From contig NZ_CP032698.1 of NCBI RefSeq assembly GCF_003627815.1, forward strand, positions 806,001 through 870,000: a stretch of 64,000 nt of DNA. The letters run 5' to 3'. The DNA is from Streptomyces hundungensis (GTDB lineage Bacteria > Actinomycetota > Actinomycetes > Streptomycetales > Streptomycetaceae). Below the pieces are notes generated by a model. It was not told the origin of the DNA. It searched no databases and was given only the letters and a program-made list of their open reading frames with translations. This document shows positions 1-64,000 of this stretch, piece by piece (position 1 is the first letter of the stretch; each line of letters starts with the position of its first letter). The position numbers were made by a program, and so were the translations under genes.

Positions 1-252
1 GTGGACCCGGCCGACTGCCAATTCCAGGTGCTCTGGGAGTTCCCCCACTACCGAGTGAAGTTGCTGCTCTCGCCCAGGACGCCGGCCGGAATCACCACGG
101 CGGCCGTCGCCGAAGCACTGCACGCGGCCCATCACATCCACCAGGTCATCACCGGTCCGAGGTGTGTCGAATTCACGGTGGAGCGGACGGGCCTGGAGAA
201 GTTCGCGCAGACCGAACGGAACAAAGTGCCGGTTCTCTACCAGAGGATGTGA
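1..252 (+). CDS. C-terminal part of an unrecognised protein
   Basis: An open frame enters at the left edge and ends with TGA one base before the next gene's ATG. The visible part is 83 residues, mixed alpha/beta in character, with no motif I recognise and no membrane segment. A GTG occupies base 1, but the frame is open to the edge, so this is probably an internal codon and the true start lies outside the window. Its tight spacing to the mutase gene suggests it is the upstream member of the same aminochorismate operon. I do not assign a function. Confidence 0.5.
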   Translation: MDPADCQFQVLWEFPHYRVKLLLSPRTPAGITTAAVAEALHAAHHIHQVITGPRCVEFTVERTGLEKFAQTERNKVPVLYQRM

Positions 253-253
253 C

Positions 254-589
254 ATGCCCGTCGGTAATTCGGACCCACTCGAAGTCCTACGCGGAGAACT
301 CGACCGCATCGATGAGAAGCTCCTTGACATCATCAGGCAGCGCATCGAATGCTGTGTGCGCATAGCGGATTACAAGCGTGAGAACGACGTCCCCATGATG
401 CAACCCCATCGCATCGGCATCGTTCAGCAGAGGGCGGCGGAATACGGCGCGGCCCACGGTGTCGACCGCGATTTCCTTCGCCGCCTCTACGACGTGATCG
501 TCGATGAGACCTGCCGGGTGGAGGACCTGGTGATAGCGGGGCCCGCCGCCACCTTCCCGAAGGCAGTCGTGGGCGGCACTCCAGAATGA
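254..589 (+). CDS. papB: 4-amino-4-deoxychorismate mutase (AroQ-type, PapB/CmlD-like)
   Basis: This 111-residue protein has the size and all-helical pattern of AroQ-class chorismate mutases. Recognisable signatures are LRGELDRIDEKLLDIIRQR near the N-terminus and RIADYKRENDVPM in the middle. In the context of an aminodeoxychorismate synthase just downstream it should convert 4-amino-4-deoxychorismate to 4-amino-4-deoxyprephenate, the second step of 4-aminophenylalanine synthesis. The ATG is preceded by a GAGGA ribosome-binding site that overlaps the end of the previous frame, which decides this start over an upstream in-frame ATG. The mutase fold is clear; preference for the amino substrate is inferred from the neighbours. 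Confidence 0.85.
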   Translation: MPVGNSDPLEVLRGELDRIDEKLLDIIRQRIECCVRIADYKRENDVPMMQPHRIGIVQQRAAEYGAAHGVDRDFLRRLYDVIVDETCRVEDLVIAGPAATFPKAVVGGTPE

Positions 590-595
590 GCTTGA

Positions 596-4962
<4,367 letters not shown>

Positions 4963-5043
4963 CTCATCATCACATCGCTTGCCCCACGCACTTGTTCTGG
5001 CAGCCGCACCTTGCTTTCCCATCCATGAGGAGACAGCACTACC

Positions 5044-6504
5044 GTGACGATCACTCAGGAAGACAAGCAGTCCTACGACGTCATCGTCGTCGGCAACGGG
5101 GCGCTCGGCCTCTCGCTGGCGCTCACGCTGGCCCGCCGCAAGATACGGGTCGCCCTGCTCGGGCAGCCGCACCGCCCGTGGGCGGCGTCGACCGCGGCCG
5201 GCGCGATGAACGGCTGCTTCGGTGAGGTCACCACCACGCTGGTGGCCAGCGAACACGGCCGGTACAAGCTGGAGATGGACATCCAGTCCCGCAAGATGTG
5301 GCCCGAGTGGTCGCAGCAGCTCGCCGAGGAGACCGGCCAGGCCAACGTCCAGACCGCCGACGGGACGATCGTCCATCTGAACACGGTGGGCCACCCCGGC
5401 ATCGACGAGGGCAACTACGAGGCGATCCGCACCGAGTTGGACCGATACGACGAGCCCTACGAGGACCTCGACCCGGCCGACATCGAGTGGATGGAGGCCC
5501 ACGCGAGCCAGCGTTCGCTGAAGGCGTTCTTCATCCCCGGCGAGCACGCGGTGGACTCGCACCGGCTGCTCGACCAGCTCCAGGCGGCCTATCTGAGCAC
5601 CGGCGGGGTGCTCATCGCCGAGCACGCCGTGCGGCTCGAATACGGCAACGGCACGATCGAAGGGGTGGTCCTGGAATCCGGGGACACCCTCCGCGCGAAG
5701 GACGTCGTGCTCGCGGCGGGCGTCCGGTGCCAGGACCTCCTCGACACGGTGCCCGACATCGCCCGTAGGGTGCCCCGACTGATCAGCGGCTACGGCGTGT
5801 CCGCAATCATCCAGACCGACGACAACACCGTGCCCCGCAGCGTCATCCGCACCCCGAACCGGGCGTTCGCCTGCGGTCTGCACATCGTGCCGCGCGGCGA
5901 CGGACAGGTGTACGTCGGCGCCACCAACATCATCTCGCCGGAGCCGATGGACACCCCGGTCCTGCGGGACGTCCAGTTCCTCCTCGACTGTGCGCACCGC
6001 CAGGTCCGTACCGGACTGTGGAACGGTGGCCTCGCCAAGTTGCAGGTCGGCAACCGGCCGGTCTCCCTGGACGCCTTCCCGCTGCTCGGCGAGACGGAGG
6101 GGCTGGCCGGTCTGTGGATGATGACCGGCACCTACCGGGACGGTCTGCACCTGTCCCCGCTGCTCGCCAAGGAGATGGCCGCCCGGATCCTCGGCGAGAA
6201 GCCGGAGCTGGACATCGACCGTTTCCGGCCGGTGCGGGCGCCGATCCAGCCGATGAGCCGCGATGAGGCCGTGAATCAGGCGGTGACCCACATGCTGGCC
6301 ACCGGTTGGGAGTACAACTGGCAGGTCACCGTCGACTGGCCGGTCATCGTCGAGTACAACATGCGCCCGTCGTACCAGGAGTGGGCGGAGGACTTCGACC
6401 CGCAGTTCACGCCGCCGCCCGAGCTGCTCGCCGCGTCCAGGATCCACCCGAGTCTGGTCAAGATGCTCCAGGACTACTACGAGGCCAGTCGCGCCGAGGC
6501 GTGA
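5044..6504 (+). CDS. FAD-dependent amine/amino-acid oxidase (DAO/ThiO-like)
   Basis: The 486-residue product starts with a dinucleotide-binding strand-turn-helix (VIVVGNGALG) and has the overall layout of the D-amino-acid oxidase/glycine oxidase family. The C-terminal FAD-contact region is recognisable around VGNRPVSLDAFPLLGETEG. The last 70 residues are an extension rich in Trp and Tyr that I cannot place. The GTG start follows GAGGAG at about 5028. It sits directly downstream of the PapC-oxoamine synthase fusion, so it probably oxidises a 4-aminophenylalanine-derived amine or dihydropyrazine-like intermediate, though the substrate is not deducible. A strong hairpin follows the stop, suggesting the biosynthetic transcript ends here. 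Confidence 0.8.
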   Translation: MTITQEDKQSYDVIVVGNGALGLSLALTLARRKIRVALLGQPHRPWAASTAAGAMNGCFGEVTTTLVASEHGRYKLEMDIQSRKMWPEWSQQLAEETGQANVQTADGTIVHLNTVGHPGIDEGNYEAIRTELDRYDEPYEDLDPADIEWMEAHASQRSLKAFFIPGEHAVDSHRLLDQLQAAYLSTGGVLIAEHAVRLEYGNGTIEGVVLESGDTLRAKDVVLAAGVRCQDLLDTVPDIARRVPRLISGYGVSAIIQTDDNTVPRSVIRTPNRAFACGLHIVPRGDGQVYVGATNIISPEPMDTPVLRDVQFLLDCAHRQVRTGLWNGGLAKLQVGNRPVSLDAFPLLGETEGLAGLWMMTGTYRDGLHLSPLLAKEMAARILGEKPELDIDRFRPVRAPIQPMSRDEAVNQAVTHMLATGWEYNWQVTVDWPVIVEYNMRPSYQEWAEDFDPQFTPPPELLAASRIHPSLVKMLQDYYEASRAEA

Positions 6505-6510
6505 TCCACC

Positions 6511-6548
6511 ACGGTCCGCGGGGCGGCGGAAGTCGCCCCGCGGACCGT
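6511..6548 (+). terminator. 15-bp perfect hairpin, probable terminator
   Basis: Bases 6511-6525 and 6534-6548 are exact reverse complements around an 8-nt loop, starting seven bases after the oxidase stop codon. There is no T tract, as is usual for actinomycete terminators. It separates the aminochorismate enzymes from the secreted hydrolase gene. Confidence 0.75.
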
Positions 6549-6627
6549 CGCTGTTCCCGCACTTCCGCTTCTGCTCGTCGATGCTCCGCGTTCCTGCCCG
6601 TTGCCGCCAGCGAAGATCGAGGTCTTA

Positions 6628-9600
6628 GTGTCCGCAAGCGATAGTGAACCGAACCAGATCCGACGCCGCGAGGTGCTGCGCTACAGCGGCGGACTCGCGG
6701 TGGCGGCCGAAGCCCTCTGGCTCGCCCCCTCGCTGGTGGGCCCCGGGGGCCGGGCGGTGGCCGCCCAGGACACGGACGGGACCGCGCGGTCGGTGGCGGT
6801 GCACGAGGGCTCCAACCTCCGTGCGGTGATGTCGCCCGACGGCCGCACCCTGGCCATGGACGCGCTCAACTCGATCTGGCTGGTGCCCGCCGGTGGCGGG
6901 CAGGCGCGCCGGCTCACCGACGACGTACAGGACGCCACCCAGCCCGACTGGTCGCCCGACGGTAAGAGCCTGGTCTTCCAGTCGTTCCGCGACGGCGTCT
7001 ACAACCTGTGGCGGATCGACGCGGACGGCTCGGGCCTGCGCCGGCTGACCAGCGGACCCGGCTACGACCTGGAGCCCCGGTTCTCACCCGACGGCAGGTA
7101 CGTCGTGTACGCGTCGGACCAGGGTGGGCGCAGCCGGATCTGCCTCCTGGAGTGGGCCACCGGCACGATCCGCGCGCTCGTGGACGAGGGCCACGCGTAC
7201 ACCATGCCGTCCTGGTCGCCCGACGGCTCCCGCGTGGTCTACGTCGTCGACTTCTCCGTCATCGAGGCCGTCGACGTGGCCTCGGGCCGCCGTGAACAGC
7301 TGGTCACCGCCGAGGGCGACGCGACGTTCTACGGACCGCAGCTCGCCCGGGACGGCAGGACGCTCGGCTACACGCGGGTGAGCGGCCCCCGCGGCGAACT
7401 CGTCATCGGGGACACGGTGGTGAGCGGGGACGAGGACGTGTCGCCGTTCGCGCCGGGCTGGGTGTCCGCCAAGGAACTCCTCTACACCTCCGACGGGAGG
7501 ATCCGCCGCCGTGAACTCCCGGGCGCCGTACGAGACATCGCGTTCACCGCGGTCGTGCCGCTGGCGCGCCGGGACTACCGTCGCAAGGTCAGGGACCTGG
7601 CCGCCACCGGCCCCTTCGACCTCAAGGGGATAGCGGGGCCCGTCCTCTCGCCGGACGGCTCCCGGATCGCCTTCCGCGCGCTCAACGCCCTGTGGCTGCT
7701 GCGGATCGGAGGCCGGCCCCAAAGGATCGTGTCGGACGGCTACTTCAACACGGACCCCGACTGGTCGCCCGACGGGCGCTCGCTCGTCTACGTCAGCGAC
7801 CGTGCGGGCACCGCCAACCTCTGGCGCCACGACCTCGCCACCGGCCGCTCCGAGCGGCTCACCGATCTGCCCAACGCCCAGCTCACCCCCCGCTGGTCCC
7901 CGGACGGCGCGAAGATCGCGTACCAGGACGAGAGCGGGGCGACCTGGGTCTTCGACCTCGCGGCCAAGGCCGCCACCAAGGTCCTGCCCGCCATGTACCA
8001 GCCGGGCAGGCCGAGTTGGTCCCCCGACTCCGCCCGCCTCTCGCTCGCCGCGATCCGACCGTACTCCCAGCGCTCCCGCGCGGGTCACAACCAGATCCTC
8101 ACCGTCGACCTGCACGGCAACCAGATCCGGTACGAGGCCGTGGCCACCGACCGGTCCATAGCCACCCGGGGTGACGACGGGCCCGTGTGGACGGGCGACG
8201 GAAAGTACTTCGTCTTCGCGATGGAGAGCCTGGCGTGGCGGGTGCCGGTCGACGCGAGCGGCCACATCACCGGCGCGCCGAGCAGACTCACCGACGAGGT
8301 CACCGACTCGATCTCGGTGAGCGCGGACGGCCGGACCGTCCTCTACCTCTCCAACGGCGCCCTGCGCACGGTCTCCGTCGACGGCGGCCGCCCCCGCACC
8401 ATCCCGGTCCACCTGTCCTGGCGGGCCGCCGACCGGCCCGAGCGGGTCGTGGTGCGCGCCGGCGCGATCTGGGACGGAACCAGCGCGGAGCTGCGCCGCG
8501 ACGTGGACCTCGTCATCGAGGACGGGAAGATCGCTGCGCTCCTGCCGCGCGGCGCCGGGCGCGGTGGCCGGGTGGTCGACGCGTCCGGGCTCACCGTCAT
8601 GCCGGGCCTGATCGACACCCACAACCACTGGCACATCCGCGGCCGCCAGTGGGGCGACCGCGCCGGTCGGCTCTGGCTGTCGTACGGCATCACCACCAGC
8701 CGCTCCCCCGGCGACCCCGCCTACCAGATGGTCGAGACGCGGGAGGCCCTGGCGAGCGGCTCCCGTGTCGGCCCGCGCTACCTGGGCACCGGGGAGGCGC
8801 TCGACGGCACGCGCGCGTACTACAACTTCATGCGCCCGGTGTTCACGCCCGAGCAGCTGGAACGGGAGCTGGAGCGGGCGCGCGGACTCGACTACGACCT
8901 CGTGAAGTCCTATATGCGGCTGCCGGTGTCGTTCGAGAAGCGCGTGGTGTCCTGGGCGCACGAGCGGGGCATCCCGGTGACGTCCCACTATCTGTATCCC
9001 GCCGCCCACACGGGACTTGACGGCATGGAGCACACCGGCGGCGGCAACCGCCTGGGCTATTCGCGGACGTTGAGCTACGCCGGCGGGCGCACCGCGTCGG
9101 ACTCCGTCGCGATCCTCGCCGCGAGTGGCATGTGGATCTCGACGACGACCATCTTCGCCAGTGAGTTGTTCGTGGGCGACCGCTCGCTGATCGACGACGA
9201 CCGCACCAAGGTGCTCTATCCCGACTGGGAGTACCAGCGGCTCCTGCAAAAGGCCGCGGATGCCGACGGCGGCCCCGGGTCCGACGTGAACCACGCGTGG
9301 ACCATGGGCGACGCGGAGATGCTGCTGCGGGTGCACCGGGCCGGGGGTCTCGTGGTCGCCGGGACCGACGCCGCGCTGGACGACGTCGGCATCAGTCTCC
9401 ACCAGAACCTGCGGGCCATGGTGAAGTACGGCTTCACCCCCCGCGAGGCGCTGACCACGGCGACCGGCAACGCGGCCAGGTGTCTCGGGATCGACGACAA
9501 GGTCGGGTCCATCGCCGTCGGAAAGCTCGCCGACCTCGTCCTCGTCGAGGGCGATCCGCTGCACGACATCCGGGCGGCGGCCGCCGTGCGGACCGTACTG

Positions 9601-9780
9601 GTGGGCGGCCAGGTGCGGACCGTGCCCGAACTCCTCTCCCCCTTCCGGCAGTTGAAGGCCGACGGGATGGCCCGGCCCGGCACTCGGGTCCATGCCGACG
9701 CCCCGACCGCCCTCCCCCGCGACGACCACTACTGGCACGAGCCGGAGTGGGCGCACAACGGCTGCTGCCGGGCTCGATAA
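6628..9780 (+). CDS. Tat-exported TolB-like beta-propeller / amidohydrolase
   Basis: This 1050-residue protein begins with a twin-arginine leader (RRREVLRYSGG, then a hydrophobic stretch), so it should be exported folded. The next 600 residues carry repeated WSPDG and SPDGR blades typical of TolB/WD40-like propellers. The last 430 residues are an amidohydrolase barrel with the metal motif PGLIDTHNHWH, a later HYLYPAAH histidine region and the terminal GTDAAL aspartate. Proteins of this design resemble imidazolonepropionase-like and prolidase-type amidohydrolases, but the substrate is unknown. GTG 6628 is chosen over TTG 6601 because GAGG lies six bases upstream. It may process or inactivate the cluster product outside the cell, or be unrelated. 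The next gene follows immediately. Confidence 0.85.
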   Translation: MSASDSEPNQIRRREVLRYSGGLAVAAEALWLAPSLVGPGGRAVAAQDTDGTARSVAVHEGSNLRAVMSPDGRTLAMDALNSIWLVPAGGGQARRLTDDVQDATQPDWSPDGKSLVFQSFRDGVYNLWRIDADGSGLRRLTSGPGYDLEPRFSPDGRYVVYASDQGGRSRICLLEWATGTIRALVDEGHAYTMPSWSPDGSRVVYVVDFSVIEAVDVASGRREQLVTAEGDATFYGPQLARDGRTLGYTRVSGPRGELVIGDTVVSGDEDVSPFAPGWVSAKELLYTSDGRIRRRELPGAVRDIAFTAVVPLARRDYRRKVRDLAATGPFDLKGIAGPVLSPDGSRIAFRALNALWLLRIGGRPQRIVSDGYFNTDPDWSPDGRSLVYVSDRAGTANLWRHDLATGRSERLTDLPNAQLTPRWSPDGAKIAYQDESGATWVFDLAAKAATKVLPAMYQPGRPSWSPDSARLSLAAIRPYSQRSRAGHNQILTVDLHGNQIRYEAVATDRSIATRGDDGPVWTGDGKYFVFAMESLAWRVPVDASGHITGAPSRLTDEVTDSISVSADGRTVLYLSNGALRTVSVDGGRPRTIPVHLSWRAADRPERVVVRAGAIWDGTSAELRRDVDLVIEDGKIAALLPRGAGRGGRVVDASGLTVMPGLIDTHNHWHIRGRQWGDRAGRLWLSYGITTSRSPGDPAYQMVETREALASGSRVGPRYLGTGEALDGTRAYYNFMRPVFTPEQLERELERARGLDYDLVKSYMRLPVSFEKRVVSWAHERGIPVTSHYLYPAAHTGLDGMEHTGGGNRLGYSRTLSYAGGRTASDSVAILAASGMWISTTTIFASELFVGDRSLIDDDRTKVLYPDWEYQRLLQKAADADGGPGSDVNHAWTMGDAEMLLRVHRAGGLVVAGTDAALDDVGISLHQNLRAMVKYGFTPREALTTATGNAARCLGIDDKVGSIAVGKLADLVLVEGDPLHDIRAAAAVRTVLVGGQVRTVPELLSPFRQLKADGMARPGTRVHADAPTALPRDDHYWHEPEWAHNGCCRAR

Positions 9781-9793
9781 GGAGATTCTGCTC

Positions 9794-11011
9794 ATGCGTT
9801 CCTACCGCGACCTGGTGAAAGTGCCGGGTGCCGCGGCCTTCGTGGCCGCCGGTTTCATCGGCCGGATACCCATGTCCATGCGGACGCTCGGCTGTCTGCT
9901 GATGGTCGAGGCGCTCACCGGTTCCTACACGCTGGGCGGCGCGGTCGCCGGGGCGTTCGGCCTCTCCAACGCCTTCACCGCGCCGTTCCTCGCGCGCCTC
10001 GCCGACCGGCGCGGCCAGCGACCGGTCATCCTGTGGTCGACGCTCATCCACACCTGCGGGATCCTCGGCCTCGTCCTGGTGGCGGAGTCGGCAATGCCCT
10101 CCTGGACGTTCTTCCCCGTCGCGATCCTGGCGGGAGCCTCCGCCCTGCCCCTGGGATCGCTCGTGCGCGCGCGGTGGAACGCCGTACTCGACGACGGCAA
10201 GCGCATGCAGACGGCGTACGCCCTGGAAGCGGTCCTCGACGACGTCGTGTACATCGTCGGCCCGCTCCTGGTGGTCTGGCTGGCCGTCGACCTCTTCCCC
10301 AGCGCCGGCCTGATCGGCGCGATCACTCTCACCGTGGGCGGCTCCCTGGTCATGGCGACGCTGCGGCGCTCCGAGCCGACGATCCATCCGGACGCGGACC
10401 GGCCGCGGATCGGTGTGATCCGGATGCGCGGGATGCCGCTTCTGACGCTCGGCTACCTCGCCACCGGAACCCTGCTCGGCACGGCCGATGTGGCCGTCCT
10501 CAACTTCGCCGACAAGCACGGCGAATCGGGGATGGCCGGCCTGCTGCTCGCGCTCATGATCGTGGGCAGCATGGTCGCCGGATTCGCCTTCGGCCTGGTG
10601 AACTGGAAGATCCCGGTAGTGCGTCAACTCCTGGCCACCAATGTGCTGTTGTGCCTGACCATGGCGCCGCTGGTCTTCGTCGATTCGATGGCGGCCATGT
10701 ACGGGTTCGTCATCCTGTCGGGCGTGGGCATCTCACCGGTCCTCATCACCGGCAGCTCGGTGGTCGGCTCGATCGTGCCCCGCCAGGCCCTCGCCGAGGG
10801 CTTCGCCGTGGTCGGGAGCGCGCTCACGCTTGGCATGTCCGCCGGAAACGCGATCGCGGGTACGCTCGCCGACATGGGGGGCAGCCGACTCGCGTTCACC
10901 TTCGTCGTGGGCTTCGGGGCGCTGGCCACCGCCACCACCGCCGTCGGCGGCCGCTCGTTCACCCCGGCCCCCGAGGAACCCGCCTCGATCACCGCAACGG
11001 TCATGGAGTAG
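9794..11011 (+). CDS. MFS transporter, 12-helix type
   Basis: The 405-residue protein is strongly hydrophobic with about twelve membrane spans and an MFS loop motif LARLADRRGQRPV between helices 2 and 3. It resembles small actinomycete drug-efflux MFS proteins. The ATG has an AAGGAG site that overlaps the stop codon of the amidohydrolase gene, so the two are co-transcribed. It is a reasonable exporter or self-protection pump for the aminochorismate-derived metabolite, but the substrate is inferred only from position. Confidence 0.85.
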   Translation: MRSYRDLVKVPGAAAFVAAGFIGRIPMSMRTLGCLLMVEALTGSYTLGGAVAGAFGLSNAFTAPFLARLADRRGQRPVILWSTLIHTCGILGLVLVAESAMPSWTFFPVAILAGASALPLGSLVRARWNAVLDDGKRMQTAYALEAVLDDVVYIVGPLLVVWLAVDLFPSAGLIGAITLTVGGSLVMATLRRSEPTIHPDADRPRIGVIRMRGMPLLTLGYLATGTLLGTADVAVLNFADKHGESGMAGLLLALMIVGSMVAGFAFGLVNWKIPVVRQLLATNVLLCLTMAPLVFVDSMAAMYGFVILSGVGISPVLITGSSVVGSIVPRQALAEGFAVVGSALTLGMSAGNAIAGTLADMGGSRLAFTFVVGFGALATATTAVGGRSFTPAPEEPASITATVME

Positions 11012-11015
11012 CCGA

Positions 11016-11576
11016 ATGATCAGCCTGGGCCATCCGATCACCACCGAACGCCTCGTGCTGCGCCCCTTCGTCGAGGACGACCTCGACGCGCTGTACGACA
11101 TCCAGCGCCGCGAGGACGTCAACCGCTATCTGTACTCCGCGCCGCGCACCCGCGACGAGGTGCGGGCCAAGCTCCTCGAACGGATCACCTTCACCAAGCT
11201 GGAGGACGAGGGCGACACCCTGCTCCTCGCGGTCGCCCTGCGCGACACCGGCGCCCTCATCGGAGACGTCAACCTGCACTGGACGAGCCGGACCCACCGC
11301 CAGGGCGAGATCGGCTACGTCCTGCACCCCGACCACCGGGGCCGGGGCTACGCCGCCGAGGCGACGCGGCCGCTCCTCCAACTGGGCTTCGAGAAACTCG
11401 ATTTGCACCGGATCGTCGGCCGCCTCGACGGCCGCAACGCCGCCTCGGCACGCGTCCTGGAAAAGCTGGGCATGCGGCGCGAGGCGCACCTGGTGGAGAA
11501 CGAGTTCGTCAAGGGCGAATGGACCGACGAGGTCATCTACGCGATCCTCGCCCGCGACTGGCACCCGACCAACTGA
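11016..11576 (+). CDS. GNAT N-acetyltransferase (RimJ/RimL type)
   Basis: The 186-residue product has the RimJ/RimL opening ITTERLVLRPFVEDDLD, and the acetyl-CoA binding core YVLHPDHRGRGYAAEA followed by NAASARVLEKLGM. It would transfer an acetyl group from acetyl-CoA to an amine. It starts four bases after the MFS stop codon, so it belongs to the same transcript. Acetylation of an aryl or alkyl amine in the cluster product, for resistance or tailoring, is possible but not shown. Convergent with the following LysR gene. Confidence 0.88.
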   Translation: MISLGHPITTERLVLRPFVEDDLDALYDIQRREDVNRYLYSAPRTRDEVRAKLLERITFTKLEDEGDTLLLAVALRDTGALIGDVNLHWTSRTHRQGEIGYVLHPDHRGRGYAAEATRPLLQLGFEKLDLHRIVGRLDGRNAASARVLEKLGMRREAHLVENEFVKGEWTDEVIYAILARDWHPTN

Positions 11577-11590
11577 CCCGACCGCACGGC

Positions 11591-11634
11591 GTGCTGCCAG
11601 GCCCGCATCCGTACCGGCGATCGGGCCGCAGCAC
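11591..11634. terminator. Hairpin between convergent genes
   Basis: GTGCTGC and GGCCCG on the left arm pair with CGGGCC and GCAGCAC on the right, with a 2-nt bulge and a 16-nt loop. It lies just after the acetyltransferase stop and before the end of the opposing LysR gene, so it probably ends the forward transcript. Confidence 0.55.
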
Positions 11635-11774
11635 ACGGAGACCGGGACGCGCGGATGCCCCGTCAGGTCCGCGCCCAGCCCCTTGCCCCGTTACGTCGAC
11701 CCTCGGCCGGCGGCGCTCGCCCCGTGCACCGGCCCCATGCACCGACCCGTGGTCGGCAACCCTTCGGTGACCGC

Positions 11775-12707
11775 TCAAGTGTGGTGCCGTAGCCGGTCGT
11801 TGAGGGCGGCGCCGACGTCCGGGCAGTTCTCCCGGACGGTGTCGAGGAAGGCGCGCAGCACCGGGGAGCGATCGCGGCCCGCGAAGGACAGGACGAGATC
11901 GGGCAGGGGCGTGCGCGGGGTGACGTCACAGAACCGCACTCCCGGACGCGGAACCGCCCTCATACGGGAAGGCCCGAGGCCGACGCCGACGCCCGAGGCG
12001 GCGAGGCCGATGATCGTGTGCACATCCCTCGCGACGGTCGCGCCGCCGAGAGCCGGCGAGTCCGCGCCCAGCAGGGTCCGCAGCCCGGCGGCCACGGCCG
12101 GCTCGTCCTCGCCGGCCGACACGATCAGCGTCTGCTGTCGCAACTGATCGGCAGTTACCGTCTGTTGACCCGCGTATGGGTGCGCCGTACTCACCACGGC
12201 GATCACGTGGTCGCGTCCGATCGGGACCGACACGAGATGCTCGGCTCCGGCGCCCCGTGGCGGGCCGAGGGTGAGGGCCACGTCCAGCTCCCCGCCGACA
12301 AGGGCCGAGCCGCTGCGGCTGGTCGCCATCTCGTGCAACTCCAGCCTCACGTCGGGCCGTTCGCGGCGGAAGCGGTTCAGTACACCCGGCAGCGGGTCGA
12401 GCAGTGCCGAGGCGATGAAGCCGAGGCGCAGACGTCCCGTCTCGCCGCGCGCTGCGCGGCCGGCGTCGACCGTGGCGGCCGCGATCTCGTCGAGCGCCCG
12501 GCGTGCCCGCGCGAGGAACGCCTCACCCGCGGCGGTCGGGAAGACCCCCTGACGCGTGCGGTCGAAGAGCCGGGCCCCGACCTCGCGCTCCAGGTCGGCG
12601 ATCTGCTTGGACAACGGCGGCTGCGCGATGCCCAGTTCGCCGGCCGCCCGACCGAAGTGGTGGTGCTCGGCGAGAGCGACCGCGTACCGCAGGTGTCGCG
12701 CTTCCAC
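11775..12707 (-). CDS. LysR-family transcriptional regulator
   Basis: Counting from GTG 12707 the protein is 310 residues, normal for the family. It opens with VEARHLRYAVALAEHHHFGRAA, a winged helix-turn-helix with AQPPLSKQIADLEREVGARLF. The effector-binding domain follows from about residue 90. An ATG at 12725 would add six residues and cannot be excluded. It is transcribed away from an alpha/beta hydrolase gene, the usual arrangement in which a LysR protein controls its divergent neighbour. A dyad at 12738-12750 between them is a candidate binding site. Confidence 0.9.
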   Translation of the reverse strand: MEARHLRYAVALAEHHHFGRAAGELGIAQPPLSKQIADLEREVGARLFDRTRQGVFPTAAGEAFLARARRALDEIAAATVDAGRAARGETGRLRLGFIASALLDPLPGVLNRFRRERPDVRLELHEMATSRSGSALVGGELDVALTLGPPRGAGAEHLVSVPIGRDHVIAVVSTAHPYAGQQTVTADQLRQQTLIVSAGEDEPAVAAGLRTLLGADSPALGGATVARDVHTIIGLAASGVGVGLGPSRMRAVPRPGVRFCDVTPRTPLPDLVLSFAGRDRSPVLRAFLDTVRENCPDVGAALNDRLRHHT

Positions 12708-12737
12708 GACGCGCCCCCATCCCATCGACCCCGTCCA

Positions 12738-12750
12738 CTTGTTGGACAAG
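12738..12750. promoter_or_regulatory. Candidate LysR operator
   Basis: The 13-mer CTTGTTGGACAAG is a palindrome with five-base arms, and read one base later it fits the T-N11-A LysR box. It lies 31 bp upstream of the regulator start in the 118-bp divergent gap. Binding is inferred from pattern and position only. Confidence 0.4.
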
Positions 12751-12825
12751 ACCTCAAAGATATCGCCAGGCCACCTACCGGATCTGGGAGTGGATGGCGC
12801 CGTGGTTCCTGCCTGGAATGGAGCC

Positions 12826-13671
12826 ATGAAGAACGCACCTCTGACCGACACCGTCTTCGTTCTCGTGCACGGCGCTTGGCACAGCTCCGGACAGTGGGCG
12901 GCGACGCAGCGCACACTGGCCGGGCTCGGCGCCGCGAGCGTGGCCGTCGACCTTCCGGGGCACGGCTTCGACGCCCGCCTGCCCAGCGGATACCTGCTGC
13001 CCGGTCAGCCGGGCCTGCTGACCGAGAAGTCACGGCTCGCCTCCCTGACGATGGACGACTGCGCCGAGGCAGTGCTCGGCGTCCTGCGCCGGGTGCGGCA
13101 CCATCACACCGTCGTGCTCGTCGCGCACAGCGCGGGCGGCGGTCCCGCCTCCCTGGCCGCGGAGCGGGCGCCCGAGCTGGTGGACCGGATCGTCTACCTG
13201 TCGGCGTTCGTCCCGGGCGGGCGGTCGCGGTTCCGCGACTACTTGGGCTCACCCGAGAACGCCACCGCGCTGGGCCAGAACCTGATCCTCGGCGACCCCG
13301 AGGCCCTGGGCGCCATACGGATCAACCCGCTCTCACCGGATCCCGCCTACCTCCACGAACTGCGCGAAACCCACTACCACGACACCCCGCAGGACCGCTT
13401 CGACCGGTGGCGGTCCGCGCTGAGCCCTGACCTGCCGCTGGCGATCCCGACGGCTCCGGTCGCCCTGACCCCGGCACGGTGGGGTCGCATTCCCCGCACG
13501 TTCCTGCGCTGCGCCGAGGACCGGGCGCTGACACCGGCCGCGCAGGACCTGATGATCACCGAAGCCGACCGGGCCTTCCCCGAAAGCCCGTTCACGGTGC
13601 GCACCCTGCCCGGCAGCCACAGCCCGTTCGCGGCCCGCCCTGACGAACTCGCCGCGGCCCTCGCCACGTAA
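12826..13671 (+). CDS. Alpha/beta hydrolase
   Basis: This 281-residue protein opens with FVLVHGAWHSSGQW, the oxyanion-side HG motif. The nucleophile elbow is VAHSAGGGPA (Ser in HSAGG), a late acid lies near CAEDRALTP, and the catalytic His is in LPGSHSPF near the C-terminus. These match the hydroxynitrile lyase/salicylate esterase-like group (AB hydrolase 6). Substrate unknown. It is divergent from the LysR gene and probably its target. The start follows GGAG closely, so spacing is short. Confidence 0.87.
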   Translation: MKNAPLTDTVFVLVHGAWHSSGQWAATQRTLAGLGAASVAVDLPGHGFDARLPSGYLLPGQPGLLTEKSRLASLTMDDCAEAVLGVLRRVRHHHTVVLVAHSAGGGPASLAAERAPELVDRIVYLSAFVPGGRSRFRDYLGSPENATALGQNLILGDPEALGAIRINPLSPDPAYLHELRETHYHDTPQDRFDRWRSALSPDLPLAIPTAPVALTPARWGRIPRTFLRCAEDRALTPAAQDLMITEADRAFPESPFTVRTLPGSHSPFAARPDELAAALAT

Positions 13672-14032
13672 GCCGTCTGGGCGGGCCGCCCGGGGCCTGA
13701 CGACCTGCCCGGGGTGTGCGCCGGTCGGCCGGCACCTCGTGTCACACTCTCCCCGAGTTCCACCTGGAACTGGGGAACACGACGCGTCCGAGCCGGACAG
13801 CCTTGTGGAGTCGAACGTGCCACTCAAGTACGTGACCCTCGACCTCGTCAGCACGTCCTGCGCCACCGCGGCCAGAAAGCTCTACTGACGCGCGTCCTCG
13901 CTCCGGACGTTCGGGTCGCGTTCCTCCCCGCGGCTCCAGCGGTGGGCCGGAGCGGTGGACCCGCCGTTGTCTGAAAGGTCCGCGCGCTCCGGCTCGTATC
14001 CGGTTATGGCCTTGCGGCCGGGGGCCGCCTGC
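13672..14032. other. 361-bp gap without a convincing gene
   Basis: The gap lies between convergent genes. It contains a short GGAG-preceded frame at 13817-13888 (23 codons from GTG) that I cannot support as a gene. A small hairpin (GCGGCC/GGCCGC, 14014-14028) just beyond the fasciclin stop may act as its terminator on the minus strand. Confidence 0.4.
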
Positions 14033-14683
14033 CTACTTGGGCATCAGGACGGAGTCGATGATGTAGACGGTCGCGTTGGCCGTCGGCACGTTGCCGCAGA
14101 CGACGTTGGCGCTGTCATTGACCTTGTACGCGGTGCCCGAGCCCGACGTGGTGACCTTCCCCTTCTCCAGGGTGTCGAAGGAGCCGTTCTCCAGCTGCTG
14201 GGGGGTGAGCTTCTGGCCGACCACGTGGTAGGTGAGGATCTTGGTGAGGGTGGCCTTGTCGTTGAGGACCTTGTCCAGATCGGCCTTCGGGATCTTCGCG
14301 AAGGCGTCGTTGGTGGGGGCGAACACGGTGATGTTCTGGGCGTTGTTGAGGGTGTCGACCAGGCCCGCCTTCTTGACCGCGGCGACCAGGGTGGACAGCG
14401 CCGGGTTGTTGGACGCGGCGGTGGCGACCGGGTCCTTGGCCATGCCGTCGAAGCTGCCGGCGCCGTCCTTGGGCACCGAGGCGCACCCGGGGCCGAACGG
14501 CTTGTCCGTCATCGACGCGTCGCCGCCGGTCGAAGGCTGCGCGGCGGGGGCCGCGGCGGACTCCGAAGCCGAGGAGGCGGCGTCCTTCTTGCTGTCGTCA
14601 CCTCCACAGGCACTCAGTGCCAAGGGCAGGACGGCGGCGGCGCTGACGGCGATCGCGGCACGGCGAAAACGCAGGGCATTCAT
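14033..14683 (-). CDS. Fasciclin (FAS1)-domain lipoprotein
   Basis: The 216-residue product starts with a lipoprotein signal ending in LALSACGG, with Cys26 as the lipid-modified residue. A Ser/Ala/Lys-rich linker follows, then a single FAS1 domain with ITVFAPTNDAFAKIP and the closing YIIDSVLMPK. FAS1 domains are extracellular adhesion or binding modules. In actinobacteria they often sit beside a membrane molybdoenzyme, as in the mycobacterial MPT70/MPT83 neighbourhood. Here that enzyme gene is immediately upstream on the same strand, but no sigma/anti-sigma pair is visible. Confidence 0.92.
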   Translation of the reverse strand: MNALRFRRAAIAVSAAAVLPLALSACGGDDSKKDAASSASESAAAPAAQPSTGGDASMTDKPFGPGCASVPKDGAGSFDGMAKDPVATAASNNPALSTLVAAVKKAGLVDTLNNAQNITVFAPTNDAFAKIPKADLDKVLNDKATLTKILTYHVVGQKLTPQQLENGSFDTLEKGKVTTSGSGTAYKVNDSANVVCGNVPTANATVYIIDSVLMPK

Positions 14684-14788
14684 GACTTCTCCTATGAGGT
14701 GGTGTGGGGCGGGCCATTCGCAGGCCGGGCCCGCACGGACAGGGATCGGATCGAGGGGGGGGTCGTGAGGTGATGGAAGGTGGGCCGG

Positions 14789-16399
14789 TCAGTCCACGGT
14801 GATCACCACCGAGTGCCAGCCGTCGGCGCCGGACGGGATGGTGGGCGTGCGCTGCTCGGTCTGCGCCTGGCCGGTGCGGTCGGTGGCCCGGACGGTCAAG
14901 GTGTGCGCGCCGGAGGTGGCCTTCCAGGGCAGGGACCACTGACGCCAGGTGTCGGTGGTGTCCTCGACCGCGAGGTCGGCCTGTGTCCAGGGCCCGTCGT
15001 CGACCCGTACCTCGACCCGGTCGATCCCCCGATGCTGGGCCCAGGCGACCCCGGCGATCATCACCGTGCCGGGTTTCGGGCGGGCGAACGGCTTCGGGGT
15101 GTCGATACGCGACTCGGTCTTGATCGGCGCCTTCCTGGCCCAGGATCGCTTGACCCAGTACGAGTCGTAGGCGGCGAACGTGGTCAGTTCCAGGCTCTGG
15201 AGCCATTTGCACGCGGAGACGTAGCCGTAGAGACCGGGCACGACCATGCGGACCGGGAATCCGTGCACGAACGGGAGGGGTTCGCCGTTCATGCCCAGAG
15301 CGAGCATCGCGTCGCGGCCGTCCATGATGTCCTCGACGGGGCTGCCGATCGTCATGCCGTCCACCGAGCGCGCCACGAGTTGATCGGCCGGTCCTCCACG
15401 CGACGGCGGCCGTACCCCCGCCTCCTTCAGCAGGTCGGCCAATGGCACCCCGATCCAGCGGGCGTTCCCCACATAGGGGCCGCCGACCTCGTTGGAGACG
15501 CAGGTCAACGTGATGTCCCGCTCGATCAGTCGGCGATTGAGAAGGTCCTGGAAGGTGAGCGTGAGGGGACGTCTCACCCCCTGACCGTGGATCTTCATCC
15601 GCCAGGACGACGCGTCCACCTTCGGGACCACCAGCGCGGTGTCGACGCGGTAGAAGTCGCCGTTGGGCGTCACGAACGGGCTGATGTCCGGGGTGTGCAG
15701 AACGGCACCCGGCGGAACGGGCCGTGCGGCGGACGCGGGCCGGGGCAGCGACACCCTGCTGCGGGAGGCGATCGCTCCTTGGCCCCGGGTGTTCTTCAAC
15801 GACCTGCCCAGCAGCCCCGCGCCGGCCGACGCGGCGGCGGCCGCACTCGCCGCGATCACGAACCCGCGCCGGTCCCAGTTCTCGGTCCCGGTTGCGGTCC
15901 GTCCATCGGGGCCGGTAGCGCCGTACGTTTCGGACGGGCTGCCGGTGCGTACGGAGAGGCGGCCGATGAGCACGTACAGCAGCCCGGCCCCCGCCAACGA
16001 GCCGACCACCGAGGGCAGCGCGTCGACCGTACTCGTGGAGTCGGGCCGCGTGACGGCGGCCATCGCTCCCACCACACCGAACAGCAGCACTCCGGCGGCG
16101 CCGACCCGGCGAAAGCGCAGGGCCAGCACGCCGAGCACGAGGGCGAGCAGGGCCAGGACCGCGAGGATGCCGAGCTGAAGGACGAGTTTGTCGTGGGTGC
16201 CGAAGTGCCGGATCGCCCAGTCCTTCAGCGCGGGCGGCGTGCGGTCGATGGCCGCACCACCCACCGCGATCACCGGTCCGGCCTCGGGTCGGACGGCGGC
16301 GGAGACCAGTTCCGCGACGGCCAGCGCGGCGAGCCCGGCCAGCAGTCCGGAAAGGGCCGCGAGCGGAAGGCGGATGCCTTTGCTCAGAATCTTCATCAC
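14789..16399 (-). CDS. Membrane-anchored molybdopterin oxidoreductase, sulfite-oxidase fold
   Basis: The 536-residue protein has about four N-terminal membrane spans (residues 8-150). An internal twin-arginine-like segment, DRRGFVIAASAAAA, starts at residue 177. The sulfite-oxidase-type Mo-cofactor domain follows from about residue 235. The expected Mo-ligand cysteine is Cys300 in LTCVSNEVGG. The C-terminal part (from about 430) is a dimerisation/immunoglobulin-like Mo-co domain with GVAWAQHRGIDRVEVRVDDG. It should act at the outer face of the membrane; the electron donor is unknown. Two adjacent Met codons open the frame. The fasciclin gene follows 105 bp downstream and is probably co-transcribed. 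Confidence 0.9.
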   Translation of the reverse strand: MMKILSKGIRLPLAALSGLLAGLAALAVAELVSAAVRPEAGPVIAVGGAAIDRTPPALKDWAIRHFGTHDKLVLQLGILAVLALLALVLGVLALRFRRVGAAGVLLFGVVGAMAAVTRPDSTSTVDALPSVVGSLAGAGLLYVLIGRLSVRTGSPSETYGATGPDGRTATGTENWDRRGFVIAASAAAAASAGAGLLGRSLKNTRGQGAIASRSRVSLPRPASAARPVPPGAVLHTPDISPFVTPNGDFYRVDTALVVPKVDASSWRMKIHGQGVRRPLTLTFQDLLNRRLIERDITLTCVSNEVGGPYVGNARWIGVPLADLLKEAGVRPPSRGGPADQLVARSVDGMTIGSPVEDIMDGRDAMLALGMNGEPLPFVHGFPVRMVVPGLYGYVSACKWLQSLELTTFAAYDSYWVKRSWARKAPIKTESRIDTPKPFARPKPGTVMIAGVAWAQHRGIDRVEVRVDDGPWTQADLAVEDTTDTWRQWSLPWKATSGAHTLTVRATDRTGQAQTEQRTPTIPSGADGWHSVVITVD

Positions 16400-16685
16400 G
16401 GCTCCTATTCGGAGCCGGTGGGCATCGGGATTGGCCTCTCATTCCAACGAGTGGCCCCACATGGATGGCTGACGCAGGAACTTCGGCTCCGCCGGCGGTG
16501 CGGTACGCGATCGACGGGGGGCTGAGCTATGGCCGGGGCAAGTGCGTTCACGCTTTCCGGGGGTGCGATGATGAGCCGCTTCGATCGGGCTTCTGCCCCT
16601 CTCGAAGCCTTCCGCGGGTCCCCGCCCGCGACGAACGGGTGCCCGTCGGGGGCACTCTTCGTGGAACGTTCCCTGGGAGGGACCC

Positions 16686-17369
16686 GTGGCATTCAAGCGC
16701 GCCGTCACCGTCACCGCCGCTACCGCGACAGCTGCCGTGCTTCTGGCCTCCGGAAGCGCCTATGCGTGCAGCATCGGCGACTTCACCGCGAAGGCGACGT
16801 GCGACACCAGCACGGGTAAGGCCCGGGCGGCCATCACCATCACGAACAAGGACCCGTCCGGCACGCCCGCGGACATCACCGTGCGGATACGCATGGCCGT
16901 CGGCACCGACGGCGAGACGGTCGGCACCGGGCACATCGAGCACCCCACGGCGGCAGGCGTCAGCACCACGATCCTGGTGCCCTGGATGCAGGGCTACCAG
17001 TGGAACGTGTACGTGACGGCGGGCAGCCTCAAGGAGGAGCGCTTGACGAACCTGCCGGTCTCCCCGGACAGCCCCTGCGTGGCTTCCTCCGCCTCCTCCC
17101 ACCCCTCCGGCACCCCGTCCCACCCGGCCCCGGGCCACTCGGCATCGCCGTCCGCCGCCGCGACGCCGGCCTCCTCGGCCGCCGCGTCGGGAACCTCGAC
17201 GTCCCCGCTCCCGTCGGCGTCCGCGTCCTCGCCGGCCGGCACCGGGCTCGCCGAGACGGGCGGCGGTAGCCACACCGCGCTCATCGGTGGAGCGGCCGCG
17301 GTGGTGATCGTGGGCGGTGCCGGCGTGCTGTTCGCCGCGCGACGCCGCGGCGCGACCACACGCCGCTGA
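16686..17369 (+). CDS. Secreted LAETG-anchored surface protein
   Basis: This 227-residue protein has a clear signal peptide ending at SAYA before a Cys, then a compact domain of about 95 residues with a few cysteines. A long Ser/Ala/Pro-rich stalk follows. The C-terminus is a sortase signal: LAETG at residue 188, a hydrophobic helix and an Arg-rich tail. LAxTG is the motif recognised by class E sortases common in Streptomyces, so the protein should be linked to the cell wall. The N-terminal domain is not one I can name. GTG 16686 has a strong GGGAGGG site. The 286-bp region upstream is shared with the divergent molybdoenzyme gene and holds no other gene. Confidence 0.88.
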   Translation: MAFKRAVTVTAATATAAVLLASGSAYACSIGDFTAKATCDTSTGKARAAITITNKDPSGTPADITVRIRMAVGTDGETVGTGHIEHPTAAGVSTTILVPWMQGYQWNVYVTAGSLKEERLTNLPVSPDSPCVASSASSHPSGTPSHPAPGHSASPSAAATPASSAAASGTSTSPLPSASASSPAGTGLAETGGGSHTALIGGAAAVVIVGGAGVLFAARRRGATTRR

Positions 17370-17372
17370 CCG

Positions 17373-17415
17373 CGACCCGCTCCGGTGGCCCGCCCCGGAC
17401 CACCGGAGCGGGTCG
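17373..17415 (+). terminator. 16-bp perfect hairpin terminator
   Basis: Bases 17373-17388 and 17400-17415 are exact reverse complements around an 11-nt loop, beginning four bases after the surface-protein stop codon. No T tract follows. Confidence 0.75.
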
Positions 17416-17529
17416 CTGACCGCACATGCGGGCCGAAGAGAACCGAGAGCCCCCGTCCCCCGACTGTCAGGGTATTTCGGCCGCCAAGTCAGGCCGCCTG
17501 GCGGCTACTTCGGTCGACGGGGGTCCCAG

Positions 17530-17750
17530 GTGAAGCTGCGCCATGTCCGGTCCATAGCCGTGTTCGCGGTGGTTCTTGTCGCAGTTCGGACCGCCAGGTG
17601 CTGAGTGTTCCTACGCTCACCGTCAAGGACCTCGCCCCGGGACAGACCGCGGTCAACACCGTCACCGAGACGGCCGCCACCCCGGACACCGACATGCGCA
17701 CACTGGTCGGCGAGTGCATCGTCAGCCGGGTGGAGAAGACGAACTCCTGA
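17530..17750 (+). pseudogene. Decayed small secreted-protein gene
   Basis: A GTG at 17530 opens VKLRHVRSIAVFAVVLVAV, a good signal peptide, but this frame stops at 17604. The coding signal then continues in another frame as LTVKDLAPGQTAVNTVTE and onward to 17750, ending in a Cys-containing tail. Small Streptomyces secreted proteins with this kind of leader and a Gly/Ser-rich middle are common; here the middle seems deleted and the halves are out of frame. I read it as a pseudogene. Family membership is from memory and moderate in confidence. Confidence 0.5.
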
Positions 17751-17787
17751 GTACAGGTACCTCCTGAGCCGGAGGGACGTGCGGCCC

Positions 17788-19110
17788 CTATTCGGTCCGC
17801 CCGATCCCCCGGAAGCTCTCCAGGACCTCCAAGAGCCGTCGGGCGCCCGCCCTGTTCGCCGGGAGTGTGTCGTCGCCGCTCGTATCGACGGTCGCGTCCG
17901 TGAGGCCACCCAACAGGTCGCCCACCCGGACGCCCTTCACCGTTCCGTTCAAGAGGCCCACCATGCGGGCGACGCACTTCGCGTCCAGGGCGGTGGTCAC
18001 CGCGTGACCGTTGGTCGCACACACCCGCGCGTCCTCGGTCTCGCCCCACAGCACCGGCGCGGTCGCGCGCACGATCGTCTCGTCGCGCAGCGCGCGTGGC
18101 TCCTCGGGCGGGGGTACGGGGCGCAGGCCACCCGCTGTCCAGGTCCGCAGGGACTGCACGATCGCCCGGTCCCGCATACGCGCCGTTTCGGTGTACGTGC
18201 CCAACGTGCTCAGCGCCTGGTCGAGGGCGGCCGGCAGCCCGGTCGTCGCCGGATCGGGGACGGACAGCGACGCCGGGACGGCGGGCAGCCGCGACAGGGC
18301 GGCGTCCGGGTCCATCAAGGACTGGGCGTCGTGCTCCACGAGCAGGTCGTCGAGGTCGTACACCGCGCGGTGGTTCTCCCGCGGCACCCCCACGTTGACG
18401 CTGGTCGCCATCGACTTCCCCACGCTTTCACCTACGTGGTAATGGCTGGCGGGCCAGTACAGAAGGTCCCCGGGTTCCACCTCCGCGGTGCAGGAATCCG
18501 CGAGGTAGGGCTCGTAGTCGAGCACCGTGGTCGCCGTGTGGCTCCATGGGCGGTGGGTCCAGAAGCGCATGCGCTTGCGGCCCTGGACCGCGAAGAGGAA
18601 GGTGGCGAAGCGGTCCTTGTGCACGCCGACCGGCGTGTGCTCGTAGGTGCCGTGGAAGAGGGTGGTGATCGCTCCCGTCGTCGGCAGGCCCACCTGTTCC
18701 CACAGGCCGGCGAAGAAGGAGCGTTCGCGGTCCCACTGCGCGGCGTGAAAGGTGTGGAACGCGTGCACCATCAGTGCGTAACCGTCCGCGCGAACCTGTG
18801 GGTCCGTGGTCGCCAGGCGTTCGCCGTAGCCCGTGAACGTACGGTCCGAGGCACGCGGCAGCCACCTTCCGGGTGCCGTCTGCTGGAATCGTCCGACCGC
18901 GAACTGGGCGTGGGGCGGGATGAGATACGGATTTGGGGCTCGGGTCGCGCGCAGCGCCGCCTGGAACACCTCGTCCTCTTGGAAGGGCTCCGGGCGCACC
19001 GACTTGTACAACACGGGGTGCCGGTCCCAGTGGCGCGAGGTGAACGCACCCCAGTCGAAACGCTCTTCGACGATCACCTCGTGGTTCCTTTGCCTGTCGC
19101 TTACCGTCAA
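17788..19110 (-). CDS. JmjC-domain oxygenase (RiPP locus, intact Fe site)
   Basis: The 440-residue protein starts at TTG 19110, which follows GAGGAG and overlaps the upstream stop as TTGA. It is a cupin-type JmjC protein: the facial triad is visible as His164-x-Asp166 in VGVHKDRFATF and a distal His at 223/225 in YWPASHYHVG. The C-terminal 120 residues look like a winged-helix extension, as in ROXY-type protein hydroxylases. Such enzymes use Fe(II) and 2-oxoglutarate to hydroxylate protein side chains. Placed in an operon with a dehydratase and a small precursor gene, it probably modifies the precursor peptide. Last gene of the operon. Confidence 0.85.
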   Translation of the reverse strand: MTVSDRQRNHEVIVEERFDWGAFTSRHWDRHPVLYKSVRPEPFQEDEVFQAALRATRAPNPYLIPPHAQFAVGRFQQTAPGRWLPRASDRTFTGYGERLATTDPQVRADGYALMVHAFHTFHAAQWDRERSFFAGLWEQVGLPTTGAITTLFHGTYEHTPVGVHKDRFATFLFAVQGRKRMRFWTHRPWSHTATTVLDYEPYLADSCTAEVEPGDLLYWPASHYHVGESVGKSMATSVNVGVPRENHRAVYDLDDLLVEHDAQSLMDPDAALSRLPAVPASLSVPDPATTGLPAALDQALSTLGTYTETARMRDRAIVQSLRTWTAGGLRPVPPPEEPRALRDETIVRATAPVLWGETEDARVCATNGHAVTTALDAKCVARMVGLLNGTVKGVRVGDLLGGLTDATVDTSGDDTLPANRAGARRLLEVLESFRGIGRTE

Positions 19111-20324
19111 CGCCGTGTCTCCTCGTCCAGCAGCTCGACCGCTCGCAACCCGGCCAGCTTGGTGACGAGGGCGAGTACGGCCGTGTTGTGTTCGTCGGCA
19201 CCGACTGATCGGCAGAGCTGAGTGATCGTCAGCTGGCGTCCGGGGATGAGTTGTTCGGCGAGACGGGCTCCCGACGATCCGCCCACGGGAAAGGCGTGTC
19301 CTTCGGCGGCCCAGATCCATCGATTCGGCCCGTCGGGTATCCGGACGATGTCGCGCACCACTTCGATGCGCCGCCCGGGGGCCGGGGGTGCGGTCGGGCG
19401 GGGTGGGGGTGCGGGGTCGAGTCCGGCGGCCGAACGCAGAGCGGCCCAGCGGACCCGGAGCGCACGGGCGAGGTGCTCGTCCTTCATGACCGCCCCGGCA
19501 GCCTCGCCGACCTGGGTGAGTACCTGCGCGACGGGGGCGCCGCCGTCGGACGCCGCGGGCGCGGGAAAGGGCAGCAGGGGTACGGATCCGTCGCGGCCGA
19601 GGCGGTCGTGCACGGCGTCCGCGAGGAACGTCCTGACCGCGGTCGTGGCCAGCCGCGACGCCCTCGGCACATGGACACGCAGTGTCACACATCGCTCCGC
19701 GTGTCGTTCCTGGCTGCGGTATCCGTCCGGCCAGTACAGCAACTCACCGGCAGAGGCGGCGAGTTGCATGGGTTCGCCTTCCGTGCCGGGCCACAGGGTG
19801 ACCTCCAGGTTCCCTTCGAGAACCCAGAGCAGCACCGCGTGCTCGGAAGGGACACCCATGCCCCGGTCCCAGGTGAACCCCCGCGCCTCGGTCAGCTCGG
19901 CTTCGACGGGCAGGCAGGGCCACCCGACCGTGCGCCACAGTCCGGCCAGCGCGTCTCGCACGGCCGCCCACAGGGCGTAATCGAGGTGGAGGGGCCGGTG
20001 CACGCTCAGCAACAGCCCTGGGAGCGCCAACTCCCGTTCCGCGCGGGCGAGATACCGCTCGGCGCTCGTGTCGCCCGCGCCGGGCAGCAGTCGCCCCGGC
20101 GCGCCCAGCCATCCACGGGAGGTGTGCAGACGCACCTTCGGCAGCGCCCCGTAGACGGTGCCCGCACGGAACGGCTCGGCGGCTTTCACCACCAGCTCAT
20201 GGGCCCACGCGGCCGAGAACGGCACCGGGACGATGAATCGGCCCGGTCGGTGTCCCCAGTGGTGTGTCGCCAACTCGTCCCAGTACACGTCCTGTTCGCC
20301 CGTCACGCTCGTCACGTCCGTCAC
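19107..20324 (-). CDS. JmjC-like protein lacking its metal ligands
   Basis: The 405-residue product starts at GTG 20324, overlapping the previous stop as GTGA. Its layout matches the neighbouring JmjC enzyme: an N-terminal ELATHHWGHRPG segment, a cupin core with ELLYWP, and a winged-helix-like tail with WIWAAEGHAFPVGG. However the HxD position reads VPSEH (Pro159, Glu161), and the distal histidines are replaced by Tyr202 and Ser204. It therefore should not bind iron in the normal way. A non-catalytic partner or peptide-binding subunit of the intact JmjC protein is the simplest reading. Coupled to genes on both sides. Confidence 0.82.
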   Translation of the reverse strand: MTDVTSVTGEQDVYWDELATHHWGHRPGRFIVPVPFSAAWAHELVVKAAEPFRAGTVYGALPKVRLHTSRGWLGAPGRLLPGAGDTSAERYLARAERELALPGLLLSVHRPLHLDYALWAAVRDALAGLWRTVGWPCLPVEAELTEARGFTWDRGMGVPSEHAVLLWVLEGNLEVTLWPGTEGEPMQLAASAGELLYWPDGYRSQERHAERCVTLRVHVPRASRLATTAVRTFLADAVHDRLGRDGSVPLLPFPAPAASDGGAPVAQVLTQVGEAAGAVMKDEHLARALRVRWAALRSAAGLDPAPPPRPTAPPAPGRRIEVVRDIVRIPDGPNRWIWAAEGHAFPVGGSSGARLAEQLIPGRQLTITQLCRSVGADEHNTAVLALVTKLAGLRAVELLDEETRR

Positions 20325-22744
20325 GCCGGTTCCCTCACCGTGGGCGCGAAGCGCTCGCGCAGCCGCTGGGCGTATTCGTCCAGCGGGCAGAGCCCGACGG
20401 CGGCCCGGCGTTCGTCGACACGGGTCGGGTCCTCGATCGGGCAGGGCACGAGGTCTCCCGCCACGTCGCGGAACTTCGTCCCGTACACCTGCTCCCTCCC
20501 CTCCGCCCAGCGCAGTGCGTCGGTCAGATACGCGACCTCGCGCTCCGGCACATCGCCCTCCGCCGCGGCCTGCTCGACCAGACGCAGACAGCGGCGTTGG
20601 AAGTCGGTCCGGTCCACGAGGTGCTGGACCAGCCGGCTCGCCACGGCCGCGGCCTCCTCGCCCACGAGTCGTCGTCCCGGCCAGCCGTGTTCCGCGATCA
20701 CCCCATCGAGCCAGTCGGCCGCGGTGTCGGTCAACTGCCGTAGCCTGCGCTCCAGTTCCGTGTCCGTGAAGCCGCCCGCCGCCCACGGTTCGCGCAGGGC
20801 CGCGTCCACTCGGGCAAGGCGTCGCAGGCGTTCCCGGATGCGGTCGCACGGGCGCGCGGCCTCCCCGTCCGTCGGGCTCGTCCCGGGTGGCTCGTCCATC
20901 TCGTCGATGTGCAGCCGGAGTGTGGTCAGGGTCCAGGAGTAGGTGATCCGCCGTCCCGTCCCGGTCCACTCGAAGGACACCTCGCCGTCGTGCGGACCGT
21001 GCAGGGCGATCCGCACGCCGTCGTCGTGGAGCGTGACGTCGGGTCCGTCGAGGTCGGCGGCGACATGGGTGACGGCGTCGCGCAGGGCGACTCCGAGACC
21101 CGCGAGGTCGAGCCCGTGGCTCTCGCGTACGGCGGGTGCGGGCGGCCCGGCGTGGCCGTCGTCAAACTCCGGCAACCGCGCCTCGACGGTGCGTCCGTTC
21201 CGGGGGTCCAGCGCCCACAACGGTCCGCCGTCGGCTCTGCGGAAGAAGTACGGCACGTCGCCCCGCGCCAGTTGCGACCGTTCGTCGCGGGCGAGGACGA
21301 CGGTGTCGCCCGGGCCGGCCCCGAGGGCGTTCGCGTACTCCCGGGTGGGTCGTGCGAGGACACGTACGACGTGGTCGGGGGCGCGTTCCGCGATGAACTC
21401 CGCGATGCGTCGGCGGTTGCGGCACATCAGGGTCCAGGCGTCGAACATGCCCCGCAGCATCCGGCCCAGGTAGGGCCCGTAGCCGGTGCGGCCCTCCGTG
21501 TCCGCCACCAGCGACGGGGCCCGGGTGCGCGCGAGGGGGCGGGTCCTGCGGGTCAGGCGCAGCACCCCGTCGGCATCCTGGGTCCAACAGGTCGGCGGGC
21601 CGTCCAGGTCGCACCAGCGGGGCACGTTCTCCAGGCCCACGTGATGGTGTCCGGCGCCGAGCGGGCCCTGTACGAGTCCGGTGCCGGACAGCCGCTCCAC
21701 GTCGGTGAAGTAGACCTCGAGATCGACCGGGTAGAGCAGGGGGCCGTCGTCCCTCGGGCGGCTTCCGGCCGGCACGTTGGGCCCGATGAGATCGGCGATC
21801 CCGAACGCGAAGGCCGCCGCGGCCAGCGCGCCCGCCCGGTGCCAGAGCGCGCCGGCGCACGGCGGGTCCAACACCGTTGCGCGCAGGGCGAGTTCACCGT
21901 CGGTGCGCAGGTCGCCGATGGATGCGGGCGGCTCGATCCACTCGTGCCAGCTGTAGGCGGCGCCGTCGGGGTCTTGCCCCATCCGGCACCGCAGCACCGG
22001 GAGCCGTACCGGTCCCGATGCCGGGGGCAGGGCGTTGAGCAGCGCGAATACGGAATCGGGAGGTGCCCCCTCGGCGCTCTCGGCGAGGAAGAGCACCTCG
22101 CCGGAGGCCGGCCGAGGCTTGTAGGCGAGTCTCCCGCCCCCGGCGAACTCCACCCTCAGCACCCGGCCGCCGCCGTTGTGTGTCTCGTCGCCGTGTGCCC
22201 GGATCCCGCTCACGGGGCCGTCGAGCCCCGGCACGTCGGGCAGGCCGGCCGGGCGGTCGTGGGCCAGGCGGGCCAGGAAGAGGTCGAGGCAGCGTTCGAA
22301 CTGGGCGACGCGCAGCGCCGTGAAGTCGGCGGCCCGCCGTGCGGTCCGGGTCGCGCACGCCTCGAAGAGTTCCGTGACCACAGGACCGAACAGTTCGGCA
22401 TTGGTGACGTCGAGGACCCCGGGGGCGACCCGCCCCCTCTGTTGCTCGGCCGCCCGCAGGCACCAGGTGTCGAGCCGCTCAAGGGCCGCGGTCAAGGGCG
22501 TGAAGCGGTCGTCGGAGAGGGCCGTCGCCAGGGCATCGGACTCCGCGCGGCACTCCAGGTGCCGCACGACGCGGACGGTTCCGTCCGGCCCGTCCCCCAC
22601 GACGGGCGGGAACATTCCCTTGGCGCCCCCTGCGGCAAGGTTGGCCAGCAACTTCCTTACAGCGGACGGGAGTTGGCGGCTACCGGACGTTGTCGGCCTT
22701 GGCCCGGTGTCGGCGGTACGCAGCTCCCACAAGCATTCCGGCAT
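20321..22744 (-). CDS. LanM-type lanthipeptide dehydratase without cyclase, DUF6624-like tail
   Basis: This 807-residue protein matches the dehydratase half of class II LanM enzymes: the kinase-like Lys209 in YKPR, Asp318 and Asn323 in DLIGPN, Asp341 in PVDLE, Arg461/Thr467 in RVLARPTREY and GDVPYF at 495. From memory of CylM, Arg461 and Thr467 keep the spacing of the elimination residues R506/T512, while the usual His two places after the first Asp is Ile320. There is no LanC cyclase domain (no WCxG or CHG zinc motif). Instead the last 110 residues resemble DUF6624 (AEHGWPGRRLVGEEAA, VAYLTDALRWAEGR). ATG 22744 has a GGGGGAG site. It should dehydrate Ser/Thr of the upstream small peptide. Confidence 0.85.
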   Translation of the reverse strand: MPECLWELRTADTGPRPTTSGSRQLPSAVRKLLANLAAGGAKGMFPPVVGDGPDGTVRVVRHLECRAESDALATALSDDRFTPLTAALERLDTWCLRAAEQQRGRVAPGVLDVTNAELFGPVVTELFEACATRTARRAADFTALRVAQFERCLDLFLARLAHDRPAGLPDVPGLDGPVSGIRAHGDETHNGGGRVLRVEFAGGGRLAYKPRPASGEVLFLAESAEGAPPDSVFALLNALPPASGPVRLPVLRCRMGQDPDGAAYSWHEWIEPPASIGDLRTDGELALRATVLDPPCAGALWHRAGALAAAAFAFGIADLIGPNVPAGSRPRDDGPLLYPVDLEVYFTDVERLSGTGLVQGPLGAGHHHVGLENVPRWCDLDGPPTCWTQDADGVLRLTRRTRPLARTRAPSLVADTEGRTGYGPYLGRMLRGMFDAWTLMCRNRRRIAEFIAERAPDHVVRVLARPTREYANALGAGPGDTVVLARDERSQLARGDVPYFFRRADGGPLWALDPRNGRTVEARLPEFDDGHAGPPAPAVRESHGLDLAGLGVALRDAVTHVAADLDGPDVTLHDDGVRIALHGPHDGEVSFEWTGTGRRITYSWTLTTLRLHIDEMDEPPGTSPTDGEAARPCDRIRERLRRLARVDAALREPWAAGGFTDTELERRLRQLTDTAADWLDGVIAEHGWPGRRLVGEEAAAVASRLVQHLVDRTDFQRRCLRLVEQAAAEGDVPEREVAYLTDALRWAEGREQVYGTKFRDVAGDLVPCPIEDPTRVDERRAAVGLCPLDEYAQRLRERFAPTVREPA

Positions 22745-22839
22745 CGCACTCCCCCACCTGTCCGTGGCCGGCCTCGGCCAGGTAGCACGGGTGGTGCCGT
22801 CGCGGACGGACGGCACCACCCCTGTCAGCTTTCACACGG

Positions 22840-23001
22840 TCACTCCACGATGCAGTAGACCCGTATACAGGTGCTGCCCTGCGCGGCACGGTCCGGCGCG
22901 TCCTGCGGGAGCTCCTGCTCCAGCTCGCCGATCACCAGATCGAACACCTCGTCGGTGACCTGCGCCGCGCTCGTGGGGTCCTGGACCACAACAGCGTTCA
23001 T
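22840..23001 (-). CDS. Candidate RiPP precursor peptide, 53 residues
   Basis: A short gene with a perfect AGGAGG site five bases before its ATG lies 95 bp upstream of the dehydratase gene on the same strand. The first 40 residues are acidic and helical, containing VFDLVIGELEQELPQD, as expected of a leader peptide. The last 12 residues are GSTCIRVYCIVE: one Ser, one Thr and two Cys, which is what a lanthipeptide-type enzyme needs. There is no GG or GA cleavage site of the usual kind, so the leader/core boundary is uncertain; DRAAQG|STC is one possibility. Alternative in-frame upstream ATGs lack a ribosome-binding site. Confidence 0.72.
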   Translation of the reverse strand: MNAVVVQDPTSAAQVTDEVFDLVIGELEQELPQDAPDRAAQGSTCIRVYCIVE

Positions 23002-23116
23002 CGCTTCCTCCTGACACATCAGTGACACACGAAAACCACCCCGATCGGATGTCCCGGTCGGAGATTCTGGTCGCACGGAGTAACTGCCGTAGATCACAAG
23101 GGCTTTGGCGCGTGTA

Positions 23117-23145
23117 AGCCTTCCAATGGCCCATGCACCTGTCAA
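23117..23145 (-). promoter_or_regulatory. Candidate promoter of the RiPP operon
   Basis: On the minus strand TTGACA (23145-23140) is followed after exactly 17 bp by AAGGCT (23122-23117). This fits a housekeeping-type actinomycete promoter and would leave a leader of about 110 nt before the precursor ATG. Confidence 0.4.
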
Positions 23146-23882
23146 GAGTGCGTTTGCGTGCGGTTCTCCGATGGACGCCGCCAAAACTCCCGTCGTGGAA
23201 AAGGAGCCCGCTTTTGGACAGACTGCCGGCCGTCGGCGCGATCAAGAAGGCGCACGGTCCGCTTCGGACACGGACAGCGTCCCGCCGCCGTGCGTGAACA
23301 GCGCGAATTCGTCACCCCACCAGGCACCGCCGAAACGCGGTGTGCTCGCCGCTCGTTGTCGCCCGACGCTGCCACCAGGGGCTGGAGGGGTCAAGAGGGG
23401 CGCGGGGGCGGCAAACCGGCCGGGGGCCGGAGCGGCGGATCGCGTCTGAAAGCCGAGCACAAATTACTCACACCCTCTCTACATATGGGCTCCGGTGGTC
23501 TAAGTTGACCGTGCTTCAGCTCCTCGGATACGGGGCGACCAATAATGATCTACGGGTCCGGTGCTGGACGGTCGGCGACCATGTCCTGGCACCGTCCATG
23601 GGGGTGATCAATTCTTGGGTTCGGGCAGGGGGTCTTAAGCGGGGCGGGCGGCCTCGGGTGCGGGGAGCACCGGGGGTTCAGCGTTTTTCCCACCACTGGT
23701 AATTCCGGCAGGCTTACGAGCCCGCTTGCGCCGGTGTGGGCGTTCAAAGGGCACTGAACAGCCGAAATGTCATGCCAAGGGCATGGGTTTCGTGGGGGAG
23801 GCAGTGCGGGAGGCGGGGGCCTCCCAGGGGGAGGAACAGTGTTGCGCGAACCCTACGAACCACTGGCGACCTGGGGGGTCGT
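23146..23882. other. 737-bp intergenic region between divergent loci
   Basis: No convincing gene was seen on either strand; the open frames lack ribosome-binding sites and family signatures. Bases 23450-23570 are markedly richer in A/T than the surroundings and contain TTGACC at 23505, with ATACGG 17 bp later as a weak promoter candidate for the polysaccharide operon. The length suggests a regulated upstream region with a long leader. Confidence 0.45.
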
Positions 23883-25361
23883 ATGCGGCAGGGGGGATTA
23901 GTCAGCCCGTTTCCGTCGACGCGCAGACGTCTGGCGAACGGGGTCATCAGCCGGCCCGCGATGGACTGGGAGCAGCGGTACCGCCGTACCGTCATCACGG
24001 GCGACGCCCTGGCCACCTCATGTGTGGTGATGGCGATCGGGCTCTTCTTCGGGGCTCGCGACGCGGCCAACTGGCACGAGAAGTGGGGCATCCTCTCGTT
24101 CGGCACCGAACTGCTGGTGCTGGGAACGCTGGTGGTGGGCCGGGCCTGGGCTCCGGCCGTGCTCGGCCAGGGTGCCGAGGAATTCCGCCGGCTCGGACGC
24201 GCGCTGTCCACGTCGGCGGTGGTGCTGGCGCTGGAGGGCATCGCCCTCACCTCGCGCAACATCAAACTCTGGATCTTCGTCGCGATTCCCGCGATCGCCC
24301 TGGTCACCATGACCGAGCGCTACCTTCTGCGCCTCTGGCTGCACAAGCGACGCAAGCAGGGCGAGTGTCTGCGGCCGGTACTGGCCGCCGGGAGCCCGGA
24401 GTCCGTACGCGACCTGATCATCCGCACCCGCAAGTTCCCGCACCTGGGCTGGCGGGTGGAGGCGGTGTGCACGACGGACGGCCTCGGTGTCGACGGTGAC
24501 CAGCTGGCCGGAGTGCCGGTCGTCGGCCGGCTGGCGGACATCGCGGGCCACGTCCGTCGCGACGGCTACCGGGTCGTGGCCGTCACACCTGACCCGCACT
24601 GGTCACCCGACCGGTTGCAGCGTCTGGCGTGGAACCTCGAAGGCAGCGACGTGGAGATGGTCGTGGCGCCCGTCCTCATGGAGGTGGCGGGGCCCCGGCT
24701 GCACGTCGACGCGGTGCTCGGGATCCCGCTGTTGCGCGTGAGCATGCCGACCTTCACCGGGGGACGCCGAGCGGTCAAGGAGGTCGTCGACCGGTTGGGC
24801 GCGGCGATCCTGCTGGTGCTCTTCGCACCGTTGATGGCGCTCGTGGCGCTGCTCGTCCTGGCGGACAGCCGGGGCGGCGCGTTCTACCGGCAGCGCAGGG
24901 TGGGCAAGGACGGCCGCGAGTTCACCATCCTCAAGTTCCGCACCATGGTGGCCGGGGCCGACCGTGCGCGGGCCGAGCTGGCCGACCGCAACGAGGGTGC
25001 GGGGCTGTTGTTCAAACTGCACCGGGACCCACGGGTGACCCGGGTGGGCGCGGTGCTGCGCCGCTACTCGATCGACGAGCTGCCGCAGCTCCTCAACGTA
25101 CTCACCGGATCGATGTCGCTCGTCGGCCCGCGTCCTCCGCTGCCCGAGGAGTCCGCCGCGTACGGGCCCGACATTCGGCGGCGGCTGCTGGTCAAGCCGG
25201 GACTCACCGGGTTGTGGCAGATCAGCGGACGCAGTGACCTTCCCTGGGAGGAGGCGGTCCGGCTCGACCTGCGGTACGTGGAGGACTGGTCGCTCGCCCT
25301 GGACACGGTGATCTTGTGGAAGACCCTGCGTGCGGTGGTCTACGGGCAGGGGGCCTACTGA
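23883..25361 (+). CDS. Polyprenyl-phosphate sugar-1-phosphate transferase (WbaP/CpsE-like)
   Basis: The 492-residue protein has an N-terminal set of four to five membrane helices and a CoA-binding-like middle domain. The C-terminal transferase has the signatures FYRQRRVGKDG, FTILKFRTM, YSIDELPQLLNVL, MSLVGPRPP and GLTGLWQISGRS. It starts glycan assembly by moving a sugar-1-phosphate from a nucleotide sugar to undecaprenyl phosphate at the membrane. It is the first gene of the polysaccharide operon. ATG 23883 is chosen because the coding signature begins there; the upstream GGGGGG is only a weak ribosome-binding site, so the exact start is less sure. Confidence 0.93.
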   Translation: MRQGGLVSPFPSTRRRLANGVISRPAMDWEQRYRRTVITGDALATSCVVMAIGLFFGARDAANWHEKWGILSFGTELLVLGTLVVGRAWAPAVLGQGAEEFRRLGRALSTSAVVLALEGIALTSRNIKLWIFVAIPAIALVTMTERYLLRLWLHKRRKQGECLRPVLAAGSPESVRDLIIRTRKFPHLGWRVEAVCTTDGLGVDGDQLAGVPVVGRLADIAGHVRRDGYRVVAVTPDPHWSPDRLQRLAWNLEGSDVEMVVAPVLMEVAGPRLHVDAVLGIPLLRVSMPTFTGGRRAVKEVVDRLGAAILLVLFAPLMALVALLVLADSRGGAFYRQRRVGKDGREFTILKFRTMVAGADRARAELADRNEGAGLLFKLHRDPRVTRVGAVLRRYSIDELPQLLNVLTGSMSLVGPRPPLPEESAAYGPDIRRRLLVKPGLTGLWQISGRSDLPWEEAVRLDLRYVEDWSLALDTVILWKTLRAVVYGQGAY

Positions 25362-25434
25362 TGCGCGAACGGGGTCGTTCGGCGGGCGCCCGGCCTCCGG
25401 GCCGGGGCGGTCTGCCAGGGGAAAGGGGCGGGGC

Positions 25435-26748
25435 ATGAGGGTCAGTGTCTTCGGGCTCGGCTACGTGGGCTGCGTGTCGGCCGCGTGCCTGGCCAGCATG
25501 GGGCACGAGGTGATCGGGGTGGACGTGAACCAGGTCAAGGTCGACCTGGTCAACGAGGGCAAGGCCCCCGTCGTCGAGGAACGGATCGCCGATCTCACCG
25601 CCGAGGTGGTGCGGGCCGGGGCACTGCGCGCCACCCGCGACGTGCGGGAGGCGATCAGGGGCAGTGAGATATCGCTGATCTGTGTGGGCACGCCGTCGGA
25701 GCCCAACGGCAGCCTGTGCACGACCTACTTGGAACGGGTCACCGAACAGATCGGCGCGGCCCTGGCCGAACGGGGCGGGCGCCAGACCATCGTGTTCCGC
25801 AGCACCATGCTCCCGGGCACCTGTCTGAACCTGCTGGTGCCCATCTTGGAGAAGTACGTCGGCGGCACGGCCGGGGTGAGCTTCGGGGTGGCGGTCAACC
25901 CGGAGTTCCTGCGCGAGGGCACGAGCGTGCGCGACTTCTTCGACCCGCCCAAGACCGTCATCGGCGAGCTCGACCCGGCAAGCGGCGACGCGGTGGCGGC
26001 GCTGTACGAGGGGCTGCCCGGCGAGGTGTTCCGGGTGCCCATCCCGACCGCCGAGGCGATCAAGTACGCGGACAACGCGTTCCACGGGCTCAAGATCGGC
26101 TTCGCAAATGAAGTGGGCGCGGTGTGCCGGGCGCTCGGCGTGGACTCCCACCAGGTGATGGACGTGTTCCTCGCCGACCGCAAGCTGAACATCAGCCCCG
26201 CCTATCTGCGCCCCGGCTTCGCCTTCGGCGGCTCCTGTCTGCCCAAGGACCTGCGCAGTTTCGTGCACGCGGCGCGGCGGGCCGATGTGTCGGTCCCGAT
26301 CCTCGCTCATGTGCTGCCGTCCAACTCCGACCATTTGCAGCGGGCCGTGGAGCTGGTCGAGCGCACCGGCAAACGCCGGGTGGGACTGTTCGGGCTGTCC
26401 TTCAAGCCGGGCACCGACGACCTGCGCGAGAGCCCGCTCGTCGAGCTCGCGGAGCGACTCTTCGGACGGGGCTACGACCTGCGGATCTACGACGCGAACG
26501 TGAGCCTGTCCCGGCTGATCGGCGCCAACCGCGAGTACATCGAGACCCGGCTGCCCCACCTCGCCCAGTTACTGGCGACCTCCGTGGACGACGTCCTTGA
26601 CCATGCCGAGGTGTGCCTGGTCGGCACCAGGGACCCGGACGTTCTGGCCGCCCTGCCCCACGGCGGCCCGGTGCTGATCGATCTCGTCCGCGTGCCCGAC
26701 GCCGATGCGCGCCGTGCCGAACCCGGGTACGTGGGCCTTGCCTGGTGA
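25435..26748 (+). CDS. UDP-glucose/GDP-mannose dehydrogenase family (AlgD-like), with a TTA codon
   Basis: This 437-residue enzyme oxidises a nucleotide sugar to its uronic acid in two NAD steps. The NAD fold is MRVSVFGLGYVGCV, the catalytic Cys is in FGGSCLPKDL, and LSFKPGTDDLRESP marks the C-terminal domain. GSCLPKD and the spacing favour the GDP-mannose dehydrogenase/AlgD side, but UDP-glucose cannot be excluded. Codon 379 (26569-26571) is TTA, the only TTA found in the genes read here, which would make synthesis depend on the bldA leucine tRNA. AAAGGGG precedes the ATG. The next gene overlaps its end by 44 bp. Confidence 0.92.
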   Translation: MRVSVFGLGYVGCVSAACLASMGHEVIGVDVNQVKVDLVNEGKAPVVEERIADLTAEVVRAGALRATRDVREAIRGSEISLICVGTPSEPNGSLCTTYLERVTEQIGAALAERGGRQTIVFRSTMLPGTCLNLLVPILEKYVGGTAGVSFGVAVNPEFLREGTSVRDFFDPPKTVIGELDPASGDAVAALYEGLPGEVFRVPIPTAEAIKYADNAFHGLKIGFANEVGAVCRALGVDSHQVMDVFLADRKLNISPAYLRPGFAFGGSCLPKDLRSFVHAARRADVSVPILAHVLPSNSDHLQRAVELVERTGKRRVGLFGLSFKPGTDDLRESPLVELAERLFGRGYDLRIYDANVSLSRLIGANREYIETRLPHLAQLLATSVDDVLDHAEVCLVGTRDPDVLAALPHGGPVLIDLVRVPDADARRAEPGYVGLAW

Positions 26749-28018
26749 CGCGCAGGGTGGCGACCGGCGGGGCCGGCGCGCGCTGATCCTGGTGGAGAAC
26801 CTGTCGGTGCCCTTCGACCGGCGGGTCTGGCAGGAGTGCACGACGCTGCGCGAGGCGGGCTGGAGGGTGGACGTCATCTGCCCCCGGGGGCGGACCCGGG
26901 ACACGGAGGCGGAGGCGGAGATCGACGGGGTGCGGATCCACCGCTATCCCCTGCGGGCGGCCACCGCGGGCCCGGCCGGCTATCTGCGGGAGTACGGATC
27001 GGCGCTGTGGCACACGGTTCGGCTCGCCCGCAGGGTCGGCCCGGTCGATGTGGTCCACGCCTGCAACCCGCCCGACCTGCTGTTCCTGCCGGCCCTGTGG
27101 CTCAAGCGGCGCGGCGCCCGCTTCGTCTTCGACCAGCACGACCTGGTGCCCGAGCTGTACCTGTCCCGGTTCGACCGCGGCGAGGACCTGCTCTACCGCG
27201 CCGTGTGCGCCCTTGAACGGCTGACCTATCGGGCCGCGGACGTCGTGCTCGCCACCAACGAGAGCTATCGGGACGTCGCGTTGCGACGCGGCGGCCGACG
27301 GCCTCAGGACGTGTTCGTGGTGCGCAGCGCCCCCGCGAGCGACCGCTTCCAACCGGTGCCGCCCGAACCGGAGTTGAAGCGGGGCAAGCCGCATCTGCTG
27401 TGCTACCTCGGCGTCATGGGGCCGCAGGACGGCGTCGACTACGCCCTGCGGGCCCTCGCGAAGCTGCGTGACGAGATCGGCCGCGCGGACTGGCACGCGG
27501 TGTTCATCGGTGCCGGTGACGCCTTCGATGAGATGGTGCGGCTGTCCGAGCGGCTCGGTCTCACCGACCAGGTGCAGTTCACGGGACGGATTCCGGACGC
27601 CGACCTGGTGCGCTACCTGTCCACAGCTGACGTGTGCCTCTCCCCCGACCCGCACAATCCGCTCAACGACGTGTCGACCATGAACAAGGTCCTGGAGTAC
27701 ATGGCGATGGGCCGGCCGATCGTCTCGTTCGACCTGCGGGAGGCACGGGTCTCCGCCGGTGACGCCGCCGTCTACGCACCCGCCAACGACGAGGCCCAAT
27801 TCGCCCGTCTCATCGGCGAGTTGCTCGACGATCCGGAGCGGCGGGCCCGGATGGGCAAGGTCGGCCAGGAGCGGATCGGCGGGGAGCTTTCCTGGCGGAA
27901 CTCCCAGCGATCGCTGCTGGCGGCCTACGCCGCCGCCTGCCGTGACCGCGTCCCGCCGACGCCGGACACCCCGGCCCGGCAGACCGGCGAAGGAGAGGGC
28001 CGCGCCGTTGAGCGATGA
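26705..28018 (+). CDS. Glycosyltransferase family 4 (WbuB-like)
   Basis: The 437-residue GT-B protein has the N-terminal motif LILVENLSVPFDRRVWQE, the DQHDLVPELY segment, and the C-terminal nucleotide-sugar region STADVCLSPDPHNPLNDVST followed by EYMAMGRPIV. These are typical of actinomycete GT4 enzymes that add an early sugar to the lipid-linked unit. It starts inside the dehydrogenase gene; ATG 26705 and GTG 26714 are both possible. Confidence 0.9.
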   Translation: MRAVPNPGTWALPGDAQGGDRRGRRALILVENLSVPFDRRVWQECTTLREAGWRVDVICPRGRTRDTEAEAEIDGVRIHRYPLRAATAGPAGYLREYGSALWHTVRLARRVGPVDVVHACNPPDLLFLPALWLKRRGARFVFDQHDLVPELYLSRFDRGEDLLYRAVCALERLTYRAADVVLATNESYRDVALRRGGRRPQDVFVVRSAPASDRFQPVPPEPELKRGKPHLLCYLGVMGPQDGVDYALRALAKLRDEIGRADWHAVFIGAGDAFDEMVRLSERLGLTDQVQFTGRIPDADLVRYLSTADVCLSPDPHNPLNDVSTMNKVLEYMAMGRPIVSFDLREARVSAGDAAVYAPANDEAQFARLIGELLDDPERRARMGKVGQERIGGELSWRNSQRSLLAAYAAACRDRVPPTPDTPARQTGEGEGRAVER

Positions 28019-29366
28019 CACCATACGCCTGGTCACGATCGGGCGGATCCTCCGTCGCCGTCGGCGGTTTCTCCTCATCATCGCCGTGGTGGGCGCGCTC
28101 GTCGGTTACGGCGCCTCGATGCTGTTTCCGCCGCGTTACACGGCCACCGCGTCGGTCCTGCTGCCGGGGCAGTGGGAGGAGCGCGAGTTGCTGACCCAGT
28201 CGGAGATCGCGGCGAGTTCGGCGGTGGTGGACCGCGCGGCCGACGCGCTCGGCTGGCGGGACGTCAACCGGAGCGAACTGCGGAATCGGGTGAGCGCACA
28301 GGCCTCCGACGGGAACATCATCAAGATTTCCGCCACGGCCGATCGCCCGGCGCGCGCGCAGCAACTCTCCGACCAGGTCGCCCAGCAGTTCGTCACCTTC
28401 GCCGCGCGGATCGCGGGCAGCGGCGCCGACTCCGATCCGACGTCGGGACCCGAGGCCCTGCGCAAACAGGTGGCGGAGACCAATCAGCGCATCAGCGACC
28501 TCGCCAAGGCGGCCGACCCCGGACAGACCGTGGAGAGCGTGCAGGCCCGCACCGAACTGGAGAAGCTGCGCACCGGGCTGCAAGAGGCGATGAAGAAGCT
28601 GGACCTGGCCGACCAGACCGCCAACAAGGCCGGCATGGTCGTCATGGGCCCGGCGGCCCGGCCGACCGCCCCCGCGCCACCGACCACGACGCAACTCGTC
28701 GTCGCCGGGGCGGTGTTGTTCCTCCTGCTCGCGGTCGTCGGCCATCTCGCCGCCGCACGGATGAACCGCCGACTGCGTACGCCGGCGGAGATCGCCGCCG
28801 CGCTGGGCTCGACGCTGCTCGGGACCGTCGACGTACCCCAGGAGCGTCCCGCGCACCGCGCCGAGGGCCCAGGTCCGCGGGCTCGGGTCGGCCGCCTGCT
28901 CGGAGTCGACACCCGGTGGGACATCCCGATCCCACGGACCTGGGCCGCCGAGGCCGAACAGCGGATCCGCTACCAGCGGATCTGTGCCCATCTGCGCGAG
29001 CAACTGCCGGGCGCGGAGCGGCTGTTGGTGGTCGTGCCGGGCGGGGACGACATCGGCCGAGGGGCCGCGGAGCGGCTCGTGGCCGAGGCCGGGAGCACCC
29101 CGCGGCTGCGGACGGTGCGCGTCCCGGTGTCCCAGCCGATGGTGCCGGACCGCGTCACCGAGTCCGGCGCCCTCGTCGTGCTGAGCGTGGGCAGCCGCAC
29201 CGCGGAGGAACTCGCGGACCTCGCCGGGGCGTGCGCGGACGGCGGACATGTCGTCGTCGGTGTCGTGGTCGCCGGTCCGGTCCGGCCCTCCTCCGCCGTC
29301 CAGCCATCGGAGCACCGAGCTCCCGAGCTCGCGGTTCACCAGCACGCGGCGGGGGGTTCTGCGTGA
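28008..29366 (+). CDS. Wzz-type chain-length/polysaccharide co-polymerase protein A
   Basis: The 452-residue protein has a membrane helix near residues 22-42, a 180-residue extracellular region with a helical segment (SDLAKAADP to MKKLDLADQ), and a second helix near 224-246. This is the two-span Wzz layout. The cytoplasmic tail of 200 residues resembles the position of a BY-kinase domain but has no Walker A motif (VVVPGGDDIGRGAAER). TTG 28008 follows AAGGAGAGG. It controls polymer length or assembly with Wzy; tyrosine kinase activity is not expected. Confidence 0.8.
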   Translation: MSDDTIRLVTIGRILRRRRRFLLIIAVVGALVGYGASMLFPPRYTATASVLLPGQWEERELLTQSEIAASSAVVDRAADALGWRDVNRSELRNRVSAQASDGNIIKISATADRPARAQQLSDQVAQQFVTFAARIAGSGADSDPTSGPEALRKQVAETNQRISDLAKAADPGQTVESVQARTELEKLRTGLQEAMKKLDLADQTANKAGMVVMGPAARPTAPAPPTTTQLVVAGAVLFLLLAVVGHLAAARMNRRLRTPAEIAAALGSTLLGTVDVPQERPAHRAEGPGPRARVGRLLGVDTRWDIPIPRTWAAEAEQRIRYQRICAHLREQLPGAERLLVVVPGGDDIGRGAAERLVAEAGSTPRLRTVRVPVSQPMVPDRVTESGALVVLSVGSRTAEELADLAGACADGGHVVVGVVVAGPVRPSSAVQPSEHRAPELAVHQHAAGGSA

Positions 29367-30883
29367 CGACGAGCACGACGTCCCGGTCGGAGACGGCCGT
29401 TCCGCTTCTGGATCTGCACGCGCTGGTCGCGGCGGTCCGCAGGCGCCGCCGCCTGTGGTGCTCCATGGCACTGATCGGGCTGCTGCTCGGCGCGGCGACG
29501 GCGGTCCTGTTGAAGCCGCCGCCCACCGCGGTCACCACGGTGCTGGTCGCGCACGAGAGCGACCAGCCCAACGACCCCGGAACCCTGATCCGTACCGATG
29601 TCGCGCTCCTGGGAACCACCCGGATCGCCGGCGCGGCCCTGGGCGCGCTCAACTCCCCCGAACGCGCCGAGGACTTCCTGCGGGAGTACACGGCCACCGG
29701 CCTGACCAACAACCTGCTGCTCATCACCGTGACAGGCGCGAGCCAGGCGCAGGCGGTGGCCCGCGCCAAGGCGCTGGCGGACGCCTTCGTGGCGGACCAC
29801 GCGCAGCGGATACAGGCGGCGTCCGACGCCGAGGCCAAAGCGCTGCTCGGGCAGCGTGACCGTATGCGGGACGAACTGGCCCAGGTCAACAAGGAGATCG
29901 GGACCCGGACGCCGGGCAACGACCCCAGGGCGTCGGCGAGCATCGAGTCGCTCTTCGCGCACCGGGCCGAACTCAGCTCCCGCATCACCGACTTCGATCA
30001 GCGGGCAGCGGAGGCCCGTACCGGCATGCCCAAGCTCGTCGCGGGCACGCAGATCGTGGACTCCCCGCGCGCGGTGCCGCATTCGGTGCCGAAGGCCGTG
30101 CTGACCGACGCCGCGATCGGACTCGTACTCGGGCTCGTCCTCGGCCTCGCGCTGGCGGCGGTCGGCTCGGTGGTCGCGGACCGTCCCGTGCTGCGCAGGG
30201 AGATCGCGGCGCACCTGGGTGCCTCGGTCATCGCCGAGCTGCCCGGCCGCACGGGCAGGCGGTGGCGGCGCGGACGGGCCCGGGCGGCCCAGGAGCGGTT
30301 GACCGCGACCGTGGTCCGTGCCGTGCGCGGCGCGGGGGAACCGGTCTCGCTCCTGGAACTGGGCTGTGCGCGCAGCGCCGGCCTGATCGCGTGGAACGTC
30401 GCCAAGGCGCTGGCGGTGGAAGGTCCGGTGGCCGTCGTCGACGCCCTGCCCGGACCTGAACTCGCCGCGTTGGGCCGGGAGTCGGGAGGTCCGGCCGTGG
30501 TGCGCGCCCAGGACGTGGCGGATCTGCCGCAGCGGACGCGCCGGCTCGGTGTCGGCTCGGTCGCGCCCGGCGCGGCATGGCTGGACCTGCCCCACCTCGG
30601 TGCGCAGACCGTGCTCGTGGTCCGCGCCGGGCACGCCGGCGCCGCATGGCTGCACACCGTGGCGCGGCAACTCACCGACCAGCGCATTCCGGTGATCGGT
30701 GTGGTGCTGATCGACCCCGATCCGCGGGACCGGACCGACGGCACGCTGTGGGACGGGCTGTACACGGCGCTGCGCGGCCATCACGAGCGGCTGGTGCGGC
30801 GGAACGGGACGGGGCTGCCGCGCGCGGTGCGGCCGGCGATGCCGCCCGTACGGGTCCCGGACAGCGATCAGGAGGCGCGCTAG
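29363..30883 (+). CDS. Wzz-type chain-length/polysaccharide co-polymerase protein B
   Basis: A second Wzz-like protein (506 residues) begins at GTG 29363, overlapping the previous stop as GTGA. Membrane helices lie near residues 34-52 and 253-275 with a periplasmic-type coiled region between. The tail reads SLLELGCARSAGLIAWNVAK where a BY-kinase would have its Walker A loop, so the nucleotide site appears lost, though the following VAVVDALPG resembles Walker A'. It probably works with protein A as a paired assembly regulator. Confidence 0.8.
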   Translation: MTTSTTSRSETAVPLLDLHALVAAVRRRRRLWCSMALIGLLLGAATAVLLKPPPTAVTTVLVAHESDQPNDPGTLIRTDVALLGTTRIAGAALGALNSPERAEDFLREYTATGLTNNLLLITVTGASQAQAVARAKALADAFVADHAQRIQAASDAEAKALLGQRDRMRDELAQVNKEIGTRTPGNDPRASASIESLFAHRAELSSRITDFDQRAAEARTGMPKLVAGTQIVDSPRAVPHSVPKAVLTDAAIGLVLGLVLGLALAAVGSVVADRPVLRREIAAHLGASVIAELPGRTGRRWRRGRARAAQERLTATVVRAVRGAGEPVSLLELGCARSAGLIAWNVAKALAVEGPVAVVDALPGPELAALGRESGGPAVVRAQDVADLPQRTRRLGVGSVAPGAAWLDLPHLGAQTVLVVRAGHAGAAWLHTVARQLTDQRIPVIGVVLIDPDPRDRTDGTLWDGLYTALRGHHERLVRRNGTGLPRAVRPAMPPVRVPDSDQEAR

Positions 30884-30885
30884 AG

Positions 30886-32832
30886 ATGTGTGGCATCGCA
30901 GGCACCTACCGGTGGCCGGACGGGAAGCTCGTGACCGACCGGCTCACCGACACCCTCGCCCACCGCGGCCCGGACGGCGCGGGCCACTACAGCCACCCGC
31001 TGGGGGACGGCGACGTACACCTGGGGCACCGCAGGCTCGCCATCATCGACCTGTCCGAGACCGGCGCCCAGCCGATGGTGTCGGGCGGACTGGCCCTGAC
31101 ATACAACGGCGAGCTGTACAACTCACCTGAATTGCGGGCCGAGTTGACGGCCAAGGGGGTCCGCTTTCGCGGTACGTCCGACACCGAGGTGCTGTTGGAG
31201 GCCTGGCGGCACTGGGGCACGGACTGTCTGCCCCGGCTGCGCGGCATGTTCGCGTTCGCGGTCTTCGACGAGCGGACCGGTGAGCTGGTGCTCGCCCGCG
31301 ACCAGCTCGGCATCAAACCGCTGTTCCTGCTGCGGCGCGGGGCGGGCCTGGTGTTCGCCTCCGAACTCAAGGCGCTCGCCGCCGTGGACGGCGCGGCGCT
31401 CGAGGTGGACCACACAGCTCTGGTGGCCTCGCTCCTGTACTACTGGGTGCCGGATTCGCGCTGTGCCTTCCGGGACGTGGAGAAGCTGCCGCCGGGGAGC
31501 TGGCTGAGGTGCCGTCCCGACGGCCGGGTGGAGCGCGGCCGGTTCTGGAACCTGAAGGACGTGGCCGCCGAAGGCCGCGAGCGGGCCCTCGACGGTGAGC
31601 GGCCGGACCTGGCCGCCGTGGTCGAGGAGTCGACACGGCGGCACCTGCTGTCCGACGTACCGGTGGCGACCTTCCTCTCGGGCGGTCTCGACTCCAGTCT
31701 CCTCACCGCGCTGGCGAGCCGGCATCAGCCCGGGATCTCCGCCTACACGATCGGGTTCCGCGCCGAGGACGCCAAGTTCGAGGCGATGCCGGACGATCTG
31801 CGCTACGCCCGGCAGGTCGCCGAGCGGTTCGGCGTCGAACTGCACGAGATCGAGATCGCTCCGAACGTGCTCGACCTGCTGCCGCGGATGACGTACCACC
31901 TGGACGAGCCGATCGGTGACCCCGCGGCGATCAACACCTTCCTGATCTGCTCGGCCGCCCGGGAAGCCGGGATCAAGGTGATGCTGTCCGGGATGGGGGC
32001 CGACGAGCTGTTCGCCGGGTACCGCAAGCACCTGGCCAATGTGCTGGCGCTGCGCTATCAACGGGTGCCGCGGCCCCTGCGGCGGGGGCTGTCCTCGGCC
32101 GTGGACCGGCTTCCGGTCGCCACCTCCCGCAGGGGGTTCAGGTCGGTGCGCTTCGCGAAACGGTTCCTGTCCTTCGCCGATCTGCCGGAGGAGACCGCCT
32201 TTCGGCGCAGCTACACCCTGTACGACCAGGAGGAGTTGCTCGCACTGGTCAATCCGGACCTGTCCGGGGCCGTCCAGGACGTGCTGACCGAGCACGCGGA
32301 CGTCTACCGGGACAACGACCTCGACGACTTCGTCAACCGCATGTGCCTGGGCGACACACGGATGTTCCTGCCGGGCCTGAACCTCGCCTACACCGACCGG
32401 TCGAGCATGGCCGCCTCGACGGAGGTGCGGGTGCCCTATGTGGACGTCGAGGTGGTGAAGGCGGCGTTCGCGATCCCGGGTGACCGCAAGATCGTCGGAC
32501 GGCAGGGCAAGGCCGCCCTCAAGGAGGCGGCCACCTCGATCCTGCCCCGGGAGATCGTCTACCGGCCCAAGGGGCTGTTCAGCGCCCCCCTGCGCGCCTG
32601 GATGAGCCGGGATCTCGCGCCGCTGGTGCGCGAGGTGGTGCACGACGGGGTGCTCGTGCGTTCCGGGTTGCTGCGCCGGGACGCGCTGGCCCGGATGGTC
32701 GCCCAGGACGCCGCCGGGCAGCGGGACTTCTCCAAGCATCTGTGGCACGTGCTGACGCTCGAGCACTGGTACCGCGAGGCGACCTCCGGTTCCGGCGGGA
32801 GCACGCGCACGGCGGGCACGGAACACGGCTGA
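30886..32832 (+). CDS. asnB: Asparagine synthetase-like amidotransferase (AsnB family)
   Basis: The 648-residue enzyme keeps the N-terminal nucleophile Cys2 (MCGIAGTYRWP), the glutaminase loop AHRGPDGAGHY, and the synthetase PP-loop TFLSGGLDSS with LSGMGADELFAGY. It can therefore use glutamine and ATP to amidate a carboxylate. In glycan operons AsnB homologues are thought to amidate uronic acids, and a sugar dehydrogenase that makes uronic acids is encoded in this operon. Start chosen for Cys2, with AGGAGG eleven bases upstream. The gap to the previous gene is 2 nt. Confidence 0.93.
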   Translation: MCGIAGTYRWPDGKLVTDRLTDTLAHRGPDGAGHYSHPLGDGDVHLGHRRLAIIDLSETGAQPMVSGGLALTYNGELYNSPELRAELTAKGVRFRGTSDTEVLLEAWRHWGTDCLPRLRGMFAFAVFDERTGELVLARDQLGIKPLFLLRRGAGLVFASELKALAAVDGAALEVDHTALVASLLYYWVPDSRCAFRDVEKLPPGSWLRCRPDGRVERGRFWNLKDVAAEGRERALDGERPDLAAVVEESTRRHLLSDVPVATFLSGGLDSSLLTALASRHQPGISAYTIGFRAEDAKFEAMPDDLRYARQVAERFGVELHEIEIAPNVLDLLPRMTYHLDEPIGDPAAINTFLICSAAREAGIKVMLSGMGADELFAGYRKHLANVLALRYQRVPRPLRRGLSSAVDRLPVATSRRGFRSVRFAKRFLSFADLPEETAFRRSYTLYDQEELLALVNPDLSGAVQDVLTEHADVYRDNDLDDFVNRMCLGDTRMFLPGLNLAYTDRSSMAASTEVRVPYVDVEVVKAAFAIPGDRKIVGRQGKAALKEAATSILPREIVYRPKGLFSAPLRAWMSRDLAPLVREVVHDGVLVRSGLLRRDALARMVAQDAAGQRDFSKHLWHVLTLEHWYREATSGSGGSTRTAGTEHG

Positions 32833-32849
32833 GAAACAAGGGGACTTGG

Positions 32850-35030
32850 GTGAAACAGGTAGTGCAGAACTACAAGACCGGCGAGCTGGCGGTGCTCGAC
32901 GTGCCGGTGCCGGGGTGCAAGCCGGGCGGTGTGCTGGTGCGCAGCGCCTACTCGCTGATATCCACCGGGACCGAGCTGATGAAGGTCTCCGAGGCCGGCA
33001 TGTCGATGCTGGGCAAGGCCCGCTCCCGCCCGGACCAGGTGGCCAAGGTCATGCAGAGCGTGGCCACCAACGGGGTGCCGGCCACCTACCGCAAGGTGAT
33101 GGGCAAGCTGGACTCCTATACGCCGCTGGGCTATTCCCTGTGCGGGGTGGTCGAGCAGGTCGGCGCCGGCATCGACGAGGTGAAGGTCGGCGACCTGGTG
33201 GCCTGCGCGGGGAACGAGCACGCGCTGCACGCCGAGCTGAACTGGGTGCCGAAGAACCTCTTCACGCCGGTGCCGGACGGCCTCGCGCCACGGCACGCGG
33301 CCTTCGCCACCGTCGGGTCGATCGCGTTGCAGGGAGTGCGCCGCGGCGAGTCACACCTCGGCGACGTGGCGCTCGTCATCGGCCTCGGACTGATCGGGCA
33401 GCTTGTGGTGCAGCTCCTGACCGCCTCGGGGGTGCGGGTCGTGGGGGCCGACCCCGACCCTGAGCGCTGTGAACTCGCCGTCCGCACCGGGGCCGTGGCC
33501 TGCGGTGATCCCGCGTCCACCACCGTCGAGGCCGCCGTCGCCGAGCTCACCGGTGGCCATGGCGTCGATCAGGTCTATCTGGCCGCCGGCGGCGCGAGCA
33601 ATCAGCCCGTCGAGCTGGCCGCCCGGCTGTGCCGGGACCGCGGCCGGGTCGTCGACATCGGCAAGTGCCGTCTGGACCTGCCGTGGAACGCGTACTACGA
33701 GAAGGAACTCGACGTCCGGTTCTCCCGCAGTTACGGTCCCGGGCGCTACGACCCGGAGTACGAGCTGGACGGGCGGGACTACCCGATCGGTTACGTCCGC
33801 TGGACCGAGCGCCGCAACCTGGCGTGCTTCCTCGACCTCATGGCCCGCGGCCGGGTCGACGTGGAGCCCCTGGTCTCGCACACGGCCGACTTCGAGGACG
33901 CCGTCACGACGTACCGGCGACTGAAGGACGGCGACCTGAAAGCCGTGGCCGTGCTGTTCCGCTACCCGGCCCAGGCACCCGAGGCGGGCGCCCCGACGGC
34001 GGCGGTGCCCTCGGTACGACGCGGCGCCGGCGCGCCGACCAGGACCCGGGCCGCCGCGGGACCGGTGCGGCTCGCGTTCGTCGGCGCGGGCAACTACGCG
34101 ACGTCGATGCTGCTGCCGCATCTGGCCGGGCGTGACGGCATCGAGCTGTCGACGGTCGTCACCACGACGGCGCTGTCCGCGGCCAACGCACAGCGCAAGT
34201 TCGGCTTCACCGCGGCGACCACCGATCTCGACGCCGTGCTCGGCGACCCCGCCATCGACGCGGTGTTCGTGGTCACCCGGCACAGCTCGCACGCCGAACT
34301 GACCCGCAAGGCGCTGCTGGCCGGCAAGGCGGTCTTCGTGGAGAAGCCGCTGGCGCTCACCGAGGAAGAACTCACCGACGTCCTCGCGGCGGTGGAGGAG
34401 TCCGGCAACGACCGGTTGCAGGTGGGCTTCAACCGGCGCTTCGCGCCGCTGCTGCGGGAGGCCAAGCAACGGTTCGGTCCCCGCACCGGCCCGGCGAGCC
34501 TGCGCTATCTGGTCAACGCCGGTCGCCTGAACCAGGGCAGCTGGTACCTCCAACAGGGCGCCGAGGGCACGCGGTTCGCCGGCGAGGGCGGCCACTTCAT
34601 CGACACGGCGAGCTGGCTGCTCGGCTCCGATCCGGTCTCGGTGTACGCGCTCGCGACGGCCGGCGGCGACGACCTCCAGATCGTGCTGCGCTACCCGGAC
34701 GAGTCCACCGCCACCCTCAGCTACGTCACCACCGGCGCGCCCAATTTCCCCAAGGAGACGCTGGATCTGATCGCGGACGGCAAGGTGCTGCGGCTCGACG
34801 ACTTCGTACGGGCCTCGGTGTACGGCGACAAGCGGTGGGTCAGTTCGCGGCTGCCCAAGGCGCGGGACAAGGGTCAGTCGGCCGAGCTCGCCGCGTTCGT
34901 GCGGGCGGTGCGCACCGGCGGCCCGATGCCGGTGCCCCTCGAGTCGCTGGTCGCCACCACGGCCGCGACCCTCGCCGTGCGGACCGGCCTGGTGTGCGGC
35001 GCGCCCGTGACGTTGGCGAGGGCGCGGTGA
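32850..35030 (+). CDS. Two-domain oxidoreductase: zinc-type alcohol dehydrogenase + Gfo/Idh/MocA
   Basis: A 726-residue fusion. Residues 1-375 are a medium-chain dehydrogenase with PLGYSLCGVVEQVGAGIDEV and the cofactor site VIGLGLIGQLVVQLL. Residues 400-726 are a Gfo/Idh/MocA dehydrogenase with AFVGAGNYATSML, VFVEKPLALTEEEL and the GEGGHFIDTASWL motif. This exact pairing is frequent in actinobacterial and proteobacterial polysaccharide loci beside a heparinase-like gene and AsnB, as here. It probably oxidises and re-reduces a sugar, for example to epimerise it. The sugar is unknown. GTG 32850 follows AAGGGGA. Confidence 0.88.
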   Translation: MKQVVQNYKTGELAVLDVPVPGCKPGGVLVRSAYSLISTGTELMKVSEAGMSMLGKARSRPDQVAKVMQSVATNGVPATYRKVMGKLDSYTPLGYSLCGVVEQVGAGIDEVKVGDLVACAGNEHALHAELNWVPKNLFTPVPDGLAPRHAAFATVGSIALQGVRRGESHLGDVALVIGLGLIGQLVVQLLTASGVRVVGADPDPERCELAVRTGAVACGDPASTTVEAAVAELTGGHGVDQVYLAAGGASNQPVELAARLCRDRGRVVDIGKCRLDLPWNAYYEKELDVRFSRSYGPGRYDPEYELDGRDYPIGYVRWTERRNLACFLDLMARGRVDVEPLVSHTADFEDAVTTYRRLKDGDLKAVAVLFRYPAQAPEAGAPTAAVPSVRRGAGAPTRTRAAAGPVRLAFVGAGNYATSMLLPHLAGRDGIELSTVVTTTALSAANAQRKFGFTAATTDLDAVLGDPAIDAVFVVTRHSSHAELTRKALLAGKAVFVEKPLALTEEELTDVLAAVEESGNDRLQVGFNRRFAPLLREAKQRFGPRTGPASLRYLVNAGRLNQGSWYLQQGAEGTRFAGEGGHFIDTASWLLGSDPVSVYALATAGGDDLQIVLRYPDESTATLSYVTTGAPNFPKETLDLIADGKVLRLDDFVRASVYGDKRWVSSRLPKARDKGQSAELAAFVRAVRTGGPMPVPLESLVATTAATLAVRTGLVCGAPVTLARAR

Positions 35031-36997
35031 CCCTGAGCGCGAGCTGGTACCTGCGGCGTCTTTCCCGGATGGGACCGCGGGAGATCGCCGGGCGGGCCGG
35101 CGACGCGGTGCGCAGACGGCGCCGGCGCTCGGCGCCGCCCACCTGCCCGCGCACGACCGGCTGCCGGTTCGCGACGGCACTGCCGGCCGGGGCGGTGCTC
35201 GCCGTGCCGCCGGACGCGGCGAAGCGTCTCGTCGTCGAGGCGGACCGGCTGATGTCGGGGCGCGCCGAGTACTTCGGCGTGGCCCGCGACGACCTGGTCG
35301 ACCCGGACTGGTGGTACGACCCGAAGACCGGACGCCGGGCCGGGCACGGCCACGCCTTCGACGTGCCGTACCGCGACGAGAGCGTGGTCGGGGACATCAA
35401 GCAGATCTGGGAGCCGTCCCGGCACCAGTATCTGACGGTGCTCGCCGCCGCCTACGCGATCACCGGTGAAGACCGGTACGCCGAGCGCGTGGCCCAGCAC
35501 CTGCGGTCGTGGTGGGCGGTCAACCCGCCCTTGCACGGCGTGCATTGGATCAGCGGCATCGAGCTGGGCATCCGGCTCCTGTCCTGGGTGTGGATCCGCC
35601 GGCTGCTCGACGGCTGGTCGGGTGCCCCCGCACTGTTCGAGAACAACGCGGTGGCGGTGAACCAGGTCTGGCACCACCAGCGCTGGCTTGCCGACTTCCC
35701 CAGCCGGGGGTCCTCGGCGAACAACCACGTCATCGCCGAGGCGGCCGGGCAGTTCGCGGCGGCCTGCGCGTTCCCGTGGTTTTCCACCTCGGCGCGCTGG
35801 CGCTCCGGCGCGCTGCGCTCCCTCGAACGGCATCTGCGCGCCAACACCTTTGCTTCCGGCCTCAACCGCGAGCTGGCCACCGAGTACCACGGCCTCGTAC
35901 TGGAACTGGGTCTGGCCGCGGTGGCCGAGGCGGATGCCTCCGGTGTGCCGGTCCCCGACTCCGTCCGCCGTGTGCTGTTGGGAATGACCGACGCCCTCGC
36001 GGCCGTCGTGGACAGCCGGCTGCGGCCGCCGCGCCAGGGCGACGCGGACGACGGCCACGGTCTGGTCGTGGACGGCGCGGGCACCGACCGCTGGGCCTCC
36101 CTGCTGGCCACCGGCGAAGCCGTGTTCGGCCGGCTCGACTGGTGGCCCACGGTCACCGGCACCGATGTGCGCACCCCGCTCCTCGCCGCGCTCATCCGGC
36201 CCCGCCCGTCCGGGGCGCCCGCGCCGGCCGTGGGCCGCCCGGCGACCCGGCCCGACCACTTCCCCGATGCGGGCCTGACCATCCTGCGCGGCCCGGGCGG
36301 GCTCTGGTGCCGCTGCGACGGCGGCCCGCACGGCTTCCTCTCCATCGCCGCGCACGCCCATGCGGACGCGCTGTCCGTGGAGGTGCGGCACGACGGGGTC
36401 GACGTACTCGCCGACCCCGGCACGTACTGCTACCACGGACAGCCCGAGTGGCGGCGCTACTTCCGCTCGACCCTCGGCCACAACACGCTGCAACTGGACG
36501 GCGCCGACCAGTCGGTCTCCGGCGGCCCGTTCCTGTGGACCCGGCACGCCCGCAGCCGCGTCCTGGGCATGGACCGGTCCGAGGCGGGTGTAATCCGCTG
36601 GTGTGCCGAGCACGACGGCTACCGGGACTCCGTGCACCGCCGCAGGGCCGAACTGGCCGCCGCTGGAGGTGAGTTGCGGATCACGGACGAGGTGCGGGGC
36701 CCGCGCCGGGCCGTGCGTCTGGCCTTCCACCTCGGCCCGCTCATCACCGCGGACCTGGAGGGAAACCGGGCGTCGCTCACCTGGTCCCGGGACGGCGAGG
36801 GCCGCTCCGCCACGCTCGATCTGCCGCCCCAGCTGTCCTGGCGGGCGCATCGCGGCGAGAGCGATCCGCCGCTCGGCTGGTACTCCCCCGGCTTCGGACG
36901 CAAGGAACCCGCCACCACCCTGGTGGGGACCGGCTTCGCCGACGGCTCGGAGAGGTTCGTCACCGTCCTCGCCTTCCGCGATCAGGGGGCCCCGTGA
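35027..36997 (+). CDS. Heparinase II/III-like (alginate lyase) protein
   Basis: This 656-residue protein starts at GTG 35027, overlapping as GTGA. It has an N-terminal alpha/alpha toroid (HQYLTVLAAAYAITGEDRYA; HWISGIELGIRLLSW; SSANNHVIAEAAGQF) and a C-terminal beta-sandwich with AHAHADALSVEVRHDG and STLGHNTLQLDG, the hallmarks of heparinase II/III proteins. No signal peptide is seen, so it may act inside the cell. In such loci it is thought to edit or cleave a uronic-acid-containing polymer or to have a non-lytic role in its synthesis. Confidence 0.88.
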   Translation: MTLSASWYLRRLSRMGPREIAGRAGDAVRRRRRRSAPPTCPRTTGCRFATALPAGAVLAVPPDAAKRLVVEADRLMSGRAEYFGVARDDLVDPDWWYDPKTGRRAGHGHAFDVPYRDESVVGDIKQIWEPSRHQYLTVLAAAYAITGEDRYAERVAQHLRSWWAVNPPLHGVHWISGIELGIRLLSWVWIRRLLDGWSGAPALFENNAVAVNQVWHHQRWLADFPSRGSSANNHVIAEAAGQFAAACAFPWFSTSARWRSGALRSLERHLRANTFASGLNRELATEYHGLVLELGLAAVAEADASGVPVPDSVRRVLLGMTDALAAVVDSRLRPPRQGDADDGHGLVVDGAGTDRWASLLATGEAVFGRLDWWPTVTGTDVRTPLLAALIRPRPSGAPAPAVGRPATRPDHFPDAGLTILRGPGGLWCRCDGGPHGFLSIAAHAHADALSVEVRHDGVDVLADPGTYCYHGQPEWRRYFRSTLGHNTLQLDGADQSVSGGPFLWTRHARSRVLGMDRSEAGVIRWCAEHDGYRDSVHRRRAELAAAGGELRITDEVRGPRRAVRLAFHLGPLITADLEGNRASLTWSRDGEGRSATLDLPPQLSWRAHRGESDPPLGWYSPGFGRKEPATTLVGTGFADGSERFVTVLAFRDQGAP

Positions 36998-38532
36998 CGA
37001 TCGCGTGGCGGCACCGGGCACGGCCGGCGGCGGCGCTGGCGCTGATCCTGCTCGTGGCGACCGCCTGCACGAGTGCACCGGACGGCCCGGCGGAACCGAC
37101 CGGTACCGCCAGCGCGTCCGGGGCGCCCTCGCTGTCCGTGGCCCGGGTGTGCGCCAAGGCGCCGGCCGGCCCGACCAAGGCCCCGGCAGGGGCGGTGCCG
37201 GTCGACCCCGCGGTGGTCGGCGACCTCGCCACCAAGACCAAGAGCAATCCCCCCAAGACCACGTTCTGGCTCGCTTCCGGCACGCACCGCCTCGAACAGG
37301 ACCGCTACGCCCAGGTCATCCCCAAGGACGGGGACAGCTATCTCGGCGCGCCGGGCGCGGTGCTCGACGGCCACAAGACGAACCAGTACGCCTTCGGCGG
37401 CGCCGCCCGCGACGTCTCCCTGCGCTATGTGACCGTGCAGGGTTTCGTCGCGCCGCAGAACGAGGGCGTGGTCAACCACGACTCGGCCGACGGATGGCTG
37501 ATCGAGCACACGACCATCCAGAACAACTCCGGCGCCGGTCTGATGGCCGGTGTCCACCAGCAGGTCCGCGCGAGTTGCCTGCGCGGCAACGGACAGTACG
37601 GCATGAACGCCTACAAGAACGGCGCCCCTCTCACCGGTCTCGTGCTGGAAGGCAATGAGATCGCGGGCAACAACACCGACGACTGGGAGCGGCGCACCCC
37701 CGGCTGCGGCTGCACGGGAGGCGTCAAGTTCTGGGCCGTCAACGGCGCGGATCTGCGCGGCAATTGGGTGCACGACAACCGCGGCACCGGATTGTGGGCG
37801 GACACCAACAACAACGACTTCCGCATCGAGAACAACGTGGTCGAGGCCAACGACGGGGCCGCGCTGATCTACGAGACCAGCTACAACGCGGTCATCCGGA
37901 ACAACTCCTTCCTGCGGAACAACTGGGTCGAGGGCCGCAAGTACGCCGACCGCGGGGACACCTTCCCCTATCCGACCGTCTACGTGTCCGAGTCCGGCGG
38001 CGAACCGCGGATCCACGCCCGCACCAACAAGATCGAGATCTACGGGAACACGCTGGAGAACAACTGGTCCGGCATCACCCTGTGGGAGAACGCCGACCGG
38101 TTCTGCAACAGCCCGGCCAACACCTCGTCCGGCGACTGCACTCTGCTGGTGCCGCACTCCGAGCGCTGTGCGCGCCCGGCGATCGCGACCGCGCCGCTCT
38201 ACGCCGACTGCCGGTGGAAGACCCAGCGGGTGGACATCCACGACAACCGCTTCGTCCTGGACCCCTCCGTCGTCAAGTGCACGGTGCGATGCGACCGCAT
38301 GGCGCTCCTCGCCAACTACGGCACCTATCCGGACTGGTCGCCGTACCACGGTGAGCAGGTGGCCGAGGCGATCACGCTGAAGCAGGACAACCGCTGGCAC
38401 CACAACGTCTATGTCGGGCCGTGGAAGTTCGTCGCCGAGGACCCGAGCCGGGTGCTCGACGCCGGGCAATGGCAGGGCACGCCGTACCGGCAGGACGCGG
38501 ACAGCACCTTCGCTCCTCAGGCCGGTGGTTGA
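36994..38532 (+). CDS. Right-handed parallel beta-helix lipoprotein
   Basis: The 512-residue product has a lipoprotein signal (ALALILLVATACTSAP; Cys27 at the lipobox). It then has many short repeats typical of a parallel beta-helix: VTVQGFVAPQNEGVV, TTIQNNSGAGLMAG, GNWVHDNRGTGLWAD, NNVVEANDGAALIYE. Carbohydrate lyases, epimerases and tail-spike proteins share this fold. Cysteines in the C-terminal third probably pair outside the cell. In this operon an extracellular C5-epimerase, lyase or binding protein acting on the polymer is plausible. GTGA overlap with the heparinase-like gene. Confidence 0.87.
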   Translation: MTIAWRHRARPAAALALILLVATACTSAPDGPAEPTGTASASGAPSLSVARVCAKAPAGPTKAPAGAVPVDPAVVGDLATKTKSNPPKTTFWLASGTHRLEQDRYAQVIPKDGDSYLGAPGAVLDGHKTNQYAFGGAARDVSLRYVTVQGFVAPQNEGVVNHDSADGWLIEHTTIQNNSGAGLMAGVHQQVRASCLRGNGQYGMNAYKNGAPLTGLVLEGNEIAGNNTDDWERRTPGCGCTGGVKFWAVNGADLRGNWVHDNRGTGLWADTNNNDFRIENNVVEANDGAALIYETSYNAVIRNNSFLRNNWVEGRKYADRGDTFPYPTVYVSESGGEPRIHARTNKIEIYGNTLENNWSGITLWENADRFCNSPANTSSGDCTLLVPHSERCARPAIATAPLYADCRWKTQRVDIHDNRFVLDPSVVKCTVRCDRMALLANYGTYPDWSPYHGEQVAEAITLKQDNRWHHNVYVGPWKFVAEDPSRVLDAGQWQGTPYRQDADSTFAPQAGG

Positions 38533-38533
38533 C

Positions 38534-39811
38534 ATGGGTGGGGAGCTGCGACGCGGTGGGCCGACGGAGGGTTCCGTCACCACCGAGACACGACCTGCCG
38601 CGCCACCCGGGCTTGTAGGGACGGTCTGGGGGCTGCTGATCCTCAACACGCTCGGCTCCGCCGGGGCGAAGACCATCGTCCCGCTGCCCCGTTCCCTCAT
38701 CCAGCTGGTCACCATGGGCTCGCTGGTCACCGCCTTCGCGCTGGCGCTCACCCTGAACCCGCGCCTGCGGGTGCGATCCGGCGCCCTGCTGTCCCTGCTC
38801 ACCCTGCTGCTGGTGTCGAGCGTGATCTCCAGTGCTCACCTGGAGGCCGGGTTCGGCGCCCTGTTCCGGTGTTTCCGGCTCGCCCTGTTCGTCGGCACGC
38901 TGTGGCTGCTCAGCCGCTGGTGGGGCGGCCTGGCACTCGTCAGGCCCCACATCCGGATGTACTTCGCGGTGCTCGGGTCGGTGGCCGTCGGGCTTGCCGT
39001 CTCGCCCGGCGCCGCGCTGCCCGGGCTCTACGGCGGGCGGCTGGTCGGTGCGGTGTGGCCGCTCACGCCGCCGCAGATCGGCCAGTACGCGGCGGTGATC
39101 ATCGGGCTCACCGTGCTGCTCGTCCTGGGCCGTCGCACCGACCGCACCAGCGCGCTGGTGGTGATCGTGCCCTCGCTCGTCCTGCTCGCGCTGACCCACA
39201 CCCGGACCGCGACGCTCGGCCTGCTCATCGGTCTTGCGCTCGCCATCGGCTCGCTCGTCCTGACCAGCCCCGCCGCCCGCCGGCTCTTCACCTGGACCGT
39301 GCCGTGCGCCGCGGTGGCCGCCGTGGTGTTCAGTTCGGCCCTCCAGACGTGGTTCCTGCGCGGGCAGAGCAAGGAGAACTTCTCCAACCTCACCGGCCGG
39401 GCCAAGGTGTGGGACGCGCTGCTCGCGGCGCCCCGGACGACCGGGGAGCAGGTGTTCGGCGTGGGCCTTGGCGACAAGTCGTTCGGCGGTCTGCCGATCG
39501 ACAACAGCTGGCTGGCCATCTACAACGAGCAGGGTCTGGTCGGCATCGCCCTGGTGGCCGCGCTCATGCTCGTCCTCGCCGGTGTCGCGCTGCTGCGGCC
39601 GCCGTCGCTCGAGCGGGCCTGCGCGATCTTCCTGATCAGCTACTGCGCGATCGCCTCGTACACCGAGGCGGGCCTCGGCGACGCGTCCCCGTATCTGCTC
39701 CATCTGGCCCTGGCCGCCTCGCTGCTGGCGGCGCCCGCCGAGGCCGCCCCGCTCGCGGTGCCCCGGGGGCCTCGACGGCGTGTCCCGCGCTGGGCGGAGG
39801 ACGTGAGGTGA
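38534..39811 (+). CDS. wzy: O-antigen polymerase-like membrane protein (Wzy)
   Basis: The 425-residue protein has about ten to twelve hydrophobic helices and the extracellular loop GRAKVWDALLAAP followed by FGVGLGDKSFGG, the Wzy_C (O-antigen ligase/polymerase) pattern. It would join lipid-linked repeat units outside the membrane. ATG 38534 follows the previous stop after one base. Wzy proteins are poorly conserved, so the call rests on topology, the loop and the operon. Confidence 0.8.
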   Translation: MGGELRRGGPTEGSVTTETRPAAPPGLVGTVWGLLILNTLGSAGAKTIVPLPRSLIQLVTMGSLVTAFALALTLNPRLRVRSGALLSLLTLLLVSSVISSAHLEAGFGALFRCFRLALFVGTLWLLSRWWGGLALVRPHIRMYFAVLGSVAVGLAVSPGAALPGLYGGRLVGAVWPLTPPQIGQYAAVIIGLTVLLVLGRRTDRTSALVVIVPSLVLLALTHTRTATLGLLIGLALAIGSLVLTSPAARRLFTWTVPCAAVAAVVFSSALQTWFLRGQSKENFSNLTGRAKVWDALLAAPRTTGEQVFGVGLGDKSFGGLPIDNSWLAIYNEQGLVGIALVAALMLVLAGVALLRPPSLERACAIFLISYCAIASYTEAGLGDASPYLLHLALAASLLAAPAEAAPLAVPRGPRRRVPRWAEDVR

Positions 39812-41028
39812 CCCCACCCCTGCACGTTCTGGTCGTGCACAACCGCTACTCCTCGGCGCAGCCGAGCGGGGAGAACACCGTCGTGGACCAGGAGGTGGCG
39901 TTGCTGCGCGCGGCGGGCCACCGGGTCGAGGTGTTCGAGCGGCGCAGTGACGACATCTCCGGCCTGTCCTTGCTCGGCAAGGCGGCGCTGCCGCTCCGCG
40001 TGCCCTGGAATCCGTCGGTCCGCGCGGAGCTCGCCACGCGGCTTCGCACCGAGCGTCCGGACGTGGTCCACGTCCACAACGTCTTCCCGCTGCTGTCTCC
40101 CGCGGTCCTGGCCGCCTGTGCCGACGCCCGGGTGCCCGCGGTGGCCACGCTGCACAACTACACCCAGGTCTGCCCGCCCGGCACGCTGCGCAGGGACGGC
40201 CGGCCCTGCGCCGAGTGTGTCGGGGCGACGCCGTTGCCCGCCGTCCGGCACGGCTGCTACCGCGGCTCCCGCCTCGCCACGGTGCCGCTCGCGGTCAGCC
40301 TGTCGGTCAACCGGCGGCGCTGGTGGTCCGGCGTGGAGCGGTTCCTGTGCATCTCCGCGGCGCAGCGCGAGGTCCTGGTACGGGCCGGCATGCCGTCCGA
40401 GCGGCTGGCGGTGAAGCACAACTTCGTGCCGGAGCCGGGCGTGCGGCGGGTGGGTGACGGCGAGTACCTGCTGTATCTGGGGCGACTCGCGGAGGCCAAG
40501 GGCGTACCGCTGCTCATGGCCGCGTGGGACGAACTCGCCGCCGGAGGCGGTGTGGGCGTGCCGTTGGTGATCGCCGGCGCCGGGCCGCTGGAGCGGGAGG
40601 TCGCCGCCTGGGCGGCGGGCCGGGACGACGTGCGGTACGTCGGCCTGTACGACGCGGCGCAAGTCCAGAAGGCGATCGCGCGATCGGTCGCGGTGGTGGC
40701 TCCCTCGACCTGGCAGGAGGCGTTCGGCCTGGTGGTCGTGGAGGCGATGGCGGCGGGGGTCCCCGCCGTCGCCGCCGGTCACGGCGCCTTCGTCGAGCTC
40801 GTCGAGGACGGGGTGGCCGGGCTGCTGCACCGGCCGGGCGAGCCCGCATCGCTCGCGTCCTGTCTGCGCCGGATCACCGCCGAGCCGTCCCGCAACCGCG
40901 AGATGGGCCGGGCGGCCCGGCGCCGTTACGAGCAGGGCTTCAGCCCGGCCGTCGGGCTCGAGCACCTGGTGGAGGAGTACCGCACCGCGATCGCGGGACG
41001 GTCACAACGCATGGGGGGCAGCACATGA
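39808..41028 (+). CDS. Glycosyltransferase family 4
   Basis: This 406-residue GT-B enzyme has VVHNRYSSAQPSGENTVVDQ at the N-terminus, HVHNVFPLLSP, the linker LYLGRLAEAKGVP, and the donor site APSTWQEAFGLVVVEAMAAG. Starts at GTG 39808, overlapping the polymerase stop. The CPPGTLRRDGRPCAEC cysteine-rich insert after HNYTQV is common in this subgroup of capsular mannosyl/rhamnosyl-type transferases. The sugar is unknown. Confidence 0.9.
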   Translation: MTPPLHVLVVHNRYSSAQPSGENTVVDQEVALLRAAGHRVEVFERRSDDISGLSLLGKAALPLRVPWNPSVRAELATRLRTERPDVVHVHNVFPLLSPAVLAACADARVPAVATLHNYTQVCPPGTLRRDGRPCAECVGATPLPAVRHGCYRGSRLATVPLAVSLSVNRRRWWSGVERFLCISAAQREVLVRAGMPSERLAVKHNFVPEPGVRRVGDGEYLLYLGRLAEAKGVPLLMAAWDELAAGGGVGVPLVIAGAGPLEREVAAWAAGRDDVRYVGLYDAAQVQKAIARSVAVVAPSTWQEAFGLVVVEAMAAGVPAVAAGHGAFVELVEDGVAGLLHRPGEPASLASCLRRITAEPSRNREMGRAARRRYEQGFSPAVGLEHLVEEYRTAIAGRSQRMGGST

Positions 41029-42260
41029 CACGATGCCGACTCTGTGGCTCGACGGCGCTGGCAAGCGTCGTCGATCTGGGGGCGACACCACCGTGCGAGA
41101 GCTTTCTCGCCGCGGACGAACTGGATCGGGCCGAGCCCGCGTACCCGCTGCACCTGCGGGTCTGCACCGACTGCTGGCTCGCGCAGATCCCGCCGCTGAT
41201 CACGCCGGAGGAGACGTTCACGCAGTACGCGTACTTCTCCTCGTACTCGACGTCCTGGGTGGAGCACGCGCGTACCTTCGTCGCCGACGCCGTACAGCGC
41301 CTGGGACTTGGCCCCGACTCCTTCGTGGTCGAGGTCGCGAGCAACGACGGATATCTGCTCAAGCACCTGGTGGACCGCGAGATCCGCTGTCTCGGCATCG
41401 AACCGTCGGTGAACGTCGGCGCCGCCGCGCGGGACGCGGGCGTGCCCACGCTCACGGAGTTCCTCGCCCCCGCCACCGGCGCCGCCGTCCGCGCCGAACA
41501 CGGCCCCGCGGACCTGGTCGTGGCGAACAACGTGTACGCACACATCCCCGACGTCGTCGGCTTCACCCGGGGGCTGCGCGCGCTGGTCGCCGACGACGGC
41601 TGGGTCTCCATCGAGGTGCAGCACCTGCTGACCCTGATGGAGGAGAACCAGTACGACACGATCTACCACGAGCACTTCCAGTACTACACGGTCGCCTCGG
41701 CGATCCGCGCCCTGGCGAGCGGTGGACTCGCCCTCGTGGACGTCGAGTTGCTGCCGACGCACGGGGGATCGATCCGCCTGTGGGCAAGGCCCGCCGAGGT
41801 CGCCGCGGATCCGGCTCCGGCGGTCGCCGATGTGCTGGCCCGCGAGAAGGCCGCAGGGCTTCAAGAGCTCTCCGGTTACGCGGAGTTCTCCGCCCGTGTC
41901 GCCAAGGTCCGCCGTGATCTGCTGCGGTTCCTCATCGAGGCGGCGGACCGCGGCGAGACGGTGGTGGGCTATGGCGCTCCGGGCAAGGGCAACACGCTGC
42001 TCAACCACTGCGGCATCCGGCCCGACCTGCTCCCGTACACCGTCGACCGCAACCCGTACAAGCACGGCAGGTTCACCCCAGGCGCCCGTATTCCGATCCT
42101 GCCGCCCGAGCGGATCGGCGTCGACAAACCCGACTACGTCCTGGTGCTGCCCTGGAATCTGCGGGCCGAGCTGGTCGAGCAGCTGTCCTTCATTCACGCC
42201 TGGGGCGGTCGGCTGGTCTTCCCCATACCGGAACTGAGCATTGTCGAGGTCAAGCCATGA
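41025..42260 (+). CDS. Sugar C-methyltransferase (TylC3/NovU-like)
   Basis: The 411-residue protein has the three-part layout of nucleotide-sugar C-methyltransferases. An N-terminal zinc domain has CRLCGS and CTDC cysteines. The SAM domain contains VVEVASNDGYLLKHL and ANNVYAHIPDV, and is followed by the conserved YHEHFQYYTV. The C-terminal domain has GYGAPGKGNTLLNHCG. It adds a methyl group to a ketosugar carbon, usually C3, through an enediolate. It begins a sugar-modification module with the nucleotidyltransferase and epimerases that follow. ATGA overlap with the previous gene. Confidence 0.9.
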   Translation: MTRCRLCGSTALASVVDLGATPPCESFLAADELDRAEPAYPLHLRVCTDCWLAQIPPLITPEETFTQYAYFSSYSTSWVEHARTFVADAVQRLGLGPDSFVVEVASNDGYLLKHLVDREIRCLGIEPSVNVGAAARDAGVPTLTEFLAPATGAAVRAEHGPADLVVANNVYAHIPDVVGFTRGLRALVADDGWVSIEVQHLLTLMEENQYDTIYHEHFQYYTVASAIRALASGGLALVDVELLPTHGGSIRLWARPAEVAADPAPAVADVLAREKAAGLQELSGYAEFSARVAKVRRDLLRFLIEAADRGETVVGYGAPGKGNTLLNHCGIRPDLLPYTVDRNPYKHGRFTPGARIPILPPERIGVDKPDYVLVLPWNLRAELVEQLSFIHAWGGRLVFPIPELSIVEVKP

Positions 42261-43066
42261 AGGTCGTTCTGTTCTGCGGCGGTTACGGGCTGCGCATGCG
42301 CCAAGGAGCCTTCGACGACATGCCCAAGCCGATGGCCATGGTCGGCCCGAGGCCGCTGATCTGGCACGTCATGCGCTACTACGCCTACTACGGGCACACG
42401 GAGTTCATCCTGTGCCTCGGCTACGGGGCCCATCACATCAAGGACTTCTTCCTCAACTACGAGGAGACGACGTCCAACGACTTCGTGCTGCGGGGCGGCC
42501 GGACCGAGCTGCTGTCCACCGACATCGCCACCTGGACGATCACCTTCGCGCAGACCGGCATCGAGTCACCGATCGGGGAGCGGCTGCGCCGGGTGCGCCA
42601 CCATCTGGACGGCGACGAGATGTTCCTCGCCAACTACGCCGATGTGCTCACCGACGCCCCGCTGCCCCAGATGATCGACCGGTTCGCCGGGCGCGACGCC
42701 GGTGCGTCGATGATGGTGGTGCCACCACAATCCTCCTTCCACTGTGTGGAGTTGGGCGAGGACGGCCTGGTCGGAGGCATCACCGCGGTGAGCGAACTGC
42801 CGCTGTGGGAGAACGGCGGCTACTTCGTCCTGCGCCAGGAGGTGTTCGACCACATCCCCGAGGGCGGGGACCTGGTCGCCGACGGATGTGCCCAACTGGC
42901 CAAGCGGGGGCGGCTGGTGGCGCACCAGCACCGCGGCTTCTGGAAGCCGACCGACACCGTGAAGGAGCGGGCCGCGCTCGACGCCGCCTACGCCCGGGGC
43001 GAGCGCCCGTGGGCGGTGTGGGAACGCGACGGCGTGGGAGCGGGCATCGAGGCGGGGACAGCGTGA
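42257..43066 (+). CDS. Glucose-1-phosphate cytidylyltransferase-like nucleotidyltransferase (RfbF family)
   Basis: The 269-residue enzyme matches RfbF-type sugar nucleotidyltransferases: VVLFCGGYGLRMRQ, MPKPMAMVGPRPLIWHVM, GYGAHHIKDFFLNYEET and MFLANYADVLTDA. These make CDP-glucose from glucose-1-phosphate and CTP, feeding CDP-deoxysugars. The usual partner CDP-glucose 4,6-dehydratase (RfbG) is not in the operon, so the activated sugar and base remain open. ATGA overlap with the methyltransferase gene. Confidence 0.88.
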   Translation: MKVVLFCGGYGLRMRQGAFDDMPKPMAMVGPRPLIWHVMRYYAYYGHTEFILCLGYGAHHIKDFFLNYEETTSNDFVLRGGRTELLSTDIATWTITFAQTGIESPIGERLRRVRHHLDGDEMFLANYADVLTDAPLPQMIDRFAGRDAGASMMVVPPQSSFHCVELGEDGLVGGITAVSELPLWENGGYFVLRQEVFDHIPEGGDLVADGCAQLAKRGRLVAHQHRGFWKPTDTVKERAALDAAYARGERPWAVWERDGVGAGIEAGTA

Positions 43067-43710
43067 TCCGGCTCGGCGCCGGGCGCCCGGAACGGCTCGT
43101 CGCGGTGGGCGCGCACTGCGACGACATCGCCATCGGCGCCGGCGGCACGCTCCTCGCCCTGTGTCTCGCGCGGCCCGGCATCCGCGTGGACGCCCTGGTG
43201 CTCTCCGGTGGTGGCGGCGAGCGGGAGCAGGAGGAACGGGCCGCGCTCGCCGCCTTCTGCCCCGGCGCCGATGTGCGGCTGACCGTCCTCAAACTGCCGG
43301 ACGGGCGGCTGCCCGCGCACTGGGACGAGGCCAAGGCCGCGGTGGAGGAAGTGCGGCTGCGGGCCGACCCGGATCTGGTCCTCGCCCCCCGCACCGACGA
43401 CGCGCACCAGGACCACCGGGGCCTGGCCAAGCTCGTGACCACCGCTTTCCGTGACCATCTGGTGCTGGGCTACGAGATCGTCAAGTGGGACGGCGACCTC
43501 GGCCGTCCCACCGCCTACCAGCCGCTGACACCGGAGGTCGCGGAACGCAAGGCGGAACTGCTGTGGGAGCACTACCCCTCGCAGCGGCACCGGCCCTGGT
43601 ACGACCGGGAGGCCTTCCTCGGTCTCGCCCGCATTCGCGGCATCGAATGCCATGCGCGCTACGCCGAGGCGTTCGCCGTCACCAAACTCGTTCTCGATCT
43701 GGGGGATTGA
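43063..43710 (+). CDS. PIG-L family deacetylase
   Basis: A 215-residue PIG-L/LmbE-type enzyme with AVGAHCDDIAIGAGGTL (the metal-binding AHxDD) and DDAHQDHRGLAK supplying the third histidine. Such enzymes remove acetyl groups from N-acetyl sugars. It may unmask an amino sugar of the glycan or its precursor. Coupled to the nucleotidyltransferase gene by a GTGA overlap. Confidence 0.92.
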   Translation: MIRLGAGRPERLVAVGAHCDDIAIGAGGTLLALCLARPGIRVDALVLSGGGGEREQEERAALAAFCPGADVRLTVLKLPDGRLPAHWDEAKAAVEEVRLRADPDLVLAPRTDDAHQDHRGLAKLVTTAFRDHLVLGYEIVKWDGDLGRPTAYQPLTPEVAERKAELLWEHYPSQRHRPWYDREAFLGLARIRGIECHARYAEAFAVTKLVLDLGD

Positions 43711-43713
43711 ACC

Positions 43714-44778
43714 GTGCGTGTACTGCTGACCGGACACCAGGGCTACCTGGGCACCGTGATGGCCCCGGTCCTGAAAGCCGCGGGGCACGAGGTCGTCGGC
43801 CTCGACTCCGGCCTGTTCGCCGACTGCGTCCTCGGGCCGCCGCCCGTGGACCCGTTGGGCGCCGGGGCATCGCCTGCCGGAGCCGCGCCGAGCACCTGGG
43901 GCCGGGTGGATCTGCGCGACATCACGGCCGAGCACGTGGCGGGCGTGGACGCCGTGATCCACCTCGCCGCGCTGTCCAACGACCCCCTGGGGTCGCTGGC
44001 GCCGGAGCTCACCTTCGACATCAACCACCATGCGTCCGTGCGCCTCGCCACCCTGGCCCGCGACGCCGGAGTGCGGCGCTTCCTGTACGCGTCGACGTGC
44101 TCGGTGTACGGCGCCGCCGGCGGTGACGAGCTGGTGACGGAGGACGCCCCGCTGCGCCCGGTGACACCGTACGCGGAGTCCAAGGTGAGGGTGGAGGACG
44201 ATCTGCACGCGCTGGCCGACGGCGACTTCAGCCCCGTTTACATGCGCAACGCCACCGCCTTCGGCTACTCGCCCCGACTGCGCGCCGACATCGTCCTGAA
44301 CAACCTGGTGGGTCACGCGCTCCTGTCCGGCGAGGTCCTCGTGCTCTCCGACGGCACGCCCTGGCGCCCCCTGGTGCACGCCGCCGACATCGCGCGGGCC
44401 TTCACGGCCGCGCTGACCGCGCCGCGGGAAGCGGTGCACGACCGGGCGTTCAACATCGGCAGCGAGACCAACAACGTCACGGTCGCCGAGATCGCCGATC
44501 AGGTCGCCGAGGCGGTCACCGGCTCACGTGTGGTGATCACCGGCGAGAACGGCGCGGACCCGCGGTCCTACCGCGTGGACTTCTCCCGCTTCCGCGCCGC
44601 GGTCCCCGGCTTCGACTGCGAGTGGACGGTGAAGCAGGGCGCCCTCGAACTCGCCGACGCCTACCGCACGTTCGGCCTGACACGGGAGGACTTCGAGCGG
44701 CGCTTCACCCGCCTCGCCGTCCTGCGCGCGGCCACCGAGGCCGGAACGGTCGACGAGACGCTGCGGTGGCGCCGGTGA
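43714..44778 (+). CDS. NAD-dependent sugar epimerase/dehydratase (extended SDR)
   Basis: The 354-residue protein is an extended short-chain dehydrogenase: VLLTGHQGYLGTVM (nucleotide site), STCSVYG, the catalytic TPYAESK (YxxxK), and RNATAFGYSPRLR. It should act on the nucleotide sugar made in this module, as epimerase, reductase or dehydratase. The absence of an RfbG-type dehydratase leaves open that this enzyme fills that role. Starts three bases after the deacetylase gene. Confidence 0.88.
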   Translation: MRVLLTGHQGYLGTVMAPVLKAAGHEVVGLDSGLFADCVLGPPPVDPLGAGASPAGAAPSTWGRVDLRDITAEHVAGVDAVIHLAALSNDPLGSLAPELTFDINHHASVRLATLARDAGVRRFLYASTCSVYGAAGGDELVTEDAPLRPVTPYAESKVRVEDDLHALADGDFSPVYMRNATAFGYSPRLRADIVLNNLVGHALLSGEVLVLSDGTPWRPLVHAADIARAFTAALTAPREAVHDRAFNIGSETNNVTVAEIADQVAEAVTGSRVVITGENGADPRSYRVDFSRFRAAVPGFDCEWTVKQGALELADAYRTFGLTREDFERRFTRLAVLRAATEAGTVDETLRWRR

Positions 44779-46049
44779 CCGCGCTCGGCGAGGAGATGCA
44801 CGCGCTGGTGGAGCGGCTGTATCCGCTGTGCCGGAGCATCACCGGAGACGGTGTGCGCGCCACCCTCGCGATCGTCGACGAGTACATCCCGCTCCAGGTG
44901 CACGAGGTGCCGACCGGGACGCGGGTGCTGGACTGGACGGTGCCGCAGGAGTGGAACATCCGCGACGCGTACATCGCCGACGCGACGGGCCGCCGGGTCG
45001 TCGACTTCGCCGCGTCCAACCTGCACGTGCTCGGTTACAGCACACCGGTGTCGGCGACGATGTCCCTCGACGAGCTCCGGCCCCATCTGCACACGCTGCC
45101 GGACCAGCCCGCCCTGGTGCCGTACCGCACGAGCTACTACAAGCCGCAGTGGGGATTCTGCCTGGCCCAGGACACCTTGGACGCGCTGCCGGACGGCGCG
45201 TACCAGGTGTGTATCGACTCCACGCTCGCCGACGGCCACCTCACCTATGCCGAACACGTGGTGCCCGGCCAGGTCGCCGACGAAGTGATCGTCTCCTGCC
45301 ATGTGTGCCACCCTTCGCTCGCCAACGACAACCTGGCCGGCATCGCGGTGGCGGTGTTCCTGGCACGCCGACTCGCGGAGCAAACCCCGTACTACACCTA
45401 CCGGTTCCTGTTCGCGCCGGGCACCATCGGGGCGATCACCTGGCTGGCCCGCAACGCGGAACAGATAGAGCGGGTCAAGCACGGTCTGGTGCTCGCCTGC
45501 GCCGGTGACCGGGGGCAGCTCACGTACAAGCAGAGCAGGAACGGCGACGCGGAGATCGACCGCGTGATGCGACACGTGCTGCACACCTCTCAACGCCCGC
45601 ACACGGTCAGGGAGTTCACTCCTTACGGCTACGACGAGCGGCAGTTCTGCTCGCCCGGCTTCGATCTCGGCGTGGGCTCGCTCAGCCGCACGCCGTATGC
45701 GGGCTACCCCGAGTACCACACCTCGGCGGACGACCTCGACTTCGTCTGCGCCGAGGCTCTGGCGGACACCCTCGCCGTCTGTGGCGAGGCGTTCGCCGTC
45801 CTCGACCGCAACCGGCGATACGTGAACCTCAGCCCCTACGGCGAACCGCAGTTGGGCCGACGGGGGCTGTACGACTCGCTCGGAGGCCGCAGCGACGCGA
45901 AACAGGCCGAGATGGCGATGCTGTGGGTGCTCAACTACGCCGACGGCGAGCAGAGTCTGCTGGACATCGCCGAACGGTCGCGGCTGCCGTTCGAGGCGGT
46001 CGCCGCCGCGGCCGGCGCCCTGCGCGACGCCGGGCTGATCAAGGCATGA
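44775..46049 (+). CDS. DUF4910/DUF2172 aminopeptidase-like protein
   Basis: The 424-residue product has the three parts of this family: an N-terminal MHALVERLYPLCRSITGDGVR, a peptidase-like core with VSCHVCHPSLANDNLAGIAV and EYHTSADDLDFV, and a C-terminal winged helix (LLDIAERSRLPFEAV). These are M28-like metal sites (His, Asp, Glu) seen in many polysaccharide loci, where the true role, possibly sugar amide or ester hydrolysis, is unclear. GTG 44775 gives a 4-nt overlap; GTG 44766 is possible. Confidence 0.85.
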   Translation: MTALGEEMHALVERLYPLCRSITGDGVRATLAIVDEYIPLQVHEVPTGTRVLDWTVPQEWNIRDAYIADATGRRVVDFAASNLHVLGYSTPVSATMSLDELRPHLHTLPDQPALVPYRTSYYKPQWGFCLAQDTLDALPDGAYQVCIDSTLADGHLTYAEHVVPGQVADEVIVSCHVCHPSLANDNLAGIAVAVFLARRLAEQTPYYTYRFLFAPGTIGAITWLARNAEQIERVKHGLVLACAGDRGQLTYKQSRNGDAEIDRVMRHVLHTSQRPHTVREFTPYGYDERQFCSPGFDLGVGSLSRTPYAGYPEYHTSADDLDFVCAEALADTLAVCGEAFAVLDRNRRYVNLSPYGEPQLGRRGLYDSLGGRSDAKQAEMAMLWVLNYADGEQSLLDIAERSRLPFEAVAAAAGALRDAGLIKA

Positions 46050-47338
46050 CGCCCGTGGCCGGGACGGAGCGGACGACGACGGCGCCGGGGGGCGCACGGC
46101 GGGCCGTCCTCGGCCGGTTGTCGTGGGGGCTCGCGGACCAGGCCGCCTCCAGCGTCTCCAACTTCGCCGTGGGCATCTATGTGGCCCGCTCGCTCGGGCT
46201 TGCCGCGTTCGGCGTGTTCAGCCTGGCCTGGGTGACCTACGGCGTGGTGCTGAGCGTCTCCCGGGGCCTTGCCACCGACCCGCTCGTGGTGCGCTTCAGC
46301 GGCGTACCGGAGGCGGCCTGGCGCACCGCGGTGGCCCGGTCGTCGGGCACCTCCCTCGCCGTCGGCACCGCCATCGGCGCGGCCTGCCTGGCGGCCGGTC
46401 TCGCCCTGGGCGGTGGCATGGGGCCGGCGTTCGCCTGTCTCGGCGTCATGCTGCCGGGACTGCTGGCGCAGGACGCCTGGCGTTACGCGTTCTTCGCCGC
46501 CGGCGCCGGGCGCAAGGCGTTCGTCAACGACCTCGTCTGGGGCGTCGCGCTCGTCCCGGCCCTGGTGGTGGCGGCCCGCGTGGACACCGTCGCCGCTTTC
46601 GTGCTCGCCTGGGGCGGATCCGCCGCCGTGGCGGCGGTGTACGGCTGCTTCCAGTGCGGCATCCGGCCCCGGGTGGGCGAGGCGCGCCTGTGGCTGCGCG
46701 AGCAGCGCGACCTCGGCTACCGGTATCTGGTGGAGAACGTCGGTGTAAGCGGCGCGAGCCAGTTGCGGGCGTACGGGCTCGGCGCGATCGTCGGGGTCAG
46801 CGCGGTGGGTGTGGTCCGCGGCGCCGAGCTCCTCCTTGGCCCGTTCATGGCGGTGCTCATGGGTCTTTCCCTGGTCACCGTCGCGGAAGCGGCGCGGGTG
46901 CTGCGGCGGGCCCCTGACCGGCTCCGGGGATTCTGTCTCCTGCTGGGCGGCGGGCAGGCCGTCGCCGCACTGCTGTGGGGCGCCGCGCTGCTGCTCCTGC
47001 CGCAGAGGATCGGCGAACTCGCGCTCGGCGCCGTCTGGAGTTCCGCGTCGGCGCTCATCGTGCCGATCACCTTCGGTGTCGCGGGCGCCGGGCTCGGCAC
47101 CGGCGCCGCGGCCGGTCTGCGGGCGCTCGCCGCGGCCCGCCGCAGCCTGCGCTGCCAACTGTTCGCCTCCACCTGTTACGTCATCGGCGGGCTCGGCGGG
47201 GCGGCCGTGGCCGGCACGGTCGGCTCGGCCTGGGGCGTCGCCGCCGCCACGGCCTGCGGCTCGGTCGTGTGGTGGCTGCACCTGCACCGGGCCCTGCGCG
47301 AGCACCGCCCTTCCATCCGCGAAGTGAGGACGCCTTGA
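46046..47338 (+). CDS. wzx: Wzx-type polysaccharide flippase
   Basis: The 430-residue protein has about twelve membrane spans and begins with the typical LGRLSWGLADQAASSVSNFAVGI-type helix (split as QAASSVSNFAVGIYVARSLG). It matches MOP/PST exporters that flip lipid-linked oligosaccharides. It complements the Wzy and Wzz genes in the operon, giving a complete Wzx/Wzy route. ATGA overlap. Confidence 0.85.
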   Translation: MTPVAGTERTTTAPGGARRAVLGRLSWGLADQAASSVSNFAVGIYVARSLGLAAFGVFSLAWVTYGVVLSVSRGLATDPLVVRFSGVPEAAWRTAVARSSGTSLAVGTAIGAACLAAGLALGGGMGPAFACLGVMLPGLLAQDAWRYAFFAAGAGRKAFVNDLVWGVALVPALVVAARVDTVAAFVLAWGGSAAVAAVYGCFQCGIRPRVGEARLWLREQRDLGYRYLVENVGVSGASQLRAYGLGAIVGVSAVGVVRGAELLLGPFMAVLMGLSLVTVAEAARVLRRAPDRLRGFCLLLGGGQAVAALLWGAALLLLPQRIGELALGAVWSSASALIVPITFGVAGAGLGTGAAAGLRALAAARRSLRCQLFASTCYVIGGLGGAAVAGTVGSAWGVAAATACGSVVWWLHLHRALREHRPSIREVRTP

Positions 47339-48282
47339 CCACCTCTCCCCGGTTGAGCATCGGCCTGCCCGTCTACAACGGCGAGCAGTACCTCTCCGAG
47401 TCGCTCGACGCCCTGCTCGGCCAGACCTACGAAGACTTCGAGCTGGTCGTCTCCGACAACGCCTCGACCGACGAAACACAGGCCATCTGCCGTGCGTACG
47501 CCGCCCAGGACACACGCATCCGCTACCTCCGGCTGCCACGCAACATCGGCGCCGCACCCAACCACAACCACGTCTTCACCCAGTGTCGCGGCGAACTCTT
47601 CAAGTGGGCCTCACACGACGACCTATACGCCCGGGACCTGCTGGGGCGCTGTGTGGCGGCGCTCGACGAGCGGCCGGAGGTGATCCTCGCGCACTCCGGG
47701 CAGGCGGTGATCGACGGCGACGGCAAGGTCAAGGTCCCCTACCCGTACGGACTCGCCACGGACTCGCCGCACGCCCCGGAGCGCTTCCGCAGCCTGCTCT
47801 TCGAGCCCGGCGGCGACGACTTCTACGGGGTGATGCGCGCCGATGTGCTGCGCCGTGTGAAGCCGCACGACAGCTACCACCACGCGGACCGCACGTTCGT
47901 CGCCGAGATCACCCTGCACGGGCCCTTCCATCAGGTGCCCGAGCTGCTGTACTTCCGCCGCGACCACCCCGACCGCGCCGAGCGCGCGAACCCTTCGAAG
48001 CGTTCCCGCTGCGTCAATCTGGACCCGCGCCGGGCGGGCCCGCTGCATCCCACGCCCCGGCTGCTCGCCGAGTACGTCTGGGGTTTCGCCTCGGCGATCC
48101 GGCGGGCGCCGTTGTCCTCGGCCGACCGGCGCGCCTGCTACCGCCACTTGGCCGCGTGGATGACCAGTCGGCTCCGGCCCGGCGCCGGCGAGCGGGTCGA
48201 GGACCGCGCCCCGGTCGACCCGGCTGAGTTCACCGTCTCCGTCGACGCCCTCGTCGCCGGCCGGGAGGGACGCCAGACATGA
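47335..48282 (+). CDS. Glycosyltransferase family 2
   Basis: A 315-residue GT-A enzyme: SIGLPVYNGEQYLSESLDAL, the donor site ELVVSDNASTDET and ELFKWASHDDLYARD with the DxD-like HDD. It transfers one sugar of the repeat unit. The TTG start overlaps the flippase stop as TTGA. Confidence 0.9.
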   Translation: MTTSPRLSIGLPVYNGEQYLSESLDALLGQTYEDFELVVSDNASTDETQAICRAYAAQDTRIRYLRLPRNIGAAPNHNHVFTQCRGELFKWASHDDLYARDLLGRCVAALDERPEVILAHSGQAVIDGDGKVKVPYPYGLATDSPHAPERFRSLLFEPGGDDFYGVMRADVLRRVKPHDSYHHADRTFVAEITLHGPFHQVPELLYFRRDHPDRAERANPSKRSRCVNLDPRRAGPLHPTPRLLAEYVWGFASAIRRAPLSSADRRACYRHLAAWMTSRLRPGAGERVEDRAPVDPAEFTVSVDALVAGREGRQT

Positions 48283-49517
48283 CGTCACCCGCTCAACTCC
48301 CGGTGCGCGTCGGGGTGTTCGGGCTGCTCGGCTCCGGAAACCTCGGCAACGACGGATCCCTCGAGGCCGTGCTGGCGTACCTCCGCGCCGAGCACCCGGA
48401 GGCGGCGGTGGACGCGCTGTGTGGCGGACCCGAGATCGTCACGAGCCGATACGGGATTCCCGCGACGCGACTGCACTGGTACCGGGGGGAGTACCGGACC
48501 GCCTCGCGGGCGGGGGCGATCGCGGGCAAGGGGCTCGGCAAGCTCGTCGACGCCGCGCGCACCGCGGCCTGGGTGCGGCGGCACGATGTGGTGATCGTGC
48601 CGGGCATGGGCGTTCTGGAGGCGACGCTGCCGCTGCGGCCCTGGGGCTTCCCGTACTCGCTGTTCCTGCTCTGCGCGAGCGGCCGGCTGGCCGGCACACG
48701 GGTCGCCCTGGTCGGCGTCGGCGCCGCCCCGATCACCAGTCGGGTGACCCGGGCCCTGGTGCGCTGGTCGGCGCGGCTCGCCACCTACCGCTCGTACCGT
48801 GACGCCCTGTCCCGTGACGCGATGCGGTCCCTGGGCGTGGACACCGCGCGCGACGAGGTGTACCCGGACCTCGCGTTCGCCCTGCCGACACCACGGGCGA
48901 GCGCGCCGCCGGGGCCGCCGGGCCCGGTCTGTGTCGGCGTCATGGACTACCACGGCAGCGACGACGACCGGGCGCGCGCCGAGACGATCCATCGACGCTA
49001 TCTCGACGGGACGACCCGGTTCGTCCGTGCACTGGTGGAGGACGGCAGGCCGGTCCGGCTGCTCATCGGCGACGAGGTGGATCGTCCGGTGGTCGCCGCG
49101 ATCCTCGACGCGGTGCCCTCGCCGCTGGTCACCGCCGCCGAGACGTCCTCCCTCTCCGAGCTGATGGCGGAGATGGCGGCGGCCGACAGCGTGGTGGCGA
49201 CGCGCTACCACAACCTGGTGTGCGCGTTGAAGGTCGGCACACCCACGCTCGCGCTCAGCTATGCGGCGAAGAGCGACGCACTCATGGACCGGATGGGCCT
49301 GGCCGCGTACTGCCATCCGGCGCGCGAGGTCGACGCGGACCGGCTCCTCGATCAGTTCCGTTCCCTTGAGCGGCGATCGGCGCGGTTGCGTCAGACGCTC
49401 GTCGAGCGCAACCTGATCGCCGAACGCCAACTGGCCCGCCAGTTCGCCGACTTGACCGCGGCCCTGTTCCCGGCGGCCGCGCGCATCCCCGTCCACGCCA
49501 TGCCGGAGGAGCCATGA
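48279..49517 (+). CDS. Polysaccharide pyruvyltransferase family protein
   Basis: The 412-residue product has the PS_pyruv_trans pattern GVFGLLGSGNLGNDGSLEAV, VIVPGMGVLEA and the C-terminal VVATRYHNLVCALKVGTP. It would use phosphoenolpyruvate to place a pyruvate ketal on a sugar, giving an acidic polymer. ATGA overlap with the GT2 gene. Confidence 0.9.
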   Translation: MTSPAQLPVRVGVFGLLGSGNLGNDGSLEAVLAYLRAEHPEAAVDALCGGPEIVTSRYGIPATRLHWYRGEYRTASRAGAIAGKGLGKLVDAARTAAWVRRHDVVIVPGMGVLEATLPLRPWGFPYSLFLLCASGRLAGTRVALVGVGAAPITSRVTRALVRWSARLATYRSYRDALSRDAMRSLGVDTARDEVYPDLAFALPTPRASAPPGPPGPVCVGVMDYHGSDDDRARAETIHRRYLDGTTRFVRALVEDGRPVRLLIGDEVDRPVVAAILDAVPSPLVTAAETSSLSELMAEMAAADSVVATRYHNLVCALKVGTPTLALSYAAKSDALMDRMGLAAYCHPAREVDADRLLDQFRSLERRSARLRQTLVERNLIAERQLARQFADLTAALFPAAARIPVHAMPEEP

Positions 49518-50065
49518 AGGCGATCGAGGTCCCCGAGATCGACGGCGCGTATCTCTTCGTACCGACACCCCATGCCGACGAACGCGGCTTCTTCTGCCGC
49601 ACTTTCGACGCCGATGTCGTCCGCTCGGTGGGCCTCGACCCGGGCGCCTTCCTCCAGGACAGCGTGTCCCGTTCGGTACGGGGCGTACTGCGCGGCCTGC
49701 ATCTGCGCGCGGGTGCCGGGGAGGCCAAGCTCGTGCGGTGCTCCCACGGCAGGATCTTCGACGTCGTCGTGGACCTGCGGCCGGGCTCCCCCACCTATCG
49801 CACCGTAGCCTCCTTCGAGCTGTCCGGCGAGACGCAGGTGACGCTGTACATCCCGGCCGGGTGCGCACACGGCTTCCAGGCTCTGACGGAGACGGCCGAC
49901 ACCTCGTACCGGATCGACCGCCCGCACGATCCGGCCGAGGACGTGACGATCGCGTTCGACGACCCGGAGCTCGCCATTCCGTGGCCGCTGCCGGTCACGT
50001 CGATGTCCCAGCGGGACCGGGAGGCGCCAACGCTCGACGAGGCACTCAAGCGAATGGAGAGGTGA
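49514..50065 (+). CDS. dTDP-4-dehydrorhamnose 3,5-epimerase-like protein (RmlC family)
   Basis: The 183-residue cupin has RGVLRGLHLRAG with the catalytic-type His, VVDLRPGSPTYRT and PAGCAHGFQAL. In most RmlC enzymes a tyrosine pair precedes the DPAxE segment; here that place reads RPHDPAED, so the acid residue may be missing and activity may be altered (for example single epimerisation). It acts on a 4-keto nucleotide sugar of this module. Coupled by ATGA. Confidence 0.88.
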   Translation: MKAIEVPEIDGAYLFVPTPHADERGFFCRTFDADVVRSVGLDPGAFLQDSVSRSVRGVLRGLHLRAGAGEAKLVRCSHGRIFDVVVDLRPGSPTYRTVASFELSGETQVTLYIPAGCAHGFQALTETADTSYRIDRPHDPAEDVTIAFDDPELAIPWPLPVTSMSQRDREAPTLDEALKRMER

Positions 50066-50072
50066 TGCCGGC

Positions 50073-51479
50073 GTGAGCACCGAACTGCCCCGACCCACCG
50101 AACTGGCCCCGCACACCGAACTGCCCCCGCACACGAACGTGCCCCAACACGCCGACAGTGGCGGGGAGTTGTGCCTGTCCCGGTCACGGCTGGCGAACGA
50201 GCGGCTGCACGCGCTGATCCCGGGCGGCGCCCACACGTACGCCAAGGGCGACGACCAGTACCCCGAGCATCTCGCCCCCGTCATCAGCCACGGCCGTGGC
50301 GCGCATGTGTGGGACATCGACGGCAATCGCTACGTCGAGTACGGTTCCGGCCTGCGCTCGGTGAGTCTCGGCCACGCCCACCCCCGTGTGAACGAGGCGG
50401 TGCGGCGGGAACTCGACCGCGGCAGCAACTTCGTCCGGCCGTCCATCGTGGAGCTGGAGGCCGCCGAACGCTTTCTGGCCACCGTGCCGACGGCGGAGAT
50501 GGTCAAGTTCGCGAAGAACGGTTCCGATGTCACCACCGCCGCCGTCCGTCTCGCGCGCGCCGTCACCGGACGGCCGCGGGTGGCCATCTGCGGCGACCAT
50601 CCGTTCTTCTCCGTAGACGACTGGTTCATCGCCACCACGCCGATGTCCGCCGGGATTCCGGCGACGGCCGCCGAGCTGACCGTCGCGTTCCCCTACGGAA
50701 ACCTGGCCGCGACGGAGGAGGTGCTCACCCGGTACCGGGACGAGGTCGCCTGCCTCATCCTCGAACCGGCCGGCCACACCGAGCCGCCCCCCGGGTACCT
50801 CGAAGGGCTGCGCGCGCTGGCCGACCGGCACGGCTGTGTCCTGATCTTCGACGAGATGATCACCGGCCTCCGCTGGTCCCCGGCGGGCGCCCAGGGCCTG
50901 TACGGGGTGGTGCCCGACCTCTCCACGTTCGGCAAGGCGCTGGGCAACGGGTTTGCCGTGGCCGCACTGGCCGGGCGCCGCGAACTGATGGAGCGGGGCG
51001 GCCTGCGCGACTCCCGTGACCGCGTGTTCCTGTTGTCCACCACCCATGGTGCGGAGACACACTCGTTGGCCGCCGCCATGGCCGTACAAGCCATCTATGT
51101 GCAGGAAGGTGTCACCGCACAACTGCACGCGCTCGGCGAACGCCTGGCCAGGGGTGTCCGCGATGTCGCGGCCGCCATGGGCGTCGGCGATCACGTGGTC
51201 GTGCGGGGCCGGGCCAGCAACCTGGTGTTCGCCACCCTCGACCAGAACGGGCAGCCGTCACAGCCCTATCGGACCCTGTTCCTGCGTCAGCTCCTCGCCG
51301 GCGGGGTGCTGGCCCCGTCGTTCGTGGTCAGCAGCGCACTGAGCGAGGCCGACATCGATCAGACCGTCGAGGTGGTGGCCCAGGCGTGCGCCGTGTACCG
51401 CAAGGCGCTCGACGCCGCCGACCCGACCCCCTGGGTGAGAGGACGACCGGTGAAGCCCGTATTCCGCCGCTTGGCGTGA
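50073..51479 (+). CDS. Class III aminotransferase (glutamate-1-semialdehyde 2,1-aminomutase-like)
   Basis: The 468-residue PLP enzyme has GGAHTYAKGDDQYPE, FAKNGSDVTTAAVRLARA, LIFDEMITGLRW and the Lys site STFGKALGNG. In surface-glycan loci this group aminates or rearranges a keto-sugar or small acid rather than making haem. The N-terminal 30 residues contain a short imperfect Pro/Thr/His repeat and no recognised domain. GTG 50073 follows GGAGAGG. It is the last gene of the operon. Confidence 0.88.
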   Translation: MSTELPRPTELAPHTELPPHTNVPQHADSGGELCLSRSRLANERLHALIPGGAHTYAKGDDQYPEHLAPVISHGRGAHVWDIDGNRYVEYGSGLRSVSLGHAHPRVNEAVRRELDRGSNFVRPSIVELEAAERFLATVPTAEMVKFAKNGSDVTTAAVRLARAVTGRPRVAICGDHPFFSVDDWFIATTPMSAGIPATAAELTVAFPYGNLAATEEVLTRYRDEVACLILEPAGHTEPPPGYLEGLRALADRHGCVLIFDEMITGLRWSPAGAQGLYGVVPDLSTFGKALGNGFAVAALAGRRELMERGGLRDSRDRVFLLSTTHGAETHSLAAAMAVQAIYVQEGVTAQLHALGERLARGVRDVAAAMGVGDHVVVRGRASNLVFATLDQNGQPSQPYRTLFLRQLLAGGVLAPSFVVSSALSEADIDQTVEVVAQACAVYRKALDAADPTPWVRGRPVKPVFRRLA

Positions 51480-51518
51480 CGTGACCTGATGAGCCAGCCC
51501 TGACGGTACGTCAAGTCA
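51477..51518. terminator. Imperfect hairpin between convergent genes
   Basis: TGACGTGAC (51477) pairs with GTCAAGTCA (51510-51518) with one mismatch, between the aminotransferase stop and the end of the opposing phosphatase gene. Confidence 0.35.
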
Positions 51519-52179
51519 CCTTCGCCGGTGTTGAATTAGCGAGCCCGTCGACCGTCCACGCCGTCGCCCCTACCGCCACCCAGGCGGTGCACCACCCTCC
51601 CAGGACGTCGGTCGGGTAATGCGCTCCCAGCACCACCTGGGCCCAGCCCATGGCGGCGCCGGCCACGAGGGTGACGACACATACGAGCAGCGTTCCGGCT
51701 GCCCGGCCGAGGCGGAGCCGGCCGGCGGCGAGCAGTGCGACCATGAGGGCGAGCGCGGTGAAGAAGGCGGTGTGTCCGCTCGGGTAGGAGAGATTGCCGC
51801 CGTGGATGGTACGCCCCGCCAGGTGCTTGCCCAGCGTGGCCGCCCCCACGGTCACGCCGACGCCGACCACGATGAACACGACCGCGCGTGACCACCGCAG
51901 CAACAGACTCCCCGCCAGGGCGGCCACCACCAGCGCCGCCGATCCGAGGGGCTCCCCCAAGGAGTCGAGAATCAGGGCGAGTTGGCGCCACGGCGACGAG
52001 ACGTCGTTCCCCACCGGTGCCGCCCACACATCCACCTGGCCGGGTCTGTCCCGGCCGGCGTAGAGGACGCCGAGCGAGACGACCACCACGGCGGCGAGCG
52101 CCGCGGCGATTCCGAGCCACGCACGCAACGGTCGGGGCAGTACCGCGGGTACCCCGCCGGGCGCCGATCGGCGGGTCAC
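51511..52179 (-). CDS. PAP2-family membrane phosphatase
   Basis: The 222-residue protein has five to six membrane helices and the acid-phosphatase signatures KHLAGRTIH, SYPSGHT and VVLGAHYPTDVLGG. It probably dephosphorylates a lipid phosphate or undecaprenyl pyrophosphate at the membrane, which would fit recycling of the carrier used by the neighbouring glycan operon. GTG 52179 is the start that leaves a normal-length protein. Confidence 0.85.
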   Translation of the reverse strand: MTRRSAPGGVPAVLPRPLRAWLGIAAALAAVVVVSLGVLYAGRDRPGQVDVWAAPVGNDVSSPWRQLALILDSLGEPLGSAALVVAALAGSLLLRWSRAVVFIVVGVGVTVGAATLGKHLAGRTIHGGNLSYPSGHTAFFTALALMVALLAAGRLRLGRAAGTLLVCVVTLVAGAAMGWAQVVLGAHYPTDVLGGWCTAWVAVGATAWTVDGLANSTPAKVT

Positions 52180-52363
52180 GCGCTCACCGCGCCGGGCCGG
52201 CCTGCCCTGGTTCGCCCCACCGCCCCAGCCGTCACGACCAGCACCCCCCACCCTCCCCGCCGGGTCGGGTGGGTCCGCCACCACCGCGCCCGGGCACGAG
52301 CGAGCCTATTGCGGGCGCGCGGACCGCGAAAGGATGCGGCCGCGCGCCCTCCCGCTCCCGCGA

Positions 52364-53611
52364 CTACGGCTTCGGGCGCTGGGTCAGACGGATGCGTAGC
52401 CGCTGCACGCGGCGGGCCACGAAGCCGAAGGTGTACGTGACGCGCTCCTCGACCAACTCCGGCCTGCCGGACCACAGGGCCGACAGCATGAGGTGCGCTT
52501 CCATGCGGGCCAGGGGTGCGCCGAGGCAGAAGTGGGGGCCCAGACCGAAGGCGAGGTGACGGCCGCCGCGCCGGAGGTCCAGGCGGTGGGGGTCGGCGTA
52601 GACGAGGGGGTCGCGGTTGGCGGCGTTGAGCATCAGGGTGAGGATCGTCCCCCGGGGAACGGTCACCTCGCCCACCTGCGCATCGGTCAGCGCGGTGCGC
52701 ACGGCGATGTGGACGGGCGGCTCGTACCGCAGCAGCTCCTCCACGGCCGTCGCCATGGCATCGGCGTCGGCATGGGTGGTGTCGAGGACGCTGCTTTCCT
52801 CGGGGTGGGTGAGCAGGGTGTGCAGGCCGTTCGCGATCAGCCCGACCGTGGTTTCGTAGCCCGCCGCGATGAGTTGTCCGCAGGTCGCGACGGCCTCGCT
52901 CAGCTTGACGGGGTCGTCCTTGCGCGCGATGCCCCGGGCGAGTTGGTCGATGACGCTCGTGCCGCAGCCGTCGGGGGTGCGTCGCAGGAGTTGGGTGAAG
53001 GTGCGGACGAAGTCGGTGCGGGCCCGGGTGATGGCGGCGCGGGCGGCGGGCGCGGTGTCCTGCTGGGGGTCCATTCCGCGCACGAGGAGTTCCGCCATCT
53101 CCACGAAGTGGTGCTCGTAGCCGGGTGGCAGGCCCAGGACGTCGGAAAGGACCGATGCGGCGAGCGGCCGGGCGAGGTCGGCGACCACATCGACTTCCCG
53201 CCGCTGCCAGGCCTTGCCGACGAGGTCGAGGACGTACTGCTCGATTCTGGGCGCGAGCCGGGCGCCGGCCCGAGCGGTGAAGGCTCCGCTGACCCTGCCG
53301 CGTTGACGGTCGTGGTCGGGCGGGTCGGTCAGCAGGAACGACCGGGCGGGCACGCCGTAGGCGGTGATGTCACGTGCCGTGGCGGCGCCGTGTCCGAACC
53401 GGGGATCGCGCAGCACCTCGGCGCACTCGGCGTGGCCGAGGAGGACCAGCGCGCCTGACGGAGTGCGGTGAACGGCGCCGGATCTGCTGCGCAGGGGTTC
53501 GGTGAACCCGTTGGGATCGGCGCGATAGGCCTCGCTCGCCGTGTCGCAGTTCACTTGCTGCGCGATGAGGTCGGGCCAGGAGACCGGGTCGGCGGTGCGC
53601 GTGTTCGGCAT
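52364..53611 (-). CDS. Cytochrome P450
   Basis: This 415-residue P450 has the I-helix AGYETT, ExxR in EELLRYEPPVHIAVR and the haem loop FGLGPHFCLGAPLAR with the axial Cys. It resembles soluble actinomycete P450s of the CYP105/107 type and needs ferredoxin, not encoded here. It is divergent from a transporter-ACP-ketosynthase set across a 145-bp gap and may tailor the same product. Substrate unknown. Confidence 0.95.
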   Translation of the reverse strand: MPNTRTADPVSWPDLIAQQVNCDTASEAYRADPNGFTEPLRSRSGAVHRTPSGALVLLGHAECAEVLRDPRFGHGAATARDITAYGVPARSFLLTDPPDHDRQRGRVSGAFTARAGARLAPRIEQYVLDLVGKAWQRREVDVVADLARPLAASVLSDVLGLPPGYEHHFVEMAELLVRGMDPQQDTAPAARAAITRARTDFVRTFTQLLRRTPDGCGTSVIDQLARGIARKDDPVKLSEAVATCGQLIAAGYETTVGLIANGLHTLLTHPEESSVLDTTHADADAMATAVEELLRYEPPVHIAVRTALTDAQVGEVTVPRGTILTLMLNAANRDPLVYADPHRLDLRRGGRHLAFGLGPHFCLGAPLARMEAHLMLSALWSGRPELVEERVTYTFGFVARRVQRLRIRLTQRPKP

Positions 53612-53755
53612 GAGGTGTGACTGTAAGGGCCGCCCCGCTCACGATCGTTGAGCCACGTCGCGCCGTGCTCCGGCGTTCGGGGGGCGTTCATACGCCCTTC
53701 CTTTGGCGGCATGTGGCGCCCGGATGCGCCGCGCCGTCGATGGTTCGCTGGCTCC

Positions 53756-55359
53756 ATGGCTGAATTCATGACGGTCGAGGGCCTCCCCCAGGACGTGGTG
53801 GCACGAGTGGCCGGGCTGTCGGTTCGGCGCCGGTGGGGGGCCGCGCTCACCGTGTGTCTGGGACTCTTTCTGCTCGGGCTGGATCTGACCGTACTGAATG
53901 TGGCCGTCCCCGATCTGCGGGACGACCTGAACGCGAGCATGCGGCAGACCCAGTGGATCGTGGACGCGTATGTGCTGGCCCTGGGCGGTCTGGTGCTGAC
54001 CAGCGGCGGACTCACGGACCGCCTGGGACGTCGACGCGCCTTCGTGGCGGGCCTTGTCGTCTGCACCGTTTCCTCGGCCGCGGGCGGCCTCGTCCACTCC
54101 CTCGGACAGATCATCGCCACCCGCGCCGCCATGGGGGTGGGCGCCGCTCTGCTGATGCCGGCGACGTTGTGCGTCATCACCGACCTCTTTCCCGATCCCG
54201 GGCCGCGCCGGAGCGCGATCGCCCTGTGGGCGGCGGTCGGCGGTCTGGGCGGCGCCTGCGGCCCCGTGGTCGGCGGCCGGCTGGTGGAGACGACGTCCTG
54301 GCGTGCCGCCTTCTGGATCAACATCCCCATCGCCGTCCTCGCCATCGTCCTGGCGCTGGCACTCGTGCCCGCCGACCCACCCCGCTCCTCCCTCCCTCGA
54401 CCCCGTTTCGACGTGCCGGGCGCCGTCCTTTCGGCGAGCGGGCTGCTCGTCCTGGTGTGGACCGTCATCGAGAGTCCCGGCCGTGGCTGGACCGATCCGC
54501 TCACGCTCGGCGCGTACGCGGTGGCGGGGCTGCTGCTGGCCGGGTTCCTCGTCGTGGAACACCGCAGCGCCGCCCCGGTTCTGCCGTTGACGCTGGTGCG
54601 ACCGGCGCGGGTCAGCACCGCGGCCGTGGCGCTGGCCATGATGTCGTTCGCCCTGTTCGGCGCGCTCTTCGTCATCACCCTGTATCTCCAGGGGGTGTTG
54701 GGTTACACGCCGTGGCAGGCGGGGGTGCGGGTGCTGCCCCTGCCGGGCGGGCTCATGGCGGGCGCGGCGATCTCCCTGTGGGTCACATCCTGCCGCGGTG
54801 AGAAGACAGGCGTGCTACTGGGGCTGATCACCGTGGTGGGGGCGTTCGGCTTCCTGTCGTACACGTCCGCCGAATCCGGCTACGGACGTCTGCTGGTCTT
54901 CCTCGTCCTGAGCGGTGCCGGTGCGGGACTGACCGCCGCGACCACAACCGCCTGTGTCATGAACGGCGTTCCACCGTCGCACGCCGGGCTCGGGTCGTCG
55001 GTCAACGACGCCACCCGTCAGGTCGGTGCCGCGCTCGGCGTCGCCGTACAGGGCTCACTGCTGTCCAGCGCGTACACCAGTCACCTCGACGACACGTTCG
55101 CGCACGCCGCCTCGCCGCTCCCCCTCACGTCGTCAACGCGTCCGACAACGTGCTGTCGGCAGCGGCGATTGCCCACCGGCTACCGCCGGGAGCACGTGAG
55201 CGGCTGCGCGCGGCGGCGGCGGACGCGTTCGTACACGGGATGTCGCATGCGGCGCTCGCCGCGGCCGCCGTGACGCTGGTGGCGTTCTGCATCACGCTGC
55301 TCCGGCTCCCGGGCCGCGCCGTTCTCGAGGCGGCGCCAAGTGGTCCGCCAGTGCAGTGA
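53756..55359 (+). CDS. MFS drug-efflux transporter (DHA2, 14-helix), frameshifted near the 3' end
   Basis: The main frame has the DHA2 signature LDLTVLNVAVPDLRDDL, GGLTDRLGRRRAFVAG and RAAFWINIPIAV, consistent with EmrB/QacA-type efflux. It runs to a stop at 55273, but after the C5 run at 55120-55124 the coding signal moves to the other frame (VVNASDNVLSAAA, then a last membrane helix AAVTLVAFCITLLRL) and ends at 55359. One extra C would restore a full 14-helix protein. Either a sequencing error or a genuine truncation. ATG 53756 is chosen; ATG 53768 is possible. Confidence 0.82.
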
Positions 55360-55470
55360 TTTTGGCGAGCGGACGGGTGTCCCGGGCCGTGATGCGACCA
55401 GGACGCCGATATCACAGGGGCGTCATGTCACCGGGGGCGTCGCACGCTCCGTACCAGCGGAAAGGCCGCC

Positions 55471-55764
55471 TTGACCACCTCAGAAGTCGCCTTCACCGAA
55501 GAGTCGCTCAAGACGATCGTCGTGGAGGAGTTCGAGATTTCCGCCACCCAACTCACCGAGGACGCCACCCTCGAGGAACTCGGCCTCGATTCGCTGGGGC
55601 TTCTGGAACTCCTGGTGGCCATCGAAGCGCAGACCCACAAGGAGATCTCCAGCCTCGACCTGCCGATCTCCCCCAACACGCCGTACCACGAGGCCGCGCG
55701 CATCGTCACGCGGGCCGTGGCGGAGGCACCCGTCGTCGGCTCCGGCGACCTGGTCACGGGGTGA
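55471..55764 (+). CDS. Acyl carrier protein
   Basis: A 97-residue acidic four-helix protein with the phosphopantetheine site EELGLDSLGLLELL (Ser41). TTG 55471 is the only start in the right place; the ribosome-binding site is weak. Stand-alone and coupled to a ketosynthase gene by a GTGA overlap, so it is a dedicated partner in a small type II polyketide or fatty-acyl system. Confidence 0.88.
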   Translation: MTTSEVAFTEESLKTIVVEEFEISATQLTEDATLEELGLDSLGLLELLVAIEAQTHKEISSLDLPISPNTPYHEAARIVTRAVAEAPVVGSGDLVTG

Positions 55765-56981
55765 AGCACGCCATGCGGATCGCCGTCACCGGCCTGGGGC
55801 TGGTCACGGCGGCCGGCGTGGGCGTCCCCGGCACCTGGGAGCGGCTGTGCGCGGGCGTACCGACCTGCGCGCCCGACCCCGACCTCGAAGGTCTGCCCGT
55901 CCCCTTCGCCTGCCGCGTTCCCGCGGCACCGCTCAAAGCGGCGGCGCCCGGACTCGCCTGGCGTACCGACCCGTTCATCCGGTTCGCCGTGGCCGCCGCC
56001 CGCGAGGCCGTCGCCGACGCGGGCCTGGACCAGAGCGCCTGGGACGCGCCCCGCGTGGCCGTCGTCATCGGCGTGGGCAGCGCTTCGCACGACTTGACGC
56101 CGAAGGCGAGCGCCGCCCTGGCCGCACGCCGCTTCCAGGCGATGTCGCCCACCCTCGTCCCTCGCAGCGCCCCCAACATGGCCGCGGGTTACGTCGGCAT
56201 GACGCTGGGCGCCGAGGGGCCCAACCTGTGCACCAGCACGGCCTGTGCCTCGGGAACGACCGCCATCGGCACGGCCGCGTTGCTCCTGCGGGCAGGCATG
56301 TGCGACATCGCCATCGCCGGCGGCAGCGAGAGCATCAGCCCCGTCACCTCAAGTGCCTTCTGGCGCATGGGCGCTCTCTCCACCCGCACCCACGATCCGG
56401 CCGGCGCGTCCCGCCCCTTCGACTCCGACCGGGACGGATTCGTCCTCGGCGAGGGCGCGGGCGTCCTCGTCCTCGAACGGGCCGCCGATGCCCGCGCCCG
56501 CCGGGCCCGCCCCTACGCCCTGCTCACCGGGTACGGGGCGAGCGGCGACGCCCACCACGCCACCTCACCGCACCCCGAGGGCGCCGGCGCGCAGCGCGCG
56601 ATGCACACCGCCCTCGCGGACGCCGGTCTGTCCCCCCAGGACGTCGACCACGTCAACGCGCACGCCACGGCGACCCTCCTGAACGACCGCATCGAAGCGC
56701 ACGCGCTCCACGCCGTCTTCGGCACACCGCCGCCGGTCACGGCCACCAAGAGCGTCCTGGGTCACGCCCTGGGGGCCGCCGGAGCCATCGAAACCGTGGT
56801 GGGCGCCCTCACCCTGCGCCACCAGCTGATCCATCCGACCGCCAACCTCGACCGGATCGACGACGGCATCGACCTGGACATCGTGACGAAGCAGGCCCGC
56901 CCCACCCGCGTCGAAGCGATGATCACCACATCGTTCGGCTTCGGGGGCCAGAACGCGGCGCTGGTCCTGCAACGCTGCTGA
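55761..56981 (+). CDS. Beta-ketoacyl-ACP synthase (KAS II/FabF type)
   Basis: The 406-residue condensing enzyme has the nucleophile Cys162 in STACASGT and two histidines, in VNAHATATLLND and KSVLGHALGAAG. All three catalytic residues are present, so it should be active rather than a chain-length factor. GTG 55761 overlaps the ACP stop; ATG 55773 is four codons inside. No second KS, reductase or cyclase lies nearby, so the product may be one or two condensations long. Confidence 0.9.
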   Translation: MKHAMRIAVTGLGLVTAAGVGVPGTWERLCAGVPTCAPDPDLEGLPVPFACRVPAAPLKAAAPGLAWRTDPFIRFAVAAAREAVADAGLDQSAWDAPRVAVVIGVGSASHDLTPKASAALAARRFQAMSPTLVPRSAPNMAAGYVGMTLGAEGPNLCTSTACASGTTAIGTAALLLRAGMCDIAIAGGSESISPVTSSAFWRMGALSTRTHDPAGASRPFDSDRDGFVLGEGAGVLVLERAADARARRARPYALLTGYGASGDAHHATSPHPEGAGAQRAMHTALADAGLSPQDVDHVNAHATATLLNDRIEAHALHAVFGTPPPVTATKSVLGHALGAAGAIETVVGALTLRHQLIHPTANLDRIDDGIDLDIVTKQARPTRVEAMITTSFGFGGQNAALVLQRC

Positions 56982-57209
56982 CCCGGTCAACTGACGTGAG
57001 ATCGCGGGGCGTTGCCGAAACGACCCTCACGTGCTGGAGAAAGCTCGCCCGTATCGCGCCCGGGACACGGTTCTGCTCGACCAGCAACAGACCGTCCCCG
57101 GTGGGGAGTTCGCGGAGTTTGCCCGTCGAGCCGTGCCGTACGAGGGGCGGGCGTCACGGGTTTTGACCCTTTGCTCGCCCCCTTGCTGGGGCTTCATATG
57201 CTTGTCCCC

Positions 57210-57482
57210 ATGACCGATGACTCCACCGGAACAGCGACCGCACGATCCCTCAGCCGAACCGTTCTGGCTGTCGTCCTGACCGTGGGCATCGCGGGACTCA
57301 TATGGGCGGCCATCTGGCACTTCTTCGGATGGCACTTCTGGGGCATGGCCTGGCTCGCTTCGAAGGCCGCGGCCAAGGCAGTCGTCCTCGGGCCGCCACT
57401 GATCGCCGGGGCGGCCATCTGGCTGCGCGGGCTCTACAAGAAGCGAGCCCCTCATGAGCCCGAGGACGAACAACAAACCTGA
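57210..57482 (+). CDS. Small membrane protein
   Basis: A 90-residue protein with two predicted membrane helices (LAVVLTVGIAGLIWAAI; KAVVLGPPLIAGAAIW) and a charged tail. No family is recognised. ATG 57210 follows a weak site; 228 bp upstream contain no other gene. Confidence 0.6.
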   Translation: MTDDSTGTATARSLSRTVLAVVLTVGIAGLIWAAIWHFFGWHFWGMAWLASKAAAKAVVLGPPLIAGAAIWLRGLYKKRAPHEPEDEQQT

Positions 57483-57489
57483 GTCACCG

Positions 57490-57510
57490 CCGGCCGGACC
57501 CGGTGGCCGG
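57490..57510. terminator. Short G/C hairpin
   Basis: CCGGCC (57490-57495) pairs with GGCCGG (57505-57510) around a 9-nt loop in the gap between two convergent genes. Weak evidence. Confidence 0.35.
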
Positions 57511-57517
57511 GCTGCGC

Positions 57518-57931
57518 CTACTGGTCGCGCTCGGGCCAGGTGGGGCCCTGATCGGTCCAGACGACACCCTTGTTGCGGCAGAGGCAGAAAGGGTGGCCGA
57601 TGGGGTCGGTGTAGACGCGGAATCCGTAGCCTTCGGGGCCGACGCAGTCCCGGTGCAGGGTCGCGCCGAGGGCCAGGATGCGCCGCTCCTCGGCCTCGAT
57701 GTCATCGACTTCGAAGTCGAGGTGGAACTGCTTGGGGTGATCGCTGTCGGGCCATCGCGGGGCGCGGTAGTCCTCCACCTGAATGAAGGCCAGCTCGATC
57801 TCGCCGAACCGGATCCCGGCCCAGTGCTCGTTACTGTCCTTCTTGACCGGGAGCCCCGTCACCTCGGAGTAGAAGGCGGCCAGCTTCATGGTGTCCGGAC
57901 AGTCGATGATGAAGTCGGTGAGTCGCAGCAT
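57518..57931 (-). CDS. VOC/glyoxalase-family protein
   Basis: A 137-residue single-domain member of the vicinal-oxygen-chelate superfamily: LTDFIIDCPDTMKLAAFYSEV, HLDFEVDDIEAEERRIL and YTDPIGHPFCLCR. Often a metal-dependent dioxygenase, isomerase or drug-binding protein; function here unknown. Confidence 0.85.
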   Translation of the reverse strand: MLRLTDFIIDCPDTMKLAAFYSEVTGLPVKKDSNEHWAGIRFGEIELAFIQVEDYRAPRWPDSDHPKQFHLDFEVDDIEAEERRILALGATLHRDCVGPEGYGFRVYTDPIGHPFCLCRNKGVVWTDQGPTWPERDQ

Positions 57932-58069
57932 CCCGCGATCTTGACACACGATCGTACGAGCCGGCCTTTGGGAGGTTCAAGAGCCGCCGGGGACGATGCC
58001 GGCCGGATCACCGGCCGGGAAACCCCGTCCCAGGACAGCGACCCTTGAGCCGCCCTGCCCCGCCCCTGC

Positions 58070-58915
58070 TCAGCCGGTGATGGCGACCGGGCCGTCCCAG
58101 GCGTCGCGGTCGACGGTGATGGTGTAACCGCCGTGCGTTTCCTTGCTGTTGACCATGTACTGATGCGCACGGCTGTGGTCGGTGTACAGCTTGCTCGACC
58201 AAGGCCAGTCGGTGGTCGTCGTGTTGACGTTGTCCCACTTCGCGTACCAGAGGTTGCCCGGCAGGTCGGTGCGGTCGGCGGCGGTGGCGACGGCGTTGGC
58301 GCTGGAGGTGCTGAAACCGTAGTAACCGGCTCGGTATGTCTTGGCGCGCAGGGTCTTGGTGAAGGAACGGACGTAGGCGAGGACCGCGTTGTTGCACGAC
58401 ACGTTCTTGGTGTCGTACGACTCCATGTCCAGGTAGATCGCGCTGCCCTGCTTCATGCCGAGCGCGGACGCCTTGGCCACCGCGTCCGCGCCGTCGGTGG
58501 CGCCGAGCGACGAGGCGTTGGACGCCGTCATCTTCTCCGGGCTCGACCCGGTCTGGCAGAACGGCTGGGCGCCCACGTACAGCGGGATGAGCTTCCACCC
58601 CTGCGCGGTGACGGTCTTGACCCAGGGCGCGGTGAGGTTGGGCTGGGAGCAGCCCCGGTTCTTGCCACCGACGTAGACGGCGGCCGCCCCGTACGAGCCG
58701 CCCTTCCAGGCGTTCATCGCGGCAGCGGAGGGCGCGGTGCAGGTGTCGAAGGCGAGCCCGGTGAATGTCTTCTGCGCGGGCCACACCGTGGTCGCCGACG
58801 CGCTCTGCGCGATGATGCCGCCCGTCGCGGCGACCGCTACACCGGCCGCACCCCAGGCGATGTACCGGTTCCTCTTGGAGAGTCGGTGCGCGGGCTTGCG
58901 CGGCTTGTCGGACAT
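58070..58915 (-). CDS. Secreted DUF1906 (glycoside hydrolase-like) protein
   Basis: The 281-residue product has an Arg/Lys-rich start and a hydrophobic signal (YIAWGAAGVAVAATGGIIA) ending near SASA, then the DUF1906 barrel: GLAFDTCTAPSAAAMNAW, YVGGKNRGC, AIYLDMESY. It is related to GH25-like barrels, with an Asp/Glu pair in LDMES, and is probably secreted to act on wall polymers. ATG 58915 follows GGGGTGGGG. Confidence 0.88.
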   Translation of the reverse strand: MSDKPRKPAHRLSKRNRYIAWGAAGVAVAATGGIIAQSASATTVWPAQKTFTGLAFDTCTAPSAAAMNAWKGGSYGAAAVYVGGKNRGCSQPNLTAPWVKTVTAQGWKLIPLYVGAQPFCQTGSSPEKMTASNASSLGATDGADAVAKASALGMKQGSAIYLDMESYDTKNVSCNNAVLAYVRSFTKTLRAKTYRAGYYGFSTSSANAVATAADRTDLPGNLWYAKWDNVNTTTTDWPWSSKLYTDHSRAHQYMVNSKETHGGYTITVDRDAWDGPVAITG

Positions 58916-59244
58916 GTGGTCCCCACCCCTTGCTGCTACGTGTGCTGTCGATCCATGGTTACGGCCACGGTCACCACCGCCGTGCCGTGTGACCTGTGCG
59001 CCGTCACCGTCGCCACGTCCCGCCCGGAAGCCCTGCCCGTTCACCGGCCCCCGAAGGGGCACCACAGATTAGCCAGCGCGTTCGGTTCCGTGTGGTTTCC
59101 GTGATCCCCACCTGCACAAGTCTTGGTCAAGGTAGCGCAAAGCCCGTGTGACTCACCGGTCCGGGGGAGGCCGGGGCGGCGACAGCCCGACCCCAAGGGC
59201 ACCCACAGCCGCCCGACTTCCACCGAAAAGGGAGCGAGGCCGTC
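58916..59244. other. 329-bp gap
   Basis: Lies between the start of the DUF1906 gene and the end of the kinase gene. No gene or clear signal was seen besides the presumed promoter of the DUF1906 gene. Confidence 0.35.
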
Positions 59245-60450
59245 TCACTTCGGCGGTTCCGTGTCCGGCGTCCGGCTCGCGTCCGGGACCCGGGGTGCGT
59301 CCTCCGGTGTGGTGGAGGGGATCGGGATGGTGGCGCTGACACGGAACCCACCGGCGTCGCCCGGGCCCGCGCTGAAGAATCCCCCCAACAGGTGCACGCG
59401 TTCGCTCAGCCCGACGAGGCCGTGGCCGCCGCTCGGCAGGTCGAGGGCGGCGGCGCCCGGTGCGGCGGCCGCGTTGCGGATCTCCACCCGCAACTCGCCC
59501 TCCGTGCACCGCAGTTGGATCCACACCTTGGCCCCGGGAGCGTGTTTGCGGACGTTGGTCAGGGCCTCCTGGACGATGCGGAACGCGGCTCGCTCCACGC
59601 CTTCAGGACAGGGGGCGCACCCCTCGTACGCCATGTCCGCATCCACGTCGAGCGCGCTCTCGGCGATGAGCCTGGGCAGGTCGGAGAGGCGGGGCTGGGG
59701 CCGGGGGTCCAGGGTGCGTCCGCCCGCGGCCCGCAGCACGCCGACCATGTGGCGCAGTTCTTCGAGGGTCCTGACGGAGAGGGTGCGGATGGTGTCGGCC
59801 GCCTCCCGTACCGCGAAGTCCCCGGCGCTCACCCGCAGTGCACCGGCCTGCACGCTGATGAGGCTGACCTGGTGGGCCACCACATCGTGCATCTCGCGGG
59901 CGAGCTGGGTGCGCTCCGTGGCGAGGACCTGCTCGGCAAGAAGGCGGTCCTCCCTGCTGCGCCCCTCGGTGAGTTCCCTCAACCGCTCCGCGAGCTCACA
60001 GCGCAGAGCGACGGCGCGGCCGAGCGCGACCGCGGCGATGGGCGCACCGAGAGCGTCCTCCAGCCACACAAGATTCGCGAGCCTGGTGCGTAGCTCCGCC
60101 GCTTCCAGCGGGTAGGGCAGAACCTTCACGACGATCACGAGCAGGGTGCAGGTCAGCAGGAGACGGCGGCCCGGTCGGAAACGGCTGAGGGTGTACAGGG
60201 CGATCAGCCCGGCCATCCAGGCCGTACCCATGAACTGGCCCGGCAGGGTGATGAGCAGCGTGAGGACCGGCATGCGCAGCCGGATGATCAACGCGAGCCC
60301 CGCCCCCACCGAGAGCGCCCACTCCACCGCGGACATCCTCACGTTCGCGGGCGCGATGAAGGCGTCGCCGACGCCGAGGATCACCGGTCCGAGCAGGAAG
60401 ACCACTCGCCACTGTGACGATGTGAGCCGCTTGGGCAGGGCCGGATTCAT
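59245..60450 (-). CDS. Sensor histidine kinase (NarX/DesK-like)
   Basis: The 401-residue kinase has four to six N-terminal membrane helices. The HisKA_3 box EMHDVVAHQVSLISVQAG places the phospho-accepting residue at His188, and the HATPase region ends with GHGLVGLSERVHLLGG. Its ATG overlaps the stop of the response-regulator gene (ATGA), so they form one operon. The signal is unknown. Confidence 0.93.
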   Translation of the reverse strand: MNPALPKRLTSSQWRVVFLLGPVILGVGDAFIAPANVRMSAVEWALSVGAGLALIIRLRMPVLTLLITLPGQFMGTAWMAGLIALYTLSRFRPGRRLLLTCTLLVIVVKVLPYPLEAAELRTRLANLVWLEDALGAPIAAVALGRAVALRCELAERLRELTEGRSREDRLLAEQVLATERTQLAREMHDVVAHQVSLISVQAGALRVSAGDFAVREAADTIRTLSVRTLEELRHMVGVLRAAGGRTLDPRPQPRLSDLPRLIAESALDVDADMAYEGCAPCPEGVERAAFRIVQEALTNVRKHAPGAKVWIQLRCTEGELRVEIRNAAAAPGAAALDLPSGGHGLVGLSERVHLLGGFFSAGPGDAGGFRVSATIPIPSTTPEDAPRVPDASRTPDTEPPK

Positions 60451-61151
60451 ACGGAGGGCCGGGGGTCGTCCACGCTCCGGTCCACCAGGCCGGCGCGTTC
60501 CGCGATGACGGCGGCCTGTACGCGATTGAGGCCGCCCAGTTTCCCGAGAAGCGCGCTCACATGGTCCTTCACGGTCCCGTGAGCGAGGTGCAGACGGGCC
60601 GCGATCTCCGCGTTGGACAGCCCCTGGCCCACCAGCCGGAGCACCTCCCGTTCCCGGGCGGTGAGGCCGCCGACGGCGAGCTTCGCGCGTTCGGCGCCGT
60701 CGGCACCGCTCACGTATCCGCCGATGACGGTACGGGCCACGGCGGGGTCCAGCGTGCTTCCCCCCGCCGCCAGTACGCGGACCGCCCGGGCGAGCTGTTC
60801 GGGCTCGGTGTCCTTCAGGAGGAACCCGGAGGCGCCCGAGCGCAGGGCCGTGGCCAGGTACTCGTCCGTGTCGAACGTGGTGAGCATGGTGACGGCGGGC
60901 AGCCGCTCCCCCAGGGCCGAGCCGAGCCGGCTCAGGACGGTCAGCCCGTCCACGTCCGGCATCCGGATGTCCAGCATCACCACGTCGGGCCGCTGAGCCA
61001 GGACCGTCTCCACCGCGTCACCGCCGCCGCAGTCCGCGACCACCTCGATGTCCGGCGCCGCACCCAAGATCATGCGAAGGCCCGAGCGGACCAGCTGCTC
61101 GTCGTCGATGACGACCACACGGATCGCCCGGTCTTCTCGTTCCGATCCCAC
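60447..61151 (-). CDS. NarL/FixJ-family response regulator
   Basis: A 234-residue regulator with receiver motifs IDDEQ, LDIRMPD (phospho-Asp61) and FLLKD, and a LuxR-type helix-turn-helix LTAREREVLRLVGQGLSN. It pairs with the kinase encoded just downstream. The next 690 bp upstream include a tandem repeat and probably its promoter. Confidence 0.95.
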   Translation of the reverse strand: MGSEREDRAIRVVVIDDEQLVRSGLRMILGAAPDIEVVADCGGGDAVETVLAQRPDVVMLDIRMPDVDGLTVLSRLGSALGERLPAVTMLTTFDTDEYLATALRSGASGFLLKDTEPEQLARAVRVLAAGGSTLDPAVARTVIGGYVSGADGAERAKLAVGGLTAREREVLRLVGQGLSNAEIAARLHLAHGTVKDHVSALLGKLGGLNRVQAAVIAERAGLVDRSVDDPRPSV

Positions 61152-61241
61152 GCGTTCGACTGTAGGTCGCGGCCGCTCACACCGCCCCCGGCATGCCTGC
61201 CGTCCGGCGGCGTCTCGGATTGGGTGCCGGAGTATCGCGGC

Positions 61242-61361
61242 CGGTCCTTCGGAGGGTCCGGGCGATCCTTCGCGGGGTCCGTGCGGTCCCTCGCGGGTCC
61301 AGGCGGTCCTTCGCGGGTCTGGGCGTACCTCGCGGGTCCGGGCGTACCTCGCAGGTCTGGG
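61242..61361. repeat. Six-copy degenerate tandem repeat, 19-21 bp units
   Basis: Six adjacent copies of a unit close to CGGTCCTTCGCGGGTCCGGG (unit lengths 21, 21, 20, 20, 19, 19). Copies differ by one to four bases. It is non-coding in all frames I can support. Confidence 0.8.
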
Positions 61362-61550
61362 CGGTGTGCAGCGGAACGGGCCCGTAGTGGACGCTCTAGC
61401 GTCCGTGTCCTTTGGCGGCGCGCAGGACGATCGGACGGGCGCTTCGGCCGTTCAGGTGACTGGTTTACGAGGTGACCACGGCCCGGGTCGCCGAGGAACC
61501 CCCTCCGCGCGCTCCGCCCCGGGGCTCTCCGGGTGCTGCTCCGCCCCGGC

Positions 61551-61570
61551 CCCCCGCCGAGTGGCGGGGG
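61551..61570. terminator. Perfect 8-bp G/C hairpin
   Basis: CCCCCGCC and GGCGGGGG flank a GAGT loop. No T run. It may end a transcript or be structural. Confidence 0.35.
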
Positions 61571-61843
61571 CGAGCGCCGCCCTCGGGCGGGTACGCCGAG
61601 CACCACGCGTCGGCCATCGTTGTTCTCGTGGCCCACAGTGCCGGCACACCCCCCGCAGAGCCCCGGCCGACGGCCTTCACCCAGGCGCCCGCCCGCCACA
61701 CCCCCGGCGCAAGCGGCCTGTGACCCTCCCGGCCATCGCATCCCCTTCGAGGGGCGCGACGTCCGTCGACCGAGGACCCACCGCCCGGAAGGCATCGCGC
61801 ACCCACCGCGCGCCGACCGGACGGCGAGGAAAGGTAGCTCTCC

Positions 61844-64000
61844 ATGCCGCACACCGTTGGTTGTCCGATGACTGAGCACCCGCACGAGACGTCGTTGCTG
61901 CCAGGGCGCGCGACGGAGCTGCGCACCCTGCGGGAGAGCGTCCTCGCCGCCGTCTCCGGGCGGCCCGCGCTCATTCACCTCGCGGGCGAGTCGGGCATCG
62001 GGAAGACCTCGCTGATCCAGGCACTCACCGGTATGTGCTTCGGCTTCCCGGTCCTGGTGAGCACCGCGTGCGGATCCCCGCTGGAGCGGGACTTCTCCTT
62101 CGGCGTGGTCCGCCGACTGTTCGGCGACCTCCTCGCCACGACCGACGAGCCCGTCCGCGAGGCGCTGCTGGACCAGGCGGGCCCCGCGGCGCGGCTCGTG
62201 CTGGACGAGGCGTCCTTCGAGGCGCCCCGCACCAGTACGTACACGACGCATCACGCGCTGTTCCGGCTGGTGGCCAAGCTCGCCGAGCGCTCACCCCTGC
62301 TGCTCGCCGTCGACGACGCCCACGCCGCGGACGCCCCCTCGATGCGCTTCCTCGCGTATGCCGCCCGCCGGCTCGCCGACCGCCCCATCAGCCTGCTGAT
62401 CTCCACCACGGACGGCGAGCGGCTCTACGCCGAGGAGCCCCTGCTCGCCCTCACCGGCCAGGCGCGCGAACTGCGGCCTGCCCCCATGAGCGACGAAGAC
62501 GTGGCCGAGGTCGTGCACCGGTCGGTGGGGCGTACGAGTGCGGACGTGGTCGGGGCGTGTGCCGAACTGACCCGGGGGAACCCTTTCCTGCTCACGGAGT
62601 TGATGCGCGTCCTGGGGCAGTCACGGACCGCGTGCGACCAGCTCAGCGCCGCCACGGTGCGCCGGCTCGGATCCCCGGCCGTGGCGACGCGGCTGCGCGC
62701 CCGGCTGCGGGCCCGCCCCGACTCCGAGGCCCTGGCCCAGGCCGTCGCCGTCCTCGGCGACGGCGCCGAGTTCGACGTCGCCGCCGACCTCGCGGGCCTG
62801 ACACCGGACGAGGCGGCCCGCGCCCTGGACACGCTCGCGGCGATGTCGGTGGTGCCCAACTCCCTTCCGCTGGCCTTCACGCACTCCTTCGTACGCAACG
62901 CCGTTCTGGACAGCGTTCCGGTCGGCGCGCGGCTGACCGCGCACGGCCGGGCCGCACAGCTGCTGCGCGCAACCCAGGCCCCGTCCGAGCAGATCGCCGC
63001 CCATCTCCTGCGGTCGGGGTCCTCGGTCACGCCGTGGGCGGGCGCGGAACTGCGGCGCGCGGCCACGCTCGCGGCGGGCCGCGGGGCACCGGACATCGCG
63101 GCGACCTATCTGCGCCACGCCCTGAAGCAGCCCTCCTCCGCCCGCGAGCGCAGCGCCATGCTCTGTGAGCTGGGCAGCGCCGAGTTGTCGTACGCGCCGC
63201 ACGACGGCATCGACCATCTGCGTGCGGCCCTCGCGATCGCCACCGACGCCCGCCAGGCGGCCCAGGCCACGCTCCGTCTGGTGCCCGCGCTGTGCATGCT
63301 CGCGGCGCACGAGGAGGCCTCGCGGTTGGCGGACGCGGCCATCGCCCGCCTCGGCGACCTGGACCCGGATCTCGCGTGGCGGCTGGAGGCGGCGGCCATG
63401 ATGTCGGAGTTCCTGCGGCTGCCCACAGTCCCCACCGCCCTGCACCGCATGGAACGCATGGAGCGCCCCGCGCTCGGTGACCTCGCCCTGCGGCGTGCCC
63501 AGCAGGGGATGCTCGCCACCATGGCGGGCTGGCGGGGGGAGCAGCGCGAACAGGTGGTGCGCTGCGCTCGCGAGGCCGTCCTCGGCGCCGACCAGAACTT
63601 CTTCCGGCCCCCGTCGTACTATGCGCTGTTCGCTCTCGCGCGTACCGACGCCTCGGCCGCCATCGACGAGGTGTTCGCCGCCGCCGACCGCGTCGCCGAG
63701 CGCAGTGGATGGCCGCGGGCCATGGCCATCATGGCGATGTCCCACGGGCTCAAGGCACTGCACTGCGGGGACCTGACCGAGGCGGCCCGTCGTTTCGCCT
63801 CGGCCCTGGAGGCCTTCGAGGGGTACGGGATCGATGCGCGCGGCGACCACTGCGCCGTCACCTGCGCGGTCTGGTACACCGATGTGCTCGTCTCCCTCGG
63901 TCGGCTGGAGCAGGCACGCGCCCTCCTCGACCACTACCCGTGGGTGGCCGAGGACGTGCCGGAGACCTTGGAGTACACCTTCCTGCTGTACGCACGGGGT
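61844..64000 (+). CDS. Large AAA/ATPase regulator (LuxR/LAL-type), 3' end outside the window
   Basis: The frame runs through the right edge with 719 codons visible. Residues 48-55 are a Walker A, GESGIGKT, and LLAVDDAHAAD is Walker B, followed by a long region of helical TPR-like repeats. Actinomycete proteins with this build usually end in a LuxR helix-turn-helix and act as large ATP-dependent pathway activators (LAL); that end is not visible. ATG 61844 follows GAGGAAAGG; ATG 61868 is in the same frame but has no site. Confidence 0.82.
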   Translation, partial: MPHTVGCPMTEHPHETSLLPGRATELRTLRESVLAAVSGRPALIHLAGESGIGKTSLIQALTGMCFGFPVLVSTACGSPLERDFSFGVVRRLFGDLLATTDEPVREALLDQAGPAARLVLDEASFEAPRTSTYTTHHALFRLVAKLAERSPLLLAVDDAHAADAPSMRFLAYAARRLADRPISLLISTTDGERLYAEEPLLALTGQARELRPAPMSDEDVAEVVHRSVGRTSADVVGACAELTRGNPFLLTELMRVLGQSRTACDQLSAATVRRLGSPAVATRLRARLRARPDSEALAQAVAVLGDGAEFDVAADLAGLTPDEAARALDTLAAMSVVPNSLPLAFTHSFVRNAVLDSVPVGARLTAHGRAAQLLRATQAPSEQIAAHLLRSGSSVTPWAGAELRRAATLAAGRGAPDIAATYLRHALKQPSSARERSAMLCELGSAELSYAPHDGIDHLRAALAIATDARQAAQATLRLVPALCMLAAHEEASRLADAAIARLGDLDPDLAWRLEAAAMMSEFLRLPTVPTALHRMERMERPALGDLALRRAQQGMLATMAGWRGEQREQVVRCAREAVLGADQNFFRPPSYYALFALARTDASAAIDEVFAAADRVAERSGWPRAMAIMAMSHGLKALHCGDLTEAARRFASALEAFEGYGIDARGDHCAVTCAVWYTDVLVSLGRLEQARALLDHYPWVAEDVPETLEYTFLLYARG

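Follow-up and report, generated by a model that had tools for sequence, protein, structure and literature searches.

Gene content of the locus

The window analyzed here is a stretch of 64,000 nucleotides from Streptomyces hundungensis. It carries, on its minus strand, four genes in the order A, M, J1, and J2, with the following features:

22840-23001, minus: A, precursor peptide gene; 53 aa, with AGGAGG before the ATG start
22789-22821, minus: A-M intergenic hairpin, with a 13-bp perfect stem in the window
20321-22744, minus: M, dehydratase gene; 807 aa from ATG, a GTG start at 22819 being also open
20348-20821, minus: DUF6624 domain of M, residues 642-799 (Pfam PF20329, E 2.5e-17)
19107-20324, minus: J1; 405 aa, GTG start
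17788-19110, minus: J2; 440 aa, TTG start

A gap of 95 nt separates A from M, and overlaps of 4 nt join M to J1 and J1 to J2. Both this order and these overlaps had been described in an earlier note on this DNA, and the coordinates match. J1 and A had no Pfam match up to E 10. Pfam scans of ten window proteins revealed neither a YcaO protein nor an exporter, and one of the ten was an alpha/beta hydrolase with a weaker match to the S33 aminopeptidase family. Among these ten proteins, the earlier claim that no exporter is encoded nearby was borne out.

As to the surroundings, exopolysaccharide-type genes lie divergently and immediately upstream of A (23871-35030, plus). They encode a sugar transferase, a UDP-glucose dehydrogenase, a glycosyltransferase, and, farther along, a 762-aa zinc-ADH/GFO_IDH_MocA fusion. 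Downstream of J2, at about 17530-17750 (plus), we noticed the remnant of a small lipoprotein-like gene; by eye, its start and end are recognizable and its middle is gone as compared with an open 184-aa frame in the related locus L002 (13540-14094, minus).

The four-gene order recurs in other genomes

We used M as a query against genome contigs, taking one genome per species (84,980 species), and obtained 36 further loci, in which the A, M, J1, and J2 proteins were sought by tblastn. A was found upstream of M in all 35 loci with room for it, L036 beginning within M. J1 was present in 36/36, although contig ends truncate it in L026 and L032, and J2 in 34/34 loci with room. Hence, every part was present unless removed by a contig edge. 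The hosts were Streptomyces, Kitasatospora, Nonomuraea, Sphaerisporangium, Kribbella, Catenulispora, and a Nocardiopsaceae bin. Since the order recurs in 36 loci of other genomes, it is not a chance arrangement. This was the check proposed in the earlier note, and homologous loci devoid of the peptide gene, which that note would have taken as evidence against its reading, were not encountered among the 35.

Among 295 sampled Streptomyces, M was detected at E 1e-30 or better in 10 genomes. Relatives of J2 at 1e-6 occurred in 18, including all 10 M-bearing genomes, and matches below 1e-100 were limited to those 10. In 296 genomes of the class, J2 was found at 1e-8 in only 2, both with M. A general cellular role for the J2 oxygenase is unlikely, as strong matches were confined to M-bearing genomes in both samples.

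Clustering of flanking ORFs of at least 90 aa revealed no protease or exporter recurring with the cluster. The families common to most loci belonged to a clade with four-Cys precursors, wherein the J2-adjacent gene encodes a LanC; other clusters, not all of which were named, resembled local synteny or antisense frames. The gene set was undescribed in the literature searched, most subscription papers and all preprints lying beyond that search.

The precursor has a conserved core motif

The leader of the window peptide contains FDLVIGELEQE, and its core ends in GSTCIRVYCIVE, with T44, C45, Y49, and C50. The motif [ST]-C-x3-5-Y-C was present in 40/40 precursors, coming from 36 loci including the window; the x3-4 spacing fits 39 of them, and L032 has x5. 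A leader built around LVIG[DE]LE, with minor variation, is common to the 40 precursors; core residues beyond the letters of the motif are variable. A six-frame search recovered the motif in 11/11 further loci from 10 genomes, two of these loci coming from genome G223. The alignment of peptide tails, also suggested by the earlier note, showed in all 40 precursors a tail conserved along with the enzymes.

Two core types were apparent, one with two Cys, as in the window, and one with four Cys, of the form SGSGT[AS]CG[ST]Cx3YCC. The precursors of L025 and L030 have a single Ser/Thr within their final 17 residues. Four loci (L005, L008, L011, and L023) carry two tandem precursor genes ahead of one M. 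The tandem peptides differ in core, e.g., STCVRIYCVPNL and GTCGLHLYCILK in L005, which suggests two products or a two-component peptide.

At the codon level, selection on A among the four nearest loci was uninformative to unfavorable. Indeed, dN/dS was 0.49-1.63 depending on the pair (window, L002, L003, L004), values that do not demonstrate purifying selection on the whole peptide. Among eleven loci from the four-Cys clade, equal-length pairs carried most of their changes at third positions (739 vs 264 and 195).

M joins a LanM-type dehydratase to DUF6624

Pfam identified in M a DUF4135 domain (2.1e-15) followed by the C-terminal DUF6624, with no LANC_like match. The NCBIfam LanM model TIGR03897 scored 34.6 bits against a cut-off of 304. 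The DUF4135 dehydratase has the CylM fold, a kinase fold, with catalytic residues kept. The CylM positions were placed partly by alignment and partly by motif matching; their roles in M are the ones that we take CylM residues to have. The superposition of the M model on CylM, with an rmsd of 3.2, stops at model residue 582. A Glu occupied the position aligned with CylM D252 in 46/46 sequences, and the H349 equivalent was not conserved.

Class II LanM (CylM, PDB 5dzt; LicM2, 6st5) resembles M in its DUF4135 fold and catalytic residues, and class II loci resemble that of the window in encoding, immediately upstream, a short leader-core precursor that contains Ser/Thr and Cys. However, M differs by the Asp252 to Glu change, by the two JmjC proteins alongside, and by its C-terminus: the fused LanC of class II enzymes is absent, as is a class III-type cyclase fused to DUF4135, and DUF6624 stands there. 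The description of M as a cyclase-less LanM was therefore right in that no LanC domain is present, but it overlooked the fused DUF6624. According to PMC10676384, CcaM/LanMbC of the dehydrazoles is likewise an atypical DUF4135 enzyme in that the customary class II cyclase is missing, but its cyclase domain is of the class III type, and it depends on azoles made by YcaO. The dehydratase domain of CcaM is described there as inactive by itself, so by analogy M may need DUF6624 or a partner.

Within DUF6624, H708, D742, Q752, T756, and R780 were conserved in 46/46 aligned sequences. Precomputed domains for the best 120 of 170 M homologues in the protein collection gave DUF4135 plus DUF6624 in 119, the remaining one being a 500-aa protein with DUF4135 only. 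Fold searches with the whole M model were dominated by LanM and kinase matches, and the one LicM2 row reaching DUF6624 had an rmsd of 17.8. In PMC13097080, DUF6624 co-occurs with graspetide synthetases (graspetide groups 18, 20, 23, and 42) and is called a possible undiscovered biosynthetic enzyme class; in M, by contrast, it is fused to the dehydratase.

We considered what DUF6624 may do. That it is a domain restricted to RiPPs was rejected on the neighborhoods of stand-alone actinomycete copies: in 20 such neighborhoods, no relative of the M dehydratase, J1, J2, A, or LanC was found at E 0.01, and few neighbors were in common. A plain substitution for LanC was weakened, since the LanC-bearing clade retains DUF6624, e.g., in S. 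griseus, S. anulatus, and S. pini. It is conceivable, but we consider it improbable, that DUF6624 is a new RiPP catalytic or cyclizing domain, which would close the T-C-x3-Y-C ring or carry out another obligatory step. If this were true, the family would form a separate lanthipeptide-like class, with a cyclase unrelated to LanC, and the four-Cys clade would have recruited LanC later.

Incidentally, the stand-alone DUF6624 genes of L095, L106, and L109 have a related neighbor protein, identified in L106 as a methyltransferase of the PCMT (isoaspartate) type, which hints at a tie between DUF6624 and peptide or protein modification. We also noticed two different DUF4135-DUF6624 proteins in Fodinicola acaciae (P0054 and P0064); their longest contigs have an identical length (3221680), so they are probably two copies within one genome.

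J1 and J2 are two JmjC proteins, of which one keeps the iron site

J1 and J2 are related to each other and are nearest to YcfD. J2 matches Pfam JmjC_2 (E 6.4e-8), and its iron triad, H164-x-D166...H225, was present in 18/18 aligned rows; it is probably, judging from these residues, an Fe(II)/2OG oxygenase. J1 has the YcfD/NO66-type fold over its entire chain, with JmjC, a helical middle part, and a winged-helix-like C-terminus, yet the HxD...H triad was found in 0/15 aligned rows. This identifies J1, at the level of its sequence, as a pseudo-oxygenase devoid of iron ligands, which leaves a single active oxygenase per locus. Of the two JmjC-type proteins claimed earlier, both have the fold and only J2 has kept the iron ligands. 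Residues 319-399 of J1 are predicted as strands followed by helices, an order compatible with that in the definition given in PMC12710340.

The closest known proteins were the ribosomal oxygenases YcfD/RoxA, NO66, and MINA53: YcfD and NO66 were the best PDB profile matches of J1 and J2, and for J1 this group also gave the best PDB matches by fold, along its full length. Unlike them, J1 and J2 occur as an active/inactive pair beside a precursor gene, with no iron site in J1. BipG, the ornithine hydroxylase of biphenomycin, resembles J2 as a JmjC oxygenase associated with a RiPP core; that system is set apart, going by its description in PMC12707348, by an MNIO, a B12 radical SAM protein, and an arginase.

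Three Streptomyces were found to carry orphan J1-J2 pairs without M (L122, 8568-11008; L123, 8856-11218; L124, 7340-9444). No precursor was found beside them in the stretches listed. The iron ligands are gone in J2 of all three and in J1 of the two examined, and the L122 pair is adjoined by a class III aminotransferase and an aldehyde dehydrogenase. These would be doubly inactive JmjC pairs retained for another role, and their existence without M implies that the pair can serve one.

As a separate observation, L126 (5570-9199) and L127 (7368-12628) contain a different RiPP-like locus, with a JmjC protein, a B12-binding radical SAM protein, and an MFS transporter (scanned in L127); L127 also has a short peptide-like ORF. 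This is possibly another JmjC-tailored RiPP.

A stand-alone LanC accompanies the four-Cys precursors

Searching the window by tblastn with two related LanCs revealed no LanC-like sequence at E up to 1. Four LanC-domain matches were obtained in the genome of the window strain, each in an open frame of between 967 and 1108 aa; the closest is some 40 kb away from the cluster, and no stand-alone LanC was found in this genome. In 19 related loci, however, a LANC_like gene directly follows J2 (E 1.4e-44 to 1.2e-46 for the three scanned). The earlier statement that no stand-alone LanC is encoded nearby is thus valid for the window and not for the family, and ring closure without LanC becomes only one option, restricted to the two-Cys type. 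The L029 copy is broken into frames; the 18 unbroken ones have kept WCYG and CHG, which we take to be the zinc ligands.

The four-Cys core was found in 19/19 LanC loci. Fifteen more loci have J2: in 13 of them the contig continues far enough and no LanC follows, and in L025 and L036 it stops at that point. The contig of L026 breaks off within J1, and this locus was the only case of a four-Cys core without LanC; the core of L036 lies outside the data. In a tree of M (36 proteins), the loci with LanC, 19 in all, grouped into one branch (100/100), which is nested when the tree is rooted at its midpoint. Support for that root is weak (68/33), so gain of LanC is not separable with certainty from its loss. 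As to the labels of that tree, L025 was entered as "none" despite its contig end, and the window, L026, and L032 were left unlabelled. The correlation between a stand-alone LanC and the four-Cys core lends indirect support to the view that members of this family may make thioether-type products, and is the best evidence for them.

Proposed biosynthesis and alternative explanations

There is good support for viewing this DNA as a RiPP locus that encodes a LanM-type dehydratase together with JmjC proteins. On balance, we favor a minimal lanthipeptide-like operon whose product would be both dehydrated and oxidized. The DUF4135 domain of M would phosphorylate core Thr44 (Ser in some relatives) and eliminate the phosphate, leaving a Dhb beside Cys45. 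J1 and J2 would then act as a pair, in which J2, the sole member with an iron site, would oxidize one core residue, the best candidate being the invariant Tyr49 or another residue within T-C-x3-Y-C; J1 would be a scaffold, possibly binding the leader via its C-terminal winged helix. Finally, addition of Cys50 to Dhb44 would create a single methyllanthionine ring (i to i+6). This closure would occur unaided or inside M in the window type, and in the sister clade the stand-alone LanC would make extra rings. Leader removal and export would be served by genes elsewhere. We are most confident in Thr dehydration by M, then in core oxidation by J2 with J1, and least in the Thr44-Cys50 ring, which we propose tentatively, with somewhat less than even confidence.

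Three of the alternatives concern single steps and overlap with this scheme. The sister clade suggests rings, but the invariant second Cys and the missing LanC leave room for a window-type product in which Dhb44 persists and the two Cys (45 and 50) are either joined in a disulfide or oxidized by J2, the sister-clade LanC being a later addition for the extra Cys. We regard this as rather doubtful. One ring needs just one of the two invariant Cys, neither the window nor, as far as found, the genome offers a stand-alone LanC, the LanC loci form a nested branch, and carnazolamide, a product of a DUF4135 enzyme that contains dehydro residues but no lanthionine, provides a precedent (PMC10676384). 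On the other hand, a dehydro residue six positions ahead of a Cys can close, and the weak root makes loss of LanC equally possible. The ring could also be formed by J2 itself, as a carbon-sulfur or other oxidative cross-link in T-C-x3-Y-C rather than by Michael addition. The oxygenase is found wherever the dehydratase is, the Tyr-Cys and Thr/Ser-Cys adjacencies are invariant in all 40 precursors, and the window type has no cyclase. We nevertheless hold such a cross-link to be unlikely, as the solved relatives YcfD, MINA53, and NO66 are named hydroxylases and BipG, the JmjC enzyme of a RiPP, hydroxylates Orn (PMC12707348).

Closure in trans by the LanC domain of another synthetase appears slightly less likely still. 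The four genomic matches would permit it, but they are all located in the 967-1108 aa frames, with no match closer than 40 kb. In LanM and LanKC, moreover, the cyclase domain usually requires its own leader. A more radical possibility is that a cellular protein is the substrate of M, J1, and J2, A being a spurious or regulatory ORF. The orphan J1-J2 pairs with no precursor beside them, the ribosomal protein substrate of YcfD (from entry names), the lack of a visible exporter, and a dN/dS of A near 1 in close relatives would fit. This is very improbable, given that A accompanies M in 35/35 loci with room and is duplicated in four of them, that the precursors mostly have their own Shine-Dalgarno, and that the core motif is kept where M is only ~46-52% identical.

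We would classify the locus, in the reading that we favor, as a lanthipeptide-like RiPP whose dehydratase lacks the fused LanC that characterizes LanM, with a tailoring pair that the literature searched does not associate with such a dehydratase. One operon joins a LanM-type dehydratase, DUF6624, and an active/inactive pair resembling ribosomal oxygenases with one short conserved core; the earlier tie between DUF6624 and RiPPs in the literature found was co-occurrence only (PMC13097080). Four small genes make testable the role of DUF6624, the formation of LanM-type rings without LanC, and the use of a 2OG oxygenase plus a dead copy, and the LanC-bearing sister clade provides a natural comparison with and without cyclase on related precursors. 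Genome mining seeded on LanC matches, as in PMC7268733, would be expected to overlook loci of the window type.

A hairpin between A and M

Perfect stems of at least 12 bp were present between A and M in 9/36 loci examined; one of the 36, L030, has no gap. A 10-bp version formed 9 or 10 pairs in 18/21 aligned loci; these 21 were picked by choice, and L037, L025, and L024 were off register yet counted. In this alignment, 91.2% of cells were paired, as compared with 41-65% in slid controls. Both sides had changed at 3 pairs, and the covariation score was reached by 3/500 shuffles, bearing in mind that related rows may exceed shuffles even without structure. The count of further pair types, one of five measures, was no higher than in shuffles (329 of 500). 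In RiPP operons, a hairpin often allows the precursor RNA to be more abundant than that of the enzymes, and the A-M hairpin is a possible attenuator or processing site.
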